Shown: one piece after another, positions 1-64,000 of the stretch
How positions within the stretch are numbered: the stretch's first letter is position 1
Layout: each line of letters starts with the position of its first letter
Assembly (NCBI RefSeq): GCF_003324485.1
Contig: NZ_QODK01000006.1
Location: forward strand, 1-64,000
Direction of reading: 5' to 3'
Origin: Cohaesibacter intestini
Lineage (GTDB): Bacteria; Pseudomonadota; Alphaproteobacteria; Rhizobiales; Cohaesibacteraceae
DNA length: 64,000 bases
Position numbers and translations under genes: made by a program
Notes under the pieces: model-generated
What the model was told of the DNA's origin: nothing
Databases searched by the model: none
What the model saw: only the letters and a program-made list of their open reading frames with translations

Positions 1-362
1 TAATAACGATTTCCAATGTGTCATGGGACATGATCTCACTTGCAGCAGCAATTAGGCCTCCATCAATGAGATATGCAGTGCAAAACAATCGGTCCCACAG
101 CGTTCAATCTAACTGGAATTCGCGGCCCGTTGCTGTCGTTCGTGAGCGGATCTACGCGGCAAGCCCACTTCCCCATTTCTGCCATTCGAACGAAGCGCAG
201 CATTCTCAGCTATCAGACGACGGGTGTGCGGCCAAGGACGAAACCGCTCTCGCGGTATTGATGCTCGCTGCGTTTTTGGTGCCCCATTCTGATTGCTGAT
301 TTTATGGATGATCCTGTCTGTCGTTGAACTGGGATTTCTCAACCCAGCGACAGGAGATCTTC
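1..362. other. Left edge, no supported gene
   Basis: I see no convincing gene here. Short open frames exist on both strands, but none has a ribosome binding site or a recognisable protein motif. The sequence runs straight into the ribosome binding site AGGAGATC of the IS91-associated recombinase remnant, so at least the right part is probably the terminal non-coding part of that element. Confidence 0.4.
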
Positions 363-868
363 ATGTCCAATCAACATATGCCGGCACTTCGCCTTCGTTT
401 TCTCGAAGATATGCGCATCAAGGGTTTGATGCCCAAGACACAGACGATGTATCTGAGGGCCATGCGGGAGTTCACGCGTTTCCTAGGTCATTCTCCCGAC
501 AGTGCGACGCCGGAAGAATTGCGGTCTTTTCAGCTTGATACGAAGGAACACGGTGTCGGGCTGTGACCTATAACAATCGACTGACAGTGTTGAGCTTTTT
601 CTTTACTACCACTTGCCCGCGCCCCGAGATGAAGCGGCATATGCGCTATCAGAGAGCTGCGAAGAAAATACCCATTGTATTGAGCGTTGAGGAAGTCGCG
701 GCTATTCTGGAAGCGGCCCCTGGACCTGGTCTGAAGTATCGCGCTGCATTCAGCGTGGCCTATGGTGGAGGCCTGCGGGCGAGCGAAGTCACCCATCTCA
801 AGATCAGTGATATCGACAGTGACCGGATGCTGATCCGGGTCGAGCAAGGCAAGGGTGGGTTCGGCTAA
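363..868 (+). pseudogene. IS91-associated tyrosine recombinase, frameshifted and truncated
   Basis: The start at 363 follows a good ribosome binding site (AGGAGATC). The first frame encodes a SAM-like core-binding domain (MRIKGLMPKTQTMYLRAMRE) and ends near 566. The protein continues in another frame from about 563 (NNRLTVLSFFF, then LSVEEVAAILEAAPGPGLKY and GGGLRASEVTHLKISDIDS), which is the beginning of the catalytic domain with its first conserved arginine (LRASE). It stops at about 868, after EQGKG. The R-H-R-Y part that follows in intact relatives is absent, and the transposase begins only 12 bases later. A frameshift plus a C-terminal deletion make this a non-functional remnant. Confidence 0.75.
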
Positions 869-879
869 GGCCACCCATC

Positions 880-1960
880 ATGTCCCGCTCGGGACTGGAG
901 GTCGCGAATATCTTTCGTGCTCATGGCCCTCTCTATCGCCGTATTCATACAGGCCATCTGTCGCTGACCCAACTCAAGGTCATGTCTGCCATCGAGACTT
1001 GCCGAACCGCCGCTCTTGGTGGACATGTCGTGGCATGCAACAAGTGTGATCACCTGCATATCGCATATAATTCCTGCCGCAATCGGCATTGCCCCAAATG
1101 TCAGGGCGTTGCCGCGCGGATAGCCCGGAATGGGTGCGCGGATGTTGTTGGAATGACTGCGCGGATACGTCGGAATCCGCATCTTCACGTTGCCATCGTT
1201 TGTGGCCGTCATCGCCTATCAGAACAAGGCCATTGTCTACGACCTCTTGTTCAAGGCATCGACCGAGACGCTTCTGACCATCGCCGCCGATCCAAAGCAT
1301 CAGGGAGCCCGAATTGGCATGACGAGTGTGCTGCACACATGGGGTTCCGCCATGACCCATCATCCTCATGTCCATGTCATCGTGCCGAGCGGTGGTTTGT
1401 CGCTCGATGGCATGCGTTGGCTAACCTGTCGCTCAGGCTTCTTCCTGCCGATTAGGGTTCTGTCCCGATTGTTCCGTCGCCTGTTCCTTGAAGGATTGAT
1501 GCGACTGCATGAGGCTGACAAGCTGGCTTTCTTCGGAGCGCAGGCAGGTTTGTCTAACCCGGACAGCTTTGCAGCCTATCTTGCTCCACGGCGCAAGACC
1601 GAATGGGTGGTCTATGCCAAGCCTCCCTTCGGCGGGCCAGAGGCAGTGCGGGCCTATCTCAGCCGTCATACGTATCGTATTGCAATCTCGAACAGACGCC
1701 TGATCAGCGCCAACGCCGATACCGTTACCTTCAAATGGAAAGACTACCGCATCAAGCGTGGGGATCGGATGAAGGTCATGTCCTTGCCTACGGACGAGTT
1801 CATTCGCCGCCTCCTGACCCATGTCCTGCCCTCCGGCTTCCATCGCATTCGTCACACTGGCTTTCTCGCAAATGGCATAAGACGTGCGCGGATCATTGAA
1901 ATCTTTGTGCGCGGACAATTGGCAAGATCTCGCGCACCGCCATGGAAGGATGCGGCATGA
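880..1960 (+). pseudogene. IS91-family transposase, frameshifted
   Basis: The N-terminal frame from 880 has the zinc-binding domain of IS91 transposases (LTQLKVMSAIETCRTAALGG, then CNKCDH and CRNRHCPKCQ). Homology leaves that frame near 1130 and resumes from about 1205 in the frame ending at 1960 (IAYQNKAIVYDLLFKA). The second frame carries the HUH motif HHPHVHVIVPSGG and the tyrosine region YLSRHTYRIAISNRRL. In relatives I would expect YLSRYTHR there, so the second tyrosine looks swapped with histidine. The C-terminus (LPSGFHRIRHTGFLANG) is intact. About 70 bases between the frames are scrambled or deleted. This is a broken rolling-circle transposase. Confidence 0.8.
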
Positions 1961-2249
1961 TGAGCCCATCATACCCGACCTTGCAAATGCAGAGCATCGG
2001 ACAAATCAATGCGGCCTGTCATCAAGAATTTGAGCTCGCGTGCAACGATAAAGAGAAAATGAAACGCCATTCAACAATAACTGGCCTGAGAAACTGGCTG
2101 GAATGCTCTCTTCTCCGTCAGATCGGAGCCACAAAGGCACAACTCATCGCAAGCCCCTAGCTTACTATCACCATAGAAAATCCAACCCGCGCTTTCCTCC
2201 TTGTCAGATTTATCGCAGCTGGATGAAACGCATCCAGCAGCAACAAACC

Positions 2250-2489
2250 TTAGATAAAAAGCTGGCCCTGCATCCGATGAATGTTTCTTTCGACCGCACT
2301 TGAGGCTGCGCTCGCCAGCTTCATAGTGATGATGCCGCTGACAATAAGAAGTGCAGCAAGAACTCGTGCAGACATGAAGGGGTTACCTAGAATTACGATT
2401 CCGACGACAAACGTGCCAACGGCTCCGTTTCCCGTCCAAATCAGATAGGCTGTTCCGAGCGGAAGTGTTTTCATCGCTACAGACAACAT
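2250..2489 (-). pseudogene. SMR-family multidrug efflux protein, N-terminus lost
   Basis: The frame encodes the second half of a small multidrug resistance (EmrE/SugE type) protein: the conserved MKTLPLGTAYLIWTGNGAVG followed by two hydrophobic helices (TFVVGIVILG and VLAALLIVSGIITMKLA). Family members are about 105 residues with four helices and an essential glutamate in helix 1. Here an in-frame stop lies directly before the first methionine, and helices 1-2 with that glutamate are missing. It lies beside the IS91 debris, which may have caused the truncation. It is not expected to function. Confidence 0.75.
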
Positions 2490-2808
2490 CTATTTCTTCG
2501 ATAGGAAACATCCCTCACTTGCTGGAACCGATCTGGCAGCCTTCGTCTTTTTATCATTCCTTTATGTTCAGTCATCACTTGGTGTAGATATTCCGGTTGG
2601 CTCAGCTATGTTGCCTGATGCGGCAAGAACACCGCATAACATTTCTTGGCAAGTGGTTGGCAAATTTAGCAAATATTCAAACTAGAGTTGTCTAAACCAA
2701 ACAAATGAGTGCTGTCTGATCGATCCCATATTGGCTGCATCATTCAGAAGATCTTTGAGGGAGAATAGAGTTTGTGGCCTTTGCATGCCGCCCCTTTGAG
2801 AAGTCTGC
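2490..2808. other. Intergenic, no gene seen
   Basis: AT-rich stretch between the SMR remnant and the 3' end of the glucan synthase gene. I find no coding potential and no clear terminator hairpin. It may hold the lost 5' part of the SMR gene in unrecognisable form. Confidence 0.4.
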
Positions 2809-5800
2809 TCACCCCTTTTGTCTTTGCAATTCCATTTGCAAACTATGATGTAGGCCATCCAGTTGGACGCTTACGCTGTTGTGGGTCGCCGGGCATGGAG
2901 CGCCGTCCAGAGTAGCGACTGCTCTGTCCTCTTTGTCTACAAAAGTCTGCGAAACGGCAATGTCATAGTCGGTCTCATCGACCCGCACATGCAGGTGAAA
3001 GCTTGGCCAGCTTTTCGGAATACAAGGAGCGATAATCAGCGTTTTTCCTTCGCGCCTCAACCCAAGAATGCCAGAGATGCCAGCCTGATACATCCATCCG
3101 GCCGATCCTGTATACCATGTCCACCCTCCGCGTCCGACATGAGGCGCGACAGAATAGACATCTGCGGCAATCACATAAGGTTCCACCGTGTATCGCTCTG
3201 TTGCCTCTGGGGTTAGTGCATGATTGACCGGATTGACCAATGACAAAAGCGCATGTGCCTTCTCGCCTTCCCCCAGTTGAGCAAAGGCTAGGATCGCCCA
3301 CATCGCAGCGTGAGTATATTGTCCGCCATTCTCGCGTAACCCCGGCGGATAACCCTGGATATAACCGGGATCACTGGCAGATTGATCGAAAGGGGGAGTG
3401 AACAACAAGGCCAAGCCCTCATCCCTGAGTACCAGATGTTGATCTAGAGACTGCATGGCCATTTGTGCGCGATCCCTGTCTGCCGCACCAGACAAGACAG
3501 CCCATGATTGGGCGATGGAATCGATTTTGCATTCTTCACTGGTCGAAGCCCCAAGCCAGAGGCCGTCATCAAAGGTTGCCCGGCGATACCATTCTCCATC
3601 CCAAGCCGTTTGTTCAAGAGACACGAGCAAGGAGGCTGCATGCGCAGTCCAGAGTTTGGCCCGGTCAGGGTCTCGTTTTTCAGCCAACGGTGCGAAAAGA
3701 TCGATGCTCCGCAAAAGCAGCCAGCCGAGCCAGACGCTGGTTCCCTTGCCTGCTTCACCAACACGGTTCATGCCATCATTCCAATCGCCCGTGCCGATCA
3801 GCGGCAAACCGTTTTCTCCCGTTAACGCCAGACACAAATCCAGTGCACGGGCGCAATGCTCAAACAGGCTTCCTGTTTCGTCCGAAATGTCCGGCACGAA
3901 GAAGGCATCATGGGTCCCTGCCGCCAACAGAGGACCATCCAGAAACGGCAATTCCTCATCAAGAATGGCCTCATCCCCGGTTTGGGCTATATAAGTTGCC
4001 GTGGCAAAGGCAAGCCACACCCGGTCATCGGAAATATGCGTTCTGACCCCTTGGCCCGAATGAGGGAGCCACCAATGCTGGACGTCACCTTCCACAAACT
4101 GCCTTCCGGCAGCAAGGAGAAGATGCTTTCGCGTTTCCTCCGGTTGAGAGAAGGTCAGTGCGATATGGTCCTGCATCTGGTCTCGGAACCCATAGGCTCC
4201 ACTTGCCTGATAAAATCCAGAGCGCGCCCAGATGCGACAAGCTTGCGTCTGATAGAGGAGCCAACCATTGAGCATGATGTCCATGGCACGATCGGGGGTT
4301 TTAACCTGAACCGCTCCCAAACTATCCTTCCAATAGCGTTGAACCCCGGACAGACACGCATCGATATCACAGGTGCGGTATTGGGTGATAACTTCACGAG
4401 CGCCCTCTCTGGTGCGACTTTGTCCAAGAAGGGAGACAAAATCATGGCTCTCACCCGGTTCCAACACAATGGTGGTGCGCTGTGCTGCACACGGATCAAG
4501 GCACGCACCCATGGTGCCAGAGAGTGCATTTTTACCTCTCATGGCTTCCGGATGGGCGAGGCTGCTGTTTCGTCCGATAAAGCCGGTTCGATCTGCGGTC
4601 CATTCCTGCTGAAGACCGTTAAAATCAGCAAATGCAACCCTATCGGGGAAGGCTGTATTCCACGGTTTGGTTGCAAACAGAGCGCCGGTATCTTCATCTC
4701 GCTCGCTTAGAATGAAAGGCTCGGACTTGACCCGGGATGAGCCCAGAACCCAGTCATTATAGAGGGTGACGGACAGGTGCCGCCTCCGGTTGGATCTGTT
4801 GGTCAATGTTAACTTGGAAATCCTGATCGGATCTGACAGAGGAACAAATTGCACCAGATTGGAATGGATACCACCTGCGGCATGCTCGAACGAGCTGTAG
4901 CCGAACCCGTGGCGCGTTATGTAGATGCCTTTGTCACGAATGGGCTGAGCGGTTGGACACCAAACCGCACCGCTTTCCTCATCGCGGATATAAATTGCCT
5001 CACCCGCAGGATCGGCAACCGGATCATTGGACCACGGCGTTAGCTGGTTCTCGCGGCTATTCTCTGCCCAGCAATATCCGCTCCCCGTCTCCGAGACCTG
5101 AAAGCCGAAATGTGGATTGGCAATCACATTGATCCATGGTGCAGGCGTAGTGTCGTTATCCTTCAGAGTGATGACATATTCTGTGCCATCTTTATCGAAG
5201 CCTCCAATCCCGTTGAAAAATTCCAGATCCTTTGGCTGAGGCAAGAGGTCCTGGTCTGAGACAATGACTGGAATAGGAGATGCACTGCCAACACCAGTCC
5301 TTGACGCTTGGTCCGGCTGGAAAATACGGCCCAATTGCTCAGATAGGGACCCGTGATTGGCTACAAGCGACACGCGCGCAACCGAAACCAGAAGGGATTT
5401 TGCTTCCAAACTGATCTGGTCTGAGCGCAGAAGCAAGACAGATCCTTGTTCATTTTCATTGCGGATCTGAGACGATCTCATTGCCGTTTGTATTGCGGAC
5501 TGCAAATCCTGGATGTAGCTGGTTGAAAGATCGTTCAATATGATGAGATCAATATGGAGCCCTTTCATACGCCAATAGGCATAGGCACGAAGCAGCCGCC
5601 TCACGAGCGGCAAGCCATCCATGTCTGATATCCGTAACAGGACGATGGGAAGGTCTCCGGAAATTGACAATGGCCACAGCGCTGATTGGCGTCCAGCCCC
5701 ACTGGCGACCACTGAAGCAGACGCACGGAATCGGGCATCTGAATAGAGAAGTGCCGAGGTCAAACTCTGGAAATCTGCCGCATCGCTTGAAGACACGTTC

Positions 5801-8800
5801 AGGTGGCGCAATTGCACCTGCGCCTGTGTCCAAGCCAAAGTTTTTGCTCGATCATAGGAATTGTGGTCGTGATGCTTATCAAGCAAATTCATCAACTCGG
5901 AACGAGACGCTGCCACCAACGTCCAAAAAGTGATGTGCAATGTTTCGCCGGGAGCGATGCTGACCCGATGCCTTAGGGAAAAGATCGGATCCAGAACTGT
6001 ACCCGTTGTATTGGAAAGCGAAGCCTTGTCGTTTAAAGCTTTTGCGTTGGCAAGCGAGCGATTGCGCCCAAAAAACTTCAGCCTGTCCGTTTCATATTGT
6101 GGCTCTTGCGCTATTTCCCCTTCCACAATTGCAAAGTGAGTGGCCCAAACTTCAGGCTCGTCTGGTGAACGAAGACGACGATGTGCCAAGAGTCCCCCAA
6201 ATTCGGGCAGATATTCCGTTTCAACAAACATCTTGGAAAAGACCGGATGAGCGGCATCCGATACCGGGGAAGCAAGAACCAACTCGCTATAGGACGTGAC
6301 TTCAATATGACGCGCTCTTAGCCCCGCATTGGAGAGCGTTATCCGTCGCACTTCACCATCATCTTCACCCGAAACCAGCACATCCATTCGGCAGGAGAGC
6401 AATCCGTTGCGGCAGGAATACTCTCCATAATCCTCAGCAAAGACCGCTTGCTGTTGTTTCAGGTCTCGTTTGGCCAAATGACCGGCAGGAGACCAAACAG
6501 AACCGGAATCGACATCTTTTAGGAAGATGAAAGACCCGAAATTTTCATGGGTGGAATCCTCACCCCAGCGCGTGATGGCAATCTCACCCCACCGGCTGTA
6601 ACCGGCGCCGCATGCTGTCAACATCACACTATAGCTGCCATTTGAGAGCAAATGGGTAATTGGTGCCCCAACCAGTGGAGACTTGAAGCGCCGGATTGTG
6701 GGCTCGTTGAATATGGCCTCTTCAGTTGAGGCTTTCACTTCTTCGGCTCCGGGATGAACCAGAGACACATAACGCGGCCTGCGTTCTTGCAACAAAAGTT
6801 CGCTGGCCATGATGAACGGATCGCTGTGAAAACGGGATCGTATGAGCCCGTCATGCATAACGTTGGCGATGGCAACAATGGTCATGCCCTGATGATGGGC
6901 CATCACATTGCGGACGATTGCCACTTTCTGCCCATCGGGCAATCGGGATTGCGTGAAATCCAGGGCCTCATAAAATCCGTAAGGTCCGCATCCTCCCAGA
7001 TCAGCGATCCGATCATAGTTGATCGAGGCATTGCGGGCGTCGAACATCGCGGCCAACCCCGTCGCATAGGGAGCAATCACACGGTTCTCTGAAAGCCCGC
7101 GCTTCAACCCCAGACCGGGAACCCCAAAATTGGAATATTGATAGGTGAACTCGATATCCCGGGCGTTAAACGCTGATTCAGAGATGCCCCAAGGTAGGTT
7201 CAGCTTTCTGCCATAGCCTTGCTGAAGCGCCACAACGCGACGGTTGGTGTCATTGAGAAGGCTATCAGTGGGAGCCTGCATCACCAGAGAAGGCATCAGA
7301 TATTCAAACATCGATCCTGACCAGGAAACAAGGGCAGACCCATTTTTGTCTGGCGTCGATTGTCGTCCGAGTCTAAACCAGTGGCGTGTCGGAATATCCC
7401 CTTTTGCGATGGCTACAAAGCTCGCAAGATTGGCTTCGGAGGCGAGAAGATCATAGCAATTCTCATCAAGCTTGTTCTCGGCACGCGCATAACCGATGGA
7501 GAGCAGTTTCCGCTTTTGGACAAAGAGGAATGTGAAATCCATAGCCAACGCCATGGTTCGCGCTTCATCAGCCATAGCGTCCAAACGAAGGCTCAAATGA
7601 TCCCGCACCTCTGGGGAAGCGGACAGGTCTCTTTCAAACTCGCGAATTCTGCGCGATAGCGCTGTGGTCCAGTAGACCAGGTCCGGCATACGGTCTTTTT
7701 CCGGAATAATGGAAACCTCATTTGCCAGCACAACCGATTTTCTTGCAATACGGCCCAATCTTGGCGCGATTACCTCTAGGTCCTGAGCCCCATTTAGTCC
7801 GGACTTGAGTTCTTCATATAGCAGGCCAAGGCGTTGAGTGCTGGCAGACTTGACCATGACGGTCTCAAACGCCTCAAGCGCCAACATGAGCGTGTCGTTC
7901 ATTCCCAATCGCACTGTAGCAATGGGTAAGTCAGCTTTCCATTCAACACATGCTCTTGACAGAGCGATCAGATGGCCAGCAAGGTTTCCGCTATCCACCG
8001 TGGAGACATAAGCCGGTTCGAGAACCTTTAAGTTGGTTGTGTCATACCAGTTGAAGAAATGTCCGCGGAATTGCTCCATGCGATGCAGGGTTTCAAAGCA
8101 AGATTCCAGCCGTTCGACAGTCTCGCTTTTTCCTGCCCACCCGAAATCATAGGCCGCACCAGCGGATAGAAGATAAAGCCCGATATTTGTCGGAGATGTC
8201 CTGTGTGCGATGACAGGCTTGGGGTCTTCCTGAAAATTGTCAGGAGGAAGCATATTGTCAGCGGGAGTGACAAACCTTTCGAAATAGCGCCAGGTGCGGC
8301 GTGCTATCGCGCGCAGACACTCTTTCTCAGTCGGTGTTAATTCGGCGTTATTTGCCTTGTCAGATGTGCGGCTGATCTTAAAAGCAACGAGGGGAGCGAT
8401 AAGCCAAAGACAGGCAAAGACTCCCGTGATCGGCAATGACTGAAGGGACAAAGCAGCCAGTCCCGCGATCATGACAAGGCCCAACGCTGTTCCGCCGATC
8501 ATTAGTCGGTAAAACCCCGAAAGCTTCAGTTCACACGCAAGCTCTGCCTGAGCCGCAGTAACCCACTGCAGCATATGGCTGTGCGTCACATAGAGTCTCG
8601 TGACTGATTTTATAATGGCGCGCCCCATCATCGCGGCCTGATGAGGCAGGAAGACAAGCGACAACAAGGTCTTGATTGCCGCTGCATTGAATTCCGCTCC
8701 CAGCATTTGGAAATGGCTATTGATGCGTATCCCCATATTCCTGGGAATAACGGCAAAGAAGCAAGATACGAATTCGGGAATAGCCACGGCACAAAGAACG

Positions 8801-11310
8801 AAACACGTGCCCAACAGAGCCGACGAAAAGGGCAGCATCCAAACCAGCCCGAGACACGCCAACAAGGTGGGAGCAACCAGAGATCGCCTTAAATTGTCAA
8901 GAATTTTCGCGAAGCCGATCAGATCTACCGACTTAATATGGCTGGGCCATGCCAATACCCACGGGAGCAATTGCCAATCGCCTCGGACCCAGCGGTCTTG
9001 GCGTTTGCATGCCACATCGTAGCGAGAGGGAAAATCGTCGATGACTTCAATGTCTGAAACCAAGCCTGAACGAACGAATATCCCTTCGAGCAGATCGTGG
9101 CTGAGGACAGTATTCTCCGGAATGCGATTGGCCAGAGCCGCCTCAAAGGCATCAACGTCATAAATACCCTTGCCGGTATAAGAGCCCTCGCCAAACAGAT
9201 CCTGGTAGACATCGGAAATGGCCGAAGAGTAAGGGTCTATGCCTCCGGGTGCGGAAAAGACCCGGTGAAAAAGCGTGTTCTTCCCCTTTGCTGTCAGCGT
9301 AGGGGTTACGCGTGGCTGAAGAATACCGTAGCCGTGAATAATGCGTTGTGTCTTTTTATCGAAAATCGGACGATTGAGGGGGTGAGCCATTTTACTGATT
9401 AGCTTGCGGGCGGCATCCCTTGGCAATCGGGTGTCGGCATCCATCGTGATTACATAGCGAACTTTGTCCGGCACCCAAGGAATTGTGCCATCGAGAGCGT
9501 TGAAAGTGGTGTCCTTTGCCCCTCGCAGCAATTGGTTGAGCTCTTGCAGCTTTCCGCGCTTGCGCTCCCAGCCCATCCATTTGCCTTCAGACGCATTGAA
9601 CTGCCGATCTCTAATGAGAAGAAGAAAGCGTTTGCCAGCTACGCCTGCTCCATAGCGTTCGTTCAGTTGCAATATCGCGGCCTCGCCATCAGCGATCATG
9701 GCAGATTCCGCAGCGATGAACTTCTGGTCAGCATCCGTACGATCGAGCAGCAATGCAAATGTGAGATCGTCTTCCGGGCCGGACAGATAATGGATTTCGA
9801 GGTGTTCGATCTGCCTGAGAAGCTCTTCCGAATTGCTCAGCATGGTCGGGACGACCACCATGGTTCGCGAGTCTATGGAGACGCCGTGCTCAAACTCCAT
9901 GCTGGGCAGGATCACCGCGCCAAAGCTCCAGGTCACGAACCGGTTTACGAATGCTGTCGAAACCTCCGTTGCGGGAATGAAGCCGGCCAAACAAAGCAGA
10001 ATCCCGACCGGGATACTTGAGATATTCAAAGCCCAAATGCATGCCCAAAGCATCATGAGGGCAAGACAGGAGATAAGACCGACATAGCCGCCAACGCCCA
10101 ACCGTTGACTGAAGCGGAGTATCGACAGGCGCATGGGGGGCTTGAAGTCTATTTTGGTTTCCAGCAGCGGTCGCCCTTCCGAAAGCAAATAGTAACCGGG
10201 ATCTGAGAGGCGGCTGTCTGGCGCATCTGTGCTGACCACGCTTGATACCAACGCCATGACCTGTCTCGTCACCTCGATTTCCGATAAAGGCGATCTGCGT
10301 GCCAGAACCTCAATAGCGTTGCGATACATGTCCCGCGTTGCAAAGTCCATCAGAGCAAAAGTTCCGCTTTTTCTCAGTTCAGCATCAACCAGATTCACGC
10401 TTTCAAACGCGTCCGACCACTCAATGCCTGAAATAAGGCGCAAACTGGTTATTATGTTACGGACGGACAGGTTGGAGGCGCCAAGATTTTGTTGAGAGCG
10501 CAAAACAACTTCATCAATAGAGCAGCCTTCGCTGGATAGGCGTTCTTCAAGCCAAGCCAGTATGGGTATGTCATCTGCATCATGATCACGCAGGCGCTTG
10601 GCCAGCTGCGCTGCAAACCGTTCAGGCAAAGGGGCTGATGAAATCCCGGCCAGAGCAACATCAGAAGCGATTTTCTTCACCAGCACCTGATCGACGAGGG
10701 TGTCTGCCGCAATACGGCTGTTTCGTCCGGCGACGATCTGATCTGCCAAACGTCGGAGATTTTCTATCAACACAATACGGAGCGTAATCGGAAGCGCCCA
10801 AAGCTCGCCCATGGAAAGCGGATGGATTGTTTGATAGGCACGAATAAATCGTAGAAATATCTCGGGATCAAAATGACTGTCTGTATGGGCAACAAAGGCC
10901 CAGGCTATGCCGAATACGCGAGGATAGCCAGCCAAGGGTCCATCAATCAATTTGGGCAGCTGTTGATAGTAGCTTGGAGGGAGGCTGCTTTTAATGGCGC
11001 GAATCTGCTCATCTACCAGATAATAATTATCGAGAAGCCACTCCGCAGCGGGAACCAAATTCTGTTGGTTTTCCAACTCTTCAGCGTTGGAAAGATAAGC
11101 TGCATGAATCGCATTGGCATTCTCTTTGAGGCGCTTTTGCAGCGTGGGCACTCTTGGAGGGGTTGGCGAAACCACTTGTGCAACTGCGAGCGTTTTCGCA
11201 TGAAGTTCCAGCCGCTCGGCACTGAACAATTCTTCTCTGATTGGAGAGGTGTCTCTCCATGGCTTGGAGGTTTGTCTATTTAGATTGGCAAGAAATGAAC
11301 GAGGTATCAT
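2809..11310 (-). CDS. ndvB: Cyclic beta-1,2-glucan synthase (NdvB/ChvB)
   Basis: Giant inner-membrane enzyme (2833 residues, the family's usual length) that builds cyclic beta-1,2-glucans for the periplasm. The start chosen at 11310 follows GAAAGGG five bases upstream; an open frame runs further upstream but lacks such a site. An N-terminal cytosolic part leads to two membrane helices (about 405-470). A GT84 glycosyltransferase domain follows (about 480-800) with MDADTRLPRD (about 623-632) and RQDRWVRGD (about 770), then more helices. The long C-terminal part has GH94 phosphorylase-like modules with GYGFRDQMQDH and GTGDWNDGMN, the region that controls ring size. These glucans serve osmoadaptation, motility and host interaction in rhizobia, agrobacteria and brucellae. 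It is monocistronic here. Confidence 0.95.
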   Translation of the reverse strand: MIPRSFLANLNRQTSKPWRDTSPIREELFSAERLELHAKTLAVAQVVSPTPPRVPTLQKRLKENANAIHAAYLSNAEELENQQNLVPAAEWLLDNYYLVDEQIRAIKSSLPPSYYQQLPKLIDGPLAGYPRVFGIAWAFVAHTDSHFDPEIFLRFIRAYQTIHPLSMGELWALPITLRIVLIENLRRLADQIVAGRNSRIAADTLVDQVLVKKIASDVALAGISSAPLPERFAAQLAKRLRDHDADDIPILAWLEERLSSEGCSIDEVVLRSQQNLGASNLSVRNIITSLRLISGIEWSDAFESVNLVDAELRKSGTFALMDFATRDMYRNAIEVLARRSPLSEIEVTRQVMALVSSVVSTDAPDSRLSDPGYYLLSEGRPLLETKIDFKPPMRLSILRFSQRLGVGGYVGLISCLALMMLWACIWALNISSIPVGILLCLAGFIPATEVSTAFVNRFVTWSFGAVILPSMEFEHGVSIDSRTMVVVPTMLSNSEELLRQIEHLEIHYLSGPEDDLTFALLLDRTDADQKFIAAESAMIADGEAAILQLNERYGAGVAGKRFLLLIRDRQFNASEGKWMGWERKRGKLQELNQLLRGAKDTTFNALDGTIPWVPDKVRYVITMDADTRLPRDAARKLISKMAHPLNRPIFDKKTQRIIHGYGILQPRVTPTLTAKGKNTLFHRVFSAPGGIDPYSSAISDVYQDLFGEGSYTGKGIYDVDAFEAALANRIPENTVLSHDLLEGIFVRSGLVSDIEVIDDFPSRYDVACKRQDRWVRGDWQLLPWVLAWPSHIKSVDLIGFAKILDNLRRSLVAPTLLACLGLVWMLPFSSALLGTCFVLCAVAIPEFVSCFFAVIPRNMGIRINSHFQMLGAEFNAAAIKTLLSLVFLPHQAAMMGRAIIKSVTRLYVTHSHMLQWVTAAQAELACELKLSGFYRLMIGGTALGLVMIAGLAALSLQSLPITGVFACLWLIAPLVAFKISRTSDKANNAELTPTEKECLRAIARRTWRYFERFVTPADNMLPPDNFQEDPKPVIAHRTSPTNIGLYLLSAGAAYDFGWAGKSETVERLESCFETLHRMEQFRGHFFNWYDTTNLKVLEPAYVSTVDSGNLAGHLIALSRACVEWKADLPIATVRLGMNDTLMLALEAFETVMVKSASTQRLGLLYEELKSGLNGAQDLEVIAPRLGRIARKSVVLANEVSIIPEKDRMPDLVYWTTALSRRIREFERDLSASPEVRDHLSLRLDAMADEARTMALAMDFTFLFVQKRKLLSIGYARAENKLDENCYDLLASEANLASFVAIAKGDIPTRHWFRLGRQSTPDKNGSALVSWSGSMFEYLMPSLVMQAPTDSLLNDTNRRVVALQQGYGRKLNLPWGISESAFNARDIEFTYQYSNFGVPGLGLKRGLSENRVIAPYATGLAAMFDARNASINYDRIADLGGCGPYGFYEALDFTQSRLPDGQKVAIVRNVMAHHQGMTIVAIANVMHDGLIRSRFHSDPFIMASELLLQERRPRYVSLVHPGAEEVKASTEEAIFNEPTIRRFKSPLVGAPITHLLSNGSYSVMLTACGAGYSRWGEIAITRWGEDSTHENFGSFIFLKDVDSGSVWSPAGHLAKRDLKQQQAVFAEDYGEYSCRNGLLSCRMDVLVSGEDDGEVRRITLSNAGLRARHIEVTSYSELVLASPVSDAAHPVFSKMFVETEYLPEFGGLLAHRRLRSPDEPEVWATHFAIVEGEIAQEPQYETDRLKFFGRNRSLANAKALNDKASLSNTTGTVLDPIFSLRHRVSIAPGETLHITFWTLVAASRSELMNLLDKHHDHNSYDRAKTLAWTQAQVQLRHLNVSSSDAADFQSLTSALLYSDARFRASASVVASGAGRQSALWPLSISGDLPIVLLRISDMDGLPLVRRLLRAYAYWRMKGLHIDLIILNDLSTSYIQDLQSAIQTAMRSSQIRNENEQGSVLLLRSDQISLEAKSLLVSVARVSLVANHGSLSEQLGRIFQPDQASRTGVGSASPIPVIVSDQDLLPQPKDLEFFNGIGGFDKDGTEYVITLKDNDTTPAPWINVIANPHFGFQVSETGSGYCWAENSRENQLTPWSNDPVADPAGEAIYIRDEESGAVWCPTAQPIRDKGIYITRHGFGYSSFEHAAGGIHSNLVQFVPLSDPIRISKLTLTNRSNRRRHLSVTLYNDWVLGSSRVKSEPFILSERDEDTGALFATKPWNTAFPDRVAFADFNGLQQEWTADRTGFIGRNSSLAHPEAMRGKNALSGTMGACLDPCAAQRTTIVLEPGESHDFVSLLGQSRTREGAREVITQYRTCDIDACLSGVQRYWKDSLGAVQVKTPDRAMDIMLNGWLLYQTQACRIWARSGFYQASGAYGFRDQMQDHIALTFSQPEETRKHLLLAAGRQFVEGDVQHWWLPHSGQGVRTHISDDRVWLAFATATYIAQTGDEAILDEELPFLDGPLLAAGTHDAFFVPDISDETGSLFEHCARALDLCLALTGENGLPLIGTGDWNDGMNRVGEAGKGTSVWLGWLLLRSIDLFAPLAEKRDPDRAKLWTAHAASLLVSLEQTAWDGEWYRRATFDDGLWLGASTSEECKIDSIAQSWAVLSGAADRDRAQMAMQSLDQHLVLRDEGLALLFTPPFDQSASDPGYIQGYPPGLRENGGQYTHAAMWAILAFAQLGEGEKAHALLSLVNPVNHALTPEATERYTVEPYVIAADVYSVAPHVGRGGWTWYTGSAGWMYQAGISGILGLRREGKTLIIAPCIPKSWPSFHLHVRVDETDYDIAVSQTFVDKEDRAVATLDGAPCPATHNSVSVQLDGLHHSLQMELQRQKG

Positions 11311-11564
11311 TGTAACCCTTTCACACTGTGCCACTGGCATGACAAAGCAATACAGAAACCAATGGCCGCTGGCAGTCATTTCGCTTGAGAAAATTGGGAG
11401 ACAAGAAGAATGATCTGCTTCTTTCCATGCGAACGCACGGCATGAAGCCCGGACCACTTGCCAGAGGTCATCTATGCAAGCTATCAGCCTTTAAAAAATG
11501 CCGCACTGATCGAGGTTAATGCCGCGGAGCAAGCCCAAGCGTGGAAACGAGTAGTCCGGTTGGT

Positions 11565-12299
11565 CTATGTCAGCAGAGGGCCGGCCTGATCGAGGTAAGA
11601 TGAGTCAAAATCAGCAAATGCGACCAAGCGATCATAATTGTCAAAAACCACCTGCCCATTGCGAAAAGTCGCCATTCCGACTTCTCGCAACTGTCTCAAG
11701 ACTCGATTGACATGCACAGCACTCAGGCCCAGCGCGTCGGCAAGAAGAGGTTGAGTGAGCGGGCAGGTAAAGCCGGTTTTGCTGCCAGCGCCTATGAGAG
11801 AAAGGCGGGTCCCTAGCTCAAGAAGAAAATGGGCCATGCGTTCTGCAGGATTGCGACGTCCAATATTGACCAGATGCTCAACCACCATGGCCTCGTCCCT
11901 GGACAATGCCCAGAGCAAAGCCATGGCAAGCCGTGGGTGTTGAGCAAAGGTATCGAGAAGGCGAGGTATCAAGATTTCACACACTTCAACTTCTGTTATG
12001 GCTTCGATATTGTGATCAGAAGTGTGAAACAAAACACTTCTTACTCCCAAAAAATCACCCGGTATCTGGAAATCAACTATTTGCCGGGTCCCGTCAGCCT
12101 GAATTTTGTAGGAGCAGACCCAGCCACTCATCAAAATGAAGGCAGCCTGATTTGACTGACCTTGATGCACCAGATCCTGCCCAACTCGAACTTTCCTGCT
12201 CTGTTTGAGAAGTTGTCCCAAAATCTCCAGTTCTTGTTCGGAAAGTCGAATGAAAGCGCTTAGTTTTTCTGCAATTGGCGTGTTCAGGATCGTCTTCAT
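11565..12299 (-). CDS. Crp/Fnr-family transcriptional regulator
   Basis: A 244-residue protein with an N-terminal cyclic-nucleotide-binding-like beta barrel (GQSNQAAFILMSGWVCSYKI, IPGDFLGVRSVL) and a C-terminal Crp-type winged helix (LTQPLLADALGLSAVHVNRV). I prefer the ATG at 12299; an upstream TTG in frame (12338) would add 13 residues. It lacks the N-terminal cysteine cluster of true Fnr, so direct oxygen sensing through an iron-sulphur centre is unlikely. The ligand is unknown. It sits between the glucan synthase gene (same strand) and a divergent run of small genes, with an Fnr-like palindrome just upstream, which suggests autoregulation and control of the 12.4-15.6 kb genes. Confidence 0.85.
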   Translation of the reverse strand: MKTILNTPIAEKLSAFIRLSEQELEILGQLLKQSRKVRVGQDLVHQGQSNQAAFILMSGWVCSYKIQADGTRQIVDFQIPGDFLGVRSVLFHTSDHNIEAITEVEVCEILIPRLLDTFAQHPRLAMALLWALSRDEAMVVEHLVNIGRRNPAERMAHFLLELGTRLSLIGAGSKTGFTCPLTQPLLADALGLSAVHVNRVLRQLREVGMATFRNGQVVFDNYDRLVAFADFDSSYLDQAGPLLT

Positions 12300-12342
12300 A
12301 GCATCGCCACGCTTTTGGTCTTCAGAGAAATACCTCAAGATG

Positions 12343-12356
12343 CTGATCTTGATCAG
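12343..12356. promoter_or_regulatory. Fnr/FixK-like box
   Basis: CTGATCTTGATCAG carries the TGAT-N4-ATCA core of the Fnr/FixK consensus with both outermost bases changed. It lies 44 bases upstream of the Crp/Fnr regulator start and 71 bases upstream of the divergent small gene at 12427, where it could serve both promoters. Binding by the adjacent regulator is inference. Confidence 0.45.
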
Positions 12357-12426
12357 TCCATCATATCCGAATGTTTGGGAAGATAGGAGAAATAAATAGG
12401 CGCCAAATTCTTGATGGGACTAAAAC

Positions 12427-12663
12427 ATGACAGAGACACAACTTGTTGCTGGGGAGGCGGCTCTTTCGATCTGCGAGTCGCTTCTTTTGGCGCTGAATGA
12501 TCAAAAGATCATGACGGAAGCCCAGGTCCTTGGGGTTTTGGAAGATGCGGCGGCTGCACATGAGAATGCGATTAAAGACGCTTCGGATCCCGAAGCCCAT
12601 CGCCAGATCTCGGATCTGATCCGCAAGATCTCTTCCAAAGGCAATTCGGTCCGCGACCTATAG
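12427..12663 (+). CDS. Small conserved acidic hypothetical protein
   Basis: A 78-residue, mostly helical, acidic protein without membrane segments (AALSICESLLLALNDQKIMT, then EAQVLGVLEDAAAAHENAI). It resembles small soluble proteins found in rhizobial stress-response neighbourhoods, but I cannot name a family. It begins a run of small genes divergent from the Crp/Fnr regulator and just downstream of the Fnr-like box. The ribosome binding site is weak. Confidence 0.6.
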   Translation: MTETQLVAGEAALSICESLLLALNDQKIMTEAQVLGVLEDAAAAHENAIKDASDPEAHRQISDLIRKISSKGNSVRDL

Positions 12664-12826
12664 CAGACCATCGTGACTTGTTAGGGGTGATTGGGCGTCG
12701 CTTTACCCAAAGAGCGCCTGTTTCTAAACCCTGTTCATTGAGATGGCGCGGCAGCAAATTGAAACTTTCGAAGATTATATAATGCCGCGCCTTCTCAAGC
12801 AACCATCTACTTCAGAGGAGGACCAA

Positions 12827-13105
12827 ATGCAAAGCCGCGTTACAACCTCAATTATCCATTTCGATCATCCATTTCAATTTCCCGGATCCGACAAGACTTA
12901 CCCTGCGGGAGACTACGCGCTTGTTCGAGAAGACGAGGCAATAGAAGGCATCTCATGGATGGCATATCGCTGCAAATCAATTTGCATCGATGTTCCCTCC
13001 ATCGGCTGGGCCAAAGGCCAAACGGAACGCTACACCGTTGGTCAAGACCAATTGACCGCCATGGTCGAGCGGGATAGGCGAACCGCCGATCGCCCTTGCG
13101 CCTAA
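12827..13105 (+). CDS. Conserved hypothetical protein, 92 aa
   Basis: The ATG at 12827 follows the very strong ribosome binding site GAGGAGGACCAA, so I reject the longer frame beginning at 12743. The protein has beta-rich patterns (TTSIIHFDHPFQFPGSDKTY, then PAGDYALVREDEAIEGISWM) and ends in a short basic tail. There is no signal peptide or membrane segment and I cannot assign a function. Its place in the small-gene run suggests shared regulation. Confidence 0.65.
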   Translation: MQSRVTTSIIHFDHPFQFPGSDKTYPAGDYALVREDEAIEGISWMAYRCKSICIDVPSIGWAKGQTERYTVGQDQLTAMVERDRRTADRPCA

Positions 13106-13194
13106 CCCTGAATCTTGAAGGGTGATGCAAGCAATGAGGCAACCATTCGGAGCCGTCATATTCTCAAACCGGTTACAAAGTGAAGGGGAGATCA

Positions 13195-13527
13195 ATGAAG
13201 AAAATGAACGATAAAATGCATTCGAAGCAGCATCAGATGACACTGTGCCTATGGGTGGACGAAGGAGGTGCCATTGAGAAAATCGGCAATATTGACACAT
13301 ATGGCCAGCATCAAGAAACCGATGGTTTCTGGACCATCGATACCACCGACAGCATGGCGACCGCCTGCCGAGGCGGGAGGATCGATATGTCGCGCAGCGT
13401 GTCGTGCGCGATTGCGCGGTCTATAGACAAACCGGAAGAAAGCCTGCTGCAGCTGCTAACCGTTGGCATCCTTCCAAAAGCCAGCAAGGGAAGCCCGTTT
13501 TTCAGCCGTAGATCATCATGGGCTTAG
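13195..13527 (+). CDS. Hypothetical protein, 110 aa
   Basis: The ATG at 13195 follows GAAGGGGAG; a GTG 15 bases upstream is in frame but would overlap that site. The product is basic at the N-terminus (MKKMNDKMHSKQHQMTLCLW) and has no hydrophobic segment. Similarity to known families is not apparent. It overlaps the next gene by 10 bases, so the two are probably translated together. Confidence 0.5.
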   Translation: MKKMNDKMHSKQHQMTLCLWVDEGGAIEKIGNIDTYGQHQETDGFWTIDTTDSMATACRGGRIDMSRSVSCAIARSIDKPEESLLQLLTVGILPKASKGSPFFSRRSSWA

Positions 13528-13784
13528 TCTTTCCAAACCAGACCTGCAACGTGGATGAAGAGGCAGGGATCGTGCGATTTTCCGGATATGATGGCATTAT
13601 GGAAATCCGCTTTTCAATGACACTCGAGACACTTGATCTTCTGATGAAGGCCAATAACCAACAGAGCCAACCCTACAGGCAAGCCTTTGCGAACCTTAGG
13701 TCCGGCATTCAGGATGTTGCGATGCGTGCCTATGGCAGGACACGAAAATCTTTCTACAGACTAGGGCCAGATTCAGGCTTCTAG
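13518..13784 (+). CDS. DUF1488 family protein
   Basis: An 88-residue protein with the DUF1488 pattern: NQTCNVDEEAGIVRFSGYDG near the start, the strand MEIRFSMTLETLDLL, and the basic end AYGRTRKSFYRLGP. DUF1488 proteins are small, of unknown function and widespread in proteobacteria. It overlaps the preceding gene by 10 bases in another frame, suggesting coupled translation. There is no membrane segment. Confidence 0.75.
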   Translation: MGLVFPNQTCNVDEEAGIVRFSGYDGIMEIRFSMTLETLDLLMKANNQQSQPYRQAFANLRSGIQDVAMRAYGRTRKSFYRLGPDSGF

Positions 13785-13966
13785 GCGTGGGGTCGGCTCT
13801 TTCTCATTGGCATTCTCTTGGGGCTGATCGTCGGGATACCGGCTGCCAGATAGCATACCCAAGCCGTAAATAGTCTGAAGAGGCTAACCTTGATCAGTAC
13901 CTGTGCTGCAGATGCGAAGTAACCTGCCCATAGAAAAGCGGCACTTTTGCCGCAGGAGAATGTAAA

Positions 13967-14317
13967 ATGAATACCCCTGAATGGCTAAAACCTGGACTAT
14001 ATGGAGCAGTGATTGGCGCGGTATGCGTTAGTGTTGTCGGATTTTCGTGGGGTGGCTGGATGACAGCCTCTGCCTCCAACAAAATGGCAATGTCCATGGC
14101 TCATGACGATGTGATTGCAGCCCTTGTTCCTGTCTGTCTCGATCAGTCTGAAAAAGACTTGAATCGTCAGGCAACCTTGACCAAAGTCAATAGTGCTTCC
14201 TCCTACAATCGCCGCGACGTTGTCATGGATAGTGGCTGGGCCACTGTGCCCGGCGCTGAAAAGCCGAACCGTGATTTGGCTCAAGCTTGCCTGATTGCGC
14301 TCAAGCTCGACGAATAG
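13967..14317 (+). CDS. Single-pass membrane protein, conserved hypothetical
   Basis: A 116-residue protein with one N-terminal membrane helix (about residues 11-33, LYGAVIGAVCVSVVGFSWGG) followed by a soluble, probably periplasmic domain with two cysteines (VPVCLDQ and AQACLIAL) that may form a disulphide. The ribosome binding site is AGGAGA, 7 bases upstream. Similar short membrane proteins occur in rhizobia without known function. It stands about 180 bases after the DUF1488 gene and may have its own promoter. Confidence 0.65.
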   Translation: MNTPEWLKPGLYGAVIGAVCVSVVGFSWGGWMTASASNKMAMSMAHDDVIAALVPVCLDQSEKDLNRQATLTKVNSASSYNRRDVVMDSGWATVPGAEKPNRDLAQACLIALKLDE

Positions 14318-14507
14318 CAATTCAGACACTGGTTGTCTTTCATCTCGATCTGTGGTGAGCAAGAATACTCGGCTCTGCCAGTCCAGTATGAAGACAACCG
14401 GGTCCCAATTGCCGCGACGCAAAGAACTCCCATCCAAAGTCTCGTGCTTTTACGCCGCTTTCCCAGACAATCGGCCTTAACAGACAAATGCCTTGGAGGC
14501 GATATAT

Positions 14508-15356
14508 ATGCGCATCAATCTTGGCTGCCAGCTCCAGTTCAGCTTTCCACAAGAGACGCCAATGGTCGCGGTTCTGAACGTCCATTACTCCCACTTTGGC
14601 GACTTGGAACGTCCTGATTTTATGGTTTCTTCGCCAAGTGTACCGTTGGAAAGTTACCGGGATGGCTTCGGAAACTGGTGTACCAGACTGATCGCTCCCA
14701 GCGGTGACTTCGAACTGAAGACGGACGGGATCTTCCTCGATAAAGGGGAGCCCGATCCAATCGCGCCTGGCGCCATGCAATTTGATGTTCAGCATTTGCC
14801 TGCCGATACGCTGGTCTATCTATTGGGAAGCCGATATTGCGAAACAGATCTTCTGTCTGAAGAAGCCTGGCACCTGTTTGAGAATACCGCGCCCGGCTGG
14901 GCACGTGTTCAGGCAATATGTGACTTTGTCCATGGCCATGTCACTTTCGGATATGAACATGCACGAGCGACGCGTACCGCGTTTGAAACAATGACGGAAC
15001 GCAGAGGTGTCTGTCGCGACTACACACATCTTGCCATCGCACTTTGCCGCTGCCTCAATATACCGGCACGTTATTGTACCGGCTATCTCAGCGATATTGG
15101 AGAGCAAGGCCCAGATCCTCCCGGCGATTTTGCCGCATGGATGGAGGTCTATCTGTCTGGTCGCTGGTGGGTTTTTGATCCGCGCAATAACACGCGGCGC
15201 ATCGGCCGCATTCTGGTGGCGCGTGGACGCGATGCCGCGGACGTCCCTCTGACACAGACATTCGGCAAGAACACCCTGGTGAATTTCAGTGTCTGGGCCA
15301 ATGAAGTTCAGGAAAATGAGGGGGGAATGACGCTTCGCGTTCATGGCCCGAATTGA
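14508..15356 (+). CDS. Transglutaminase-like cysteine protease-fold protein
   Basis: A 282-residue protein of the transglutaminase/protease-like superfamily. The N-terminal beta domain (LGCQLQFSFPQETPMVAVLN) precedes the core with the nucleophile region RRGVCRDYTHLAIALCRCLN, followed by IPARYCTGYL and the aspartate motif WWVFDPRNN. The usual histidine before AW is alanine (GDFAAWMEVYL); relatives as I remember them often have serine there, so this may be normal for the subgroup rather than a lesion. The ATG at 14508 follows GGAGG; the upstream in-frame TTG is less likely. Substrate unknown; such proteins are usually cytosolic peptidases or cross-link hydrolases. Confidence 0.8.
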   Translation: MRINLGCQLQFSFPQETPMVAVLNVHYSHFGDLERPDFMVSSPSVPLESYRDGFGNWCTRLIAPSGDFELKTDGIFLDKGEPDPIAPGAMQFDVQHLPADTLVYLLGSRYCETDLLSEEAWHLFENTAPGWARVQAICDFVHGHVTFGYEHARATRTAFETMTERRGVCRDYTHLAIALCRCLNIPARYCTGYLSDIGEQGPDPPGDFAAWMEVYLSGRWWVFDPRNNTRRIGRILVARGRDAADVPLTQTFGKNTLVNFSVWANEVQENEGGMTLRVHGPN

Positions 15357-15406
15357 AGATCAGTCAAAATGAACTCCAAAACACTTTTTTCAAACAAAGG
15401 ATAAAC

Positions 15407-15553
15407 ATGATGTCTTTCAAAGATCTGACAACCCGGGCTGCTGAAGCCGAAAAGACCAAAGAAACGGATGCAAAATTAAAAGACACAAAGGTCATACCGA
15501 TCAGTGTTGGCCCCAAGAAAGCCGCCCAAGAGCAGCAGAAGCCAAAAGGCTGA
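15407..15553 (+). CDS. Small lysine-rich hypothetical protein, 48 aa
   Basis: The ATG at 15407 follows AAAGGA seven bases upstream. The product is very polar, lysine and alanine rich, probably disordered or helical (TTRAAEAEKTKETDAKLKDT), and ends in KPKG. It lies 50 bases after the transglutaminase-like gene and could be cotranscribed. I do not recognise a family. Confidence 0.5.
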   Translation: MMSFKDLTTRAAEAEKTKETDAKLKDTKVIPISVGPKKAAQEQQKPKG

Positions 15554-15571
15554 ACTTTCGCCTCTAGTCGG

Positions 15572-15594
15572 TGCGCGCAGACGATGAGCGCGCA
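15572..15594. terminator. GC-rich hairpin after the small-gene run
   Basis: Perfect 7-bp stem TGCGCGC/GCGCGCA with a 9-base loop, 18 bases after the 48-residue gene. No T-tract follows, so it could be a transcript-stabilising hairpin rather than a rho-independent terminator. Confidence 0.35.
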
Positions 15595-15673
15595 TCATTT
15601 CAACCGCATAAGCTTCTCTGGCCAATGCCATTGTTCAAAGATGCTCCGTGTAATGACGATCGAAGGAAAGAGC

Positions 15674-16741
15674 ATGCCTGACCATAGCAATGGGTCCAAC
15701 AATGAAGGACCGTGGAATCCGAAGGGCCGTCCAAACCCCGGCAACTTCAGCGCTCTCTTCGGACAGGGAGGCTCGCAATTGGGAGGGTTATTCCCCAACG
15801 GTCCGCCCTCCTTGCGCACTGTGATTATCGCTGGAGCCGCGGTTCTTGCGGCACTGTTTGCATGGTCATCATACTTCACTGTTCCAAGTGACTCGATTGC
15901 AGTCGTACAGCGATTTGGAAAATACTCTTCAGAAGTCCCTTCGGGTCTCCATTTCAAGCTTCCCTTCGGGATAGACATAGCAACGATTGTCCCGATCAAG
16001 CGCCAGTTGAAACAGGAATTTGGCTTCACCACACCGGGTGCCCACGATGCCTATCAAACCCCGACAGACGGTCGTCTGGAAACAGAAATGGTCACCGGAG
16101 ATCTGAACGCAGCTCTGGTGGAATGGGTTCTGCAATACCGGATTTCGGACCCGGTCAAGTTCTTGTTTGAGGTGCGCGAACCCCGGGCGACCCTGCGCTA
16201 TGTGTCTGAATCTGTCATGCGTGAGGTGGTAGGCGATCGCACGGTCGATGAAGTCATCACCATTGGGCGACAAGAAATTGAAAGTGAAGCCTTATTGAAG
16301 ATGCAGGCGCTTTCGTCAAAATATGCAATGGGCATCAGCATCGATCAGGTCCAGCTCAAGAATATCAATCCTCCCGGTCCGGTTCAGTCTTCCTTTAACG
16401 AGGTGAACCAGGCTCAACAGGAAAAAGAGCGGCTGATCAATGAGGCGCGACGCGAATATAACAAGGTTATTCCCCTTGCTGAAGGCGAGAAGGATCAGCG
16501 GATCCGAGAAGCTGATGGATATCGGCTGAAACGCGTCAATGAAGCCGAGGGAGATGCTGCCCGGTTCTCCGCGCTCTATTCCGAATACAAGAAGGCTCCC
16601 GAGGTCACCCGCCGCCGGATTTATATAGAAACCATGCAGTCTGTTCTTCCTGGCATCAAGTCCAAGATCGTAGTCGATCAGACGACAGGTAGCATTTTGC
16701 CGCTCCTCAATCTTGGTAGTCAACAAGGAAGCCAGCCATGA
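15674..16741 (+). CDS. hflK: FtsH protease modulator HflK
   Basis: A 355-residue inner-membrane protein that, with HflC, forms the ring-shaped cage around the FtsH protease. The N-terminus is glycine, asparagine and proline rich, then one membrane helix (about residues 49-68), then the SPFH/band 7 domain (SDSIAVVQRFGKY onward) and a charged coiled-coil (NQAQQEKERLINEARREYNK). The ATG at 15674 follows GAAGGAAAG; the longer frame from 15584 adds an unlikely leader. It overlaps hflC by ATGA. FtsH is not encoded nearby, and a second hflKC pair elsewhere in the genome is possible. Confidence 0.92.
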   Translation: MPDHSNGSNNEGPWNPKGRPNPGNFSALFGQGGSQLGGLFPNGPPSLRTVIIAGAAVLAALFAWSSYFTVPSDSIAVVQRFGKYSSEVPSGLHFKLPFGIDIATIVPIKRQLKQEFGFTTPGAHDAYQTPTDGRLETEMVTGDLNAALVEWVLQYRISDPVKFLFEVREPRATLRYVSESVMREVVGDRTVDEVITIGRQEIESEALLKMQALSSKYAMGISIDQVQLKNINPPGPVQSSFNEVNQAQQEKERLINEARREYNKVIPLAEGEKDQRIREADGYRLKRVNEAEGDAARFSALYSEYKKAPEVTRRRIYIETMQSVLPGIKSKIVVDQTTGSILPLLNLGSQQGSQP

Positions 16742-17769
16742 AAATCACATCTGCAATTTTAGGACTGGTCACCATTGCTTTGGTCTTTGCTGTCAGTGGG
16801 TCGTTATACACCGTCAGCGAAGTGGAACAGGCCATCGTTACCCAGTTTGGCAAGCCTGTGGGCAAGCCGATTGTCACGGCCGGTTTGAAGATGAAAGTCC
16901 CCTTCATCCAGGAGGTTCATCCTATCGACCGTCGCGTTCTGGAATGGGATGGCAGCCCCTCGGATATGCCCACCAAGGACAAGCTCTATATATCGGTAGA
17001 TCTCTTTGCACGCTGGCGAATTGTCGAACCACTTCAGTATTTTCTGCGCTTGCGGGACGAGCGTAGCGCTCAGTCTCGCCTTGACGACATTCTTGGTAGT
17101 GAGACCCGCAATGCGGTTGCCAAGCATGAGTTAATCGAGATCATTCGAACAACCAAGGATCGAACCCCCTTGCGCGACACGCTCCTGACGGACGAGGAAC
17201 GAGCGCAGGATATCGGCGCACTGGTGCCAATCAGCAAAGGCAGAGCCCTTGTGGAACGACAGATATTTGAGGCTGCAGCGCAGAAAGTTGGTGTCTTCGG
17301 TATTGAGCTTCTTGATATCCGCTTCAAGCGCATCAATTATAACGAAAGCGTTCGGCCAAAGATCTATGACCGCATGATATCCGAGCGACGCCAGATTGCT
17401 GAGCGCTTCCTGTCTGAGGGAAACGGAGAAGCGGCTCGCATTCGAGGTAATCGCGTTAGAGATCTGAACAAGATTCAGTCTGAGGCCTATCGAGCGGTTG
17501 AGGAGATCCGCGGCGTGGCGGATGCGACCGCCGCCAACATCTATGCGAAGGCATACAATACCGATCTCCAAACCATTGAATTCTATGAATTCACCCGCAC
17601 GCTGCAGGCCTACAAAGACATCATTTCCGGAGAAACAACCCTCGTTCTTTCAACGGACAGCGACCTCTTCAAGTTCATCAGAACAATGAAAGCGGCTACT
17701 CTTTCGGAGACAACTCCGTCTTCGACACCCCCCAATGGGGTTCTGGGAACAAAGGGGCAAGATCAATAG
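16738..17769 (+). CDS. hflC: FtsH protease modulator HflC
   Basis: A 343-residue partner of HflK: an N-terminal signal-anchor helix (ITSAILGLVTIALVFAVSGS), the SPFH domain (VEQAIVTQFGKPVGKPIV, IQEVHPIDRRVLEWDG), and the HflC-specific C-terminal helical part (ISERRQIAERFLSEGNGEAA and YEFTRTLQAYKD). The start overlaps the hflK stop (ATGA), so the two are translationally coupled as usual. The C-terminal tail is serine and threonine rich. Confidence 0.93.
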   Translation: MKITSAILGLVTIALVFAVSGSLYTVSEVEQAIVTQFGKPVGKPIVTAGLKMKVPFIQEVHPIDRRVLEWDGSPSDMPTKDKLYISVDLFARWRIVEPLQYFLRLRDERSAQSRLDDILGSETRNAVAKHELIEIIRTTKDRTPLRDTLLTDEERAQDIGALVPISKGRALVERQIFEAAAQKVGVFGIELLDIRFKRINYNESVRPKIYDRMISERRQIAERFLSEGNGEAARIRGNRVRDLNKIQSEAYRAVEEIRGVADATAANIYAKAYNTDLQTIEFYEFTRTLQAYKDIISGETTLVLSTDSDLFKFIRTMKAATLSETTPSSTPPNGVLGTKGQDQ

Positions 17770-17926
17770 CGACGATCTTCTGTTCACAGTCATTTGCCTG
17801 TCAGATGGACATCTCCGTTCTTGAGAATAGTGTTCAGAGTTGCAAGGCGTCCAACTTGGATCAGCAGAAAAAGGTACGGTTTGTATCTCGTCAAAGGAGC
17901 GGACTACTATCGGCTCGGAGGGCCTC

Positions 17927-19789
17927 GTGTATCCAGAAATGTCTAGTCTTTCAGCGGGAAGCTTCCACATTTGGATGACATATGCGTTGGTGATTGTCGC
18001 GATCCTTGGGTTTGCGATTGATCGCATTAAAGCTGAAATAACGGCTCTCGTCCTTTTGATTGCCTTGTTGCTACTGTTTGAACTCATTCCGTTGAGAAGT
18101 GGTGACGGAAAAGTCCTTCTGGATACCAAAGACTTATTGGCGGGATTTGCTAATCCCGCCCTGATCTCCGTACTGGCGCTGCTTGTTCTTGGCAATGGTT
18201 TGTGGAGAACAGGAGCATTGGACTGGGCAATCAAACAGTTGTTTCAACGAACGGGAAGAAGTTACAAGAGTGCGATTTTTATTTGCTTCTTTGTCGTGTT
18301 CATAGCCAGTCCTTTTGTCAATAACACGCCTGTCGTAGTAATCTTTATTCCGATTCTTGAAACCGTGGTTAAGCGGTTTTCTCATTCACCGAACAGAGTC
18401 ATGATGCCATTGTCTTTCATCGCCATTCTGGCAGGCATGACGACATTGGTTGGGTCTTCCACCAACTTACTGGTGTCTGGAACCATGGTGGAATTGGGGC
18501 AGAAGCCACTTGAATTCTTCGGGTTCTTTGTGCCGGGGCTTGTTCTCGCCGGGGTGGGCCTGATGTATCTCTTGATTGCCACCCCTCTTTTGCTACCAAG
18601 GCGATCCTCGCCCGCCCGACGGTTCATATCAGGCAATCATCGAAGATTCATCACACAGTTCACGGTCGGCAACGAAGCGAAGCTGATCGGGGCTCGCATT
18701 TGCTTCAACATTCTGAGAATCCGGGGGGCACGTCTTATTCTTGTACTGAGGGGAGAACAGCGCCTCATTCCGCCCTATCAAGCGCTCGCAATCTGCGAGG
18801 GCGATACCCTTATTGTTATGGGAACACACGATGCTTTGGCTGAAGCCCAGACCAGATTTCCAAAGCTAATGCTTACAACATCAGGCAAGGAGGCTCTTCC
18901 TTCCAGCAAACCGGAAAGCAGGGCTTTTCTCTCAAACAATCAAATTGTCGTCGAGATCATGATTGCTCCAGGCTCACAACTCATTGGCCTCTCTGTTGAA
19001 GAGGCCAATTTTCGCTCTCGTTATGGCTGCCTTGTTCTTGGAGTGGAACAACATTCTCGAATAACCCGCGTTCTAACAGGGAGAACTCTTCTGGAAGGTG
19101 ATGTCCTGGTCGTGCAGGGAGATCATCAATCCGTAGAACGGTTACGGCAACACTCTGGAGTTGTCGTGCTTGATGGCACCGCACGACCTTTGCCCGGCAT
19201 CGGAGCGGCAAAGATGGCGGGAGCAATTTTTGTTGGCGTCGTCCTTCTCAGCGTGTCCGGCATCCTACCAATCGCAGCAGCTGCAGTCTTCGGCGTTATG
19301 CTTATGCTCCTGACCGGAGTGCTGACACTCGACCAAGCAGCGAACTCTCTAGATCGGAAAATTTACTTGATGGTGGGAGCTTCATTGGCTCTTGGCTTGG
19401 CCATGCTAAAAAGCGGTGCAGCCGCTTATCTTGCTGATGGTGTCATCGGATTGATTGGAAACGCCGGGCCTGCCGTCATCCTTTCGATGTTGTTTCTCCT
19501 GGTAGCTATTCTCACGAATGTGCTATCCAATAACGCGACAGCAATCTTGTTCACACCAGTATCCATAGAGTTGGCGACTGGACTAGACGCGGATCCATTG
19601 CCATTCGCATTGGCCGTTTTGTTTGGAGCAAACTGTTCATTCGCAACGCCTATAGGCTACCAGACTAATCTACTTGTTATGGGGCCAGGATATTATCATT
19701 TTAGCGATTTTGCGCGTGTGGGATTGCCACTAATTGTCATTTTATGGGCAACCTTCAGCATATTTATGCCATGGTTCTATGGATTGTAG
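17927..19789 (+). CDS. SLC13/DASS-type permease with internal RCK_C domains
   Basis: A 620-residue inner-membrane transporter of the divalent anion:Na+ symporter/ArsB-like superfamily. The N-terminal helices include PFVNNTPVVVIFIPILE and the hairpin signature GMTTLVGSSTNLLVSG. Two TrkA-C/RCK_C regulatory domains sit in the middle (around residues 230-400). The C-terminal helices repeat the fold with TNVLSNNATAILFTPVS and SFATPIGYQTNLLVMGPG. The GTG at 17927 has GGAGGG four bases upstream; the ATG at 17939 is the alternative. The substrate cannot be told from sequence (sulphate, citrate or dicarboxylates in relatives). It lies 157 bases after hflC. Confidence 0.8.
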   Translation: MYPEMSSLSAGSFHIWMTYALVIVAILGFAIDRIKAEITALVLLIALLLLFELIPLRSGDGKVLLDTKDLLAGFANPALISVLALLVLGNGLWRTGALDWAIKQLFQRTGRSYKSAIFICFFVVFIASPFVNNTPVVVIFIPILETVVKRFSHSPNRVMMPLSFIAILAGMTTLVGSSTNLLVSGTMVELGQKPLEFFGFFVPGLVLAGVGLMYLLIATPLLLPRRSSPARRFISGNHRRFITQFTVGNEAKLIGARICFNILRIRGARLILVLRGEQRLIPPYQALAICEGDTLIVMGTHDALAEAQTRFPKLMLTTSGKEALPSSKPESRAFLSNNQIVVEIMIAPGSQLIGLSVEEANFRSRYGCLVLGVEQHSRITRVLTGRTLLEGDVLVVQGDHQSVERLRQHSGVVVLDGTARPLPGIGAAKMAGAIFVGVVLLSVSGILPIAAAAVFGVMLMLLTGVLTLDQAANSLDRKIYLMVGASLALGLAMLKSGAAAYLADGVIGLIGNAGPAVILSMLFLLVAILTNVLSNNATAILFTPVSIELATGLDADPLPFALAVLFGANCSFATPIGYQTNLLVMGPGYYHFSDFARVGLPLIVILWATFSIFMPWFYGL

Positions 19790-19876
19790 CCCCCACTGAA
19801 TGAGCAATTCAGCGTAGACAATGAAAAGCCCTGTTTCCTTTCCCTCCAAAATTTCTTTTTGGGTGGCCTCAATCCA

Positions 19877-20104
19877 TTAGGTGTTATATCCCGCCGTTTT
19901 AAGCTTGGTTATAAGCCCTTTGGCGTATGTGGTGGCGCGTAGGTCTAGTGGGCACTCTTGCGCAAGTTGAAAGCCATACTCTCCCGCCGCAGCTGTTTTT
20001 GTGATGATCTCGGCTACCCTGTTGCCGTCAAAAACCGCTTTGGCGATTTTTTCCCGCTTATCTTCGGCCAGCTTTAGGGATTTATTGGCAGGGGTGAACT
20101 TCAT
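19877..20104 (-). CDS. Small hypothetical protein coupled to integrase remnant
   Basis: A 75-residue basic, helical protein (LAEDKREKIAKAVFDGNRVA and ITKLKTAGYNT). Its ATG overlaps the TGA of the recombinase fragment upstream (ATGA), so it was probably translated with an integrase gene. I know no function. It could be an excision or integration accessory factor; that is inference from the overlap alone. Confidence 0.5.
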   Translation of the reverse strand: MKFTPANKSLKLAEDKREKIAKAVFDGNRVAEIITKTAAAGEYGFQLAQECPLDLRATTYAKGLITKLKTAGYNT

Positions 20105-20163
20105 GCGAGGTAGTCTTTCGTTACGTCAATTCTGTTGTGTCCCAGCTCATTAGAGAGGGTCAG
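20101..20163 (-). pseudogene. C-terminal remnant of a tyrosine recombinase (integrase)
   Basis: Translating the minus strand gives SNELGHNRIDVTKDYLA and then a stop. This is the conserved end of a phage-type integrase: the LGH motif and the tyrosine nucleophile (DYL). An in-frame stop lies 20 codons upstream and nothing recognisable precedes it, so only the tail of the gene survives. It marks the left part of the accessory island and sits about 160 bases before the HEPN/Toprim gene, which points away from it. Confidence 0.65.
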
Positions 20164-20324
20164 TCATGCCGCCCTATCTAAGCGCCGCTTCACCAAGGTC
20201 CTCAACGCGCGGTTAGTGACATTTTGAGATTATGGGGTACAACTGCCCACACACTCTCAACGCATGGTACGATACAGATGCGCTGAAATTAAGTAGTGAC
20301 ATGTTTTGGGGAAAACTTCGACTG

Positions 20325-21611
20325 ATGGGAACCGAGATTCAACTTACAATAGCTGGTGTATCTTTATCCTACGCCAAGAACCACATAGGTGTAGACTTCG
20401 GCTTTCTGTTCCAGGACGGTGACACAGCGCGCCGAAAGTTGGATGGGATCAACTACGAGTATTACGAAGATCACCCTGAAGAGGCCGCAGATCTCGATGA
20501 GTTCGAGGAAGTGTTTGCCCGGCCTCTATCGCGTGTATTGCCCCGCCTGCATCTTTTGGGGTTTACGATCGAGACGGCACGCGCTGAGTACGAAGCGGTA
20601 ATAGCCGAAGCACAGGAAATCGACTCCTACAGAACCCCTCCGGAAGAGCCTAACCTTCTGACCTTTGACGAATATTGTTGTCTGGCCTGTCGCTATCCGT
20701 TATCGACCCTCAACGATGGAGCCGAATTTGACGACGACGAAAGGGCCAAAGGAAAGCTGGTATCCGACGAGGATTTCCAACGTCTACCTTGGACGGAAAA
20801 CTCCAATACGTTTTGGTCCGAGACAAGCTATTTCGGCGCGAAAGTAGCTATTCTCAGTGCATCGTCGATGCTTCTGGTTTTTGCCCTCAATCCCGCCAAT
20901 CTAAGTGTCGATGTCGTCTGGGAGTTTGGTCCGCTGGTCCATTCAGGTTGGGAGCCTCGCAACCTCTTTCAACCCGGTGCAAGGCGGAATCAAAAAGTTC
21001 TAGTCGCTACCGAGGGCGCATCGGATGCTCGGATCATAAAACGCGCCCTCGACATCTTGCGCGCTGATGTCGCTGACTTTTTCAGTTTCGTAGACGTCGA
21101 CGAGCGGCACCATTTTTGGGGAACGGGCAACCTCGTCAAATTTGCAGAAGGGCTTCTCCGCATCGACATACACAACAAAGTGCTCTTCGTTTTCGATAAT
21201 GATGCGGAAGGCGTGGATGCCTATAAGAAGCTCGATGCTCTCAACCTACCACCTAATATGCGATCAATGTTGCTGCCCAAACTCGATGAATTCCGACAGT
21301 TTCCAGCGCTTGGTCCAGAGGGTATTAATATTACCGACATCAACGGGCGAGCGGCGGCGATCGAGTGCTATCTCGATCTGAATTTGCCTAATCGGCCGCC
21401 TGCGCAAGTTCGCTGGAGCAACTATAAAAAAGATATTGATGCTTGGCACGGAGCCTTAGAGTTCAAAGAAACTTACCAGAGGCACTTTGACAAGCAGCCA
21501 TCCGAGGCACTTAGAGAGGGTCCGTACGAAACGTTAAAATTACTAAAATTGCTGGACTCCTTGATCGCCGAGGCTGCGTTGCTAATACCCTCCGTAAGCG
21601 AAGTCATCTAA
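20325..21611 (+). CDS. HEPN/Toprim-associated domain protein (putative defence nuclease)
   Basis: A 428-residue protein. The N-terminus (MGTEIQLTIAGVSLSYAKNH then FLFQDGD) matches the domain named HEPN/Toprim N-terminal. The C-terminal half is a Toprim nuclease or primase-type domain: the glutamate motif VATEGASDARIIKRAL (E about 230) and the metal-binding DxD in VFDNDAEG (D291, D293). Family members typically begin MG, which decides the start at 20325 over an upstream in-frame ATG at 20232. It is convergent with the SIR2-HerA operon (264 bases between stops), has its own promoter and is probably an independent anti-phage or toxin-like module; that role is inference from family and context. 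Confidence 0.75.
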   Translation: MGTEIQLTIAGVSLSYAKNHIGVDFGFLFQDGDTARRKLDGINYEYYEDHPEEAADLDEFEEVFARPLSRVLPRLHLLGFTIETARAEYEAVIAEAQEIDSYRTPPEEPNLLTFDEYCCLACRYPLSTLNDGAEFDDDERAKGKLVSDEDFQRLPWTENSNTFWSETSYFGAKVAILSASSMLLVFALNPANLSVDVVWEFGPLVHSGWEPRNLFQPGARRNQKVLVATEGASDARIIKRALDILRADVADFFSFVDVDERHHFWGTGNLVKFAEGLLRIDIHNKVLFVFDNDAEGVDAYKKLDALNLPPNMRSMLLPKLDEFRQFPALGPEGINITDINGRAAAIECYLDLNLPNRPPAQVRWSNYKKDIDAWHGALEFKETYQRHFDKQPSEALREGPYETLKLLKLLDSLIAEAALLIPSVSEVI

Positions 21612-21875
21612 GTAAATCGAAGACCCGTTCTCGGGAAGTGTTTGCTGTTGCGAAAGGCCCCTACATTTTTAATGTCTTGATTGGGCTCGGAGAGGTCTGG
21701 TGCAATGCGTCATCACCGGAACACACTCATCCAGGCTCGCGTTTAGCAATGGCGGCCCATTCTTGCAGTTCGTCCAGACTTCACTCGATTGCCGCTATCA
21801 GTTTGCTGCCAATGTTCCCGAAGCGTCCCATGGAAACAGCTTGTATTGCTCAGTAATTTCCCAATTAGTGCAGCC

Positions 21876-23618
21876 TCAAGACGAGCTTTGCTTGCGCCAA
21901 GAGCGAATAGCAATCTGGGTATCAGACTTTGGAGTTTCTTCATTCCAGCGATCCCAGAAGGCTACGGTTTGGCTATCTGGTTTCATATTTGGCTCAGCAA
22001 TACGAATTCGCGTAGGCAGCAGGCTAGCATCGCCAACAACGAGTGCTTCGCCGATATCCAAGACGGGCAATAGGTCCCCGAAGCTTCCGAGGCTATCTGG
22101 TAAAAGGCGCTTGATGACGCTTTGATCGTCGCCGTTGGTCAGGCGCATAGCGACCACGTTATTACACTGGCTGAGGACGGTTCGGTTCACTTCTGAAGGT
22201 CGCTGACTGATTACAACCAGCCCAATCCCGTACTTTCGGCCCTCTTTGGCAATCCGTTCAAATATCTCAACAGCAACTGCGTCAGAACTGTCCGCCTGCA
22301 TACGCTCTGGGATGTACAGGTGGGCCTCGTCACACATGATTGCGATTGGATGGCGCTTTTCTGATTTTGTCCAAAGGCTCGTTGAGAAGACAATCTGAGC
22401 CAAAAGGCTCACCATCAGCGGCAGCACATCAGATGGCACCTCTGAAAAGTCGATGATTTTGATGCCGCCTTGATTGTTGTGTTGTGCGCCACGACCTGCG
22501 GAGATGGCGTGGACCATCCTCTCGAGCCAAGCCATGTCCATACATTCAGGTGGAGGCTGGAACAGGAAAGCTAGGCGGCGGTCATGCCTTTTGGCTTCCA
22601 GACGACCGATCAGCCGGCTGAGCTTGCCGTAGTATGGGCCCTGCTTATCTGCCCGAGCTCCGGGTACCATTTCTTCATCCAGTTGCTGAAGCTTCTTTAG
22701 GACGTCATTGATATCGAAGGGCACCGGACTGTCGATCGTGAAGTTTTCAAGGACATCTTTGTGCACGACTGGGTCAAGTGAACTCTTTTTCGCGTCAACG
22801 ATGGTACGAGTCATGATCATTGACTGGTTCGGCGCATTCTGATCACTTCGGTCTACAAACATCGACAGTAAGGCTTCATAGCCCAGCAACCAGTATGGCA
22901 AGTGCAAGACTCCGTCTGCCAAACCACGAGCATGTTCTATGTCTGATGGTCCGGCGATCCGAAGGTGCCTAAAGGCTTCGCCTTTTAGCGGGCGATATTC
23001 GCCATGAATATCGAATAAGACGGCATTCGCTTGCGGCAATTCGGCTATCTGATCGAGCAGCCGAGCTGTTGTCCAAGACTTACCAGAGCCAGTGCTTCCA
23101 ACTATGACCGCGTGGCGCTGAAAAAGTTTGTTCCCATTGAGATAGGCAGTAGCTTCTTCATCCAACGTGAAATGACCCAAGGATAACTTCGGGCCGTCTG
23201 TGTTTACATCGGAGATAACTTGCATAAATTTAGTAAGCCGTTCACCTTCCAAAGAAAAACAGTTTGCGTCGATTTCAGGAACGGTCTCAAGGGTGCGGCG
23301 AAACACATTCGCAGCACTACCGACCCGGTCGAGTAGTGTGCCGATGAGGGTAATTTTTACGAGGTTATTCTCGTTTGGTACAAGGCCTTCATCGTCAGGA
23401 TCGGCCTCCACCAGTTCGCGCGTATCTGGCTTCCTTGTTATCTTCACGACAATACCAATCAGGTGCTGGCCAGGCTTGCTGCTTTGGAGAACGACCAGCC
23501 GGTTGACTTGGAGACGCTTGAGCCGATCTAGGTCATCGACGCGAATAGTGACGGCAGCAGTGTCGACTGAAATGACGCTTCCGAGAGCTTCTATGTCGGC
23601 GAAATCAAAAATAGACAT
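21876..23618 (-). CDS. herA: HerA-family ATPase/helicase of a SIR2-HerA defence pair
   Basis: A 580-residue FtsK/HerA-superfamily DNA translocase. The N-terminal HerA barrel (about 1-100) is followed by the RecA-like core with Walker A GSTGSGKSWT (about 174-183), DIHGEYRPL, Walker B IAIMCDEAHLYIPE (about 425-438) and the sensor/arginine region VVISQRPSEVNRTVLSQCNN. HerA proteins assemble as hexamers. The start at 23618 is 9 bases after the stop of the SIR2 gene, so the two form an operon. SIR2-HerA pairs are known anti-phage systems in which the complex depletes NAD+ and can act on DNA. Function here is by homology and gene order. Confidence 0.88.
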   Translation of the reverse strand: MSIFDFADIEALGSVISVDTAAVTIRVDDLDRLKRLQVNRLVVLQSSKPGQHLIGIVVKITRKPDTRELVEADPDDEGLVPNENNLVKITLIGTLLDRVGSAANVFRRTLETVPEIDANCFSLEGERLTKFMQVISDVNTDGPKLSLGHFTLDEEATAYLNGNKLFQRHAVIVGSTGSGKSWTTARLLDQIAELPQANAVLFDIHGEYRPLKGEAFRHLRIAGPSDIEHARGLADGVLHLPYWLLGYEALLSMFVDRSDQNAPNQSMIMTRTIVDAKKSSLDPVVHKDVLENFTIDSPVPFDINDVLKKLQQLDEEMVPGARADKQGPYYGKLSRLIGRLEAKRHDRRLAFLFQPPPECMDMAWLERMVHAISAGRGAQHNNQGGIKIIDFSEVPSDVLPLMVSLLAQIVFSTSLWTKSEKRHPIAIMCDEAHLYIPERMQADSSDAVAVEIFERIAKEGRKYGIGLVVISQRPSEVNRTVLSQCNNVVAMRLTNGDDQSVIKRLLPDSLGSFGDLLPVLDIGEALVVGDASLLPTRIRIAEPNMKPDSQTVAFWDRWNEETPKSDTQIAIRSWRKQSSS

Positions 23619-23627
23619 ATGGAATAC

Positions 23628-24650
23628 CTAAAGGACTAAGTTGTTGAAGCCGTCGATTGACCAAAGATCTGGTGTCGTGACATCGACACCTTCCGGAGCA
23701 GTGGGCGAGTAAACTCTGCTCCCGATTCCAGATCGTTCGATCCCCAAGTAGTTCGTGCCCGCCTTGCTTTTCAGGAAGTCTTTGGCCTCTTCCGTCAGGG
23801 TTCGGGCCAGTACCACTGTTGGGACGTTCCGTTCCCGGCATCTCTCGATGATTTTGGGGTGGATGTGCTGATCTCGAAACCCAAAACCCACACAAAGGAA
23901 GGCGGAAGCGTTCTTCAGTGCAGCATCGGCCCCATTAATGGTTGTCCTAAATGGGTCCTCGTAGGTCTTTTCGTATTTGTTCAAGCCTGGCGTTACGATC
24001 AGGGGCGTGTAGTGATCTTTGGATGGCAGCTCGAACACTGGCAACCCTACAGTTCTGTCGTCTGCGGTGCGGAACCAGTCAAGAGACCCATGGATTTTCC
24101 AAATCTTTACTACACGGGCAGCCTTAGATCCGTGCATCATTCTCAAGCGGCCCGTACTTTCCCACGTCTGAATGTACCCCGGCGCGAAGCCCGTTTGAAA
24201 CAAAACATTCTTGGAGTTGCAGGCAAACTCGGCAACGCGATCATAATTCGTCGTAACCACGTGTACCTCGCTGTGGGTACTGCTGAACATCCTGACCAAT
24301 AGTCTTCCCAAAGAGAAGTCGCCATTTGAGGCGGCGTCCTCCAAAAGCCTCTTGTCTTTTTCGTTTACGCAACGCCAAGTAAGACCTACAATTTTTGACA
24401 ACAGCGATGCAGGCAGTGTCTTTCCTTCCAAGGCCGCTTCAAGGTGATCGCCGCTGGCCAGCGCTGTTTTGACCAGCAGCCACGCGTCACTTTCAGCTTT
24501 ACCGTAGGTCTCCAAATTTTTGCAAAGGTAAGTGCTCAGGTCACCCATACTTGGGAGACCGTGAGGCATCGATGCCCCGCTGCCAAGAACGATTGTAGGG
24601 CAACCTTCAAAACAGGACTGGGCGGTCTTAGCAATCTGTTCTTCCGTCAC
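23628..24650 (-). CDS. sir2: SIR2-domain protein of a SIR2-HerA defence pair
   Basis: A 340-residue sirtuin-fold protein. NAD-binding motifs are visible: VLGSGASMPHG (about 21-31), TTNYDRV (about 133-139), the catalytic histidine in WKIHGSLDWF (H about 187), and CVGFGFRDQHI near the C-terminus. Stand-alone SIR2 proteins like this act as NADases in abortive-infection defence, rather than as deacetylases. The start is a GTG. It is the first gene of the operon with the HerA ATPase 9 bases downstream. The 398 bases upstream carry no gene and should hold the promoter. Confidence 0.87.
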   Translation of the reverse strand: MTEEQIAKTAQSCFEGCPTIVLGSGASMPHGLPSMGDLSTYLCKNLETYGKAESDAWLLVKTALASGDHLEAALEGKTLPASLLSKIVGLTWRCVNEKDKRLLEDAASNGDFSLGRLLVRMFSSTHSEVHVVTTNYDRVAEFACNSKNVLFQTGFAPGYIQTWESTGRLRMMHGSKAARVVKIWKIHGSLDWFRTADDRTVGLPVFELPSKDHYTPLIVTPGLNKYEKTYEDPFRTTINGADAALKNASAFLCVGFGFRDQHIHPKIIERCRERNVPTVVLARTLTEEAKDFLKSKAGTNYLGIERSGIGSRVYSPTAPEGVDVTTPDLWSIDGFNNLVL

Positions 24651-25048
24651 GCGCAGTTATTTCCCCATAACCGTGTAGAATGGAATCGGACTTTCATCAC
24701 TGTATTCAACAATCAGAGATTGGAAAGTGATCTTTTGACCAACTCTACCGGGGAAGGGGTATGTTTTTTTGAAACGTCGGATAGAACATCTTTGGACTGG
24801 CAAGACGCAACCTGCTCTTTTCTATCCCAACAGACTTTCGTGCATTCTGCAGAAAATTTCCGCTTTCTGCCCGAACGAGCCGTGATAGCCAGGACGAGCT
24901 TCGATACCCCTTGAATGTCAGCTCTTGCCTGCAGCATCGAGGATTGTGCACGTGCAGGAAATGTCGGCAATCCGCCCTGATTGCCAGATATGCATTCAGT
25001 GGGCATAAAATTTCGGCGTCGCAGCGAATGGCAAAAAAGTCCGAATTC
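24651..25048. other. Intergenic region upstream of SIR2-HerA
   Basis: No supported gene. The open frames on both strands have no ribosome binding site or recognisable motif. It must contain the promoter of the SIR2-HerA operon near its left end. The right end borders the IS1182-type insertion. Confidence 0.4.
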
Positions 25049-26542
25049 TGTTGAAAAATTAAGTGCTGCAGCGCAAAACGGAGGGCGGTTTTGGGAGGCT
25101 CGACGCTCCCTCATTCCGGAGTTGGGAGCAGCTTTGCCATTTTGCGCAGGTTCTGCGCTGTGGCTGCCAGTGTGAACTCGTCTTTTGCTCCATTTGGGCC
25201 TCTAAGACGCAGTCTGTTCAGCCCCATGATCTTCTTCATGTGAGCGAATAGCATCTCCACTTTGCGCCTGGCGTGCCTCGAGGCGATAAAGGCATCGGTA
25301 TCTGCCAGATCTCGGGCGAAGTCTCGCGCTCCTTCATGGATCGATCTGGTGATGTGTCGGGTGGCTGTGTTGGGGCAGCATCTGAACTTCAATGCGCAGT
25401 GCTGGCAGTCCGCTTTAGCAGCACGATATCGGATATTTTCATCACCCTGCACCTTGGGCCGGATTGTCTGGAATTGACGGCGACTGGGCAGCAGGTCTTT
25501 GCCATCAGGGCAAATGTATCTGTCATTCTCATAGTCAAATATGAAGTCGGGCCTCGAGAATGTCTGGTCGAGCCGCTGCGATCTGTCGAGAACCGGAACA
25601 TGCGGCTCGATACCTTTCTCATGAACCAGCCAAGCAAGTGTCTCGGCATTGCCATAAGCGCCATCACCGACGAAGCGTTCTGGATAAATTCCGAACTTCT
25701 CTTCAACACGATCAACCATATCCAGTGCGGCATTGACTTCCGCCTGCCGGATCGGCGCTGTTGTTTCAACATCAACAATCACAACATTATCCAAGTCCAC
25801 CAGATAGTTGGTGGAATAGGCAAAGATCGAATAGGCCTTCTTTGCTCCAGTAAAGCGTGCTGCCGGGTCAACCGGCGAAAGCACCTTTGGTTTCACGGGC
25901 GTTGCAGCGCCGAAAGCGGCATCATCAAGGGTCTCAAAGTATTCTTCTGTCGCCCGCGTGATCCGTTCTGGCGTCCAATCTGATGCTTCAACTTTGTTCA
26001 GCCGCTTTGCATCAGCTTGCACGATGGAAGCATCAACGCCCAAAGCCTCCCCACCGACAAGCCCCTCTGCGATGCAGCGGGCCAACACCAGTTCGAAGAG
26101 ATGACGGAAAAGATCGCTATCCCGGAAACGGCCATGTCTATTCTTGGAAAATGTCGAATGGTCAGGAACAGGGTCATCCAAGTCCAAACGGCAAAACCAT
26201 CTATAGGCCAGGTTCAGTTGAACTTCCTCACAGATGCGCCGCTCGGAGCGAATGCCCATAATGTAGCCGACCAACAACATCCTGATCATCAGTTCTGGAT
26301 CAATCGAAGGGCGGCCCTGGCTGCTGTAATAGGGAGCAAGGAAAGATCTGACCTCACTCAGATCGAGAAAGTGGTCGACCTTCCTGAGTAAGTGGTCAGA
26401 AGGAACGTGACTTTCAATCGAAAACTCATAAAAGAGTGCTGCCTGCGCAACTTGCCTTGGCCCCAGCATTCGCAAATCCCCCCTTTTCCTAAAAGGATTG
26501 AATCAGGACCAAGCGATTACTTCAAGAGCGACTTTTTCAACA
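25049..26542 (-). mobile_element. IS1182-family insertion sequence
   Basis: About 1.49 kb with one transposase gene. Candidate ends are TGTTGAAAAA at 25049-25058 and its exact inverse TTTTTCAACA at 26533-26542, both just outside the gene; similar GTTGAAAAA ends are common in this IS group as I recall. No clear short target duplication flanks them. The 16-base stretches at 25018-25033 and 26572-26587 outside the ends differ at one base only. Confidence 0.75.
25111..26475 (-). CDS. IS1182-family DDE transposase
   Basis: A 454-residue, apparently intact transposase. The N-terminal DUF772-type DNA-binding part is visible (PSIDPELMIRMLLVGYIMGI, RRICEEVQLNLAYRWFCRL, PDHSTFSKNR). The DDE domain shows GVDASIVQADA (first D), FVGDGAYGNAETLAWL (second D) and the C-terminal RRKVEMLFAHMKKIMGLNRL with the catalytic glutamate. 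The length is normal for IS1182 elements and no frameshift is seen, so the element may still be mobile. It separates the SIR2-HerA operon from the mobilisation module. Confidence 0.9.
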   Translation of the reverse strand: MRMLGPRQVAQAALFYEFSIESHVPSDHLLRKVDHFLDLSEVRSFLAPYYSSQGRPSIDPELMIRMLLVGYIMGIRSERRICEEVQLNLAYRWFCRLDLDDPVPDHSTFSKNRHGRFRDSDLFRHLFELVLARCIAEGLVGGEALGVDASIVQADAKRLNKVEASDWTPERITRATEEYFETLDDAAFGAATPVKPKVLSPVDPAARFTGAKKAYSIFAYSTNYLVDLDNVVIVDVETTAPIRQAEVNAALDMVDRVEEKFGIYPERFVGDGAYGNAETLAWLVHEKGIEPHVPVLDRSQRLDQTFSRPDFIFDYENDRYICPDGKDLLPSRRQFQTIRPKVQGDENIRYRAAKADCQHCALKFRCCPNTATRHITRSIHEGARDFARDLADTDAFIASRHARRKVEMLFAHMKKIMGLNRLRLRGPNGAKDEFTLAATAQNLRKMAKLLPTPE

Positions 26543-26711
26543 CCATTTCCGCACTGCCGCCACTAATGCAGGTCGCAGCGAAGGGCAGGTATACCGCCCC
26601 CAGTTGACCCTGCTTGCGGCAACGTAACCGAAGAGATGCGGCTCAGGCTGGCTCAACAACGAGTCTACGCGGTCGCTTTATAAAGAGAGACAAAAAAGTA
26701 GGCCACCCAAT

Positions 26712-28676
26712 TTACTCAATGGTGTATTCGCCACTCTTGTCCTTCGGCGGCCTTTTCCCCCTAGGGGCTTGAGGAGGCTTCCGCAGAAGATGTGAGAGAT
26801 TATTCCTCGCAAGTGCAATCTGGCGTAAAAGTTCCGGATCCTGCACACCGCCATAGGCTTTTTGGACACCTTCATGATACTGGGTGAGCGACTGAAGCTC
26901 ACTTCGCATTTCTTTCCGAGCTCGCTTGACGACCACGTCCCCGACCCTTTTTGCAATCGTGTTGGCAATGGTGTTAATGATACGTCCCATCGGTTTCGAG
27001 AATTTTTCAAGGCCCTTGAGCTCGACCTCAATGTCCATGGTCAGGGCGTCATCAGGCTCGGCCGCCGGATCGATCTTGGGGGTGACCTTAACATCGATCA
27101 AGGACGGATCCTTCTCGATGGCTCGCTGGCACGTTGCTGGCTCGGACTGCCAGATCCTGCGCGCATATGCCATTATGATGCCGGAGGCAGATTTGACAGA
27201 CTGCCAAAGGGCCTTCCGATCAGCGTCATCCTTCGGAGCATCAGGACCATAGACAAGCCTTTCGTTCGTTTCTCCATCTGCTGGACGGAACTGAATCTCG
27301 CCCTGCTCTACCGCCTCCAATCCGCGCTCGAATGCCTGCTCTTTATCGCCGAACGTGAGCCTGTCCGTTTTCAAGTCCTCCTGACTTTTCGCTAGGGCAT
27401 TCTGGGCAGCCTCCAGCTCTGCTTCTTTCCTATCGAGTTCTGCCCTGGCCTTCTCCAGTGAGGCCTTTTTCTTGTCGAGACCGTCGGATTGCTCCTCTAG
27501 TTTCGCGATGATTTTGTCGGGATTGGAAATGATGTCGTCCGGCGTGCCAAACGCTTCCTCATGTTCCTGCAATAAGGCCTTCCTCAATCTGCGGGTCCGG
27601 GCTTCTTCCTGTTCCTCATGCGTTACAAAACCACCGGCAACGAGGATCTCAATAGCGGTCTTCTGCCTCTCATCTAGCCTTGGCTTCTTGAGTTCGGACA
27701 GAACTTCTGACTGTTCTTTGATCGCCCATATCATGCGGGCTCTCTCAGATCCCGCAGGAATGGGGTCACGGGCGAGAAGATCCGGGTCGTGAGAATACAA
27801 ATCACTCAAGTCCATGGCTTGAACAACCTCGATCGCATTGTGTCCTTCTGCTTCGGCTTCACGCCTCGCCTCTGCCCGCGGCTCGCCCCGTGCGATGTTC
27901 ATGTGCCTTCGGCCTGGATCCCGAAACCATTCGCCTACCGCATCCTGCGCACGCTCATAACCACTCTTATTTTCGGCATCCCGAGTGCTGCAAAGCAATG
28001 GGTGGAGGGCCGAACGAAACAGGCTCCGTCCATTTGCATAGCGTGCCGATTTAGGTAACTCGACAATGTCATAGATCAAGGCATGGAGGTGGATAGCTTG
28101 CTCGTCCATGTCGACCCGGCAGTATTTCAGCATGTCGCCGAAATTATGCTGTAGGAAGGCAAGGCCTTCGTCCACAAACGCATCGCACTTGCCGATGTCA
28201 AACTGTGCGAGCTTGCCCTTGTCATCGAGAAACTCAAGAAGATCTTCCGGCGGACAATCATCATCCGCGCGGAAATGATCTCGGTGGATCGTCATGATGG
28301 CTTCGCGCAACGGGCCTTGCGAGTTTTTACTCTCCTTCCAGGGCGGTTTGGCTCCCGCCAGCATCACTTGCTCGGCGGCGTTGGCTCCTCGAGTCTTGTG
28401 AGTACCCTCCAAATTTGAGGTGTGGTTTGATAATCGGAGTAGAGCTTCCTGGGCCTCGATCTCTTTCGCAATATCGTTGCTGCCGACAAGCACGCGATTG
28501 AGATGTCGCCGAGCCGGATCACAGTGCGATTGGTCACCGATTTCTCGTTTCCCGTGCTTGACCATATCGGCGACATCTTTCGGGTATAGACTCCTGAATC
28601 GCAAGACGATCATATGCATCCCATATGCCTGCATCATATCAGCGTAGTCACTGCCCTTGTCACTTATCTGCGCCAT
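26712..28676 (-). CDS. mob: MOBV (Mob/Pre) family relaxase
   Basis: A 654-residue plasmid-mobilisation relaxase that nicks DNA at oriT. The N-terminus begins with the Mob/Pre pattern (MIVLRFRSLY, then HCDPARRHLNRVLVG), and the metal-binding HxH triad appears as DEQAIHLHALIYDIV (H about 196 and 198). A long charged coiled coil follows (about 330-440, SLEKARAELDRKEAELEAAQ), then a basic C-terminal region. The ribosome binding site is AAGGAGGAA. It encodes no type IV secretion genes nearby, so transfer would depend on a helper. An inverted repeat 116 bases upstream is the natural oriT candidate. Confidence 0.82.
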   Translation of the reverse strand: MAQISDKGSDYADMMQAYGMHMIVLRFRSLYPKDVADMVKHGKREIGDQSHCDPARRHLNRVLVGSNDIAKEIEAQEALLRLSNHTSNLEGTHKTRGANAAEQVMLAGAKPPWKESKNSQGPLREAIMTIHRDHFRADDDCPPEDLLEFLDDKGKLAQFDIGKCDAFVDEGLAFLQHNFGDMLKYCRVDMDEQAIHLHALIYDIVELPKSARYANGRSLFRSALHPLLCSTRDAENKSGYERAQDAVGEWFRDPGRRHMNIARGEPRAEARREAEAEGHNAIEVVQAMDLSDLYSHDPDLLARDPIPAGSERARMIWAIKEQSEVLSELKKPRLDERQKTAIEILVAGGFVTHEEQEEARTRRLRKALLQEHEEAFGTPDDIISNPDKIIAKLEEQSDGLDKKKASLEKARAELDRKEAELEAAQNALAKSQEDLKTDRLTFGDKEQAFERGLEAVEQGEIQFRPADGETNERLVYGPDAPKDDADRKALWQSVKSASGIIMAYARRIWQSEPATCQRAIEKDPSLIDVKVTPKIDPAAEPDDALTMDIEVELKGLEKFSKPMGRIINTIANTIAKRVGDVVVKRARKEMRSELQSLTQYHEGVQKAYGGVQDPELLRQIALARNNLSHLLRKPPQAPRGKRPPKDKSGEYTIE

Positions 28677-28791
28677 CCATTTCCTCCTTGGTTGTTTGAG
28701 GAAATGGGGCTCCGATCAAAAACCCGCATCCCTTCTCAAGAAAAATTTTCGATTTATTTTCCGGGATGAGGCCGCAGGAAGGTACTCACTA

Positions 28792-28830
28792 GGCAAGTGC
28801 GGAATTTCTCGTATAAATTGCACACTTGCC
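28792..28830. repeat. Imperfect inverted repeat, candidate oriT
   Basis: Left arm GGCAAGTGCGGAATTT (28792-28807) and right arm AAATTGCACACTTGCC (28815-28830) pair at 14 of 16 positions around the 7-base loop CTCGTAT. The repeat lies directly upstream of the relaxase gene, where MOBV systems place the nick site and its hairpin. A second, shorter repeat (GGTGC at 29309-29313 with GCACC at 29321-29325) lies further upstream. Confidence 0.5.
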
Positions 28831-29737
28831 AAAGTTCGCTCAGGTTAGGGCGCAGCCCTTCCCGAGACCCAACACCCGCAAAGGATGAGGCGCGCTGCCC
28901 TCTTCCCTTGACCCTGCTCCCAGCCGCTCCACGGAGGCCAATGGGGTCTATCGCACCCCCTCTTGAATCACCCCACTCGTCGCCGACGGGCCTGCCGGGC
29001 GGCTGGGGGAAACACGCTCCACGCTCTTGCCCCCAGACCCCCATCTCGTTCCCGGAAAGGAGCGTGGCCAGCTCCTTCCCGAACCCATCCATGCTTTTCG
29101 CCGCTGGCATGGTCGCATGGTGGCAACGGCCCTGCCCGGCCATTGCCCCCTGGTCGACATGGACGTTCCCGACCTGCCGTTTTCTCGCTCTGTTCACGAT
29201 CCTCTCCTCTTATTGCCTAGCGATCGCGGAAGCACTTTTTTTGCTCCCACACCGGATATGAGGCAATTTTCCCGGGAGTGGTAACGGCGAGATGATTTTT
29301 TTCAAAAGGTGCATAATTACGCACCCACAACCTTGTTGCAAAAATCGGCAAGGCTGTCATAGACGATCTGGCTCAGCAGACCGGCAAAAGGGACGCCCGA
29401 TATCGGCATTGGTCCTGCGGGCGCAACACCGGGCGTTGCCAGAAGAAATGGGCAAGCCACTCTCATCATAGTTTCCTATGACGAGGAAAATCCGCCTGCC
29501 GAAATCGCTGGCGTGGTCCGTGAGGACCTGACCGGTACCGACGCCAATTTTGTATGCTGGTTGGAATTGATGGACTTGTCCTGGAGGTTGCCTGCCGACC
29601 TTCCTTTGCTGGAGGCCGGGCAGACAACCATTCAGGTCAATCTCGAGAAAAAATCGAGGCTGCGACGTACCGCCTGGCAAATCCCGGACCCAACAGGTCC
29701 GAACCCTTTTCACGCCATTGCTAAAGGAGATCTACAT
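28831..29737. other. Gene-poor region between mob and next gene
   Basis: About 0.9 kb with no gene that I can support. From about 29370 one plus-strand frame stays open into the gene at 29738 and reads protein-like (LIIVSYDEENPPAEIAGVV, WLELMDLSWRLPADLPLLE), but it lacks a start codon with a ribosome binding site. It may be the end of an older gene that lost its beginning. The part 28850-29220 is richer in C than its neighbours. It probably holds oriT-associated DNA. Confidence 0.4.
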
Positions 29738-30148
29738 ATGGCGCAAAACCAGGAAATTACCCCCCAGACCGATACAGGTACGGCCTCTTACTTCGACACC
29801 AAGGTCCTCATAAGGGAAACCGTTGAAGCGATGGAAGAGGCGAGGACGGCCCTCGACCAATTGGCCAATGGCGAGCCTGAAAATCTCGCCTTGCCTGCGG
29901 ATGCCCGAAAGCGCCTGCAAGCCGCCCTCGCCGATCGCAATGTCCTCAATGAGGAATTTATCAATGCGACCTCAGACCTGCTCGACCATGTGCCGTATTA
30001 CGAGCCTGAACTGGATCAGTTTGGTAATTACAAACGCCACCGGACCCACCGCGCTCTGTCGGTAGCAAGAAGTGCTGCATGCTATGTCATGGACCTACTC
30101 GCCGCGGAACATGCAGTCGGAAAAATCCGCAAGGATCGTCCCGAATAA
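29738..30148 (+). CDS. Hypothetical protein, 136 aa
   Basis: The ATG at 29738 follows a strong ribosome binding site (AAAGGAGATCTACAT). The product is acidic and helical (LIRETVEAMEEARTALDQLA, LPADARKRLQAALADRNVLN) with a tyrosine-rich stretch (HVPYYEPELDQFGNYKRHRT). No membrane segment and no family recognised. A hairpin with a T-run follows at 30183. It lies between the relaxase and the phosphoesterase, so it may be cargo or backbone of the mobile element. Confidence 0.6.
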   Translation: MAQNQEITPQTDTGTASYFDTKVLIRETVEAMEEARTALDQLANGEPENLALPADARKRLQAALADRNVLNEEFINATSDLLDHVPYYEPELDQFGNYKRHRTHRALSVARSAACYVMDLLAAEHAVGKIRKDRPE

Positions 30149-30182
30149 AAGCGGTCTCCCATGCCTAGCCCCAACAACAAAG

Positions 30183-30215
30183 TCGCCTCGCCACATGTCC
30201 GTGACGGGGCGATTT
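30183..30215 (+). terminator. Rho-independent terminator
   Basis: A stem of TCGCCTCGCCAC with GTGACGGGGCGA (10 of 12 matched, one of the rest a G-T wobble) and a 6-base loop, followed by TTTTT. It is placed 35 bases after the 136-residue gene. A 54-codon open frame (30161-30325) crosses it and is therefore not called. Confidence 0.6.
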
Positions 30216-30498
30216 TTCGAAAGGCACTTGGCCTTGCCGATCTGTCCGGCCCTACCAGCTGTGGGCCAGACAGGCCGCCTCACCTTCCCTACTTCAACCT
30301 TTCGCCAACGGATCCCACACGATAGCTGCTCATCCCCGTCGGCAAGCCATTCACTTTGGCTTGCCACCCTTGTTCCGCAATCCAGCTATTCCACCATCCC
30401 CTGCCAGCCAAGAGCACCTGTCGTCTTTTCCCAGACCGCAAAGAGGCTTGGATGGCAAGTGACTTCCTTCGTATCCCCCCATATAGGAGAACACACCC

Positions 30499-31563
30499 AT
30501 GATATCAGCATCACCCCAGAAAAGGCTCAACCGAACCACACGCCTTCTTCTATCCGCAGATGCCCATCTCGGCTCCCCATTCTCGGCCGTTACAAAACGC
30601 AACCCGGAATTGGGCACGCTGCTACAACAGGCCAGCCTCGACAGCTTTACGTCTATCGTCGATCTGGCGCTTGACGAGCATGTTGATGCCTTGATCCTCG
30701 CCGGCGACGTATTCGACAGCTCCACCCAGGATCCCAAGACCCGGGAATTCTTTACCACCCAGATGGCGCGTCTTGCAGAACAAAACATCCCCGTAATCGC
30801 CATTCGGGGCAACCATGATGCCCTCTTGGGAAATGACGCCTACAAAGAGTTCGGAGCCAATGTCTATCTGTTGCACGCCGACTCGCCAAGCGTCGAAATC
30901 GGAAACATCGTCTTTCATGGCTTGTCGTTCGACACAGACAACCCATCAGCAAGCTTGCTCCCCCAATATCCTGATCCCGTAGCAGGACGGAAGAATATCG
31001 GAGTGATGCATACCTCCGTGGAGAAAATGCCCGGCTATAACACCTATGCCCCCTGCACGTTGGAAGAGCTCAAGTCCCATGGTTATGACCTATGGGCCCT
31101 CGGTCATGTTCATGCCGACTTCATCGACACATTGGGATCTGTTCCTGTGGTAATGCCCGGAATTCCGCAACCTCGGAAATTCGAAGAGCGATTGGGCGGT
31201 TTTGCCGTCTTGGCTGAGCTAGGTGAAGAAGCAGCATCTTTCCAGTGCCACCAGGTCGGCAAGATCGAATTTGTCGAATGCAATGTGGACCTGTCCGGGT
31301 GTGCGGATGAACGGGAAGTAACCCAAGCCCTGCGGGACGGGCTCCAGTCTATCCAGAATCCCGACCGCCAGGTCGCGGTGCGCCTGAAGGCATCCTCGTG
31401 GCAGCATTCAAGCGACTGGCTGACGGACCTCGCAATGGAAGAACTGGAAGGCATGGAGCGCGTCCACCTCGACAAGGCAATAGTCGCCCCGGCCCAACGA
31501 CCATTGGGATTGCTTCCGACGGCCCCTCGGGACGCCGCCCCAACCTCGCCGATCTCGGCCTGA
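30499..31563 (+). CDS. SbcD/YhaO-like metallophosphoesterase (DNA repair exonuclease family)
   Basis: A 354-residue calcineurin-like phosphoesterase with all metal-binding motifs of the Mre11/SbcD type: SADAHLG (D21, H23), LAGDVFDSS, IRGNHDALLG, MHTS and ALGHVHADF. A C-terminal domain follows the nuclease core. The ribosome binding site TAGGAGAACA supports the ATG at 30499. Such nucleases normally work with an SMC-like ATPase (SbcC, Rad50, YhaN) encoded next door. None is present here, so it either partners with a distant gene or works alone. Its setting in the mobilisation region makes a role in element maintenance or defence plausible, but this is inference. Confidence 0.8.
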   Translation: MISASPQKRLNRTTRLLLSADAHLGSPFSAVTKRNPELGTLLQQASLDSFTSIVDLALDEHVDALILAGDVFDSSTQDPKTREFFTTQMARLAEQNIPVIAIRGNHDALLGNDAYKEFGANVYLLHADSPSVEIGNIVFHGLSFDTDNPSASLLPQYPDPVAGRKNIGVMHTSVEKMPGYNTYAPCTLEELKSHGYDLWALGHVHADFIDTLGSVPVVMPGIPQPRKFEERLGGFAVLAELGEEAASFQCHQVGKIEFVECNVDLSGCADEREVTQALRDGLQSIQNPDRQVAVRLKASSWQHSSDWLTDLAMEELEGMERVHLDKAIVAPAQRPLGLLPTAPRDAAPTSPISA

Positions 31564-31893
31564 TCCGCCGACGACGGCATGCCCGGCGGGTGTCACCGCC
31601 GGGATAGTGCAGGCTGGAAACGACCTGCCCATCGATGACTTGGCTCATAGTCGTCCGTAGCACCAACGACCCTCGATCCTCACCGACGAAACGTTCCCGC
31701 CCGCCATTTCCCCGCCAAATAAAGATATAAATTCAGCTACTTAATCTCCTTCAGGCATCCGACCAACGATCTCCTGCGCCTCTCAGGCAGAGGGTGTTCC
31801 GCCCGTCAAGAAAGTTTTTTTCGCGTACCTGAGTCGAACCCATTTCCTCCGGACCGCGCCTTCCGGCGCTCCTTAGGAAAGAACTGTTCGACC
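31564..31893. other. Intergenic with GC-rich hairpin
   Basis: No gene seen. A perfect 8-bp stem CCCGGCGG/CCGCCGGG (31582-31603, loop of 6) lies 18 bases after the phosphoesterase stop and could end its transcript, although no T-run follows. Confidence 0.4.
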
Positions 31894-32046
31894 ATGTGGC
31901 AGAAAGAAACAAAATCGACCGACCATCCGGAATTCCAAAAGATACGGCTGCATCCAGCTGTCGACCTACGCGGCGAGGATTACCTGCTCGCGATAAGGCT
32001 CGTCGGCCAGGAAATCGTGCGTCGCCTGAAGGAAGGCGATCAGTAA
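31894..32046 (+). CDS. Possible small protein, 50 aa
   Basis: ATG at 31894, with AGGAAAG about 13 bases upstream, which is rather far. The translation looks protein-like (FQKIRLHPAVDLRGEDYLLA, IRLVGQEIVRRLKEGDQ): balanced charge and an amphipathic helical C-terminus. I do not recognise a family. It is convergent with the LysR gene, whose stop lies 120 bases further on. Confidence 0.4.
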   Translation: MWQKETKSTDHPEFQKIRLHPAVDLRGEDYLLAIRLVGQEIVRRLKEGDQ

Positions 32047-32166
32047 AACTTTTCGGTTATGCCAAACCGAAAGCCGTCGTTCGCTGCGCCCTGCACAAAC
32101 GACGACAGCGCGGACTTTACTGCTATTCGTGCGAACGATCAGAATGACCGCTTTCATCCGAGACCG

Positions 32167-33045
32167 TCAGGTGTTCTCGGTTGAGTGCGACTTAAGCCAG
32201 GTCACAACGTTGGCTACCGACTCATTGTATTTGGCGGTTTGCGGCATAAGAACATAGAAATCGTTTCTGCCCGCGTACCAGGCTACACCTACCTCGACTA
32301 AACGTCGGGCTTCAAGGTCATGAGCCACCAGAAATCGGCTTACCAAGGCCACACCTTGCCCGGCGATAGCCGCATCGACAGCAAGAGATGTTTGGCTCAG
32401 ACGAAGGTGGCGAGGAGACTGGTCATGTACACCCAAATGCGCAAGGTAGCTCGGCCATAGGTCATGGGTGTCATGGATCTTTGGTTGCTTGGCGAGGGTT
32501 TCTGGCTCAAGAAGATTATCGCCCTTGTCCGCAAATTTTGGCGCGGCGACCGCGATGAGCGATTGTTTGAACAAAAGCGTTACATCCAGCGAAGCGCCAA
32601 AGGGTGGGGATCCTTGGCGCACTGCAAGGTCTATCCCTTCGCTATGAAAGCTTGAGACTTTCTCAGTCGCCATGATCCGCAAGTCAACATCCGGGTGCGC
32701 TGCCGTAAAGTCAGGCAGATTGGGGATCAGCCATTTCGCAGCAAAGGTCGGAGTGACACTGATAATGACTTTGTTCAGCTCTGGCTTCAGTTCCGCAGTT
32801 GCGGATCGAAGGTCTGCGAACACTCCAGCAATCCGGTTGTGATAGCTGCGCCCGACTGAGGTGAAAGCCAAGCCCTTAGGAACCCGTTCAAACAAGACCA
32901 CATCAAGATGTGCTTCGAGCTGGCGCACATGTTGCGCAACGGCACCCTGCGTGACACCCAATTCATCTGCGGCAGAGCGGAAACTGAGGCGGCGACCTGC
33001 TGCATCAAAAGCACGCAAACTGTTGAGTGGGGGAAGTATTGTCAT
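32167..33045 (-). CDS. LysR-family regulator (GcvA-like)
   Basis: A 292-residue LysR-type transcriptional regulator. The N-terminal winged helix reads SLRAFDAAGRRLSFRSAADE then LGVTQGAVAQHVRQLEAHLD; the linker helix and type 2 periplasmic-binding-like effector domain follow. The opening (LPPLNSLRAFDAAGR) is typical of the GcvA subgroup. It is transcribed divergently from the SDR gene with 99 bases between starts, the classic arrangement for a LysR regulator and its target. Confidence 0.88.
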   Translation of the reverse strand: MTILPPLNSLRAFDAAGRRLSFRSAADELGVTQGAVAQHVRQLEAHLDVVLFERVPKGLAFTSVGRSYHNRIAGVFADLRSATAELKPELNKVIISVTPTFAAKWLIPNLPDFTAAHPDVDLRIMATEKVSSFHSEGIDLAVRQGSPPFGASLDVTLLFKQSLIAVAAPKFADKGDNLLEPETLAKQPKIHDTHDLWPSYLAHLGVHDQSPRHLRLSQTSLAVDAAIAGQGVALVSRFLVAHDLEARRLVEVGVAWYAGRNDFYVLMPQTAKYNESVANVVTWLKSHSTENT

Positions 33046-33144
33046 TTTGCAATAGTATTTCTACTGTCAGGTAGCATCAATTCTCAATCGAACTTTCTTA
33101 CAAGGGATACTATAACACGGTTCAAAGACGAAAGGACATGAGAA

Positions 33145-33849
33145 ATGGCAGTAGAAAAAGTGGCTCTGATCACAGCAGGCGGCAGCGGCATGGGTGCGGA
33201 TGCAGCCCGAAAACTGGCAAAAGATGGGTTCAAAATCGGCATTCTGTCTTCGTCCGGCAAGGGGGAGGCACTAGCCAGTGAACTCGGCGGTTTTGGCGTG
33301 ACTGGTTCAAATCTTGATGGAGATGCGCTGAACGCTTTGGTCGAGGGCGCGAAGGATCGTTGGGACCGAATTGATGTCTTGGTAAACTCTGCTGGTCACG
33401 GCCCGAAGGGGCCAGTTCTTGAGATCAGCGACGACGACTGGCACCAAGGCATGGAAGTTTACTTGATGAACGTAATCCGTCCAACACGACTGGTCACACC
33501 AGTAATGCAGAAGCAGGGCGGCGGGGCGATCATCAACATCTCAACCTTTGCGGCCTTCGAGCCAGACCCTCTTTTTCCAACGTCGGGGGTCTTCCGAGCC
33601 GGGCTTGCCGCATTCACAAAGCTCTATTCGGACAAGTATGCGTCAGAGAACATTCGCATGAACAACGTCCTGCCCGGTTTCATAGACAGCCTGCCCGAAA
33701 CCGAAGACCGCAAAGCGCGTATTCCCATGGGACGTTACGGTTCCGCTTCGGAGGTGTCTTCTCTGATCGCGTGGCTCGCCTCGGAAGATGGTGGCTACAT
33801 GACGGGACAAAACCTGCGTATCGACGGAGGGTTGACCCGTGCAGTCTGA
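33145..33849 (+). CDS. Short-chain dehydrogenase/reductase with altered active site
   Basis: A 234-residue SDR-fold protein. The nucleotide-binding glycine motif is ITAGGSGMG, and LVNSAGHG and the serine in INISTFAAF are in place. At the catalytic position the canonical Tyr-x3-Lys is replaced: the segment reads FPTSGVFRAGLAAFTK, giving Ser-x3-Arg. This could change or abolish classical oxidoreductase chemistry. The C-terminus (GGYMTGQNLRIDGGLTRAV) is normal. The ribosome binding site is AAAGGA. It is divergent from the LysR gene and overlaps the next small membrane protein by 11 bases. Confidence 0.85.
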   Translation: MAVEKVALITAGGSGMGADAARKLAKDGFKIGILSSSGKGEALASELGGFGVTGSNLDGDALNALVEGAKDRWDRIDVLVNSAGHGPKGPVLEISDDDWHQGMEVYLMNVIRPTRLVTPVMQKQGGGAIINISTFAAFEPDPLFPTSGVFRAGLAAFTKLYSDKYASENIRMNNVLPGFIDSLPETEDRKARIPMGRYGSASEVSSLIAWLASEDGGYMTGQNLRIDGGLTRAV

Positions 33850-34090
33850 TGCCTTGGCTCTTGCAGCACCGCGCGAGCGTCTTGTCTTCACGGTCAAGTG
33901 GGGCGCATCCGCCGTACAGATTTTGGGATACACCGCGACGGGGTTTGGCTGGACACCTTGGAACCTCTACCTGTTTCTTGTCGGTGTCGTGGGTTGGTTT
34001 GCCGTCGGAGCGCTATGGAACGACAAGGCGCTGATGCTTGTCCACCTTGTCGCGCTTGGCGCGATGATTGCTGGTATGGCAAGCGGCTGA
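33839..34090 (+). CDS. Small membrane protein, DUF6552-like
   Basis: An 83-residue protein with two membrane helices (SAVQILGYTATGFGWTPWNL and LYLFLVGVVGWFAVGALW, then MLVHLVALGAMIAGMA). The pattern matches the DUF6552 group as I remember it, common in marine alphaproteobacteria. It starts with GTG inside the end of the SDR gene (11-base overlap), so it is translationally coupled. Function unknown. Confidence 0.65.
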   Translation: MQSDALALAAPRERLVFTVKWGASAVQILGYTATGFGWTPWNLYLFLVGVVGWFAVGALWNDKALMLVHLVALGAMIAGMASG

Positions 34091-34320
34091 CGATCTAAAG
34101 CTGCCATTGGTGGATATTGCAGCATTGGTCAAAATGGGCTCTGAGTTTGAATTTGCTGCGTCCGGCACGAACGGCGGCTCTTTGGTCGCTTGGTGAATTG
34201 GAATCTTTCAAGGTGTAGCTATCTGGTCGAGGTGGGGCCTTCATTAACGTATTAATGGGCAATTCAGTAGGGCATGAGGCCTGCTCTACGTCGCACGATC
34301 AATGCTATCCTCACGAATAG

Positions 34321-34480
34321 TGTGGCTCCTAAATTGGGAGCCACACCAGTTTATGCACAACGCTTAACCGCAATAGGAAATGCAATAGGAACGCAATAGG
34401 TTTTCCCGGTTAAGTGTAACCCAAAATGGCTCATTTCCGCCATTTTTGAGTCAAGTTCGAGTCCGGCCTGGGGAGCCATA
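34321..34480. other. Attachment-site-like region with tRNA 3' end
   Basis: A compact, structured region. A perfect 9-bp hairpin TGTGGCTCC/GGAGCCACA lies at 34321-34345. Three copies of GCAATAGG at 34370, 34382 and 34393 are spaced 12 and 11 bases apart (about one helix turn) and framed by CTTAACCG (34363-34370) and CGGTTAAG (34407-34414). AAAATGGC/GCCATTTT lies at 34423-34446. At 34455-34478, GTTCGAGTCCGGCC followed by TGGGGAGCCA is the T-loop, T-stem and acceptor end of a tRNA, but the matching 5' part is absent. This is what an integrase leaves at the distal end of an element inserted into a tRNA gene. The phased repeats resemble integrase arm sites. Confidence 0.55.
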
Positions 34481-34482
34481 TT

Positions 34483-34516
34483 AGGGTCTTCTGATTAAGT
34501 TCAGAAGGCCCTTTTT
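34483..34516 (+). terminator. Rho-independent terminator after the tRNA end
   Basis: AGGGTCTTCTGA pairs with TCAGAAGGCCCT (one G-T wobble) around a 6-base loop and is followed by TTTTT. Its place directly after the tRNA 3' fragment suggests it is the terminator of the original tRNA gene. Confidence 0.75.
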
Positions 34517-34631
34517 CGTTAAAAATCAGCCATCATCATTAGACGACAAAGACTGTTGTATGAAGAATGCAATGGAAAATGGGTCAGAAACCCGAACAGT
34601 GCAAATGATCGGGGAACTTTCCAACCAGGAG

Positions 34632-35621
34632 CTATGCGTTGACGCCCTTCATGCCTTCTTCGGTATAACGCTCACCGGTCACCGGGATGGTGGATAGTAT
34701 GGCGTCCAGACTTTGCATATCGGACGGTGTCATACTCACGTTTGCAGCCGCGATGTTCTCGATGAGGTAGCTCAATCGCTTGGTGCCGGGGATGGGAACA
34801 ATGTCGTCTCCCTGTGCAAGCAACCAAGCGAGGGCGATTTGACCAGGGGTACACCCTTTCTGGTGCGCCATGGTCTGCACGGCCTCGACGATCCGAATGT
34901 TCTGTTTCATTGCGCTTTGTTGAAAACGCGGCAAGAAGCTGCGGAAGTCGTCATCTCCGAATTTCCCCGCCGCTTGGAAGCGTCCGGTCAGAAACCCTCG
35001 CCCGAGCGGCGAATATGGAACGAAGCCGATACCGAGTTCGCGACAGGCCGGCAGTATCTCTGCCTCGACACCGCGTGACCAGAGCGAATATTCCGTCTGT
35101 AAAGCCGTGACGGGATGGACATTGTGGGCGCGACGCAAAGTGGTGGCACTCACCTCGCACAGACCGATCCGGTCGATCTTGCCTTCTTCGACCAGTCGCG
35201 ACAACTCACCCATAGTATCTTCGATGTTCTGATCCGGGTTTACGCGATGAACATAATATAGGTCGATCTGCTCCACTCCGAGACGTGTCAACGACGCTTC
35301 GCAGGCTTGCCGCAGATAGGCGGGGCTCATATCCAAGCTGCGAGCATATTCGCCTGGTTTGCGAACAATGCCGAATTTGGTCGCTATCTTCAGTTGTGAG
35401 CGGCTGCCGCTCTGCGATAGAAATCGTCCCAGCAGTTCCTCATTGTGATGGGGGCCGTACATATCGGCGGTGTCGAGAAAGGTGATCCCACGGGACACGG
35501 CTTCGTTCAGCACCGCAAGCGAGGTTTCATCATCCCTCGGGCCATAAAACTCGCTCATTCCCATGCATCCCAATCCCAGGGCCGACACTTCAAACCCCTC
35601 TGACAGATGTCGTTTTTTCAT
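34632..35621 (-). CDS. Aldo/keto reductase
   Basis: A 329-residue AKR-superfamily NADPH-dependent reductase. The catalytic tetrad is visible: aspartate and tyrosine in FLDTADMYG, lysine in IATKFG, histidine in YYVHRVNPD. GCMGMSEFYGPRDD near the start and IPIPGTKRLSYLIEN near the cofactor site are typical of the YajO/AKR13-like group. The ATG at 35621 follows AAAGGGAAAAG; an upstream extension in frame is not needed. It is divergent from a LysR regulator 90 bases away that probably controls it. The substrate is unknown, likely small aldehydes. Confidence 0.88.
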   Translation of the reverse strand: MKKRHLSEGFEVSALGLGCMGMSEFYGPRDDETSLAVLNEAVSRGITFLDTADMYGPHHNEELLGRFLSQSGSRSQLKIATKFGIVRKPGEYARSLDMSPAYLRQACEASLTRLGVEQIDLYYVHRVNPDQNIEDTMGELSRLVEEGKIDRIGLCEVSATTLRRAHNVHPVTALQTEYSLWSRGVEAEILPACRELGIGFVPYSPLGRGFLTGRFQAAGKFGDDDFRSFLPRFQQSAMKQNIRIVEAVQTMAHQKGCTPGQIALAWLLAQGDDIVPIPGTKRLSYLIENIAAANVSMTPSDMQSLDAILSTIPVTGERYTEEGMKGVNA

Positions 35622-35711
35622 CTCTTTTCCCTTTCGAATGTTGTGCGCTTGTCGGACATATGCTATTTTCCGGGATTGGATGGTAGGCATTGAAATGGAG
35701 ATCTGATTTCC

Positions 35712-36623
35712 ATGAATGGAAAACATGACGCTGATGGCACGCTCATCTGGGACGATCTACGCATATTCTTGGCGATCAGTCGCGAAGGCACCTTGAGCGG
35801 TGCGGCCAAACGCCTACGTCTTGGTCTGGCCACTGTGTCACGCCGTATGGAGAGACTGGAAGCGGCAGTGGGACAGCCGCTCTTCTTGCGCCAACAGACC
35901 GGGTATCGCCTGACTGAAGATGGTGCCGCGATGATTGAACGCGCCGAAGAGATGGAAGCTGCCGCACGGTCTCTAACCTCCGGGATGGCGGAAAGCCCCG
36001 AGGTTTCAGGGCGCGTCCGCTTGGCGACCGCCGAGAATTTTGCCACCGGATTGCTCCTGCCCAACTTACCCGAATTCCGTGCCAAATATCCACGATTGAC
36101 ACTTGATATTGTGACAGATGTCGCCACGGTGAACCTGCACCGCTGGGATGCCGACCTCGCGCTGCGTATGGTCAAGCCAGACCGAGGCCATGTGTCGCTT
36201 CAGCGCTTGGGCTCGTTGGGCTACGGCCTATATGCCTCGGATGTCTATCTGGAGCACAGGGGGAGCAATGCGGATGCAGCCGATTTCGATGCAGACGACT
36301 TTATCACTTGGGGCGAGGCTCAGGCCCATCTGCCTGCCGCACAATGGGTGGAGAGTCGCCTGCAAGGTCGCGCGCCGGCTTTGAGCACATCAAGTGTTGC
36401 AACACAACTGGCGGCCTGCCGCGCCGGGGTGGGGTTTGCAATTCTGCCGCATTTTCTGGCAAGGTCGAACGGACTGATCTGTCTGGACGGCGAGCTTGGC
36501 ATCGATCAGACAATCTGGCTCGTCACGCAGTCTGATTTGGTGCAGTCTCGTCGCATCCAAGCTGTTGCAGAATTCTGTCGGAGTATCATTCGACAGCATC
36601 GCGATGCACTTGCCACTGCGTGA
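35712..36623 (+). CDS. LysR-family regulator
   Basis: A 303-residue LysR-type regulator with an N-terminal winged helix (DDLRIFLAISREGTLSGAAK, then RLRLGLATVSRRMERLEAAV) and a C-terminal effector-binding domain (VRLATAENFATGLLLPNLPE). It is divergent from the aldo/keto reductase gene, which is its likely target. The C-terminal part of the effector domain looks complete. Confidence 0.88.
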   Translation: MNGKHDADGTLIWDDLRIFLAISREGTLSGAAKRLRLGLATVSRRMERLEAAVGQPLFLRQQTGYRLTEDGAAMIERAEEMEAAARSLTSGMAESPEVSGRVRLATAENFATGLLLPNLPEFRAKYPRLTLDIVTDVATVNLHRWDADLALRMVKPDRGHVSLQRLGSLGYGLYASDVYLEHRGSNADAADFDADDFITWGEAQAHLPAAQWVESRLQGRAPALSTSSVATQLAACRAGVGFAILPHFLARSNGLICLDGELGIDQTIWLVTQSDLVQSRRIQAVAEFCRSIIRQHRDALATA

Positions 36624-36639
36624 GATCCGCTTGACCACA

Positions 36640-37107
36640 TCAGCGCGGAATCGGAAGGCGGCTTGAAGCCTTCATTTCCCTGAGCGAAAGATTGGAGCGA
36701 ATGGAGGTGACACCCGGGAGTTTGCGCAAGACCCGGTCTACGAATGCGCTGTAGTCATCGAGATCCTTTGCTACAGTGACAAGCAGGAAGTCGTCATCCC
36801 CTGTGGTGTTATGGCAGGATAGGATGTTGGGGCAATCTTCGATGATATGCTGGAATTGTTGCGTGGCCTCCTGACTGTGCTCCGAGCATCTCAACTGGAC
36901 AAAAGCCATCACACCCAGCCCCACTTTTCGGCGATTCAGATTGGCTTGATAGCCCTCGATGATGCCATTTTCTTCCAGCTTTTTCAGGCGGCGCCAACAG
37001 GGTGTTTCACTCATTGAGAGACGCTCGGCGAGCTTCGCGTTGGACATCCGCCCGTCACTCTGAAGGAGGTCGAGAATTTCGGCATTCACTTTGTCAATAT
37101 CTGCCAT
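36640..37107 (-). CDS. Lrp/AsnC-family regulator
   Basis: A 155-residue regulator with the AsnC-type helix-turn-helix (MSNAKLAERLSMSETPCWRR, then LKKLEENGIIEGYQA) and a C-terminal RAM ligand domain (LGVMAFVQLRCSEHSQEATQ, DFLLVTVAKDLDDY). I chose ATG 37107 because the length then matches the family; a longer frame begins at 37170-37173. It is divergent from the zinc alcohol dehydrogenase (139 bases between starts), a probable regulatory pair. Confidence 0.85.
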   Translation of the reverse strand: MADIDKVNAEILDLLQSDGRMSNAKLAERLSMSETPCWRRLKKLEENGIIEGYQANLNRRKVGLGVMAFVQLRCSEHSQEATQQFQHIIEDCPNILSCHNTTGDDDFLLVTVAKDLDDYSAFVDRVLRKLPGVTSIRSNLSLREMKASSRLPIPR

Positions 37108-37246
37108 TGAGGTAGGTGCTTTTCTTTTTTTGTTTGATTTTGGAGGATCCTTTCGAAAATTCTTTGACATCAAAGCAAGAATTGCAAGGCCCTTTCAATG
37201 AAACTGAGTAGAATTGGCAAAAGCTTTGCTCTTGAAGGATCCCATC

Positions 37247-38287
37247 ATGAAAGCCGTATTGTTTGAGAAATTCAAAGAAGCCCCCAAGGTCACCACATTG
37301 CCTGATCCCAGCCCCGCACCCCATGGAGTGGTGATCAAGGTAGAGGCAACCGGGGTCTGCCGTAGTGACTGGCATGGCTGGATGGGGCACGATGCCGATA
37401 TTGAGCTTCCGCACGTACCGGGGCACGAGCTCGCCGGAACTATCGAAGCGGTCGGCAAAGACGTACGCAAATGGAGTGTCGGCGATCGGGTAACGGTTCC
37501 CTTCATTTGTGGTTGCGGCTCTTGCCCTGAATGCCATGCGGGCCATCAGCAGGTTTGTGATCATCAAGAGCAACCCGGCTTCACCCATTGGGGATCGTTT
37601 GCCGAATATGTCCCTATTCATCAGGCCGATCTCAATGTGGTGGCCCTGCCAGAAGGCATGGATTTTGCCACGGCTGCCAGCCTTGGCTGCCGTTTTGCAA
37701 CCGCGTTCCGCGCGGTGGTTGATCAGGGCCGAACCTCGGCTGGTCAGTGGCTGGCAGTCCATGGATGTGGTGGGGTTGGCCTGTCGGCGGTGATGATTGC
37801 CAATGCTGTCGGAGCCAATGTCATAGCCATTGATATCGATAATGAGAAACTGGCTTTGGCGCGCGAGTTGGGAGCGGTGGCCACCATCAATGGTGCGTCG
37901 GTCGTAAATGTGCCTGAAGCGGTGATAGAATTGACCAAGGGCGGAGCGCATGTCTCACTCGATGCTCTTGGCCATCCCGTAACCTGCTTCAATTCCATTC
38001 AGAATTTGCGTGCCCGCGGCAAACATATTCAGGTCGGGCTAATGCTGGGCGATCATACGTTGCCACAGATTCCGATGCCGAAGATTATCGGCAAGGAGTT
38101 GGAAATCCTCGGGTCGCACGGTATGCAAGCCCATCGTTATGGAGCGATGCTGGATATGATTGCCTCAGGGAAACTGGATCCCACTCGTCTGGTGGGCGAC
38201 AGAATCTGTCTGGCAGAGGCCCCTCAGGCCCTGATGAACATGAACAAGTTCCAGTCTGTCGGCGCAACTGTCATTACAAGCTTCTAA
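37247..38287 (+). CDS. Zinc-dependent alcohol dehydrogenase (MDR family)
   Basis: A 346-residue medium-chain dehydrogenase. Catalytic zinc ligands are present in [10 protein letters not shown] and [10 protein letters not shown]. The structural zinc loop has four cysteines ([17 protein letters not shown]). The Rossmann motif is [15 protein letters not shown], followed by [10 protein letters not shown], which suggests NAD preference. The ATG at 37247 follows AAGGATC; the longer frame from 37214 has no such site. Likely substrates are alcohols or polyols. It is divergent from the Lrp/AsnC regulator. Confidence 0.9.
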
Positions 38288-38622
38288 GAAAAGCTCGGCA
38301 GAGGCATTTGCAATCATGGCCACGGTGGATATTGCTCGGTGAGCCGTTACTGCAAATCCGCTTTTGACTTCTTGTCCCTCGACAATGTGCCACATATTTT
38401 AAGTCCATACTGCAAGACACTTCAGTGATCGAAACTCCCCTATGACAAGGTGGCAGACAGGATCTGGTTTTATGCTTAGGATGTGAAACCTTTGGTCTGA
38501 TGATCAGTTTTTTGAGAATGAAGCAACCTTTGCCATATAAGGCGGTTGTGTCGCTGCCCTGATCATGCAACTCAAGAAGTGAAAATATCCTCGTTACTCG
38601 AGCCGAAACGCGTCAGACTTTT
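38288..38622. other. Intergenic, promoter of the exporter region
   Basis: No gene seen between the dehydrogenase and the membrane-anchored AraC regulator. It should contain the promoter for the 38.6-44.0 kb genes. I do not see a clear terminator. Confidence 0.35.
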
Positions 38623-39711
38623 ATGATTTTTGTCCCGTTGTCCTTTGTTGTCACCTTGCCACTGCTCGTCCTGTTTGTCTTTATGGTCTGGACCAATGAT
38701 GAGCGGCCTCGAAACTGGCCTTTTTTGCTACTAATCCTGTTGGCGGCGTTTCAATCGATACTGATGGGCTTGCGCTTTGGCTACCATTTGCAATGGGCAG
38801 GCTTGGTCACACCACTGTTCGCATCTATTATGCCTGTGTTTGTCTACCGCGGCGCACTGCATTTTACCGGCTCGGTGCAAAAGCAAAGCTTGGGCGCGCT
38901 CATGCTGCATGCCCTGTCGCCAGTCATCATGCTGGTTTTGCTTGTGGTTCGCTTGCCGCAGTTCATCGACGGGACGATCATTCTGATCTTTATTATCTAT
39001 GCGCTGCTCATCCTGCACAGAGTGTGGCGCGGCCCTGATGAGCTTCGCCTTGCCTCATTGGAAAGCGCAGGCTCGGCGCATCGTGCGCTTCTATATAGCG
39101 CATTCGTCCTGATTTTTTCAGCCAGTCTGGATACTCTCATCAGCATCAATGCTATCTTCTATGACGCGCAGTGGATGGCGCTGGCCGCCACAATGGGTAG
39201 CATCAGTACGCTTTTGTTTCTCTCCATTGCGGTCGCCGTTGCCAGTCGCAGTCGCGCATCCCCAGACTCGCTTCGCGGCTCGGACACCGCTTCGCAGGCG
39301 GATGAGAATGCAAGTTTCCAAGACGAGGAAGATGCAAAAACCATGGCCGCCATCGAGATGCTGATGACTGAAAAACAGATCTATCGCGATCTGGATCTCA
39401 ACCTTGATCGTCTTGCAAGAAAGGCCGTCATTCCTTCGCGACAGATATCAGCAGCGATCAATCGAAGGACAGGCATGAATGTCTCGCAATATGTCAATGA
39501 TTTTCGTATCGCAGAAGCCTGCGAACGACTTCTGGCTGACACTGCGCCTGTGACAACCATCATGTTGGACGTCGGATTTCAGACCAAGTCCAACTTCAAC
39601 CGCGAATTCCGCCGCGTGACAGGCATGACGCCCTTGCAGTGGCGCAAGGCCCAGACCGAAGGCCCGCAGACGGACGAAGCATCCCCGTCAAGCCAGACTG
39701 AAAAGGACTAG
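38623..39711 (+). CDS. Membrane-anchored AraC-family regulator
   Basis: A 362-residue protein. The N-terminal half contains about seven hydrophobic segments (FVPLSFVVTLPLLVLFVFMV, LLLILLAAFQSILMGLRFGY, VIMLVLLVVRLPQFIDGTII and others). The C-terminal half is an AraC-type DNA-binding domain (LDRLARKAVIPSRQISAAIN, then MNVSQYVNDFRIAEACERLL and VGFQTKSNFNREFRRVTGMT). Such proteins bind DNA from the inner membrane and sense a membrane or external signal. It lies directly upstream of an ABC export operon, its likely target. Confidence 0.82.
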   Translation: MIFVPLSFVVTLPLLVLFVFMVWTNDERPRNWPFLLLILLAAFQSILMGLRFGYHLQWAGLVTPLFASIMPVFVYRGALHFTGSVQKQSLGALMLHALSPVIMLVLLVVRLPQFIDGTIILIFIIYALLILHRVWRGPDELRLASLESAGSAHRALLYSAFVLIFSASLDTLISINAIFYDAQWMALAATMGSISTLLFLSIAVAVASRSRASPDSLRGSDTASQADENASFQDEEDAKTMAAIEMLMTEKQIYRDLDLNLDRLARKAVIPSRQISAAINRRTGMNVSQYVNDFRIAEACERLLADTAPVTTIMLDVGFQTKSNFNREFRRVTGMTPLQWRKAQTEGPQTDEASPSSQTEKD

Positions 39712-39816
39712 ATCGCGATTCAGTTCGTATCATTTCATGATTGAGGTCGCACTTCTGCGGTGCGGCGCCGATGTTGGCTGTGTCTAGTTCGCACACCAAC
39801 CCCGGACCTCGATAGA

Positions 39817-40959
39817 ATGAACATGATCACCGAACAGGAACGCAAAATCGCCCAGACGCTGCGCTCTCTCTCAGACGATGCTCCCGTCGATCATCCGACG
39901 AACAGAATGCAGCCCTCGGTGCGGCAGCTCTTTTCCCGCAAAAGGGTGTTTTTGCTATCAGCAGGCGCACTTCTCATCATTGGATCGGTCGTTTTGCTTG
40001 AACCCGATCTGCCCGCTGCTTTTCACAAAATGCTGGGCACACCTGCTGAAAAAACACTCACCCAAAAAGCGTTACAAACCAAGCCAGACTCCATGCTGGA
40101 GGGCAAGGTCAAAACCCTCCAGCCAGCGCTTCCAGTGGCAGTCCCTGCACAAGTGACGGGTTCGGGCTATGTGGTTGCGCCCGACAAAGTGACACTTTTT
40201 GCCCAATATGCGGGCCGAATTACAGAAGTCTCGGTCAAGCCGGGCGATAAAGTCACGTCTGGTCAAGCGCTTGTCACCCTTGATGATCTCGAACTCCGCC
40301 TCGCTGTGCAGCAAGCCATCGCGTCAAGAAAGGCAGCCGTGCTTGCCCTTGAAGCGGCACGCATCGCGTCTTCTGACAAGGACGCCACCTTCAAACGCCA
40401 TATAGGGCTCAACAAACGCGGCATTGTCTCGGATACCGAGCTTCAAAAGGCAAAAGTTGCGGCCCTCAAAGCGAAGAACATGGTGGAACAGGCCCGTGTC
40501 GCCGCTGACAAGAGCGCACTCGACTTGCGTGACGCCGAGGCAAAGCGTGCCGACCTCACCATTCGCTCACCGATCTCAGGCACAGTGCTACAAGTCGCTG
40601 CGCATAAGGGCGATAGGGTGCCGGATTTTGCCGATGCCATTCGCTCCAATGGACTTGTCGCGATCGCCCGGTTTGACCAGTTGGTGATTGATGCCGATGT
40701 GGCAGAAAAGGCGTTGGGGGGCCTCACCTCCGGACTGGAGGGCGAAGCCACGCTTGACGCCTTTGCCGACCAGCCATTTGCCGTCGCAATCCAGCGCATA
40801 GCACCAGAGGTTAACAGTGCCAAGGGCACCGTCAGCCTTCGGCTAGTACCGAAAAACCCGCCCGTCGGCATCCGCCCAGGCATGGCGGCTCGCATTCGCA
40901 TCATCCTGACCAAGCCTGACCCATCCTCCAATCAGCAACAAGGAACCCAACAGCCATGA
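39817..40959 (+). CDS. HlyD-type periplasmic adaptor of an ABC exporter
   Basis: A 380-residue membrane-fusion protein: a cytosolic N-terminus, one membrane helix (VFLLSAGALLIIGSVVLL), then the split lipoyl domain (VTLFAQYAGRITEVSVKPGD and RSPISGTVLQVAAHKGDRVP) around an alpha-hairpin coiled coil (about residues 150-215). It should link the inner-membrane permeases to an outer-membrane channel. I prefer the ATG at 39817; an open frame extends to 39760. It overlaps the ATPase gene by ATGA. Gene order adaptor-ATPase-permease-permease resembles DevBCA or MacAB-like exporters. Confidence 0.85.
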   Translation: MNMITEQERKIAQTLRSLSDDAPVDHPTNRMQPSVRQLFSRKRVFLLSAGALLIIGSVVLLEPDLPAAFHKMLGTPAEKTLTQKALQTKPDSMLEGKVKTLQPALPVAVPAQVTGSGYVVAPDKVTLFAQYAGRITEVSVKPGDKVTSGQALVTLDDLELRLAVQQAIASRKAAVLALEAARIASSDKDATFKRHIGLNKRGIVSDTELQKAKVAALKAKNMVEQARVAADKSALDLRDAEAKRADLTIRSPISGTVLQVAAHKGDRVPDFADAIRSNGLVAIARFDQLVIDADVAEKALGGLTSGLEGEATLDAFADQPFAVAIQRIAPEVNSAKGTVSLRLVPKNPPVGIRPGMAARIRIILTKPDPSSNQQQGTQQP

Positions 40960-41666
40960 CTGGACATAACGGCTCAGACCCTTTTATCGCCCTTCGCAAG
41001 ATTACCAAAGGCTACCGGACGGGCAAGGAACGCCTGACCATTTTCGACAAGATGGACCTGACCATTGAACGCGGTGAATTTGTCGCCGTGATGGGGCCAT
41101 CCGGCTCGGGCAAGTCGACGCTTCTCAATCTACTTGCCGGGATCGACCGTCCCGATGAGGGCCAGATCCACGTCAATGGACAGCGGCTCGACCAAATGGG
41201 GGAAGCGGCTCGCTCCGGCTGGCGGGCGCATCAACTCGGCATCGTCTTCCAGTTCTACAATCTGCTGCCGATGCTCAATGCGGCGGGGAATGTTGAGTTG
41301 CCGTTGCTTTTGAAACCGTTGTCGGCGCGCGCAAGACGTGACCGGGTGGAAAAAGTGCTTGATCTCGTCGGCCTTAGCGGTCGGGGCAGGCAAAACCCTG
41401 CCTCCATGTCGGGAGGTCAACAGCAGCGTGTTGGCATCGCTCGCGCCATCGTTAGTGATCCCGCCTTGCTGCTATGCGATGAACCAACCGGGGATCTCGA
41501 TCGCAAATCAGCCGACGAGGTGCTGGCGATGCTCGGGTTCCTGAACCGTGAGCTGGGCAAAACCATCATCATGGTCACCCATGATGGGGAGGCAGCAGCC
41601 AAGGCTGGCCGGACGCTGCATCTCGACAAGGGCGTCTTTGTCGACCAGATGGAGATGGCGTCATGA
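40956..41666 (+). CDS. ABC transporter ATP-binding protein (MacB/LolD type)
   Basis: A 236-residue ATPase subunit with Walker A GPSGSGKSTLLN, Q-loop VFQFYNLLPML, signature MSGGQQQRVGIARAI, Walker B LLLCDEPTGDLD and H-loop VTHDGEAA. The combination of GIVFQFYNLLPMLNA and GDLDRKSADEVL places it in the MacB/LolD/DevA group, which powers FtsX-type permeases. It overlaps both neighbours by ATGA, so the operon is tightly coupled. Confidence 0.93.
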   Translation: MTGHNGSDPFIALRKITKGYRTGKERLTIFDKMDLTIERGEFVAVMGPSGSGKSTLLNLLAGIDRPDEGQIHVNGQRLDQMGEAARSGWRAHQLGIVFQFYNLLPMLNAAGNVELPLLLKPLSARARRDRVEKVLDLVGLSGRGRQNPASMSGGQQQRVGIARAIVSDPALLLCDEPTGDLDRKSADEVLAMLGFLNRELGKTIIMVTHDGEAAAKAGRTLHLDKGVFVDQMEMAS

Positions 41667-42799
41667 CCTTTTTCAAACTTGCACGCAAAAGTGCCCTGCG
41701 CAAACCCGTGCGCAGCCTGTTGCTGATGCTGTCAGTGGGAATGGCCTTTCTGATCCATGGCGTCACGGCCAGTTTCATCAATGGCACCCAAGGCACAGAG
41801 GCAGCCAGTGATACGCTTCTGGGTGTGATGAGTGCAACAGGCCGAGCATTGCCGATGGCCTATTTGCCGCGCATTGAGGCGCTGGATGGTGTGGCTGCGG
41901 TCAGCCCCGTCATGCGACTGCGCGGTAGCATCGGAGATGCCCGCAATGTTGTTGCGGTGTCCGCTGGGGATCCGGAGAAGTTGATGGAGGTGAGTGGCAA
42001 GGAACTGGGCCTGACGCCCGCCTTGAGCGGGGCGCTTCAAACCGGGCGAGACAACGTGCTTGTTGGTCGGGCGCTGGCAACCGCGCAAGGCTGGAAGGTT
42101 GGTGACCGGCTGACCCTGAAGGCCTTTCGCGTCAAGCATAGCGGTGGAGATCGCGACTGGCACTTTGAGATTGCTGGCATTTTTGACGGTGCCAGTCCCA
42201 GCACCGACACCTATTTTATGATTGCCCACTATGACTATATCAATATGGGCCGAGAGCGAGGAGCAAACACGGCATCGACCTTTGCTCTCAAGCCAGCCAG
42301 CAATGTCACGCCGCAAAAGCTAGCAGCCCAGATTGATACGCTGTTCGCCAATTCTGCCGCTCCGACCCGCACCATGTCTGAAAAGCAGTTTTTGAGCGCC
42401 TTTCTCAGCCAATATGCCGATGTCAAACAAGTTGTGACGCTGGTGGTTGGAGCTTCGTTCATTACGCTGTTGATGATTGTCACCAACACCATGATTTTCG
42501 CCTTGCGCGAACGTCGTTTCGAGATCGGGGTGCTGAAAGTGCTCGGTCTTCGCTCATGGCATATTCTACTCATGGTTCTTGGCGAGGCTCTGTTTGTCTT
42601 TGTTATCGGCGGCCTCTTAGGCCTTGGCCTTGCGAAAGTCGCGAGCCTTGCGGCTCCTGCTGAGCTGGGGCTCGTGCTTGGCGTGTCCACAGCTCTTCAA
42701 TCAGCAATCTTCATGGTGCTACTCGGTTTGATCGCCGGATTGTTGCCTGCCTTATTAGCCATGCGCACGCCAATTTTGTCCGCTTTTAAAATGAGGTAA
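41663..42799 (+). CDS. FtsX-like ABC permease 1
   Basis: A 378-residue FtsX/MacB-type permease: a first membrane helix near the N-terminus (SLLLMLSVGMAFLIHGVTAS), a large periplasmic MacB_PCD-like domain, then three C-terminal helices (VVTLVVGASFITLLMIVTNT, ILLMVLGEALFVFVIGGLLG, FMVLLGLIAGLLPALLA). The segment RRFEIGVLKVLGLRSWHI is the conserved FtsX coupling region. It begins inside the ATPase stop codon (ATGA overlap). Confidence 0.88.
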   Translation: MTFFKLARKSALRKPVRSLLLMLSVGMAFLIHGVTASFINGTQGTEAASDTLLGVMSATGRALPMAYLPRIEALDGVAAVSPVMRLRGSIGDARNVVAVSAGDPEKLMEVSGKELGLTPALSGALQTGRDNVLVGRALATAQGWKVGDRLTLKAFRVKHSGGDRDWHFEIAGIFDGASPSTDTYFMIAHYDYINMGRERGANTASTFALKPASNVTPQKLAAQIDTLFANSAAPTRTMSEKQFLSAFLSQYADVKQVVTLVVGASFITLLMIVTNTMIFALRERRFEIGVLKVLGLRSWHILLMVLGEALFVFVIGGLLGLGLAKVASLAAPAELGLVLGVSTALQSAIFMVLLGLIAGLLPALLAMRTPILSAFKMR

Positions 42800-42804
42800 T
42801 ATCC

Positions 42805-44016
42805 ATGCAGTTTTTTATCAGACAATGTGTGGCGACGAGCCGCGCGACCCTTCTCAGTTTGCCGCGACGCTTTGCGATTTCCTTCTCGATGGTTGGATCG
42901 ATCATACTGGTCGTTTGTGTCCTGTGCGGATTTTTGGCCATGGCACAAGGCTTTGAGCGCACGCTCAAGAGCGCGGGCTCGAGCCAGATTGCTGTCATTC
43001 TTGGGGGGGGCACCAATAGTGAGGCCAACTCAGAGCTTTCAGCCGATATTGCGCGCAAAATCATGGCGCTGTCTGGCGATATTGGTGCGCAACGCGATAA
43101 GGCGGGCAATCCGCTTCTGTCACGGGAAATCATTACGCCAGTGCAATATCGCGCAGACGGAGCAATGATAGCAGGCGACATGCTGGCCCTGCGCGGTATG
43201 GACCCATCCGGCCCATCCCTTCGCGATGGCATCAGCCTTTCAGCCGGACGCCTATTCACCCCCGGTAGTCGCGAAATCATGGTCGGCGATCAATTGGCCG
43301 CCACTTATCCGGGATTTGCCGTCGGCAACAAGGTGCAGCTGGGGCCGGTGACATGGAGTATTGTCGGGCACATATCTGCCCATGGCAGCGTCTTTGAATC
43401 CGAAATCTGGGGCGATCTCGACGCCGTCCGCGCCGCGTTCGACAGGCCCGGTGCGATACAAAGCCTTAGAGTGCGGCTGGCGGCTCAACAGGATCAGGCC
43501 TTATTCAAACTGCAGGCAGCACTATCCGATCTTGCCCCAAGTCCCCTGGCCATCTTCACAGAAGCGGCGCTTTATGCCGATCAGGCAGCAGGGACAGCCC
43601 GATTGATCCGTTTGTTTGGCTGGCCTGTGGCATTGCTGATGGCCATCGGTGCCTCGGCAGGTGCACTCAATACCATGATGAGTTCGCTGGCAGACCGGAC
43701 AATTGAAATCGCCACGTTTCGTGCGCTCGGTTTCAACCGCATCTCTGCCTTTCTTGCCACATGGCTTGAAGCCGTGCTGCTGGCGATCGTCGGCGTCGCG
43801 TTGGGACTCGGGGCCTCTTGGCTGGTTTTCAACGGTTGGCAAGCCAGCACCCTTGGGGCCAACCAAGCCCGCATGGCATTTCAGTTGGTGGTCAGTTATG
43901 AGGTGATCGTCAAGGCGGGGGCGGTCGGCCTTTTGATCGGAGCCATTGGAGGTGCCCTGCCCGCGATTTCAGCAGCACGTTTGCCAATCACCAAAGCGCT
44001 CAGGGCAAGAGGATAA
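42805..44016 (+). CDS. FtsX-like ABC permease 2
   Basis: A 403-residue second permease with the same topology: an N-terminal helix (SMVGSIILVVCVLCGFLAMA), a periplasmic domain, then three C-terminal helices (LFGWPVALLMAIGASAGALN, FLATWLEAVLLAIVGVALGL, IVKAGAVGLLIGAIGGALPA) and the coupling motif DRTIEIATFRALGFNRI. It starts five bases after permease 1. Two unlike permeases would form a heterodimer with the shared ATPase. Confidence 0.88.
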   Translation: MQFFIRQCVATSRATLLSLPRRFAISFSMVGSIILVVCVLCGFLAMAQGFERTLKSAGSSQIAVILGGGTNSEANSELSADIARKIMALSGDIGAQRDKAGNPLLSREIITPVQYRADGAMIAGDMLALRGMDPSGPSLRDGISLSAGRLFTPGSREIMVGDQLAATYPGFAVGNKVQLGPVTWSIVGHISAHGSVFESEIWGDLDAVRAAFDRPGAIQSLRVRLAAQQDQALFKLQAALSDLAPSPLAIFTEAALYADQAAGTARLIRLFGWPVALLMAIGASAGALNTMMSSLADRTIEIATFRALGFNRISAFLATWLEAVLLAIVGVALGLGASWLVFNGWQASTLGANQARMAFQLVVSYEVIVKAGAVGLLIGAIGGALPAISAARLPITKALRARG

Positions 44017-44041
44017 GTCTCTTCTGATGAACGATCAGGGA

Positions 44042-44082
44042 AAGTGCATCTTGATCCTACAAGATCAGGACGCACTTTTTTT
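44042..44082 (+). terminator. Terminator of the ABC exporter operon
   Basis: AAGTGCATCTTGATC pairs with GATCAGGACGCACTT (13 Watson-Crick pairs plus one wobble) around a short loop and is followed by a T-run. It lies 26 bases after the last permease. The rest of the space to 44352 has no gene. Confidence 0.75.
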
Positions 44083-44352
44083 CTACCGAGATTTTCCAAT
44101 CCAGCATTGTGGGCAGGCGTTTTGAGAGGGCCCAGAGCCGTTTGATGCAGAGCGTCAAAGAGCCATTTGGTGTAAGAATAGACGGGAAAACTGAGCTGGA
44201 GCTTTGCAATTGTTTGATGCGCCGGAGATCAATGATCAGGCATGGACCGCGACAAGACGTAAAGCGGCCATGCCTTTGCCGCACGCAGACAAACTTATCT
44301 GAACCGTTTGGACCTACAGATTGATTTGATGACGAGAGGTTGTTTGACAATC

Positions 44353-45147
44353 TCAAACGCGTTGAACCAGACGTTGCCAATATCCGGGTGACATTCCAAA
44401 ACCCGATTTGAACTGTCGCGTCATGTGCGGCTGATCGCTGAAACCGGCTCTTATAGCGGCGTCAGCCAGACTTGCGCCCGCTGCGATATCGCCTCTCACT
44501 TGATCCAAACGACGCATCGTCAGATATCGATACGGGCTGGTTCCGAATGCTTTGCGGAACTGGCGAGACAGTGCATACCGGTCTAAGTCCGTGATTTTTT
44601 CCAGTTGGTTGGAGTGGACGACCTGATCGAGATTGCTGTCAAGAAAGTCCCTTGCGCGATTTACCGCAACGAAATCGATCAGAGCGCTTTTTGCTCGCTG
44701 CGCGGACTTGTCATTCGCCAGCAATCCGTCAGCCAGCAATACGACCAGCTCATCCATCGCTACCGTTTCGAGTGTCGTGTCCATATCGGTGAATGCTGCA
44801 TGAAGCGCTAGCATTAAGCGGCGATCCGTAAGGACTGCTTCACGCAAAAAGGGAAGTGCACTGGTCCTCGTCCCCAGAGCCGACCGCACCAGCGACGGCT
44901 CGACATACAGCATTCGGTAGTGGAACCCGGCTTCGGTTCCAGCTTCGCCTGTATGAATTTCGTCCGGGTGGAGGACGATCACCTGCCCTGCGAGACTATC
45001 AGCACGTACGCCACGATAATCGAAGCTCTGGACGCCCTTGATCGTGTAACCGATCGAGTAGGTGTCGTGACGATGCGGGGCGTAGGCTTCACCTGAGAAA
45101 TAGGCCTCGATCCGCTGGATACCAGTCTGCCAGGGAGCGGCGACCAC
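44353..45147 (-). CDS. AraC-family regulator with cupin domain
   Basis: A 264-residue regulator with an N-terminal AraC_binding cupin (HRHDTYSIGYTIKGVQSFDY, VLHPDEIHTGEAGTEAGFHY) and two C-terminal helix-turn-helix motifs (DLDRYALSRQFRKAFGTSPY, ADAAIRAGFSDQPHMTRQFK). The start is GTG at 45147. It is divergent from the small cupin gene, a probable target. The inducer is unknown, usually an amino acid or small organic molecule in this subgroup. Confidence 0.87.
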   Translation of the reverse strand: MVAAPWQTGIQRIEAYFSGEAYAPHRHDTYSIGYTIKGVQSFDYRGVRADSLAGQVIVLHPDEIHTGEAGTEAGFHYRMLYVEPSLVRSALGTRTSALPFLREAVLTDRRLMLALHAAFTDMDTTLETVAMDELVVLLADGLLANDKSAQRAKSALIDFVAVNRARDFLDSNLDQVVHSNQLEKITDLDRYALSRQFRKAFGTSPYRYLTMRRLDQVRGDIAAGASLADAAIRAGFSDQPHMTRQFKSGFGMSPGYWQRLVQRV

Positions 45148-45288
45148 CCAATCGCTCGTGCACGATCGTTCAAGACCTGGTGTGAGGTCATGTGATCTTG
45201 TTTCTCTGGTTTGTCGTTCGTTTTGGATCGCAATTCTCCTAGGGACGTCACAAACATGTATGTAATCACAACAGGAAGGAAATCATCA

Positions 45289-45645
45289 ATGCAGTCAGTC
45301 AATTTGGCGGAAAAGCTGTCGCAATTTTCAACGCACTGGGACCCGCATGTCGTTGCCGATTATAACGACAATGAGATTATGGTTGTTAAAATCCTCGGTG
45401 AGTATGAATTTCACAAACACGACACGACTGATGACTTTTTCTTCGTTCTGGAAGGTGAGTTACAGATGGATATTGAAGGGGAGCCATCACGTACCATCAA
45501 AGCGGGAGAATTGTTTGTTGTCCCCAAAGGGGTGGTGCATCGACCGCGGGCCGCCAGCGAGGTCAAATTGTTGCTGATCGAGCCGAAAGGTGAGCCAAAT
45601 TCGGGTGACTCAAACCGCAAGGCAGCGCCAAAGACCCGTATTTAG
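45289..45645 (+). CDS. Cupin-domain protein
   Basis: A 118-residue single-domain cupin. Metal-binding residues are visible in EYEFHKHDTTDDFFFVLEGE and the second motif KAGELFVVPKGVVHRP. The ATG at 45289 follows AAGGAAA; the open frame further upstream is not needed. It is divergent from the AraC regulator. The function of such small cupins varies (isomerases, ligand sensors); substrate unknown. Confidence 0.82.
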   Translation: MQSVNLAEKLSQFSTHWDPHVVADYNDNEIMVVKILGEYEFHKHDTTDDFFFVLEGELQMDIEGEPSRTIKAGELFVVPKGVVHRPRAASEVKLLLIEPKGEPNSGDSNRKAAPKTRI

Positions 45646-45743
45646 TGAATAATCGCGGCGGGTGGGCTGACAATTTTGCCCGCCGCAGCGTCTTTCAACA
45701 GTGTCAAGAACCGGGCATTTCATAAAGTCCCAGCAGGTCGTCT

Positions 45744-46058
45744 TTAGCGTTCGTGGGGTTTTAAATTCTTGATCCTTGAGACCAGCGTCTCAATTTCTTG
45801 TTTTGAATATTTTGTATGGATTCTGTCGCTGCTCGCGGGATCATGGCCAAGGCCAAGTTTCTTTTCGCTTCGCCAGGCCTTGCTGGGGCGGATCGGTCGC
45901 GGAGTGAAGCCGCCCCCACAAGTGGGGCAGACATTATGCAGGATCTTTTCCACGCAATCGGCGCAATAGGTGCATTCGTATGAGCAGATCCGGGCATCAT
46001 AGCTCTCCGGAGGCAAGTCGCGATCACAGAGTTCACAATTGGGTCGAAGTTCAAGCAT
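45744..46058 (-). CDS. DUF1272 zinc-ribbon-like protein
   Basis: A 104-residue protein with the DUF1272 pattern: MLELRPNCELCDRDLPPESY, then CSYECTYCADCVEKI and CPTCGGGFTPRPIRP. Its cysteine pairs predict two zinc sites. A strong ribosome binding site (AGGAGA) precedes the ATG. The C-terminal tail is longer than the usual 70-80 residues and ends in a charged helix. Function unknown. Confidence 0.88.
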   Translation of the reverse strand: MLELRPNCELCDRDLPPESYDARICSYECTYCADCVEKILHNVCPTCGGGFTPRPIRPSKAWRSEKKLGLGHDPASSDRIHTKYSKQEIETLVSRIKNLKPHER

Positions 46059-46305
46059 GTATGGTCTCCTGTTGCAGACCAGAATAATGATAGCAACTCT
46101 GAGCGCATGGCATAAGTCCCAAATTGATCACGCGCTCCCAACAAGTTGTTCAATCGTAGCTGCATTTCACTCCGCAAGGATCACCGCAGATCTAGTCATA
46201 GCAATGCCGCCAATCAGGTGTCACACTGATGGCGGCATAGGCTTTGTCTGGTTTCCCTTTCCCTCCTACAATCCAATTGGGTTCGTAAGTGGGAAAGCTC
46301 TGCGG

Positions 46306-47946
46306 TTAAAGGCTGTCTTTTGCCGAACCCGCAATTTTGACCTTTATCCCCTGGGTGAGAGCCTGCGCGACGAATGCACGCAATACGTCTTGCAGTTTGT
46401 CTGAGGCGACATAGGCAATTGTGATGTGGTTGGACTGGTGTCCTGCCATCAGGTCGTCGCGCTCTACGCCATCAAGGGTCGCATTCATCAAAGGCCATTC
46501 ATAGGTCGTGGCCTTGCGGCGACGTTCAAATTCATCCTCTGGCAATTCGAAGGCTTCACCGGTGCCGATATGCATGATTACGTCCGTTCCGACATAATGA
46601 GCGCGGGCCCAGATGAAACGGCCAGCCTTGCACTGACCGGCAATGGTTGACCCACCTTTCGGGAAGAACATCGGCGGCTGGCGGTAACCTTTCGCACCGG
46701 CAATCCCGTCCTTGATATGCTCGAATGGCACAGCCCCGGAAATTTCGAAATCCCAGTAGAATGTGCCCTCATACGCGCTGCCCCAGCGGACATCATGCAA
46801 GGTGGTTTCAGATGGAAGCCCCATGGCGTCGAGCAGGCGGAACAGCATGGTCTGCGGAATGGCTGTTCCCATGTCGACTTCGTTGACGCACGGGATGGGC
46901 TTGCCTTCGCAAATGATGGATCCGTCTTCATCGGGGATCGGGAAGCGCTCGGTTGAGCCGATAGCTCCTTCGGCGAAGTCTGACGCTGCGCAACAGTCTT
47001 TCAGGCCCTGCTGATACTGAACGCCGACCGCGGCCAGCCCGAAGCGTTTGGTGAATCGGGCCATAGCAATCATCATGGCGCATTGCTCAAGCACATGAGC
47101 GCGGGTGAGTTCGGTTGCCTCATCCTCGCCCCACTGGAACTGCATGCCGCGATCTTCATAGAATTTGAGGCAGGCTTCCCGCAGATCTTGCGGCACTTTT
47201 TCCATTTCAACAAGCAGAGCCGATTGGGACAGACCTTCGAGCGGCATCCCGATATCGGTCAGCGCCTTGATCGGGAAATAGCCGTTCATCATGCCCATGC
47301 ACATCGTGTCAAAGAGGCCAAGGATCGCCTTGTTGCGCAGGATATATTCTCCGACCTTGATGCCATCCTTGCCTGCCGGGGTTTGCAAAACCGGATGATC
47401 GGACGAGACATCTTCGAGATAGGAGAGATTATGATCGATTTTGCCGCTTTCCAGCCAGGTTGCCAGTCCCTGTTTGAAGAAATCGTCTTCGAAACTGTCA
47501 GACCAGAGGCGGGCATACTCGACACCCAGCGACGTCAGAGAGCCAGCCATGCACAACATGCCGACCAGCCCGGGCCACGTGCCATCGAAGTTGGCGAGCA
47601 GCAAGATGGGGCCGCGATGGGATGCAAGGGACGGGGCAATATGATGGGAATATTGCCAGGCGGTCAGCAAGACAATCAGCGGGGCGTCGGGATCAATGCG
47701 GGAGAAGAGCTCTGATCCTTCTTTTTGGGATGAAATGAAGCCATGGCCGCGGCTTTCATCATAGCCATGGGCCCGCACCATCTTGTAGCCCTGAGCGGTC
47801 AGCTCACGTTCTAGGCGCTCTGAATAGTCCTGATAGATCGGCCAGCAGGGCACATTGGCGCTTTCGCGCAAATCTGCATTGGTCACAACCAGTATTTCTT
47901 TCTCGCCAGCCACGATGGATGGGCTTTGTTCCGGAAGTTTTAGCAT
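46306..47946 (-). CDS. L-fucose/L-arabinose isomerase-fold sugar isomerase
   Basis: A 546-residue protein of the FucI/AraA-like isomerase superfamily. Segments matching the fold are LLTAWQYSHHIAPSLASHRG, LLANFDGTWPGLVGMLCMAG, CVNEVDMGTAIPQTMLFRLL (probable metal-binding glutamate and aspartate) and MAGHQSNHITIAYV near the C-terminus. These enzymes interconvert aldoses and ketoses with a divalent metal. The ATG at 47946 follows GAGGAA. It is 28 bases downstream of an FGGY kinase in the same operon, giving the classic isomerase-kinase pair. The substrate is open (deoxyhexose or pentose). Confidence 0.8.
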   Translation of the reverse strand: MLKLPEQSPSIVAGEKEILVVTNADLRESANVPCWPIYQDYSERLERELTAQGYKMVRAHGYDESRGHGFISSQKEGSELFSRIDPDAPLIVLLTAWQYSHHIAPSLASHRGPILLLANFDGTWPGLVGMLCMAGSLTSLGVEYARLWSDSFEDDFFKQGLATWLESGKIDHNLSYLEDVSSDHPVLQTPAGKDGIKVGEYILRNKAILGLFDTMCMGMMNGYFPIKALTDIGMPLEGLSQSALLVEMEKVPQDLREACLKFYEDRGMQFQWGEDEATELTRAHVLEQCAMMIAMARFTKRFGLAAVGVQYQQGLKDCCAASDFAEGAIGSTERFPIPDEDGSIICEGKPIPCVNEVDMGTAIPQTMLFRLLDAMGLPSETTLHDVRWGSAYEGTFYWDFEISGAVPFEHIKDGIAGAKGYRQPPMFFPKGGSTIAGQCKAGRFIWARAHYVGTDVIMHIGTGEAFELPEDEFERRRKATTYEWPLMNATLDGVERDDLMAGHQSNHITIAYVASDKLQDVLRAFVAQALTQGIKVKIAGSAKDSL

Positions 47947-47974
47947 GGATAGAGTTCCTCTATGATTCTGGTTT

Positions 47975-49573
47975 TCATGCACTGGCAAGGGCATCGGCCA
48001 TCAAGCGGTTATGTTGCTGACGGTTTTCGTAAAGCGCGAGATAGACCTTGAATTTGGCGTCATGGAATGCGGCCTTGTCGGGGTTCGCCTTGACGGTCTC
48101 ACCCGGACGAACCAGTTTCGCGCTGGCTTCTGGAATGGATCCGAAATCGCCGCTGGCGACAGCGCCAAGAATGGCGGCGCCGAGTGTTACAACATCTTCT
48201 TCGGCGGCCATGTGAATGTCACAACCCGTAACATCGGCATATTCACGCAGCCAAAGCGGATTTTTCGTCGCGCCACCACAGACATAGAGCGTGTCAATGG
48301 AATGGCCGGCCTTTGTCTTTTCCTCAATGATGTGACGAGTCCCATAGGCAACAGTCTGCAAGGTGGCGAGATACAAACGGGCAAGCGCATCCCGTCCCTT
48401 TTCAAGAGTCAAACCGGACACCACACCGCGTGCATGCGGATTGGCGCGTGGGGAGCGGTTGCCGTGGTGGTCGCCCAGAATATGCAAGTCGCGCGTCGGA
48501 TATGGCTCACGGGCTTCGAGATCGGCAACCCATTCGTTTAGCAAGGCAACCGGATGCATGCCTCGACGCTCTGCTTCCTGTTTCAACTCCTCGCTTGCGT
48601 CGCTTTGTTCAATGGTCCATTCGACCAGAGAACCGGCCGCGCTTTGTCCTCCTTCACCCAGCCAGTAGCCCGGGATCATTGCGCCCCAATAAGGCCCCCA
48701 GACGCCGGGTACCATGACCGGTTCACGATTGACGATCATGTGGCAGTTGGAAGTCCCTGATATGAGGGCAAGGCCACCTTCTGGCTTGGCTCCCAACAGG
48801 GCAAGGCCGCCCGCATGCGCATCAATAATGCCACTTGCGACTGTGACGCCTTCCGGGATGCCAAGGTCTTTTGCCGCCTTGTTGCCAATGGTGCCGACAG
48901 CATCCCCCAAAGGCGCGACTACCGGAGGGACCTTTGACGTCAGATCTTCAAGCCCAACCGATTGCAGCATGTCCTCGGGAAATCTGTTTTCATGGGCCAG
49001 ATAGTTCCATTTGCAGGTCAATGTGCATGTGCTGGCAACATCGGCAGCCGTGCAGCGCCAAATGAGATAGTCAGCAAGGTCAAAAAAGCGCCAGACATTG
49101 GAGTATCGGTCGGGATGATTGGTTTTCAGCCAGAGAATTTTCGGCAGCTCCATCTCGATGGAGACTTCTCCGCCCACATATTTGAGAGCGTCATGTTTGG
49201 TTGCATTGATCGCGCTGGTCTCTAAATCGGCGCGGTGGTCCATCCACATGATGATATCGCGCTCGGGGTCGCCATGCTCATCAACCGAGATAGGGGCACC
49301 ATTCTCTCCGACCGCGACGAGGGAACAAGTGGCGTCGACGCCAACCGAGCGAATATTCTGCGGATCGATGTCAGCTTTCTTGATCGCTTCGTGTGTTGCC
49401 TCGCAAATCTGGTGCCAGATGTCGCTTGAGGATTGTTCGACGAAGTTTGCTTTTGGGTGAAACTGTTTGATCGCGCGTGTGGCGAAGGACAGTCGGTTCC
49501 CGTCCTTGTCATAGACCCCGGTTCTGGTGCTGGCAGATCCAACATCAATCCCAATGTAAAATGCGTTTTCCAT
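47975..49573 (-). CDS. FGGY-family pentulose-type kinase
   Basis: A 532-residue sugar kinase. The N-terminal ATPase domain has YIGIDVGSASTRTGVYD and IMWMDHRADLETSAIN, the latter typical of ribulokinase/ribitol-kinase-like FGGY enzymes. The C-terminal FGGY signature region includes VSGLTLEKGRDALARLYLA and VCGGATKNPLWLREYADVTG. The ATG at 49573 has the strong site GGGAGGGAAAT. It should phosphorylate the ketose made by the adjacent isomerase. Exact substrate unknown; D-ribulose, L-ribulose, L-fuculose and apulose-like sugars are all possible. Confidence 0.88.
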   Translation of the reverse strand: MENAFYIGIDVGSASTRTGVYDKDGNRLSFATRAIKQFHPKANFVEQSSSDIWHQICEATHEAIKKADIDPQNIRSVGVDATCSLVAVGENGAPISVDEHGDPERDIIMWMDHRADLETSAINATKHDALKYVGGEVSIEMELPKILWLKTNHPDRYSNVWRFFDLADYLIWRCTAADVASTCTLTCKWNYLAHENRFPEDMLQSVGLEDLTSKVPPVVAPLGDAVGTIGNKAAKDLGIPEGVTVASGIIDAHAGGLALLGAKPEGGLALISGTSNCHMIVNREPVMVPGVWGPYWGAMIPGYWLGEGGQSAAGSLVEWTIEQSDASEELKQEAERRGMHPVALLNEWVADLEAREPYPTRDLHILGDHHGNRSPRANPHARGVVSGLTLEKGRDALARLYLATLQTVAYGTRHIIEEKTKAGHSIDTLYVCGGATKNPLWLREYADVTGCDIHMAAEEDVVTLGAAILGAVASGDFGSIPEASAKLVRPGETVKANPDKAAFHDAKFKVYLALYENRQQHNRLMADALASA

Positions 49574-49629
49574 ATTTCCCTCCCGACTTTTCCACTTTGA
49601 AAAAGAAGTCGTTTGTATTTTAGATGTGC

Positions 49630-50115
49630 TCAAACCTGTTCAGTCTGCGAAATCTGCCTGTATTGTCCCGGTTCCAGCGTGAAATTGGAGCCATGCTCAG
49701 TCATCACTCCAGCTGCGATTGGGCTGACATTGTGTGATGGAGAATTGTGTGATGGAGCAAGGAGTAAGCTGGTCATCTTCCCTCGCCGACTGACAGCGTG
49801 CCGCCTCCGGTTTTGCATGGCCGGGCGTCTGCCATCATGATTGCCTGCACGGCGTTGATTGTGTCCAACGCGTCCAGAATACCATCCCTCACCAATGATT
49901 GCCCCAAGGCAATTGGTCCCAGCCAAGAGATGATCGGTCACGACGTGAGACTGGTATTCAACCAGCTGGAGATCGTCTGTCCAGCCGAGAGCCATCACGT
50001 CGTGACCGATCTGCTCACCATTGATATAGAATTCATAGAGCCCGACTGGTTCGGAAAGATGTTGGCAGCGTAACCGTGTCGGGATAGTCCCGCAAACTCC
50101 TGATGGGGCAGGCAT
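49630..50115 (-). pseudogene. GH78 alpha-L-rhamnosidase remnant
   Basis: The minus-strand frame contains a clear piece of the N-terminal domain of alpha-L-rhamnosidases: GLYEFYINGEQIGHDVMALG, YQSHVVTDHLLAGTNCLGAI, IGEGWYSGRVG (about 49861-50043). After it the reading deteriorates, then VMTEHGSNFTLEPGQYRQI near 49650 resembles the C-terminal beta domain of the same enzyme. Normal GH78 proteins are about 900-1100 residues, so the whole catalytic barrel is deleted. It sits between the kinase and a GntR regulator in the same direction, so it was probably part of this operon. Confidence 0.7.
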
Positions 50116-50121
50116 AACTGA

Positions 50122-50799
50122 TCAGAACTCCGTCGCTCTTTGTCGGGCATTGGAAATATGTGTATCCATGGCCGCAATGGCACGGGCCTCATTGCGATCA
50201 GCAATGGCATCGATGATCGCGAGATGATCGGCAAATGTGTTGGGCAGCAATTGCTCATTCAGGCTGATACGCTCGCGCTTGATGAGACGAATGCGGATGG
50301 AATTGATTTTGTAGGCCAGAATCATGATTTCGTTGCCTGTGGAGCGGATCAATAAATCATGGAATTCTGAATCAACCTCCTGACCAAGATTGAGCAGGTC
50401 ATCTGTAGCCCCTTTTTTCAAGGCTTCTAGAACCTCAAGATGTTGGTTGCGCTGCTCTTCCAGAATCATGGATGGCATGTTGCGGACCGCGTGAATGGTG
50501 GCTTCCCGTTCAAGGGCGGCCCGCATCTGAAAGGCATCGCGAATCATGGGCAGGTCGATTGCCGTGATCTGGATGCCCCGTTGAGGAACCACCGTGACCA
50601 GACCTTCGGCTTCAAGGCGCGGCAAGAGTTCCCGCAAAGCACCGATAGAGAGATGGAGGAGCTTGACCAGATCTTTCTGGCTGACCAACTGACCGGATTT
50701 CAACCTGCCATCGAACAAAGCTGCCTGAAATAACTCATAGGCCATTTGCTTGACGCTGACCGCTGCCTCGGTCTGTTCGGTTAGTGTGTTTCCGGTCAT
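50122..50799 (-). CDS. GntR/FCD-family regulator
   Basis: A 225-residue FadR-subfamily regulator: N-terminal winged helix (FDGRLKSGQLVSQKDLVKLL, HLSIGALRELLPRLEAEGLV) and a C-terminal helical FCD ligand domain (FQMRAALEREATIHAV). The ATG at 50799 follows AGGGAGCGAG. It lies 23 bases downstream of the DapA-family aldolase on the same strand and upstream of the isomerase/kinase genes, so it probably regulates this sugar operon. Confidence 0.88.
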   Translation of the reverse strand: MTGNTLTEQTEAAVSVKQMAYELFQAALFDGRLKSGQLVSQKDLVKLLHLSIGALRELLPRLEAEGLVTVVPQRGIQITAIDLPMIRDAFQMRAALEREATIHAVRNMPSMILEEQRNQHLEVLEALKKGATDDLLNLGQEVDSEFHDLLIRSTGNEIMILAYKINSIRIRLIKRERISLNEQLLPNTFADHLAIIDAIADRNEARAIAAMDTHISNARQRATEF

Positions 50800-50822
50800 T
50801 TCTCGCTCCCTTAATCCGATGC

Positions 50823-51722
50823 CTAGAGTGCAGCAGCCTCAGCCAGCTTCAAGGCATCCCTGATTTCGGCCATTTTGTCCATGGAGAGCGGTCGCAATGG
50901 CGGCACCACGCGCGCAAAGGCCGGGTTCCCATACCGCTCAGCCATCAGCGCCTTGAGTACGGCCAAGCCACCGTTGCCGTCAACGGTCTCGATGCGCATG
51001 CAAGCTCTCTTGACGAAGCCTTCCGAGACACCACCACGATAAAGTTGCACACAATCTTTGGCAAATGGATTGGTCATCCCACCGATCATACCAGCGCCAC
51101 CGGCATCAACCATCTGACGCAGGATCACATCGCTGCCTGTGAAGACGGACAATTGAGGAAAAGCACGGATCAGTTTCAGACCAGCTTCCAGATCTCCCGT
51201 TGAATCCTTGATCCCGATGACCGTCATTCCCAGTTTTTCGAGAACGGCCTCAACCTGTTCCACGGTGAAGGTGATGCCACTGAAATGCGGGAAATTGTAG
51301 AGCACGATCTCAAGGCCCGGATCGCCGGCCTTTTCTACGATTGCCTGATAATAGTCCGCGATTCCCTGAACATCCGCATCCCGGTAGAAGAAGGGCGGAA
51401 TGATCAAAGCGGCGCGGCATTTCAGCTTTGCGTAGGCTTTATAGAGCGCGACAGCGTCATCAAGGGATGCCGTCATGATGCCCGGGATATGAAGGGACAT
51501 ATCCATGCCGCCATCGGCCATTGCCTGCAATATATCCAGTTTCTGTTGTACCGAGAAGGATGGCCCCTCGCCTGTGGTGCCAAACAGAGAAACGTAGGAA
51601 CAGCCATCGGCGAGCAACTGGTTGCAGTGATGCTGTAGCGATGGAAGGTCAATATCAAAGGTCTCGTTGAGAGGCGTGATAACGGCGCCAACGACGCCCT
51701 TAAGGTCGGTATTTTGCAGCAT
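50823..51722 (-). CDS. DapA-family (DHDPS/KDG aldolase-like) enzyme
   Basis: A 299-residue class I aldolase-superfamily protein. Motifs: GVVGAVITPLN, LFGTTGEGPSFS (about 47-58), IVLYNFPHFSG with the active-site tyrosine (Y142), VIGIKDSTGD with the Schiff-base lysine (K172), and FTGSDVILRQMVDAG. The ATG at 51722 is preferred; a longer frame starts at 51821. Its place between a GntR regulator and the RuBisCO-like gene points to cleavage or dehydration of a keto-sugar acid rather than lysine synthesis. Exact reaction unknown. Confidence 0.85.
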   Translation of the reverse strand: MLQNTDLKGVVGAVITPLNETFDIDLPSLQHHCNQLLADGCSYVSLFGTTGEGPSFSVQQKLDILQAMADGGMDMSLHIPGIMTASLDDAVALYKAYAKLKCRAALIIPPFFYRDADVQGIADYYQAIVEKAGDPGLEIVLYNFPHFSGITFTVEQVEAVLEKLGMTVIGIKDSTGDLEAGLKLIRAFPQLSVFTGSDVILRQMVDAGGAGMIGGMTNPFAKDCVQLYRGGVSEGFVKRACMRIETVDGNGGLAVLKALMAERYGNPAFARVVPPLRPLSMDKMAEIRDALKLAEAAAL

Positions 51723-52217
51723 GGAATTGGCTTTCTTGAGATCATCGCAGCGATGATATGTCTCAACATTATACATGATTTTATGACTGATACAATAAGT
51801 GTTGCGATCAGTTAGAACCATACCAAATTCCGTTCAGTCACGAGGCTGTCTCGGAAGCCACAAACGATGGTGAAAGGAAAATCATTCACTCTGACCAGCC
51901 ACTTGTGATTTCAGCAATAAAGGCCGTGAAAAGAAGGAGCCCGTCTCGTTGCCTTCTACTAAGAACAGTGTCTCGCGGCTGCCACTCTGACGTCGATGCT
52001 TTGCCCAAGCATCTTCCGGTCTTCTGTTTTGACCCAGATCGCTCTAAAGAATGGCCAAATAAGGACCTGTTGATCAAGCCCTGTTCTGCGTGTTCAGAGG
52101 CATTGGGGTGATGGGCGCCAAATCCTGTTGTTGATCTGTTTCACCAAACGAGCGATCCATCGCTGTGGTCCTTGATGGGCAAAAACTGGCAGCAATTGCA
52201 TTAGGCGTGATCCTCCT
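51723..52217. other. Intergenic, no supported gene
   Basis: About 500 bases between the RuBisCO-like gene stop and the DapA-family start, both on the minus strand. Short frames on both strands (for example 51886-52077) lack ribosome binding sites and known motifs. It probably contains the promoter for the 46.3-51.7 kb operon. Confidence 0.4.
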
Positions 52218-53486
52218 TCAGGGCGTAGCCCATTTGGCAAGGGATGCGGCCAATTCCGGGCAGGACTTTGCCATCTCATGCAATGAGAGCCCCGCCTCGG
52301 CGGCCTGCCATGCTTGCCGGATGGCGCGCACACCGGCTGCGATGCCCATGGGATGGCCATGGATGCCTCCGCCTCCAAGATACATCAGATCAAGCGTCTT
52401 GCCGGTTCGGTTGTAGGTATCGACCGCCTGCCCGCCCCATTGCCCGGAACAGACCACTGGCAAGGGCCGGTCGCTATCGTCAAAGACAGGCGTCATGCAA
52501 TCCTTGAAGGACTTGACGAAGCTCTCATCCGATTCCCAATATTTCGCCCGGATCCCGTTGATCTGAAACTGATCGACGCCAAGCAGACGCCAGATTTTCT
52601 GGTAAGGAGCGAATTCCATTCCCATGCCGGGATTGCGGGTCATCATGTCCCAACCATTGCGGTGTGCATGCAGGCAAAGGCTCGAACGCTTGCGCAAGAA
52701 GCTCATGCCACCATAACCGATGGCGTTGATATTTATGACCGCAGCATTGCCTCCGGCCTCAAGAACCATATCGTGATTGCGCATCATTTCATCCGGATCG
52801 GTAGACGATATGCCAAAGGCATACATCACGCGCTTGCCCGTTCTTTGCTCATGGTCCCGGATCACTGGCATGATGGCCTTGACGCGATCTTTAAGTGGCG
52901 AGTAGCCGGGGCTCATCAGCTTTTCGTCGTCCTTGATGAAATCCACTCCGGCAGCACAAAGTTCGGCAATGATCGGGGCTGTTTCTTCAGGTAGAAGGCC
53001 CAGAGATGGCTTGATGATCGAGGCTATCATCACCCCATGGTCGACACCCATCAGGGCGCGGGAGCCTTTGATGCCGAATTGTGGCCCCGGATGGCTCTGC
53101 CACGCATCGGGTAGATCGACATCCATCACTCGAATGCCACTGACGCCGCGCATGGAATAGGCCCCGCCAAAAGCGATTGTCGTCAAGGCGGCAATGTCGA
53201 TGCCGATGGCCTCAAGCGGAAAGGCGATGTCGATGTCTGCGCGATGATACGGACCGCGGGTGTCTGGGTCTGGCAGAGAAGGTGTGTCATGGGGGGCTAA
53301 CGGGCGCACCGCCGTGACCCTTGCAGCACAACGCGCCCGTACCTGTTCGGTTTCATTAGGCAGCGCGGTGAAGGTCCCCGTTGACTGGTCCCCGGCCATC
53401 TTTTGCGCAATCGCTTCAGGGTCACCCGCAGTTTCGATCCTGTAAGTGACAGTGATAATGTTGCTGCTTGAGGTTTGGTTTTGCAT
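52218..53486 (-). CDS. oiaX: RuBisCO-like protein, probable 3-oxo-isoapionate-4-phosphate decarboxylase or hydrolase
   Basis: A 422-residue form IV RuBisCO-like protein. The RuBisCO large-subunit fold is shown by SIIKPSLGLLPEE (K about 159, equivalent to K175), the carbamate/metal motif VDFIKDDEKL (K185, D187, E188), LCLHAHRNGWD (H273) and the phosphate-binding LGGGGIHGHPMG. CO2-fixing details are altered: KPKLGLS reads KPSLGL. In apionate degradation, RuBisCO-like enzymes act on 3-oxo-isoapionate 4-phosphate, either decarboxylating it to L-erythrulose 1-phosphate (OiaX) or cleaving it to 3-phosphoglycerate and glycolate (OiaT). The nearby OiaK-like kinase and ApnO-like gene support this; which of the two reactions applies is unresolved. 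The ATG at 53486 follows GGGAAGG. Confidence 0.8.
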   Translation of the reverse strand: MQNQTSSSNIITVTYRIETAGDPEAIAQKMAGDQSTGTFTALPNETEQVRARCAARVTAVRPLAPHDTPSLPDPDTRGPYHRADIDIAFPLEAIGIDIAALTTIAFGGAYSMRGVSGIRVMDVDLPDAWQSHPGPQFGIKGSRALMGVDHGVMIASIIKPSLGLLPEETAPIIAELCAAGVDFIKDDEKLMSPGYSPLKDRVKAIMPVIRDHEQRTGKRVMYAFGISSTDPDEMMRNHDMVLEAGGNAAVININAIGYGGMSFLRKRSSLCLHAHRNGWDMMTRNPGMGMEFAPYQKIWRLLGVDQFQINGIRAKYWESDESFVKSFKDCMTPVFDDSDRPLPVVCSGQWGGQAVDTYNRTGKTLDLMYLGGGGIHGHPMGIAAGVRAIRQAWQAAEAGLSLHEMAKSCPELAASLAKWATP

Positions 53487-53517
53487 GGAGACCTTCCCAT
53501 ATATTGCTTGCCATACT

Positions 53518-53534
53518 GGTATTGTCATTATACC
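53518..53534. promoter_or_regulatory. Palindrome upstream of the RuBisCO-like gene, candidate GntR operator
   Basis: GGTAT and ATACC form an inverted repeat with 7 bases between, 32 bases before the RuBisCO-like start and within the space shared with the divergent GntR/FCD gene. The apnO-oiaK divergent region (55980-56030) contains related words (ATACTGATAT and CATACCAGTTG), so one regulator could control both. Confidence 0.4.
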
Positions 53535-53718
53535 TGTTGCTTAACCTTTCCCAGTGAATTCGATCAGATTGATCGTCGCATCGAAAAAGGGGTTGCAACA
53601 TGGCTGGTTGGCGGATGGTGTCTGGACGGAATGGATCTTCGACAGTAAGAGTGAAGAATGCCGCACAATACGATCTGATAGGGTCGTTCGCGGTTGATCG
53701 AAGCGGGAGACAGTAAGC

Positions 53719-54444
53719 GTGACTGAGAAAAATGATGCCAAGGTGGAACGCAAGATCGTACGCCAGAAATTGTCTGATCAGGTGCTGGATGAATTGCACG
53801 CAATGATCCGTTCTGGTGAGTTTGCCGCCGATGACTATCTGCCGTCGGAACGTGACCTGATGCAACGGTTCGGTGTCGGTCGCCCTGCGGTCAGGGAGGC
53901 ACTTCAATCGCTCCATACCCAGGGGCTCATCACGATCAAACATGGCGAGCGGTCCCGCGTGAATAAACTGACGGCGACCGCGGTACTCGATCATGCCAAC
54001 GAAATTGCCCGCCTGTTGCTTTATTCTTCTCCGAAAAATTTTGATCATCTCAAACAGGCGCGCCGTATGGTTGAGCGTGGCATCGTCAGAGAAGCAACGC
54101 GTCTGGCGGAACCCGATGATATTCGCGATTTGCGTGCCCTGCTGGATAGGCAGCAGAATGCCCTCGACAATCCGAAAGCCTTCGTGGAAGCGGATATTCA
54201 ATTTCATGCCCGCATTGCGGATATCACCCAAAATCCTATCATAGCGGCGGCGTCCAAAGCGATGTTGCGATGGTTGTTTGACTATCAATACGATCTGTTG
54301 CACTGGGTTGGGAATGAGAGTATTTCTCTCAAGGAACACAGAAAGATTGTTGATCATATGGAAGCGGGCGACGAAGAGGCCGCGGTCGAAGACATGGTTC
54401 GCCACCTCGATCGTGCCAATGCGCCCACACCTGCCAAACAGTAA
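53719..54444 (+). CDS. GntR/FCD-family regulator of the apionate-type cluster
   Basis: A 241-residue FadR/NanR-like regulator with the winged helix (RQKLSDQVLDELHAMIRSGE, LPSERDLMQRFGVGRPAVRE, ALQSLHTQGLI) and an FCD domain with metal-binding histidine and aspartate positions (EADIQFHARIADIT, KEHRKIVDHMEAGD). It starts with GTG and is divergent from the RuBisCO-like gene and convergent with the OiaK-like kinase. It is the probable local repressor, responding to a sugar acid. Confidence 0.88.
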   Translation: MTEKNDAKVERKIVRQKLSDQVLDELHAMIRSGEFAADDYLPSERDLMQRFGVGRPAVREALQSLHTQGLITIKHGERSRVNKLTATAVLDHANEIARLLLYSSPKNFDHLKQARRMVERGIVREATRLAEPDDIRDLRALLDRQQNALDNPKAFVEADIQFHARIADITQNPIIAAASKAMLRWLFDYQYDLLHWVGNESISLKEHRKIVDHMEAGDEEAAVEDMVRHLDRANAPTPAKQ

Positions 54445-54529
54445 CTTTTGTCTTTGCCGCTCTCTCGAAAGAGTGCCCCGCCCAGCCCGAAATTGACCGC
54501 CGGATAAAGGCTGTGCGGTCCGGTGTGCG

Positions 54530-56002
54530 TTATCGTGCGCCACCGCCGCTGCGTACCCAACTGAAGAAATCCCTTGTGCCCATTTGCCCGCCTTTGAGGG
54601 CAATTTCCAGTCCGTCGTGATGGCCATCGCCGAAGCCTTTGCAAATGGATGCACCGGGAATCGTTGCTGCCTTGGCCTGCAACGCCTGAATTCCCAATTG
54701 CTGCAGGCCGTAGCCTGATGTGTCGCCGCCTGAAATGATGGCGCGCTTGATACTGGTGCTTTTCAAAATCCCATCAAGGACGCGACCGAGTGACACGCCA
54801 ATTCTTTCATTGGCAATAGAACGATCGATAGTGCTGTTGGCCAGTGCCTTGTGGAAGGCTTCCACTGTCGGATCATCTGTTCCCTGTGCCGAACAGACCA
54901 GAGGGCTGGCTCCCCGAGCGATGACATCCTGAGACAATCGGACCACACGCTCGATTTCCTGATGCAGGCCGCTTTCTTCGCCACAGGCAAGATCGCCTCG
55001 GAAGGTAATCAACTCAAAGCCGTCCTTGGCTGCATGGGCCAATTGTTCGGCGGTCATGGGTGAAACGGACCCCGACACTCCGACAATCTGGGAAACAGGA
55101 TCAAGGGCGGGTGGCTCGGACTGTTCCGTCAACAAGCCACGGTCGATCCAATGTCGGACGAGTGCATATTCAACCCCCTGACTGCCAACGACAAAGCCAA
55201 GTGCATCACGATTTTCCCAAATCAGCTTGCCAGCGGCTCGTTCTGATCTTTCCTCCATGGAATCGATGGAAAGAATCTTTATGCGGGAGGCAAGTGCCGC
55301 ATTGAGCACTTTTTGCGGGTCGCTCCACAAGGCCTCGAGATCGATAAGGGCACTGGGCAGAACCGTTTGACGGGCAAGGTGGACCAGCAGATTGGCCTCG
55401 CTCATCGGTGTGACGGGATGTCTGGACATCACCGGGTGTCGATCAAGCCGGTGAACCCCTTCAAAGGTGCCTGCGAACAGATTGCCAAATGCCTGATAGC
55501 GACGCATCTGCGGTGCAGCTGTGATCATGGGAACTGCACGGGCCGGTCGAACCGTAAGGCCAACCTCGATTGCAGTGCCGATTGCACCAATTTCGGGGGA
55601 GGAATCAAAGGTCGAACAGATTTTATAATGCAACAAGGGGGCATTGAAGCTGTCGAGCCAGGCAAGAGGATCCGCCAGATTATCTCTCATCCATGCAGGA
55701 CTTTTGGACCGCGCTGTGGAAGCCAATCCGATTGCCTTCACGTCAGAAAATCGTTGCCTCAAGCTATCGGAGGGAATTTCCGTAAACAGGATCGTTGGTA
55801 GTCCGGCAAAGGCGAGGACCTCCATCACGGCTGCGGCGCCCGTGAAGTCGTCTCCATACCAGGTCACCCAAGGTTTGTGCGACAATGTTTCGTCGTGGTT
55901 ATGCGGATCCAATGCGTCCTCCCGAGAAATTTCAGCGAATAAAGCAGCCAACTTTGATAGCTGAGTTGACAATGCAGGCTGAATATATACTGATATAATC
56001 AT
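54530..56002 (-). CDS. oiaK: DUF1537 acid-sugar kinase, probable 3-oxo-isoapionate kinase
   Basis: A 490-residue four-carbon acid sugar kinase family (DUF1537) protein. The substrate-binding N-terminal motif WYGDDFTGAAAVMEV (about 48-62) and the C-terminal nucleotide-binding part (SGGDTSGYGLQQLG, PGASICKGFG and LALKGGQMGTRDFF-like end) are present. OiaK phosphorylates 3-oxo-isoapionate before the RuBisCO-like enzyme acts. It shares the locus with a RuBisCO-like gene and an ApnO-like gene, which favours OiaK over OtnK/DtnK; a separate OtnK lies 3.2 kb away. The ribosome binding site before 56002 is poor, so the true start may lie slightly downstream. It is divergent from apnO. Confidence 0.75.
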   Translation of the reverse strand: MIISVYIQPALSTQLSKLAALFAEISREDALDPHNHDETLSHKPWVTWYGDDFTGAAAVMEVLAFAGLPTILFTEIPSDSLRQRFSDVKAIGLASTARSKSPAWMRDNLADPLAWLDSFNAPLLHYKICSTFDSSPEIGAIGTAIEVGLTVRPARAVPMITAAPQMRRYQAFGNLFAGTFEGVHRLDRHPVMSRHPVTPMSEANLLVHLARQTVLPSALIDLEALWSDPQKVLNAALASRIKILSIDSMEERSERAAGKLIWENRDALGFVVGSQGVEYALVRHWIDRGLLTEQSEPPALDPVSQIVGVSGSVSPMTAEQLAHAAKDGFELITFRGDLACGEESGLHQEIERVVRLSQDVIARGASPLVCSAQGTDDPTVEAFHKALANSTIDRSIANERIGVSLGRVLDGILKSTSIKRAIISGGDTSGYGLQQLGIQALQAKAATIPGASICKGFGDGHHDGLEIALKGGQMGTRDFFSWVRSGGGAR

Positions 56003-56062
56003 TAGGTCATCATACCAGTTGAGGTTTTTTGTTCAGCTGTTCAAGAAAGGGAGGTCACCACC

Positions 56063-56890
56063 ATGACAGTCGTCGCTTTATTCGGTGCTGGCGGTAAAAT
56101 GGGTATGCGTCTGGGGCGCAACCTGATGAAAACAGATTTTCAAGTGCGCCATGTGGAAGTGTCCGACACAGGCAAAGCGTTGCTGAAGAAGGAACATGGT
56201 GTTGAAGCCGTTGCTCAGGCAGAAGCCATTGATGGCGCAGATGTGGTCATTCTCGCTGTGCCGGACACCGTGATCGGTAAGCTTGCCGAGAGCTTGGTCC
56301 CTACCCTTGCCTCTGGCACCATGGTGGTCGTGCTGGATGCGGCCGCTCCTTATGCGGGTTATCTTCCCGAACGTGAAGACATCACCTACTTCGTCACGCA
56401 TCCCTGTCACCCGCCAATTTTCAATGACGAGTCAACGCCGGAAGGTCGCAAGGATCATTTCGGTGGTGATTATGCCAAACAGGGTGTTGTCAATGCGCTG
56501 ATGCAAGGGCCGGAAGAGCATTATGATCTGGGTGACAAGGTGGCACGCGCCATTTATGCTCCGGTTGCCAACACCTACCGCTGCACCGTCGAACAGATGG
56601 CATTTCTGGAGCCGGGCCTGTCCGAAACCGTGTGTGCCTCATTGCTGGTTGTCATGCGCCAAGCCATGGATGAAGTCATCAAGACCGGGGTCAGCAAGGA
56701 ATGTGCTCGCGACTTCCTGCTGGGTCACATGAACATCCTTGCAGCCGTGATTTTCGAGGAACGTCAGGGTGTCTTTTCCGATGCCTGCAACAAGGCCATC
56801 GAGTTCGGCATTCCGACCCTAATGAAGGATGATTGGAAAAAAGTGTTTGAGAAGGAAGAGATCCTCGCCAGCGTTAAACGCATCACGTGA
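56063..56890 (+). CDS. apnO: D-apionate oxidoisomerase-like protein
   Basis: A 275-residue NAD-binding protein: an N-terminal Rossmann fold (VVALFGAGGKMGMRLGRNLM) and a C-terminal helical domain related to the phosphogluconate-dehydrogenase type (VTHPCHPPIFNDESTPEGRK, YRCTVEQMAFLEPGLSETVC, RDFLLGHMNILAAVIFEE). This is the architecture of ApnO, which oxidises and isomerises D-apionate to 3-oxo-isoapionate. The ATG at 56063 follows AAGGGAGGTCACC. It is divergent from the OiaK-like gene across a 60-base promoter region. No apiose dehydrogenase or apionolactonase is in the window, so entry may be at apionate itself. Confidence 0.75.
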   Translation: MTVVALFGAGGKMGMRLGRNLMKTDFQVRHVEVSDTGKALLKKEHGVEAVAQAEAIDGADVVILAVPDTVIGKLAESLVPTLASGTMVVVLDAAAPYAGYLPEREDITYFVTHPCHPPIFNDESTPEGRKDHFGGDYAKQGVVNALMQGPEEHYDLGDKVARAIYAPVANTYRCTVEQMAFLEPGLSETVCASLLVVMRQAMDEVIKTGVSKECARDFLLGHMNILAAVIFEERQGVFSDACNKAIEFGIPTLMKDDWKKVFEKEEILASVKRIT

Positions 56891-56919
56891 TGACACCTTG
56901 AATTTTCCAAACGAACAAG

Positions 56920-56953
56920 CCCTCTGTTCCATAATCCGGACCAGAGGGTTTTT
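56920..56953. terminator. Terminator after apnO
   Basis: CCCTCTGTTCC pairs with GGACCAGAGGG (10 of 11) and is followed by TTTTT. It lies between the convergent apnO and LacI genes and may serve both. Confidence 0.7.
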
Positions 56954-56972
56954 GTTTAGCGCCCGACCTGTT

Positions 56973-57968
56973 TCAGGCACTTTCGCGAGGAAGCAGCTTG
57001 AATCCGAGATCGAGACTGCGTGGCGAGATTTTCTTTTCTGCGATGGCGTCCAACGCGTACCGTGCCGCCAGTTCCCCGATCCGACCAAGTGGCGACTGTG
57101 TCGTTGTCAGCTGCGGCATTGTTTGCCTGCCGATCGATATATCGTTGAACCCGGCTATCGCCAGATCATCGGGGACAGATAAGCCGCGTTTGGCACCCAT
57201 CAGCAAGGCTGAGACTGCCAGATTATCATTGCTGAAATAGATACAATCAGGTGCGGGGTCCACAGAAATCAGCCGATCAAAATCCGCATCTGACAAAATG
57301 TCATCATTCTTGTCGATGTCAATCAGCATCGGTTCTTCAGCCCCCTTGGCAAGAAGGACATTCCGAAAGCCTTCAAACCGTTTGTAGGCGCGCTTGTCCA
57401 TCTGCAACTGACAACCACAGAAGCAGAACCGCTGATAGCCGCGATTGAGCAAATAGTTCGCCATTTCATTGCCAGCCTTGACATGGTCAAATCCGACCGA
57501 AAGATCAATCGGGCTGTCTGGCAAATCCATCATTTCAACAATCGGGACCCCTGCCCTTTGCAAAAGCCCCCGCGCGCGGTCTGTGTGCTCGATCCCGGAG
57601 ACAATAAGTGCAGACGGAGACCACGCCATCAAGGCCTCGATTGCCTGCTCTTCGCGCTCCAGAGAATAGTCGGTGTTAATCAGCATCATCTGATACCCCG
57701 CCCCATGCAACACAGGCTGCGCGTGAGCGACAATATCCGCATATACATTGTTGGAGATAGACGGGATGATCATCGGTATAATCGGCACTGATTTGGCAGA
57801 CAGCATCGAGGCCATCTGATTGGGAATATAACCCATCTCGGCAGCGATCTTTCTGACCTTGTTGCGCGTGCCTGCTGCAACATCAGAATGTTCCCGCAGG
57901 GCGCGCGATGCCGTCATCTTGCTGACGCCCGCGGCTTTAGCGACATCTGACAGTGTGACACGAGCCAT
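56973..57968 (-). CDS. LacI-family repressor of the threonate/erythronate genes
   Basis: A 331-residue LacI/GalR-type regulator with the helix-turn-helix (VTLSDVAKAAGVSKMTASRA) and a periplasmic-binding-like effector domain (VPIIPMIIPSISNNVYADIV, GFNDISIGRQTMPQLTTTQS), close to the gluconate-repressor (GntR of E. coli) subgroup. The ATG at 57968 has AAAGGG upstream; two alternative in-frame starts lie 21 and 45 bases earlier. It is divergent from ltnD, with two palindromes between them. The effector is probably a C4 sugar acid. Confidence 0.87.
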   Translation of the reverse strand: MARVTLSDVAKAAGVSKMTASRALREHSDVAAGTRNKVRKIAAEMGYIPNQMASMLSAKSVPIIPMIIPSISNNVYADIVAHAQPVLHGAGYQMMLINTDYSLEREEQAIEALMAWSPSALIVSGIEHTDRARGLLQRAGVPIVEMMDLPDSPIDLSVGFDHVKAGNEMANYLLNRGYQRFCFCGCQLQMDKRAYKRFEGFRNVLLAKGAEEPMLIDIDKNDDILSDADFDRLISVDPAPDCIYFSNDNLAVSALLMGAKRGLSVPDDLAIAGFNDISIGRQTMPQLTTTQSPLGRIGELAARYALDAIAEKKISPRSLDLGFKLLPRESA

Positions 57969-58083
57969 TCGATTTTCATCCCTTTTCATGCGTGACTTTA
58001 CCGCGTTTATCACAAGCCCTGTTTATCACGACCGACAAATGGCTTTGCAACTTGACAATATGACGGCTTCCATTCAATATTTT

Positions 58084-58108
58084 GTTACCGATAACGGTAT
58101 CGATACCG
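58084..58108. promoter_or_regulatory. Two adjacent LacI-type operator palindromes
   Basis: GTTACCGATAAC (58084-58095) is a near-palindrome with a central CG, and CGGTATCGATACCG (58095-58108) is a perfect 14-bp palindrome directly next to it. They lie about 80 bases before ltnD and 116 bases from the LacI start. The GTTAnCGnTAAC form matches operators of the gluconate-type LacI subgroup. Confidence 0.6.
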
Positions 58109-58185
58109 ATACCGATCACAATACAAACAATCCGCGACCTTGGCAAGGGTACTTGCTGCGGGGCGCGTTGGATCGGGAGGATCTT

Positions 58186-59085
58186 ATGTCCCAAAAGAAA
58201 GTTGCAGCAATTGGTCTTGGTTCCATGGGGTATGGCATGGCCCAGAGCCTGATACGAGCGGGGCATGAAACCTATGGCTATGATGTCGTTCCCGACCAGA
58301 TGGCGCGGCTCGCGGCTGAAGGCGGCAAGTCCGCTCCCATCGCCGACATTGCTGCCAGTCTCGATGCTGTGGTTGTTTGTGTATTGAATGCGGCTCAAAC
58401 TGAAGCAGTCCTGTTTGGAGACGATGGGGTCGTTCCACGACTTAAAAGGGGCGCCGTTGTCCTCTCATGTGCCACCGTAGCGCCGGACTTTGCCCGTGCG
58501 ATGGAAGCCAGATGCGCCGAGCATGGCGTTCTCTATGTTGATGCTCCCATTTCCGGCGGTTCGGTGAAGGCTGCCAAAGGCCAGCTTTCCATCATGTCAG
58601 CAGCGACGCCTGAAGCCTATGCTGCTGCCGAAGAGATGTTCGAGGCCACCGCGGAAACCGTCTTCCGGCTTGGCGACTGTGCCGGTGCTGGCTCTGCAAT
58701 GAAAGCGGTCAATCAGTTGCTGGCTGGCGTCCATATTGCAGCCATGGGGGAAGCGATCACCTTCGGGGTGACCCAAGGGATTGATCCGGCCACCTTTGTC
58801 GAAGTCGTCTCAAAATGTGCCGGCACCAGTTGGATGCTGGAAAACCGTGCACCGCACATTGTTGCCGGAGACTATAAACCGCATTCGGCAATTGAAATCT
58901 GGCTCAAAGATCTGGGTATCGTGCTGGACATCGCCAAGTCTGCGAAATTCAGCGCTCCGATCACCGCAGCAGCTTTGCAGCAATATGTCACGGCTGCCGG
59001 GATAGGGCTTGGTCGCGAAGATGATTCAGCGGTCGCCAAGGTCTATGCGCGCAATGCCGGCATCTTGCTGCCCGGTATGGAATAG
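58186..59085 (+). CDS. ltnD: L-threonate 2-dehydrogenase
   Basis: A 299-residue beta-hydroxyacid dehydrogenase. Motifs: AIGLGSMGYGMAQSLIRAG (NAD binding), VDAPISGGSVKAAKGQLSIM (substrate binding) and SAMKAVNQLLAG with the catalytic lysine, then KDLGIVLDIAKSAKFSAPIT. It oxidises L-threonate at C2 to 2-oxo-tetronate. Gene order with OtnK, OtnC, OtnI and DenD is what decides the specificity call. The ATG at 58186 follows GGGAGGATC; the long open frame further upstream crosses the operators and is not coding. Confidence 0.85.
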   Translation: MSQKKVAAIGLGSMGYGMAQSLIRAGHETYGYDVVPDQMARLAAEGGKSAPIADIAASLDAVVVCVLNAAQTEAVLFGDDGVVPRLKRGAVVLSCATVAPDFARAMEARCAEHGVLYVDAPISGGSVKAAKGQLSIMSAATPEAYAAAEEMFEATAETVFRLGDCAGAGSAMKAVNQLLAGVHIAAMGEAITFGVTQGIDPATFVEVVSKCAGTSWMLENRAPHIVAGDYKPHSAIEIWLKDLGIVLDIAKSAKFSAPITAAALQQYVTAAGIGLGREDDSAVAKVYARNAGILLPGME

Positions 59086-59209
59086 GCATCAATACTCCGT
59101 TTCCTCCGACTGGAACAGGCGGCCTCTATCTGAACAGCTCCACTGGTTCACTCCCAAATGAGGTCGCCTGTTTCGTCACCTTGGACACCCACTTTGGAAG
59201 GATTTTTTC

Positions 59210-60487
59210 ATGGCTACCCTGCTTGGCTGTATTGCTGATGATTTTACCGGTGCAACCGACCTCGCCGGATTGCTCGCGCGTTCCGGCGTCAAGGTTTCAC
59301 TCCGTATGGGCTTGCCAACCGAGCCTCCTGTCGATACAGCGGCCTTCGAGGTCATTGCCCTGAAATGCCGCACCGCACCGCTTGATGAAGCGCTCGCTGA
59401 TGTATTCGCTGCCTATGAATGGCTCAAAAAGGCTGGTGCACAGCGGTTTTTCTGGAAATATTGCTCAACCTTTGACTCAACGGACAAAGGCAATATTGGA
59501 CCGATTGCCGAAACCTTGATGACAAAGATCGGCACAAAACAGACGATATATTGCCCGGCTTTCCCCGAGAATGGACGATCAATTTTCATGGGCAATCTGT
59601 TTGTCGGTGAACAGCCAATCGCTGAAAGCCCGATGAAGGACCACCCCCTGACCCCCATGAAGGACAGCAACCTGATGCGCCTGTTGCAGCCTCAGGTCAG
59701 CAAACCGGTCGGGCTCGCTAACAGGCTCTGTGTTGCCAAAGGCCCTGAGGCTCTTCAGCAAAGACTGGACGAGCTGAAGACGCAAGGGGTGGCCCATGTG
59801 ATTGTCGATGCTGTGGCCAACGAGGATCTCTTCACCATCTCCAAGGCCTGTCAGGACATGCCTCTGATGACGGGTGGCAGTGCCATCGCTATGCCGCTGC
59901 CTATGTTGTATCTGGAGCAAGGGCTGCTTTCTGCTGATGCCGGGAAGACCGAAATTCCTCATCTTGCCGACAAAGCCATTATCCTGTCCGGTTCCTGCTC
60001 AGCCATGACACGGGCACAGGTTGCAAACTATGGCGCAACAGCGCCCAGCTATCGGCTGGACCCACTGGAACTGGCTCAGAATGGCCCGAAAGCGGCCCTC
60101 GATTGGCTGGCTGAGCAGAATCTTGCCGATTCTCCTCTGGTTTATGCAACCGCAGAGCCTGATCAGGTCAAGGCTGCGCAAGAGGCCTTGGGCGTCATGA
60201 AGGCGGGGGAACTTGTCGAAGAAGCTTTGGCTGCGCTGGCGGTTGCTGCACGCGATCAGGGGGCTGAGCGCTTTGTCATCGCCGGTGGTGAGACATCGGG
60301 TGCGGTGACTCAGGCACTGGGTATCAACAAGCTCGATGTCAGCGTCGAAATTGCACCCGGTGTGCCATGGTCCTTCTGTGAAACAGCAGGCAAAAAGGTC
60401 GCCTTGACCCTGAAGTCCGGCAATTTCGGGTCAGAGGGGTTCTTTACCGATGCTTTGGCGCGCTTGAAGGAGCTTGAGGCAGCATGA
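59210..60487 (+). CDS. otnK: 3-oxo-tetronate kinase (DUF1537 family)
   Basis: A 425-residue DUF1537 kinase with LLGCIADDFTGATDLAGLLA at the N-terminus, KYCSTFDSTDKGNIGPIAET, and the C-terminal nucleotide-binding segments FVIAGGETSGAVTQALG, EIAPGVPWSF and ALTLKSGNFGSEGFF. It phosphorylates 3-oxo-tetronate at O4. The start follows GGAAGGA. It overlaps otnC by ATGA. It differs in length and sequence from the other DUF1537 kinase at 54.5-56.0 kb. Confidence 0.9.
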   Translation: MATLLGCIADDFTGATDLAGLLARSGVKVSLRMGLPTEPPVDTAAFEVIALKCRTAPLDEALADVFAAYEWLKKAGAQRFFWKYCSTFDSTDKGNIGPIAETLMTKIGTKQTIYCPAFPENGRSIFMGNLFVGEQPIAESPMKDHPLTPMKDSNLMRLLQPQVSKPVGLANRLCVAKGPEALQQRLDELKTQGVAHVIVDAVANEDLFTISKACQDMPLMTGGSAIAMPLPMLYLEQGLLSADAGKTEIPHLADKAIILSGSCSAMTRAQVANYGATAPSYRLDPLELAQNGPKAALDWLAEQNLADSPLVYATAEPDQVKAAQEALGVMKAGELVEEALAALAVAARDQGAERFVIAGGETSGAVTQALGINKLDVSVEIAPGVPWSFCETAGKKVALTLKSGNFGSEGFFTDALARLKELEAA

Positions 60488-61131
60488 GCGAGGAATCCAA
60501 ATTAAGGGAATTGATGTGCCTGCTGGCAAAGTCGCTTTTTGATCGTGGTTTAACTGGCGGCTCAACAGGCAACATCTCGGCCCGCACTGCGGATGGAGGC
60601 CTGCTGGTTTCCCCTTCCGGCTCGTGTTTTGGTCGGCTCGACCCGGGTAAACTCAGCCGCTTCGACACAGAAGGCAAGTTGGTCGACGGGGACAAGCCTA
60701 CCAAGGAAATGCCCCTGCACGCCGCGTTTTATGACACACGGTCGACAGCGGGCGCTGTTGTTCACCTGCATTCCTGTCATTCAGTTGCTTTGTCGATGAT
60801 GCCGGACGCCAATGAGGATGACTTTCTGCCGCATCTGACGCCTTATGCCATCATGAAGCTTGGCAAGGTCAAGTTGCTGCCCTTCTTCATGCCGGGCGAT
60901 GCGGCAATCGGAGATGCCGTCCGCGGGCTGGCGGGCAAACGTTCGGCCGTGATGCTGGCCAATCACGGCCCGGTTGTCGCAGGCAAGGATGTCGAAGCAG
61001 CATGCAACGCCATCGAGGAACTCGAGGATACGGCGCGCTTGGCGATGATGACGCGCGGCCTCCATCCCCGAGGACTGGGTGAGGAGCAAATCAGGAATTT
61101 GGTTACGAAATTTGACGTGGAGTGGGAGTGA
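60484..61131 (+). CDS. otnC: 3-oxo-tetronate 4-phosphate decarboxylase
   Basis: A 215-residue class II aldolase/adducin-fold enzyme. GLTGGSTGNISART and VSPSGSCFGRLDPGKLSRFD bind phosphate; zinc ligands are in MPLHAAFYDT, VVHLHSCHSVALS and MLANHGPVVAG. It decarboxylates the OtnK product to dihydroxyacetone phosphate. It overlaps otnK (ATGA) and otnI (TGATG), so the three are translated together. Confidence 0.9.
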   Translation: MSEESKLRELMCLLAKSLFDRGLTGGSTGNISARTADGGLLVSPSGSCFGRLDPGKLSRFDTEGKLVDGDKPTKEMPLHAAFYDTRSTAGAVVHLHSCHSVALSMMPDANEDDFLPHLTPYAIMKLGKVKLLPFFMPGDAAIGDAVRGLAGKRSAVMLANHGPVVAGKDVEAACNAIEELEDTARLAMMTRGLHPRGLGEEQIRNLVTKFDVEWE

Positions 61132-61892
61132 TGACGAAGTTTTCAGCAAATTTGGGGTTTCTTTGGAGTGACTTGGCACTTCCAGATGCCATTCGGGCGG
61201 CCAAAGCTGCCGGATTTGATGCTGTGGAATGCCATTGGCCGTTCGATTATCCGGCCGAAGACGTGAAACAGGCGCTGGATGAGACCGGCCTGACAATGCT
61301 CGGGCTCAACACGGTGCGTGGCGACACGGCCGCCGGTGACAATGGCCTTGCTGCCATTCCCGGTCGCGAGCAGGAAGCCAGAGCGGCTATTGATCAGGCG
61401 GTCGCCTATGCCGCTGCCATCGGAACACCGAATGTGCATGTCATGGCCGGCTTTGCGGGTGGCCCGAAGGCTCACGCGACCTTTGTCGACAATTTGGCCT
61501 ATGCCTGCAAACAGGCTGAGGCACACGACATCACGATCCTGATCGAGCCACTCAATCACTATGACGCGCCAAACTATTTCCTTGCGACGTCAGAGCAGGC
61601 CAAGGCCATCATTCTGGAAGTTGGTGCACCAAACCTGAAACTGATGTTTGACTGCTATCACTTGCAGATCATGGAGGGTGATCTGGCTAACCGGCTGGAA
61701 AGATTGCTACCCCACATCGGTCATATCCAGTTTGCCTCGGTGCCAGACCGTGGGGCTCCGGATCATGGGGAAGTCAACTATCCCTTCCTGTTTGCGCTGG
61801 CAGATAGCCTCAAATGGACAACGCCAATTGGTGCAGAATACAAGCCCGGCTCAACACCAACTGACGAAACGCTCGGTTGGTTGAAGGCTTGA
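61131..61892 (+). CDS. otnI: 2-oxo-tetronate isomerase
   Basis: A 253-residue hydroxypyruvate-isomerase-like TIM barrel: FSANLGFLWSDLALPDAIRA, GFDAVECHWPFDYPAEDVKQ, LIEPLNHYDAPNYFLATSEQ with the metal-binding glutamate, LMFDCYHLQIMEGDL and IGAEYKPG. OtnI converts 2-oxo-tetronate to 3-oxo-tetronate, linking DenD and LtnD products to OtnK. The ATG at 61131 overlaps the stop of otnC. Confidence 0.88.
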   Translation: MTKFSANLGFLWSDLALPDAIRAAKAAGFDAVECHWPFDYPAEDVKQALDETGLTMLGLNTVRGDTAAGDNGLAAIPGREQEARAAIDQAVAYAAAIGTPNVHVMAGFAGGPKAHATFVDNLAYACKQAEAHDITILIEPLNHYDAPNYFLATSEQAKAIILEVGAPNLKLMFDCYHLQIMEGDLANRLERLLPHIGHIQFASVPDRGAPDHGEVNYPFLFALADSLKWTTPIGAEYKPGSTPTDETLGWLKA

Positions 61893-62001
61893 CGGGCTTG
61901 TGCCCCGCCTTGCCTTCTCTGGCAGGCATGCAGGGCGGGGCTGCAACAAGTCATTGACATTGTCCGCCTGCGGGCAAAGAAATTACGGTGAGCAAAAGAC
62001 A

Positions 62002-62037
62002 AAAACCCTGCCGACCAGATCCGGTCGGCAGGGTTTT
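62002..62037. terminator. Strong bidirectional terminator
   Basis: A perfect 15-bp stem (AAAACCCTGCCGACC with GGTCGGCAGGGTTTT) and a 6-base loop, with A-run and T-run on the two sides. It separates otnI from the convergent TIM-barrel gene and should end both transcripts. A GC-rich hairpin (GCCCCGCC with GGCGGGGC) at about 61900-61945 lies just before it. Confidence 0.85.
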
Positions 62038-62054
62038 GATGTGTCGGACAGAGC

Positions 62055-62987
62055 CTAGTCGCGCGGCAGGATGCGGCGGAGGGTTTGCAGGTTCTTGCCG
62101 CAAACCGATAGCCCGTCTCCACCATAGCTTTCCAGCAGAATGGGGCTTGCAAAGCCTTCTGCCAGTGCCATGCGAATGGCTTCGCGATAGTTGATTACCC
62201 CGAATTCAAGCGGAACCGGTGCCGTGGCATAACTGCCCGTGGCCGGGTCTTCATCGCGTGTGTAGTTCTTCACATGCCAATATTTCATGAAGGGAGCGAC
62301 CTTCGCCAGCATGTCATTCCACTTGTCCATCGGACGATGCAAGCGAACAAGGTTGCCGATATCGGCGCAGATGCCGACATTGTCCCGGTCCACATCAGTG
62401 ACAAAGCGTACCGCGCTGTCCGGTGTCCCGATATAGGTGTCCTCATACATTTCCATGGCGATCGAAATGCCATTTTCCTTTGCATGATCGGCCAGTTCGC
62501 GGATCCGATCCACCGCCAGCTTCCATGTCGCAGGGTCATCGGGGTTGCTGTAGCCCTCGGCGAGCCAGAACCACAGCGCCTTTTCCTGCGCTGGCGTGAA
62601 GGGACCGAAGAAGCCAAACGCAACTTCACTGGCGCCAACATCTGCTGCGGTATCCAGAAAACGGTGACAATAGGCCAGCGTTTGATCGCCGGCCTCGGGA
62701 TCGATCACGCATTTGCGGGATGTCGACATGGCAGGGATGGTCAAACCAGCTTGCTTGACCACGGCCTTGAACTCGTCAAGACGGGATGGTTCCAGATCGG
62801 CAATCCGCATCCAGCTATCCGTGGGGTCTAGTTCGGTGAACCCTTCCTCTGCCACCTGTATGAGTGCATCGGCCCAAATCTCGGCTGGCGCGTCTTGCAC
62901 CAGAGAGCCGTCCGGCAGCACCGGGGAGAAGGGAATCATCGCACAGGCAATCGGCCAATTGTCGCGCGTCCACCTGTATTTACTCAT
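62055..62987 (-). CDS. Xylose-isomerase-like TIM-barrel protein
   Basis: A 310-residue sugar phosphate isomerase/epimerase-superfamily protein. Metal-binding acidic and histidine residues are seen in ISIAMEMYEDTYIGTP (E), NVGICADIGNLVRLHRP (D), YWHVKNYTRDEDP (H) and SPILLESYGGDG (E). In sugar-acid clusters such proteins act as isomerases, epimerases or, as in OiaC, decarboxylases of 3-oxo-isoapionate. I cannot decide among these. It lies 66 bases downstream of denD on the same strand. Confidence 0.7.
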   Translation of the reverse strand: MSKYRWTRDNWPIACAMIPFSPVLPDGSLVQDAPAEIWADALIQVAEEGFTELDPTDSWMRIADLEPSRLDEFKAVVKQAGLTIPAMSTSRKCVIDPEAGDQTLAYCHRFLDTAADVGASEVAFGFFGPFTPAQEKALWFWLAEGYSNPDDPATWKLAVDRIRELADHAKENGISIAMEMYEDTYIGTPDSAVRFVTDVDRDNVGICADIGNLVRLHRPMDKWNDMLAKVAPFMKYWHVKNYTRDEDPATGSYATAPVPLEFGVINYREAIRMALAEGFASPILLESYGGDGLSVCGKNLQTLRRILPRD

Positions 62988-63053
62988 TTTGCTATCTCCA
63001 AATTTGACGGCAGGCCAACCGGACAGGTCAGCCGCCGTTGCGGGTCGTGTTGC

Positions 63054-64000
63054 TCACAGATTTGCATTCATGTAGGAGGTGATGAGGTCATCAAAGGAGG
63101 CATCTGCCTTGAAACCCAATGCCTCTGCCTTGGGCGTTGCAATGCCCCCTGGCCAGGTCACAACAATCGCTTCGATCTTGGGATCCGGGGCGTCCTTGAC
63201 ATGGGCGACCACTTCCTTGCCGGCAATGGCTTCCAGACGATCCAGCATGTGCTGAACGGAGACGCTCAAGCCCGGCAAAGTGATCGCGCCGCGATCCCCG
63301 ATCACATCCTGACCAAGGGCAATGGCATGCATGACGGAGGAGACGGCCATATCCGGCGATCCAAGATGCAAGCGCGTGTTGCGGGATACCGGAAGCAGAG
63401 CCTGCTCACCGGAAAGTGGCTCACGAATGATGCCACTGGCAAAACTGGATGCTGCACTGTTCGGTTTGCCCGGTCGAACGGAAATGGTTGGGAAGCGAAT
63501 GGTGCGTCCCTTGATGAAGCCCTTGCGACTGGCGTCGCGAACGAGATACTCGCCGACGACCTTCTCCATGCCATAGGAAGAAAGCGGCATAGGGGTCAGG
63601 TCCTCGTCAATGTCGGAATTGCCCGCGCAGCTGAAGACGGCGATTGAGGACGTGAAGACAAAAACCGGCGGCTTTGGCTGTTTGCGACAGCTGTCGATCA
63701 GCGCTCTCAGCGCGTCGACATTGACCTTCATGCCAAGATCGAAGTCCGCTTCTGCAGCCGAGCTGACCACGGCGGCCAGATGGACAAAGATGTCTGGCTT
63801 GATCTCGTCGATCCTTTTCAAAAGAGCTGTATCGGTCAGATCACCGACCAGCGCTTCGACTTTATCAAGGTCGCTCGCCAACCCTTCAACACCGTCTGCA
63901 AACATATCGCAGGCATAAACAGCATCGACAGGCTGCTCGGTACCATCGACCGTTATTGCGCCGCGCTCGACAAGGTCTCGCACCATGCGCTGTCCAACAA
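63054..64000 (-). CDS. denD: D-erythronate dehydrogenase, 5' end beyond window
   Basis: Extended SDR/NAD-dependent epimerase-fold enzyme, cut at its N-terminus by the window edge (the frame is open to the last base, ending VGQRMVRDLVERGAI, where the glycine-rich loop should lie just outside). Visible are VHLAAVVSSAAEADFDLGMK, FTSSIAVFSC, the catalytic SSYGMEKVVGEYL (Tyr-x3-Lys), IRFPTISVRPGKPNSAASSF and VTWPGGIATPKAEALGF. DenD oxidises D-erythronate to 2-oxo-tetronate, which OtnI, OtnK and OtnC then process. The gene is on the opposite strand to ltnD-otnKCI and followed by the TIM-barrel gene. Confidence 0.88.
   Translation of the reverse strand, partial: VGQRMVRDLVERGAITVDGTEQPVDAVYACDMFADGVEGLASDLDKVEALVGDLTDTALLKRIDEIKPDIFVHLAAVVSSAAEADFDLGMKVNVDALRALIDSCRKQPKPPVFVFTSSIAVFSCAGNSDIDEDLTPMPLSSYGMEKVVGEYLVRDASRKGFIKGRTIRFPTISVRPGKPNSAASSFASGIIREPLSGEQALLPVSRNTRLHLGSPDMAVSSVMHAIALGQDVIGDRGAITLPGLSVSVQHMLDRLEAIAGKEVVAHVKDAPDPKIEAIVVTWPGGIATPKAEALGFKADASFDDLITSYMNANL

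Follow-up and report, generated by a model that had tools for sequence, protein, structure and literature searches.

How did the genes between positions 19,877 and 34,516 of the window (the whole stretch of 64,000 nucleotides from the marine bacterium Cohaesibacter intestini analyzed here, on contig C6) come to lie together beside a fragment of a tRNA gene? The initial annotation had proposed one integrated or formerly mobilisable, defence-bearing element with a tRNA end or, as equally possible, two nested ones. Most of its gene list was upheld (HEPN/Toprim, SIR2-HerA, an insertion sequence, a MOBV-like relaxase with an upstream hairpin and the tRNA fragment), whereas SbcD membership of the gene at 30499–31563 was not supported (TIGR00619, 55.7 bits against a cut-off of 77.65). 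The features are as follows.

19877–20163, minus strand: 75-aa open reading frame and, before it, a probable C-terminus relic from a different integrase (open reading frame list, translation)
20232–21611, plus strand: HEPN/Toprim protein, 459 aa (PF18871)
21876–24650, minus strand: SIR2-HerA pair, HerA 21876–23618 and SIR2 23628–24650 (PADLOC models)
25044–26547, minus strand: IS1182-family insertion sequence, transposase 25111–26475 (NF033551; ends placed where copies stop matching)
26712–28676, minus strand: MOBV-like relaxase, 654 aa (NCBIfam MobV; motif III)
28783–28830, minus strand: candidate oriT, a hairpin and then TAGTGAG/TAC on the relaxase strand (folding and motif)
28874–29038, either strand: conserved, covarying structured block, about 150 nt in sister elements (model and covariation)
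29738–30148, plus strand: gene B, 136 aa, related to the gene that comes second behind the block in sister elements (protein comparison)
30499–31563, plus strand: calcineurin-like phosphoesterase, 354 aa, SbcD/Mre11-like (PF00149)
34367–34400, plus strand: right arm with NNNGCAATAGG directly repeated three times, probably the arm sites of an integrase (repeat search)
34455–34478, plus strand: att core, 24 bases of the tRNA-Asn 3′ end (exact; other genomic copy in the tRNA-Asn gene on contig C2)
34479–34577, plus strand: remnant resembling a left arm, on the right-hand side of the core (putative tandem junction), and a terminator-like repeat (similarity to DNA following tRNA-Asn)

The tRNA 3′ fragment reported at the right end proved to be an exact match to the last 24 bases of tRNA-Asn of the same genome (23 bases at 34456–34478, and 24 counting one further shared G). 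Allowing up to three mismatches, only two copies of the core were found in the whole genome (4.79 Mb, assembly 99.37% complete); by chance, a 19-base piece would be expected in the window a mean of 0.02 times when three mismatches are allowed. The second copy sits inside an intact tRNA-Asn(GTT) gene at C2:2681–2756, the sole full-length tRNA-Asn match of the genome by similarity search rather than by whole-genome tRNA scan. The intact tRNA and the core duplicate, which the initial annotation had suggested looking for to the left of the window, both exist, on another contig. Directly after this tRNA, which lies 2.7 kb from the contig edge, is a gene (C2:982–2553) reading away from it, whose product has a PHROGs integrase match and, in a Pfam search, matched only DUF6538 and no integrase family. 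The protein is 63–65% identical to the integrases of four islands of 17–21 kb that occupy tRNA-Asn in other Cohaesibacter genomes (our numbers G008, G009, G010 and G012), are bounded by core repeats and carry defence-type cargo between integrase and relaxase, namely type I R-M (two), Sng or CRISPR I-E genes. The right arms of all four are 76–79% identical to the window, and window 34370–34558 aligned at 78% identity with the right-hand terminus of the island in G010. Three arm repeats lie left of the core and one weak copy lies right of it, at 34566.

We infer that the two core copies, on C2 and at C6:34455–34478, are the two ends of one element, and the window probably contains the right terminus of an integrative mobilisable element (IME), with the integrase end on another contig. 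This reading draws on the core and arm repeats, the integrase beside the intact tRNA, the relaxase, the oriT-like hairpin, the covarying block, the cargo and the sister islands; the core duplicate, the intact tRNA and the likeness to the four islands likewise bear out part of the initial proposal. Among the best matches listed for 17 relatives, none spans 19.8–34.5 kb with the undisturbed gene order that would speak against the initial proposal; the longest inside the interval is SIR2-HerA in G015. We consider it fairly probable that this is the right-hand part of an IME inserted in the Cohaesibacter tRNA-Asn gene and working by the mechanism set out below.

The cargo was identified by profile searches. 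The HEPN/Toprim protein scored 171 bits with PF18871 (cut-off 25), and the adjacent HerA and SIR2 genes matched the PADLOC models of the anti-phage pair over their full length (E = 5e-243 and 2e-123). Their scores with the NCBIfam anti-phage equivalogs are far below the cut-offs (HerA 300 of 850 bits, SIR2 23 of 500), and the two genes are a predicted anti-phage system. The transposase belongs to the IS1182 family (NF033551, 401.6 bits against a cut-off of 270), and long copies of this insertion sequence within the genus are 89–97% identical. Against the IME reading, none of the four sister islands contains a relative of the phosphoesterase, and LysR and SDR have none beyond 31% in the neighbourhoods compared.

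Whether all of this cargo arrived with the tRNA-Asn element depends on the left part of the region. The integrase tail noted at the far left corresponds to a minus-strand stretch at 20101–20163; it has no open frame, only a sequence ending in LSNELGHNRIDVTKDYLA and a stop, which we take by eye, from its motif, to be a probable integrase C-terminus. Its assignment to the integrase of the tRNA-Asn element is not supported; an integrase of the island family adjoins the tRNA on C2. The tail looks like the relic of another integrase, and the left part of the region may thus have been added by accretion. Two or more elements would then have come together, HEPN/Toprim and SIR2-HerA at 19.8–25 kb deriving from one to which the relic at 20.1 kb belonged, and the tRNA-Asn element comprising only about 26.7–34.5 kb. 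Consistent with this possibility, the tail is unlike the C-termini of the tRNA-Asn integrases (by eye, without alignment), the two halves have an insertion sequence between them, and the stretch 21753–25005, SIR2-HerA plus some 350 bp of flanking DNA, is 91% DNA-identical in G015, where it lies beside a tRNA-Ser (96–97% identity for the proteins). By contrast, the sister islands carry their cargo between integrase and relaxase, which is the expected place here as well, and no second att repeat is known from a search limited to the tRNA-Asn core. We regard such accretion as quite possible, at somewhat less than an even chance, and both the cargo at 19.8–25 kb and the insertion sequence may have been acquired later; the explanation is partly compatible with a single IME, and the likelihoods given to the two are not complementary. 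In five relatives the left block stops at the 19788 stop codon, and the sequence beyond differs from that of the window.

The single-IME reading also requires that two contigs belong together, as the integrase and one core are on C2, the other core is on C6, and the assembly does not join them. Joining them through common contig ends was tried and rejected: C2:1–1000 has no overlap with the other contigs except a 75-bp match at 82%, and C6:1–127 is identical to C11:1–127. This comparison covered contig ends apart from those of C1, C3, C4, C5 and C7 and some far ends; apparent common ends among C19 and C23–C27 are runs of N and without meaning. Window 2.8–19.8 kb occurs in relatives away from tRNA-Asn, so an element reaching from C2 to 34478 must include this block, unless the two were brought together by a rearrangement. 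The right-flank genes do not adjoin tRNA-Asn in G014 and G008. Synteny of the right flank and of the DNA downstream of the tRNA was tried as an empty-site test, and the flanks were too variable across the genus.

The DNA from the core onward (34455–34577) shares 83–85% identity with the sequence that follows tRNA-Asn in G010, G014, G012, G008 and G009, and this left-arm-like remnant favours a putative tandem junction, an option absent from the initial annotation. It could also follow an older element's relic core at 34456, with the C2 integrase coming from another insertion whose attR lies in an assembly gap, a view that also accords with the missing contig link and with G010, where an old remnant with a truncated integrase (L026:1504–2049) lies behind the island. 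Against it, the nearly complete assembly holds just the two core copies, and we think it unlikely.

The island is ordinary in kind, and the unexpected part is its mobilisation module. The relaxase matched NCBIfam MobV with E = 5e-9, yet at 36.5 bits against a curated cut-off of 100, and in motif III it has DMDEQAIHLH where HxDExxPHUH is expected; D also replaces the first H in the relaxases of G013, G017, G009, G014 and G002. By eye, without a MobM alignment, motif I (HxxR) is HGKR in the window protein and HAAR in G013, and the likely place of motif II (NYD/EL) reads NRVL. The protein is filed as MOBV-like only. Folded as DNA, the hairpin of the candidate oriT has an energy of −11.9 kcal/mol (z −2.8), a value matched by 1 of 200 shuffled sequences. 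Automated ranking put another hairpin first in both the window and G013, and the choice of the motif-adjoining one rests on the folding test in the window and on eye in G013. The nick motif reported for MobM is 5′-GTGTG/TT-3′ (PMC5090054). In the 400 bases before the block, the complement of the motif found here, TACTCACTA, occurs 82–91 nt from the block in all six loci with a DxDE relaxase and in none of seven with an HxDE relaxase; the relaxase-less locus L097 has it as GACTCACTA.

An IME is expected to have a relaxase and/or oriT and no mating channel. The element has a relaxase and a candidate oriT, and a search of its genome with PF03135 (VirB4), the sole channel family tested, which matched in one of 14 control genomes, returned none. 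Relaxase relatives were found in 11 plasmid records, all at 35% identity or less; a relaxase scan of a collection of genome contigs found nothing, and the G013 relaxase had no match among phages.

Beside the candidate oriT lies the structured block. Changes on both sides were found for 20 of its 44 pairs, a count reached by none of 500 shuffles, and they fall in five of the six helices, in an alignment that was fitted to the model, consists mostly of close relatives and includes the doubtful row L124. Sliding the structure reduced pairing to 27–49%, the alifold z-score against column shuffles was −4.7, and the minus strand also folds well. Our model of the block (R1) located 13 copies, spread over 9 of the 18 genomes of the genus, with E-values that are rough because of short calibration; ten of these built the model, and the three new ones are in G014, G012 (a second copy) and G009 (C20). 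The block adjoins a relaxase in 12 of the 13 copies, including all three new ones, and its copies span two oriT types. Order- and class-wide searches used stricter filters, under which weak matches would be lost. A G393 match (L124, 30.5 bits), beside which no relaxase was found, is doubtful and was dropped from the strand and motif counts while kept in the covariation alignment; a G002 match (29.6 bits) was retained because of its position upstream of a DxDE relaxase and the presence of the nick motif. The best overlapping Rfam hit reached 20.1 bits against a gathering score of 35; plasmids gave no match to window 28600–29500 or to the G017 block, and IMG/VR none to one exact block pattern. 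From gaps of one and two bases we judge it unlikely that the block codes for protein. It would most likely act as a single-strand origin or a regulatory RNA. That it instead works as duplex DNA of the relaxosome, a protein-binding site or promoter with incidental pairing, as its near-constant distance from the nick motif in DxDE loci and the kinship of most alignment rows might suggest, is improbable in our judgement, given the both-side changes, the loss of pairing in slid structures and the alifold score.

Related arrangements are known. IMESag-rpsI, a MOBV1 IME of Streptococcus agalactiae, shares a MOBV relaxase, an inverted-repeat oriT and a G/T nick motif (GTGcG/TT), and has a putative lagging-strand origin (ssoA) and excises from the chromosome (PMC5090054). 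Compared by description, our element differs in its alphaproteobacterial host, tRNA-Asn target, defence cargo, DxDE motif III and a block without Rfam match. The pMV158/MobM oriT (PMC5863519 and PMC5090054) likewise has a hairpin and nick motif by the mob gene, GTGTG/TT there and GTGAG/TA here, whereas motif III of the window protein deviates, MobM having been compared without alignment. A structured single-strand origin near the relaxase gene of an integrated element is also known in sso1 of ICEBs1 (PMC4595007), which resembles the putative origin here in that position; sso1, however, is located downstream of nicK, with three stem-loops as in pBAA1, and this comparison too is by description.

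In the mechanism we propose, the C2 integrase, acting through the GCAATAGG arms, would recombine the 24-base core and release a circle, which the relaxase would nick at GTGAG/TA past the hairpin for export of the strand by a T4SS supplied from elsewhere. The block would most likely start complementary-strand synthesis, or act as an RNA during establishment, and the circle would re-enter tRNA-Asn with its 3′ end restored, while HEPN/Toprim and SIR2-HerA would guard the host against phage. Since no VirB4 homologue with PF03135 was found and the stretch between C2 and C6 is unassembled, the element would probably be stranded now.

We tentatively propose that mobilisation here involves a new folded nucleic-acid part, the block, in a module (block and genes A and B) that stays constant through exchanges of relaxase type, oriT type, integrase and defence cargo, Cohaesibacter sharing one transfer chassis for Sng, CRISPR I-E, Cas9 and SIR2-HerA and a block-less version for R-M. 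The findings suggest a route by which whole defence systems, including CRISPR-Cas, can pass between related bacteria via one tRNA site, and they provide in the block a concrete, mutable structured element next to oriT that can be tested for a part in strand synthesis or regulation. The families of genes A and B had no Pfam match above cut-off (GNAT, E = 0.07, and DUF2564, E = 0.006, fell below theirs) and none in PHROGs. A window counterpart of gene A was rejected, its best match reaching 2.3 bits. For gene B, the window and G013 proteins are 31% identical over 103 positions (E = 7e-10 in a single comparison).

Comparison of positions 19.7-39.6 kb of the window with the genus (18 genomes, own included) at the DNA level returned short matches around 28.8-29.0 kb at several places, and all the fetched loci that carried them, except one, were relaxase loci. 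Alignment of these loci delimited a block of about 150 nt. The window features concerned are as follows.

26712-28676, minus strand, MOBV-like relaxase with a DxDE motif III
28874-29038, structured block
34455-34478, core fragment (3′ end of tRNA-Asn, presumed att site)

A covariance model (R1) built from ten of the aligned block sequences found 13 copies in 9 of the 18 genomes at E <= 0.001; ten are the model's own sequences, which match by construction, and three are new (one in the relative G014, a second copy in G012 and a shortened one in G009). A relaxase gene adjoins 12 of the 13 copies, including all three new ones, the sole exception being L097 of G015, a locus at which no relaxase was found. 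The weak match in G002, obtained only with a laxer E limit, also lies upstream of a relaxase gene. When the search was extended to the order, 11 of 397 genomes matched at E <= 0.01, ten of them in the genus (own included) and one, G393, doubtful; in the class, the only match among 385 genomes was the own genome.

The covariation alignment of the block (14 distinct rows, including the doubtful G393 locus, L124) had 94.4% of 572 cells paired and changes on both sides in 20 of 44 pairs, and none of 500 shuffles reached any of five measures. A ten-sequence alignment gave a consensus energy of −47.6, with shuffles averaging −28.3 (z −4.7); the corresponding values for the opposite strand were −53.0 and −39.3 (z −3.7), and none of 200 shuffles reached the energy of either strand. 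Without L124, the remaining 13 rows held 38 G-U versus 16 A-C cells, a lean to the plus strand that has to be read with the structure itself having been chosen on that strand. At gathering score the block matched no Rfam family, the best sub-threshold overlap being RF_site5 (20.1 bits versus 35).

We searched the 400 bases before the block for an oriT motif at 14 block loci. TACTCACTA was found 82-91 nt before the block in all six loci with a DxDE relaxase (the window, G013, G017, G009, G014 and G002) and was absent, with up to one mismatch allowed, from the seven with an HxDE relaxase; at the relaxase-less L097 the motif reads GACTCACTA. The oriT type thus tracks relaxase type, and the block does not. 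In a computed ranking, the top hairpin directly adjoins the motif in G017, G009, G014, G002 and L097. For the window and for G013 the ranking put a different hairpin above the motif-adjacent one, which was obtained by a separate fold computation for the window and judged by eye for G013. On the relaxase strand, the hairpin is followed by the candidate motif TAGTGAG|TA, to be compared with the cut sites given in PMC5090054 for MobM of pMV158 (GTGTG/TT) and MobSag (GTGcG/TT). Two relaxases (L098:5938-7842 and, in G012, L027:16848-18782) look recombinant, their N-terminal part being of HxDE type and their C-terminal part resembling the DxDE protein of G017. The recombinases near block modules fall into at least four kinds. 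One is the tRNA-Asn integrase, two are tyrosine integrases of 327-339 aa, and one is a serine recombinase, in G013.

Apart from the window, each of the 12 genus loci has two genes after the block, A of about 190 aa and B of about 120-160 aa. Gene B is present in the window, where gene A was not recognisable, and neither was found at the G002 locus at E 1e-5. Six gene A relatives, some neighbouring copies, lie outside the window on contigs C1, C7 and C9 of the own genome. Two roles for the block are favoured about equally. It may be a single-strand origin, for which sso1 of ICEBs1, described as such in PMC4595007, offers an analogue, or it may serve A and B as a leader or as a small RNA. Both genes are kept, beside a MobA/MobL-type relaxase and without a block having been found, in the tRNA-Asn islands of G008 and G009, which counts against an obligatory leader. 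A relaxosome site would also fit, and is less favoured than either. No published description of these elements or of the block appeared among the titles and abstract openings listed on MobV integrative mobilisable elements with defence genes, SIR2-HerA, Cohaesibacter genomic islands, MOBV nick sites, single-strand origins, and structured RNA with relaxase or oriT, which is weak evidence of absence.

The window begins contig C6, which is 223,169 bases long; the assembly totals 4.79 Mb in 27 contigs. All the genes and motifs named in the initial annotation are present, but the SbcD-like gene scores below the SbcD cut-off and the integrase tail, a relic, lacks an open frame. The intact tRNA and the duplicate core that it proposed looking for to the left of the window both exist, but on contig C2: apart from position 34456, the 23-base core occurs once in the genome, at C2:2681-2703 on the minus strand, where it forms the 3′ end of an intact tRNA-Asn. 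A contig-end comparison found no common end between the C6 start and C2. C2 also carries an integrase gene.

C2:982-2553, integrase of 523 aa, directed away from the intact tRNA-Asn (PHROGs integrase, E 1e-15)

In Pfam this protein matches DUF6538 only. A 545-aa integrase with 63-65% identity to it follows the same tRNA-Asn in G010, G012, G008 and G009, whose islands run in the order tRNA-Asn, integrase, cargo and, 17-21 kb further, a second core. Among the tRNA-Asn neighbourhoods of 13 relatives, taken at 14.5-20 kb and leaving out G003, G005, G006 and G007, the island integrase was present in six (broken in G014 and G001) and absent from seven. The window core is flanked on the left by the right arm of the tRNA-Asn islands, with three GCAATAGG repeats, and on the right by a stretch similar to the left arm of these islands, in which one weak repeat is present; G010 is arranged likewise, a truncated integrase lying behind its second core. 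We read these flanks as a tandem junction, in which the right end of a newer element would abut the remnant of an older one. Near both presumed element ends, at 34130-34205 and C2:787-861, lie copies of a 75-bp sequence that are 82% identical and inverted with respect to the element.

On the left side, positions 2.8-19.8 kb (from a GH94-type glucan synthase through a transporter ending at 19789) were found piecewise in relatives, long pieces mostly at 86-95% identity and short ones as low as 72%. These pieces sit away from tRNA-Asn, except in G014, where the synthase is about 15 kb from it. In five relatives (G012, G017, G009, G004 and G010) homology extends as far as the stop codon of the transporter and no further; the sequence beyond is unlike the window in all five, and is common to G017, G009 and, over some 265 bases, G004. 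The SIR2-HerA proteins are 96-97% identical in G015, where the pair adjoins tRNA-Ser. Combined, these observations suggest that the window cargo has a history of its own. Short stretches at 120-235, 21658-21760 and 24860-25047 are repeated at many sites in the genus with 72-90% identity, the last adjoining the insertion sequence both in the window and in G010.

Sister elements were examined with PADLOC, using ten proteins rather than whole islands as input. The tRNA-Asn islands carry type I restriction-modification genes in G008 (methylase and restriction genes 96-98% identical in G009), SngABC in G010, and Cas3, Cas8e and Cas7e in G012; an element of G013 away from the tRNA-Asn site carries Cas9 and Cas1. 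The SIR2-HerA and HEPN/Toprim genes of the window fit this pattern of defence cargo, whose protective effect is presumed. In G012, L027:5163-18782 holds CRISPR type I-E genes and, by eye, array-like repeats within the tRNA-Asn island, which has its own relaxase and core repeats. In G013, the relaxase-block-A-B module directly adjoins Cas9 and Cas1 (L066:2828-11347 and 11749-13353), accompanied by a Cas2-like ORF and array-like repeats, both judged by eye, and by a serine recombinase overlapping tRNA-Met; this locus is possibly a mobilisable type II CRISPR-Cas element.
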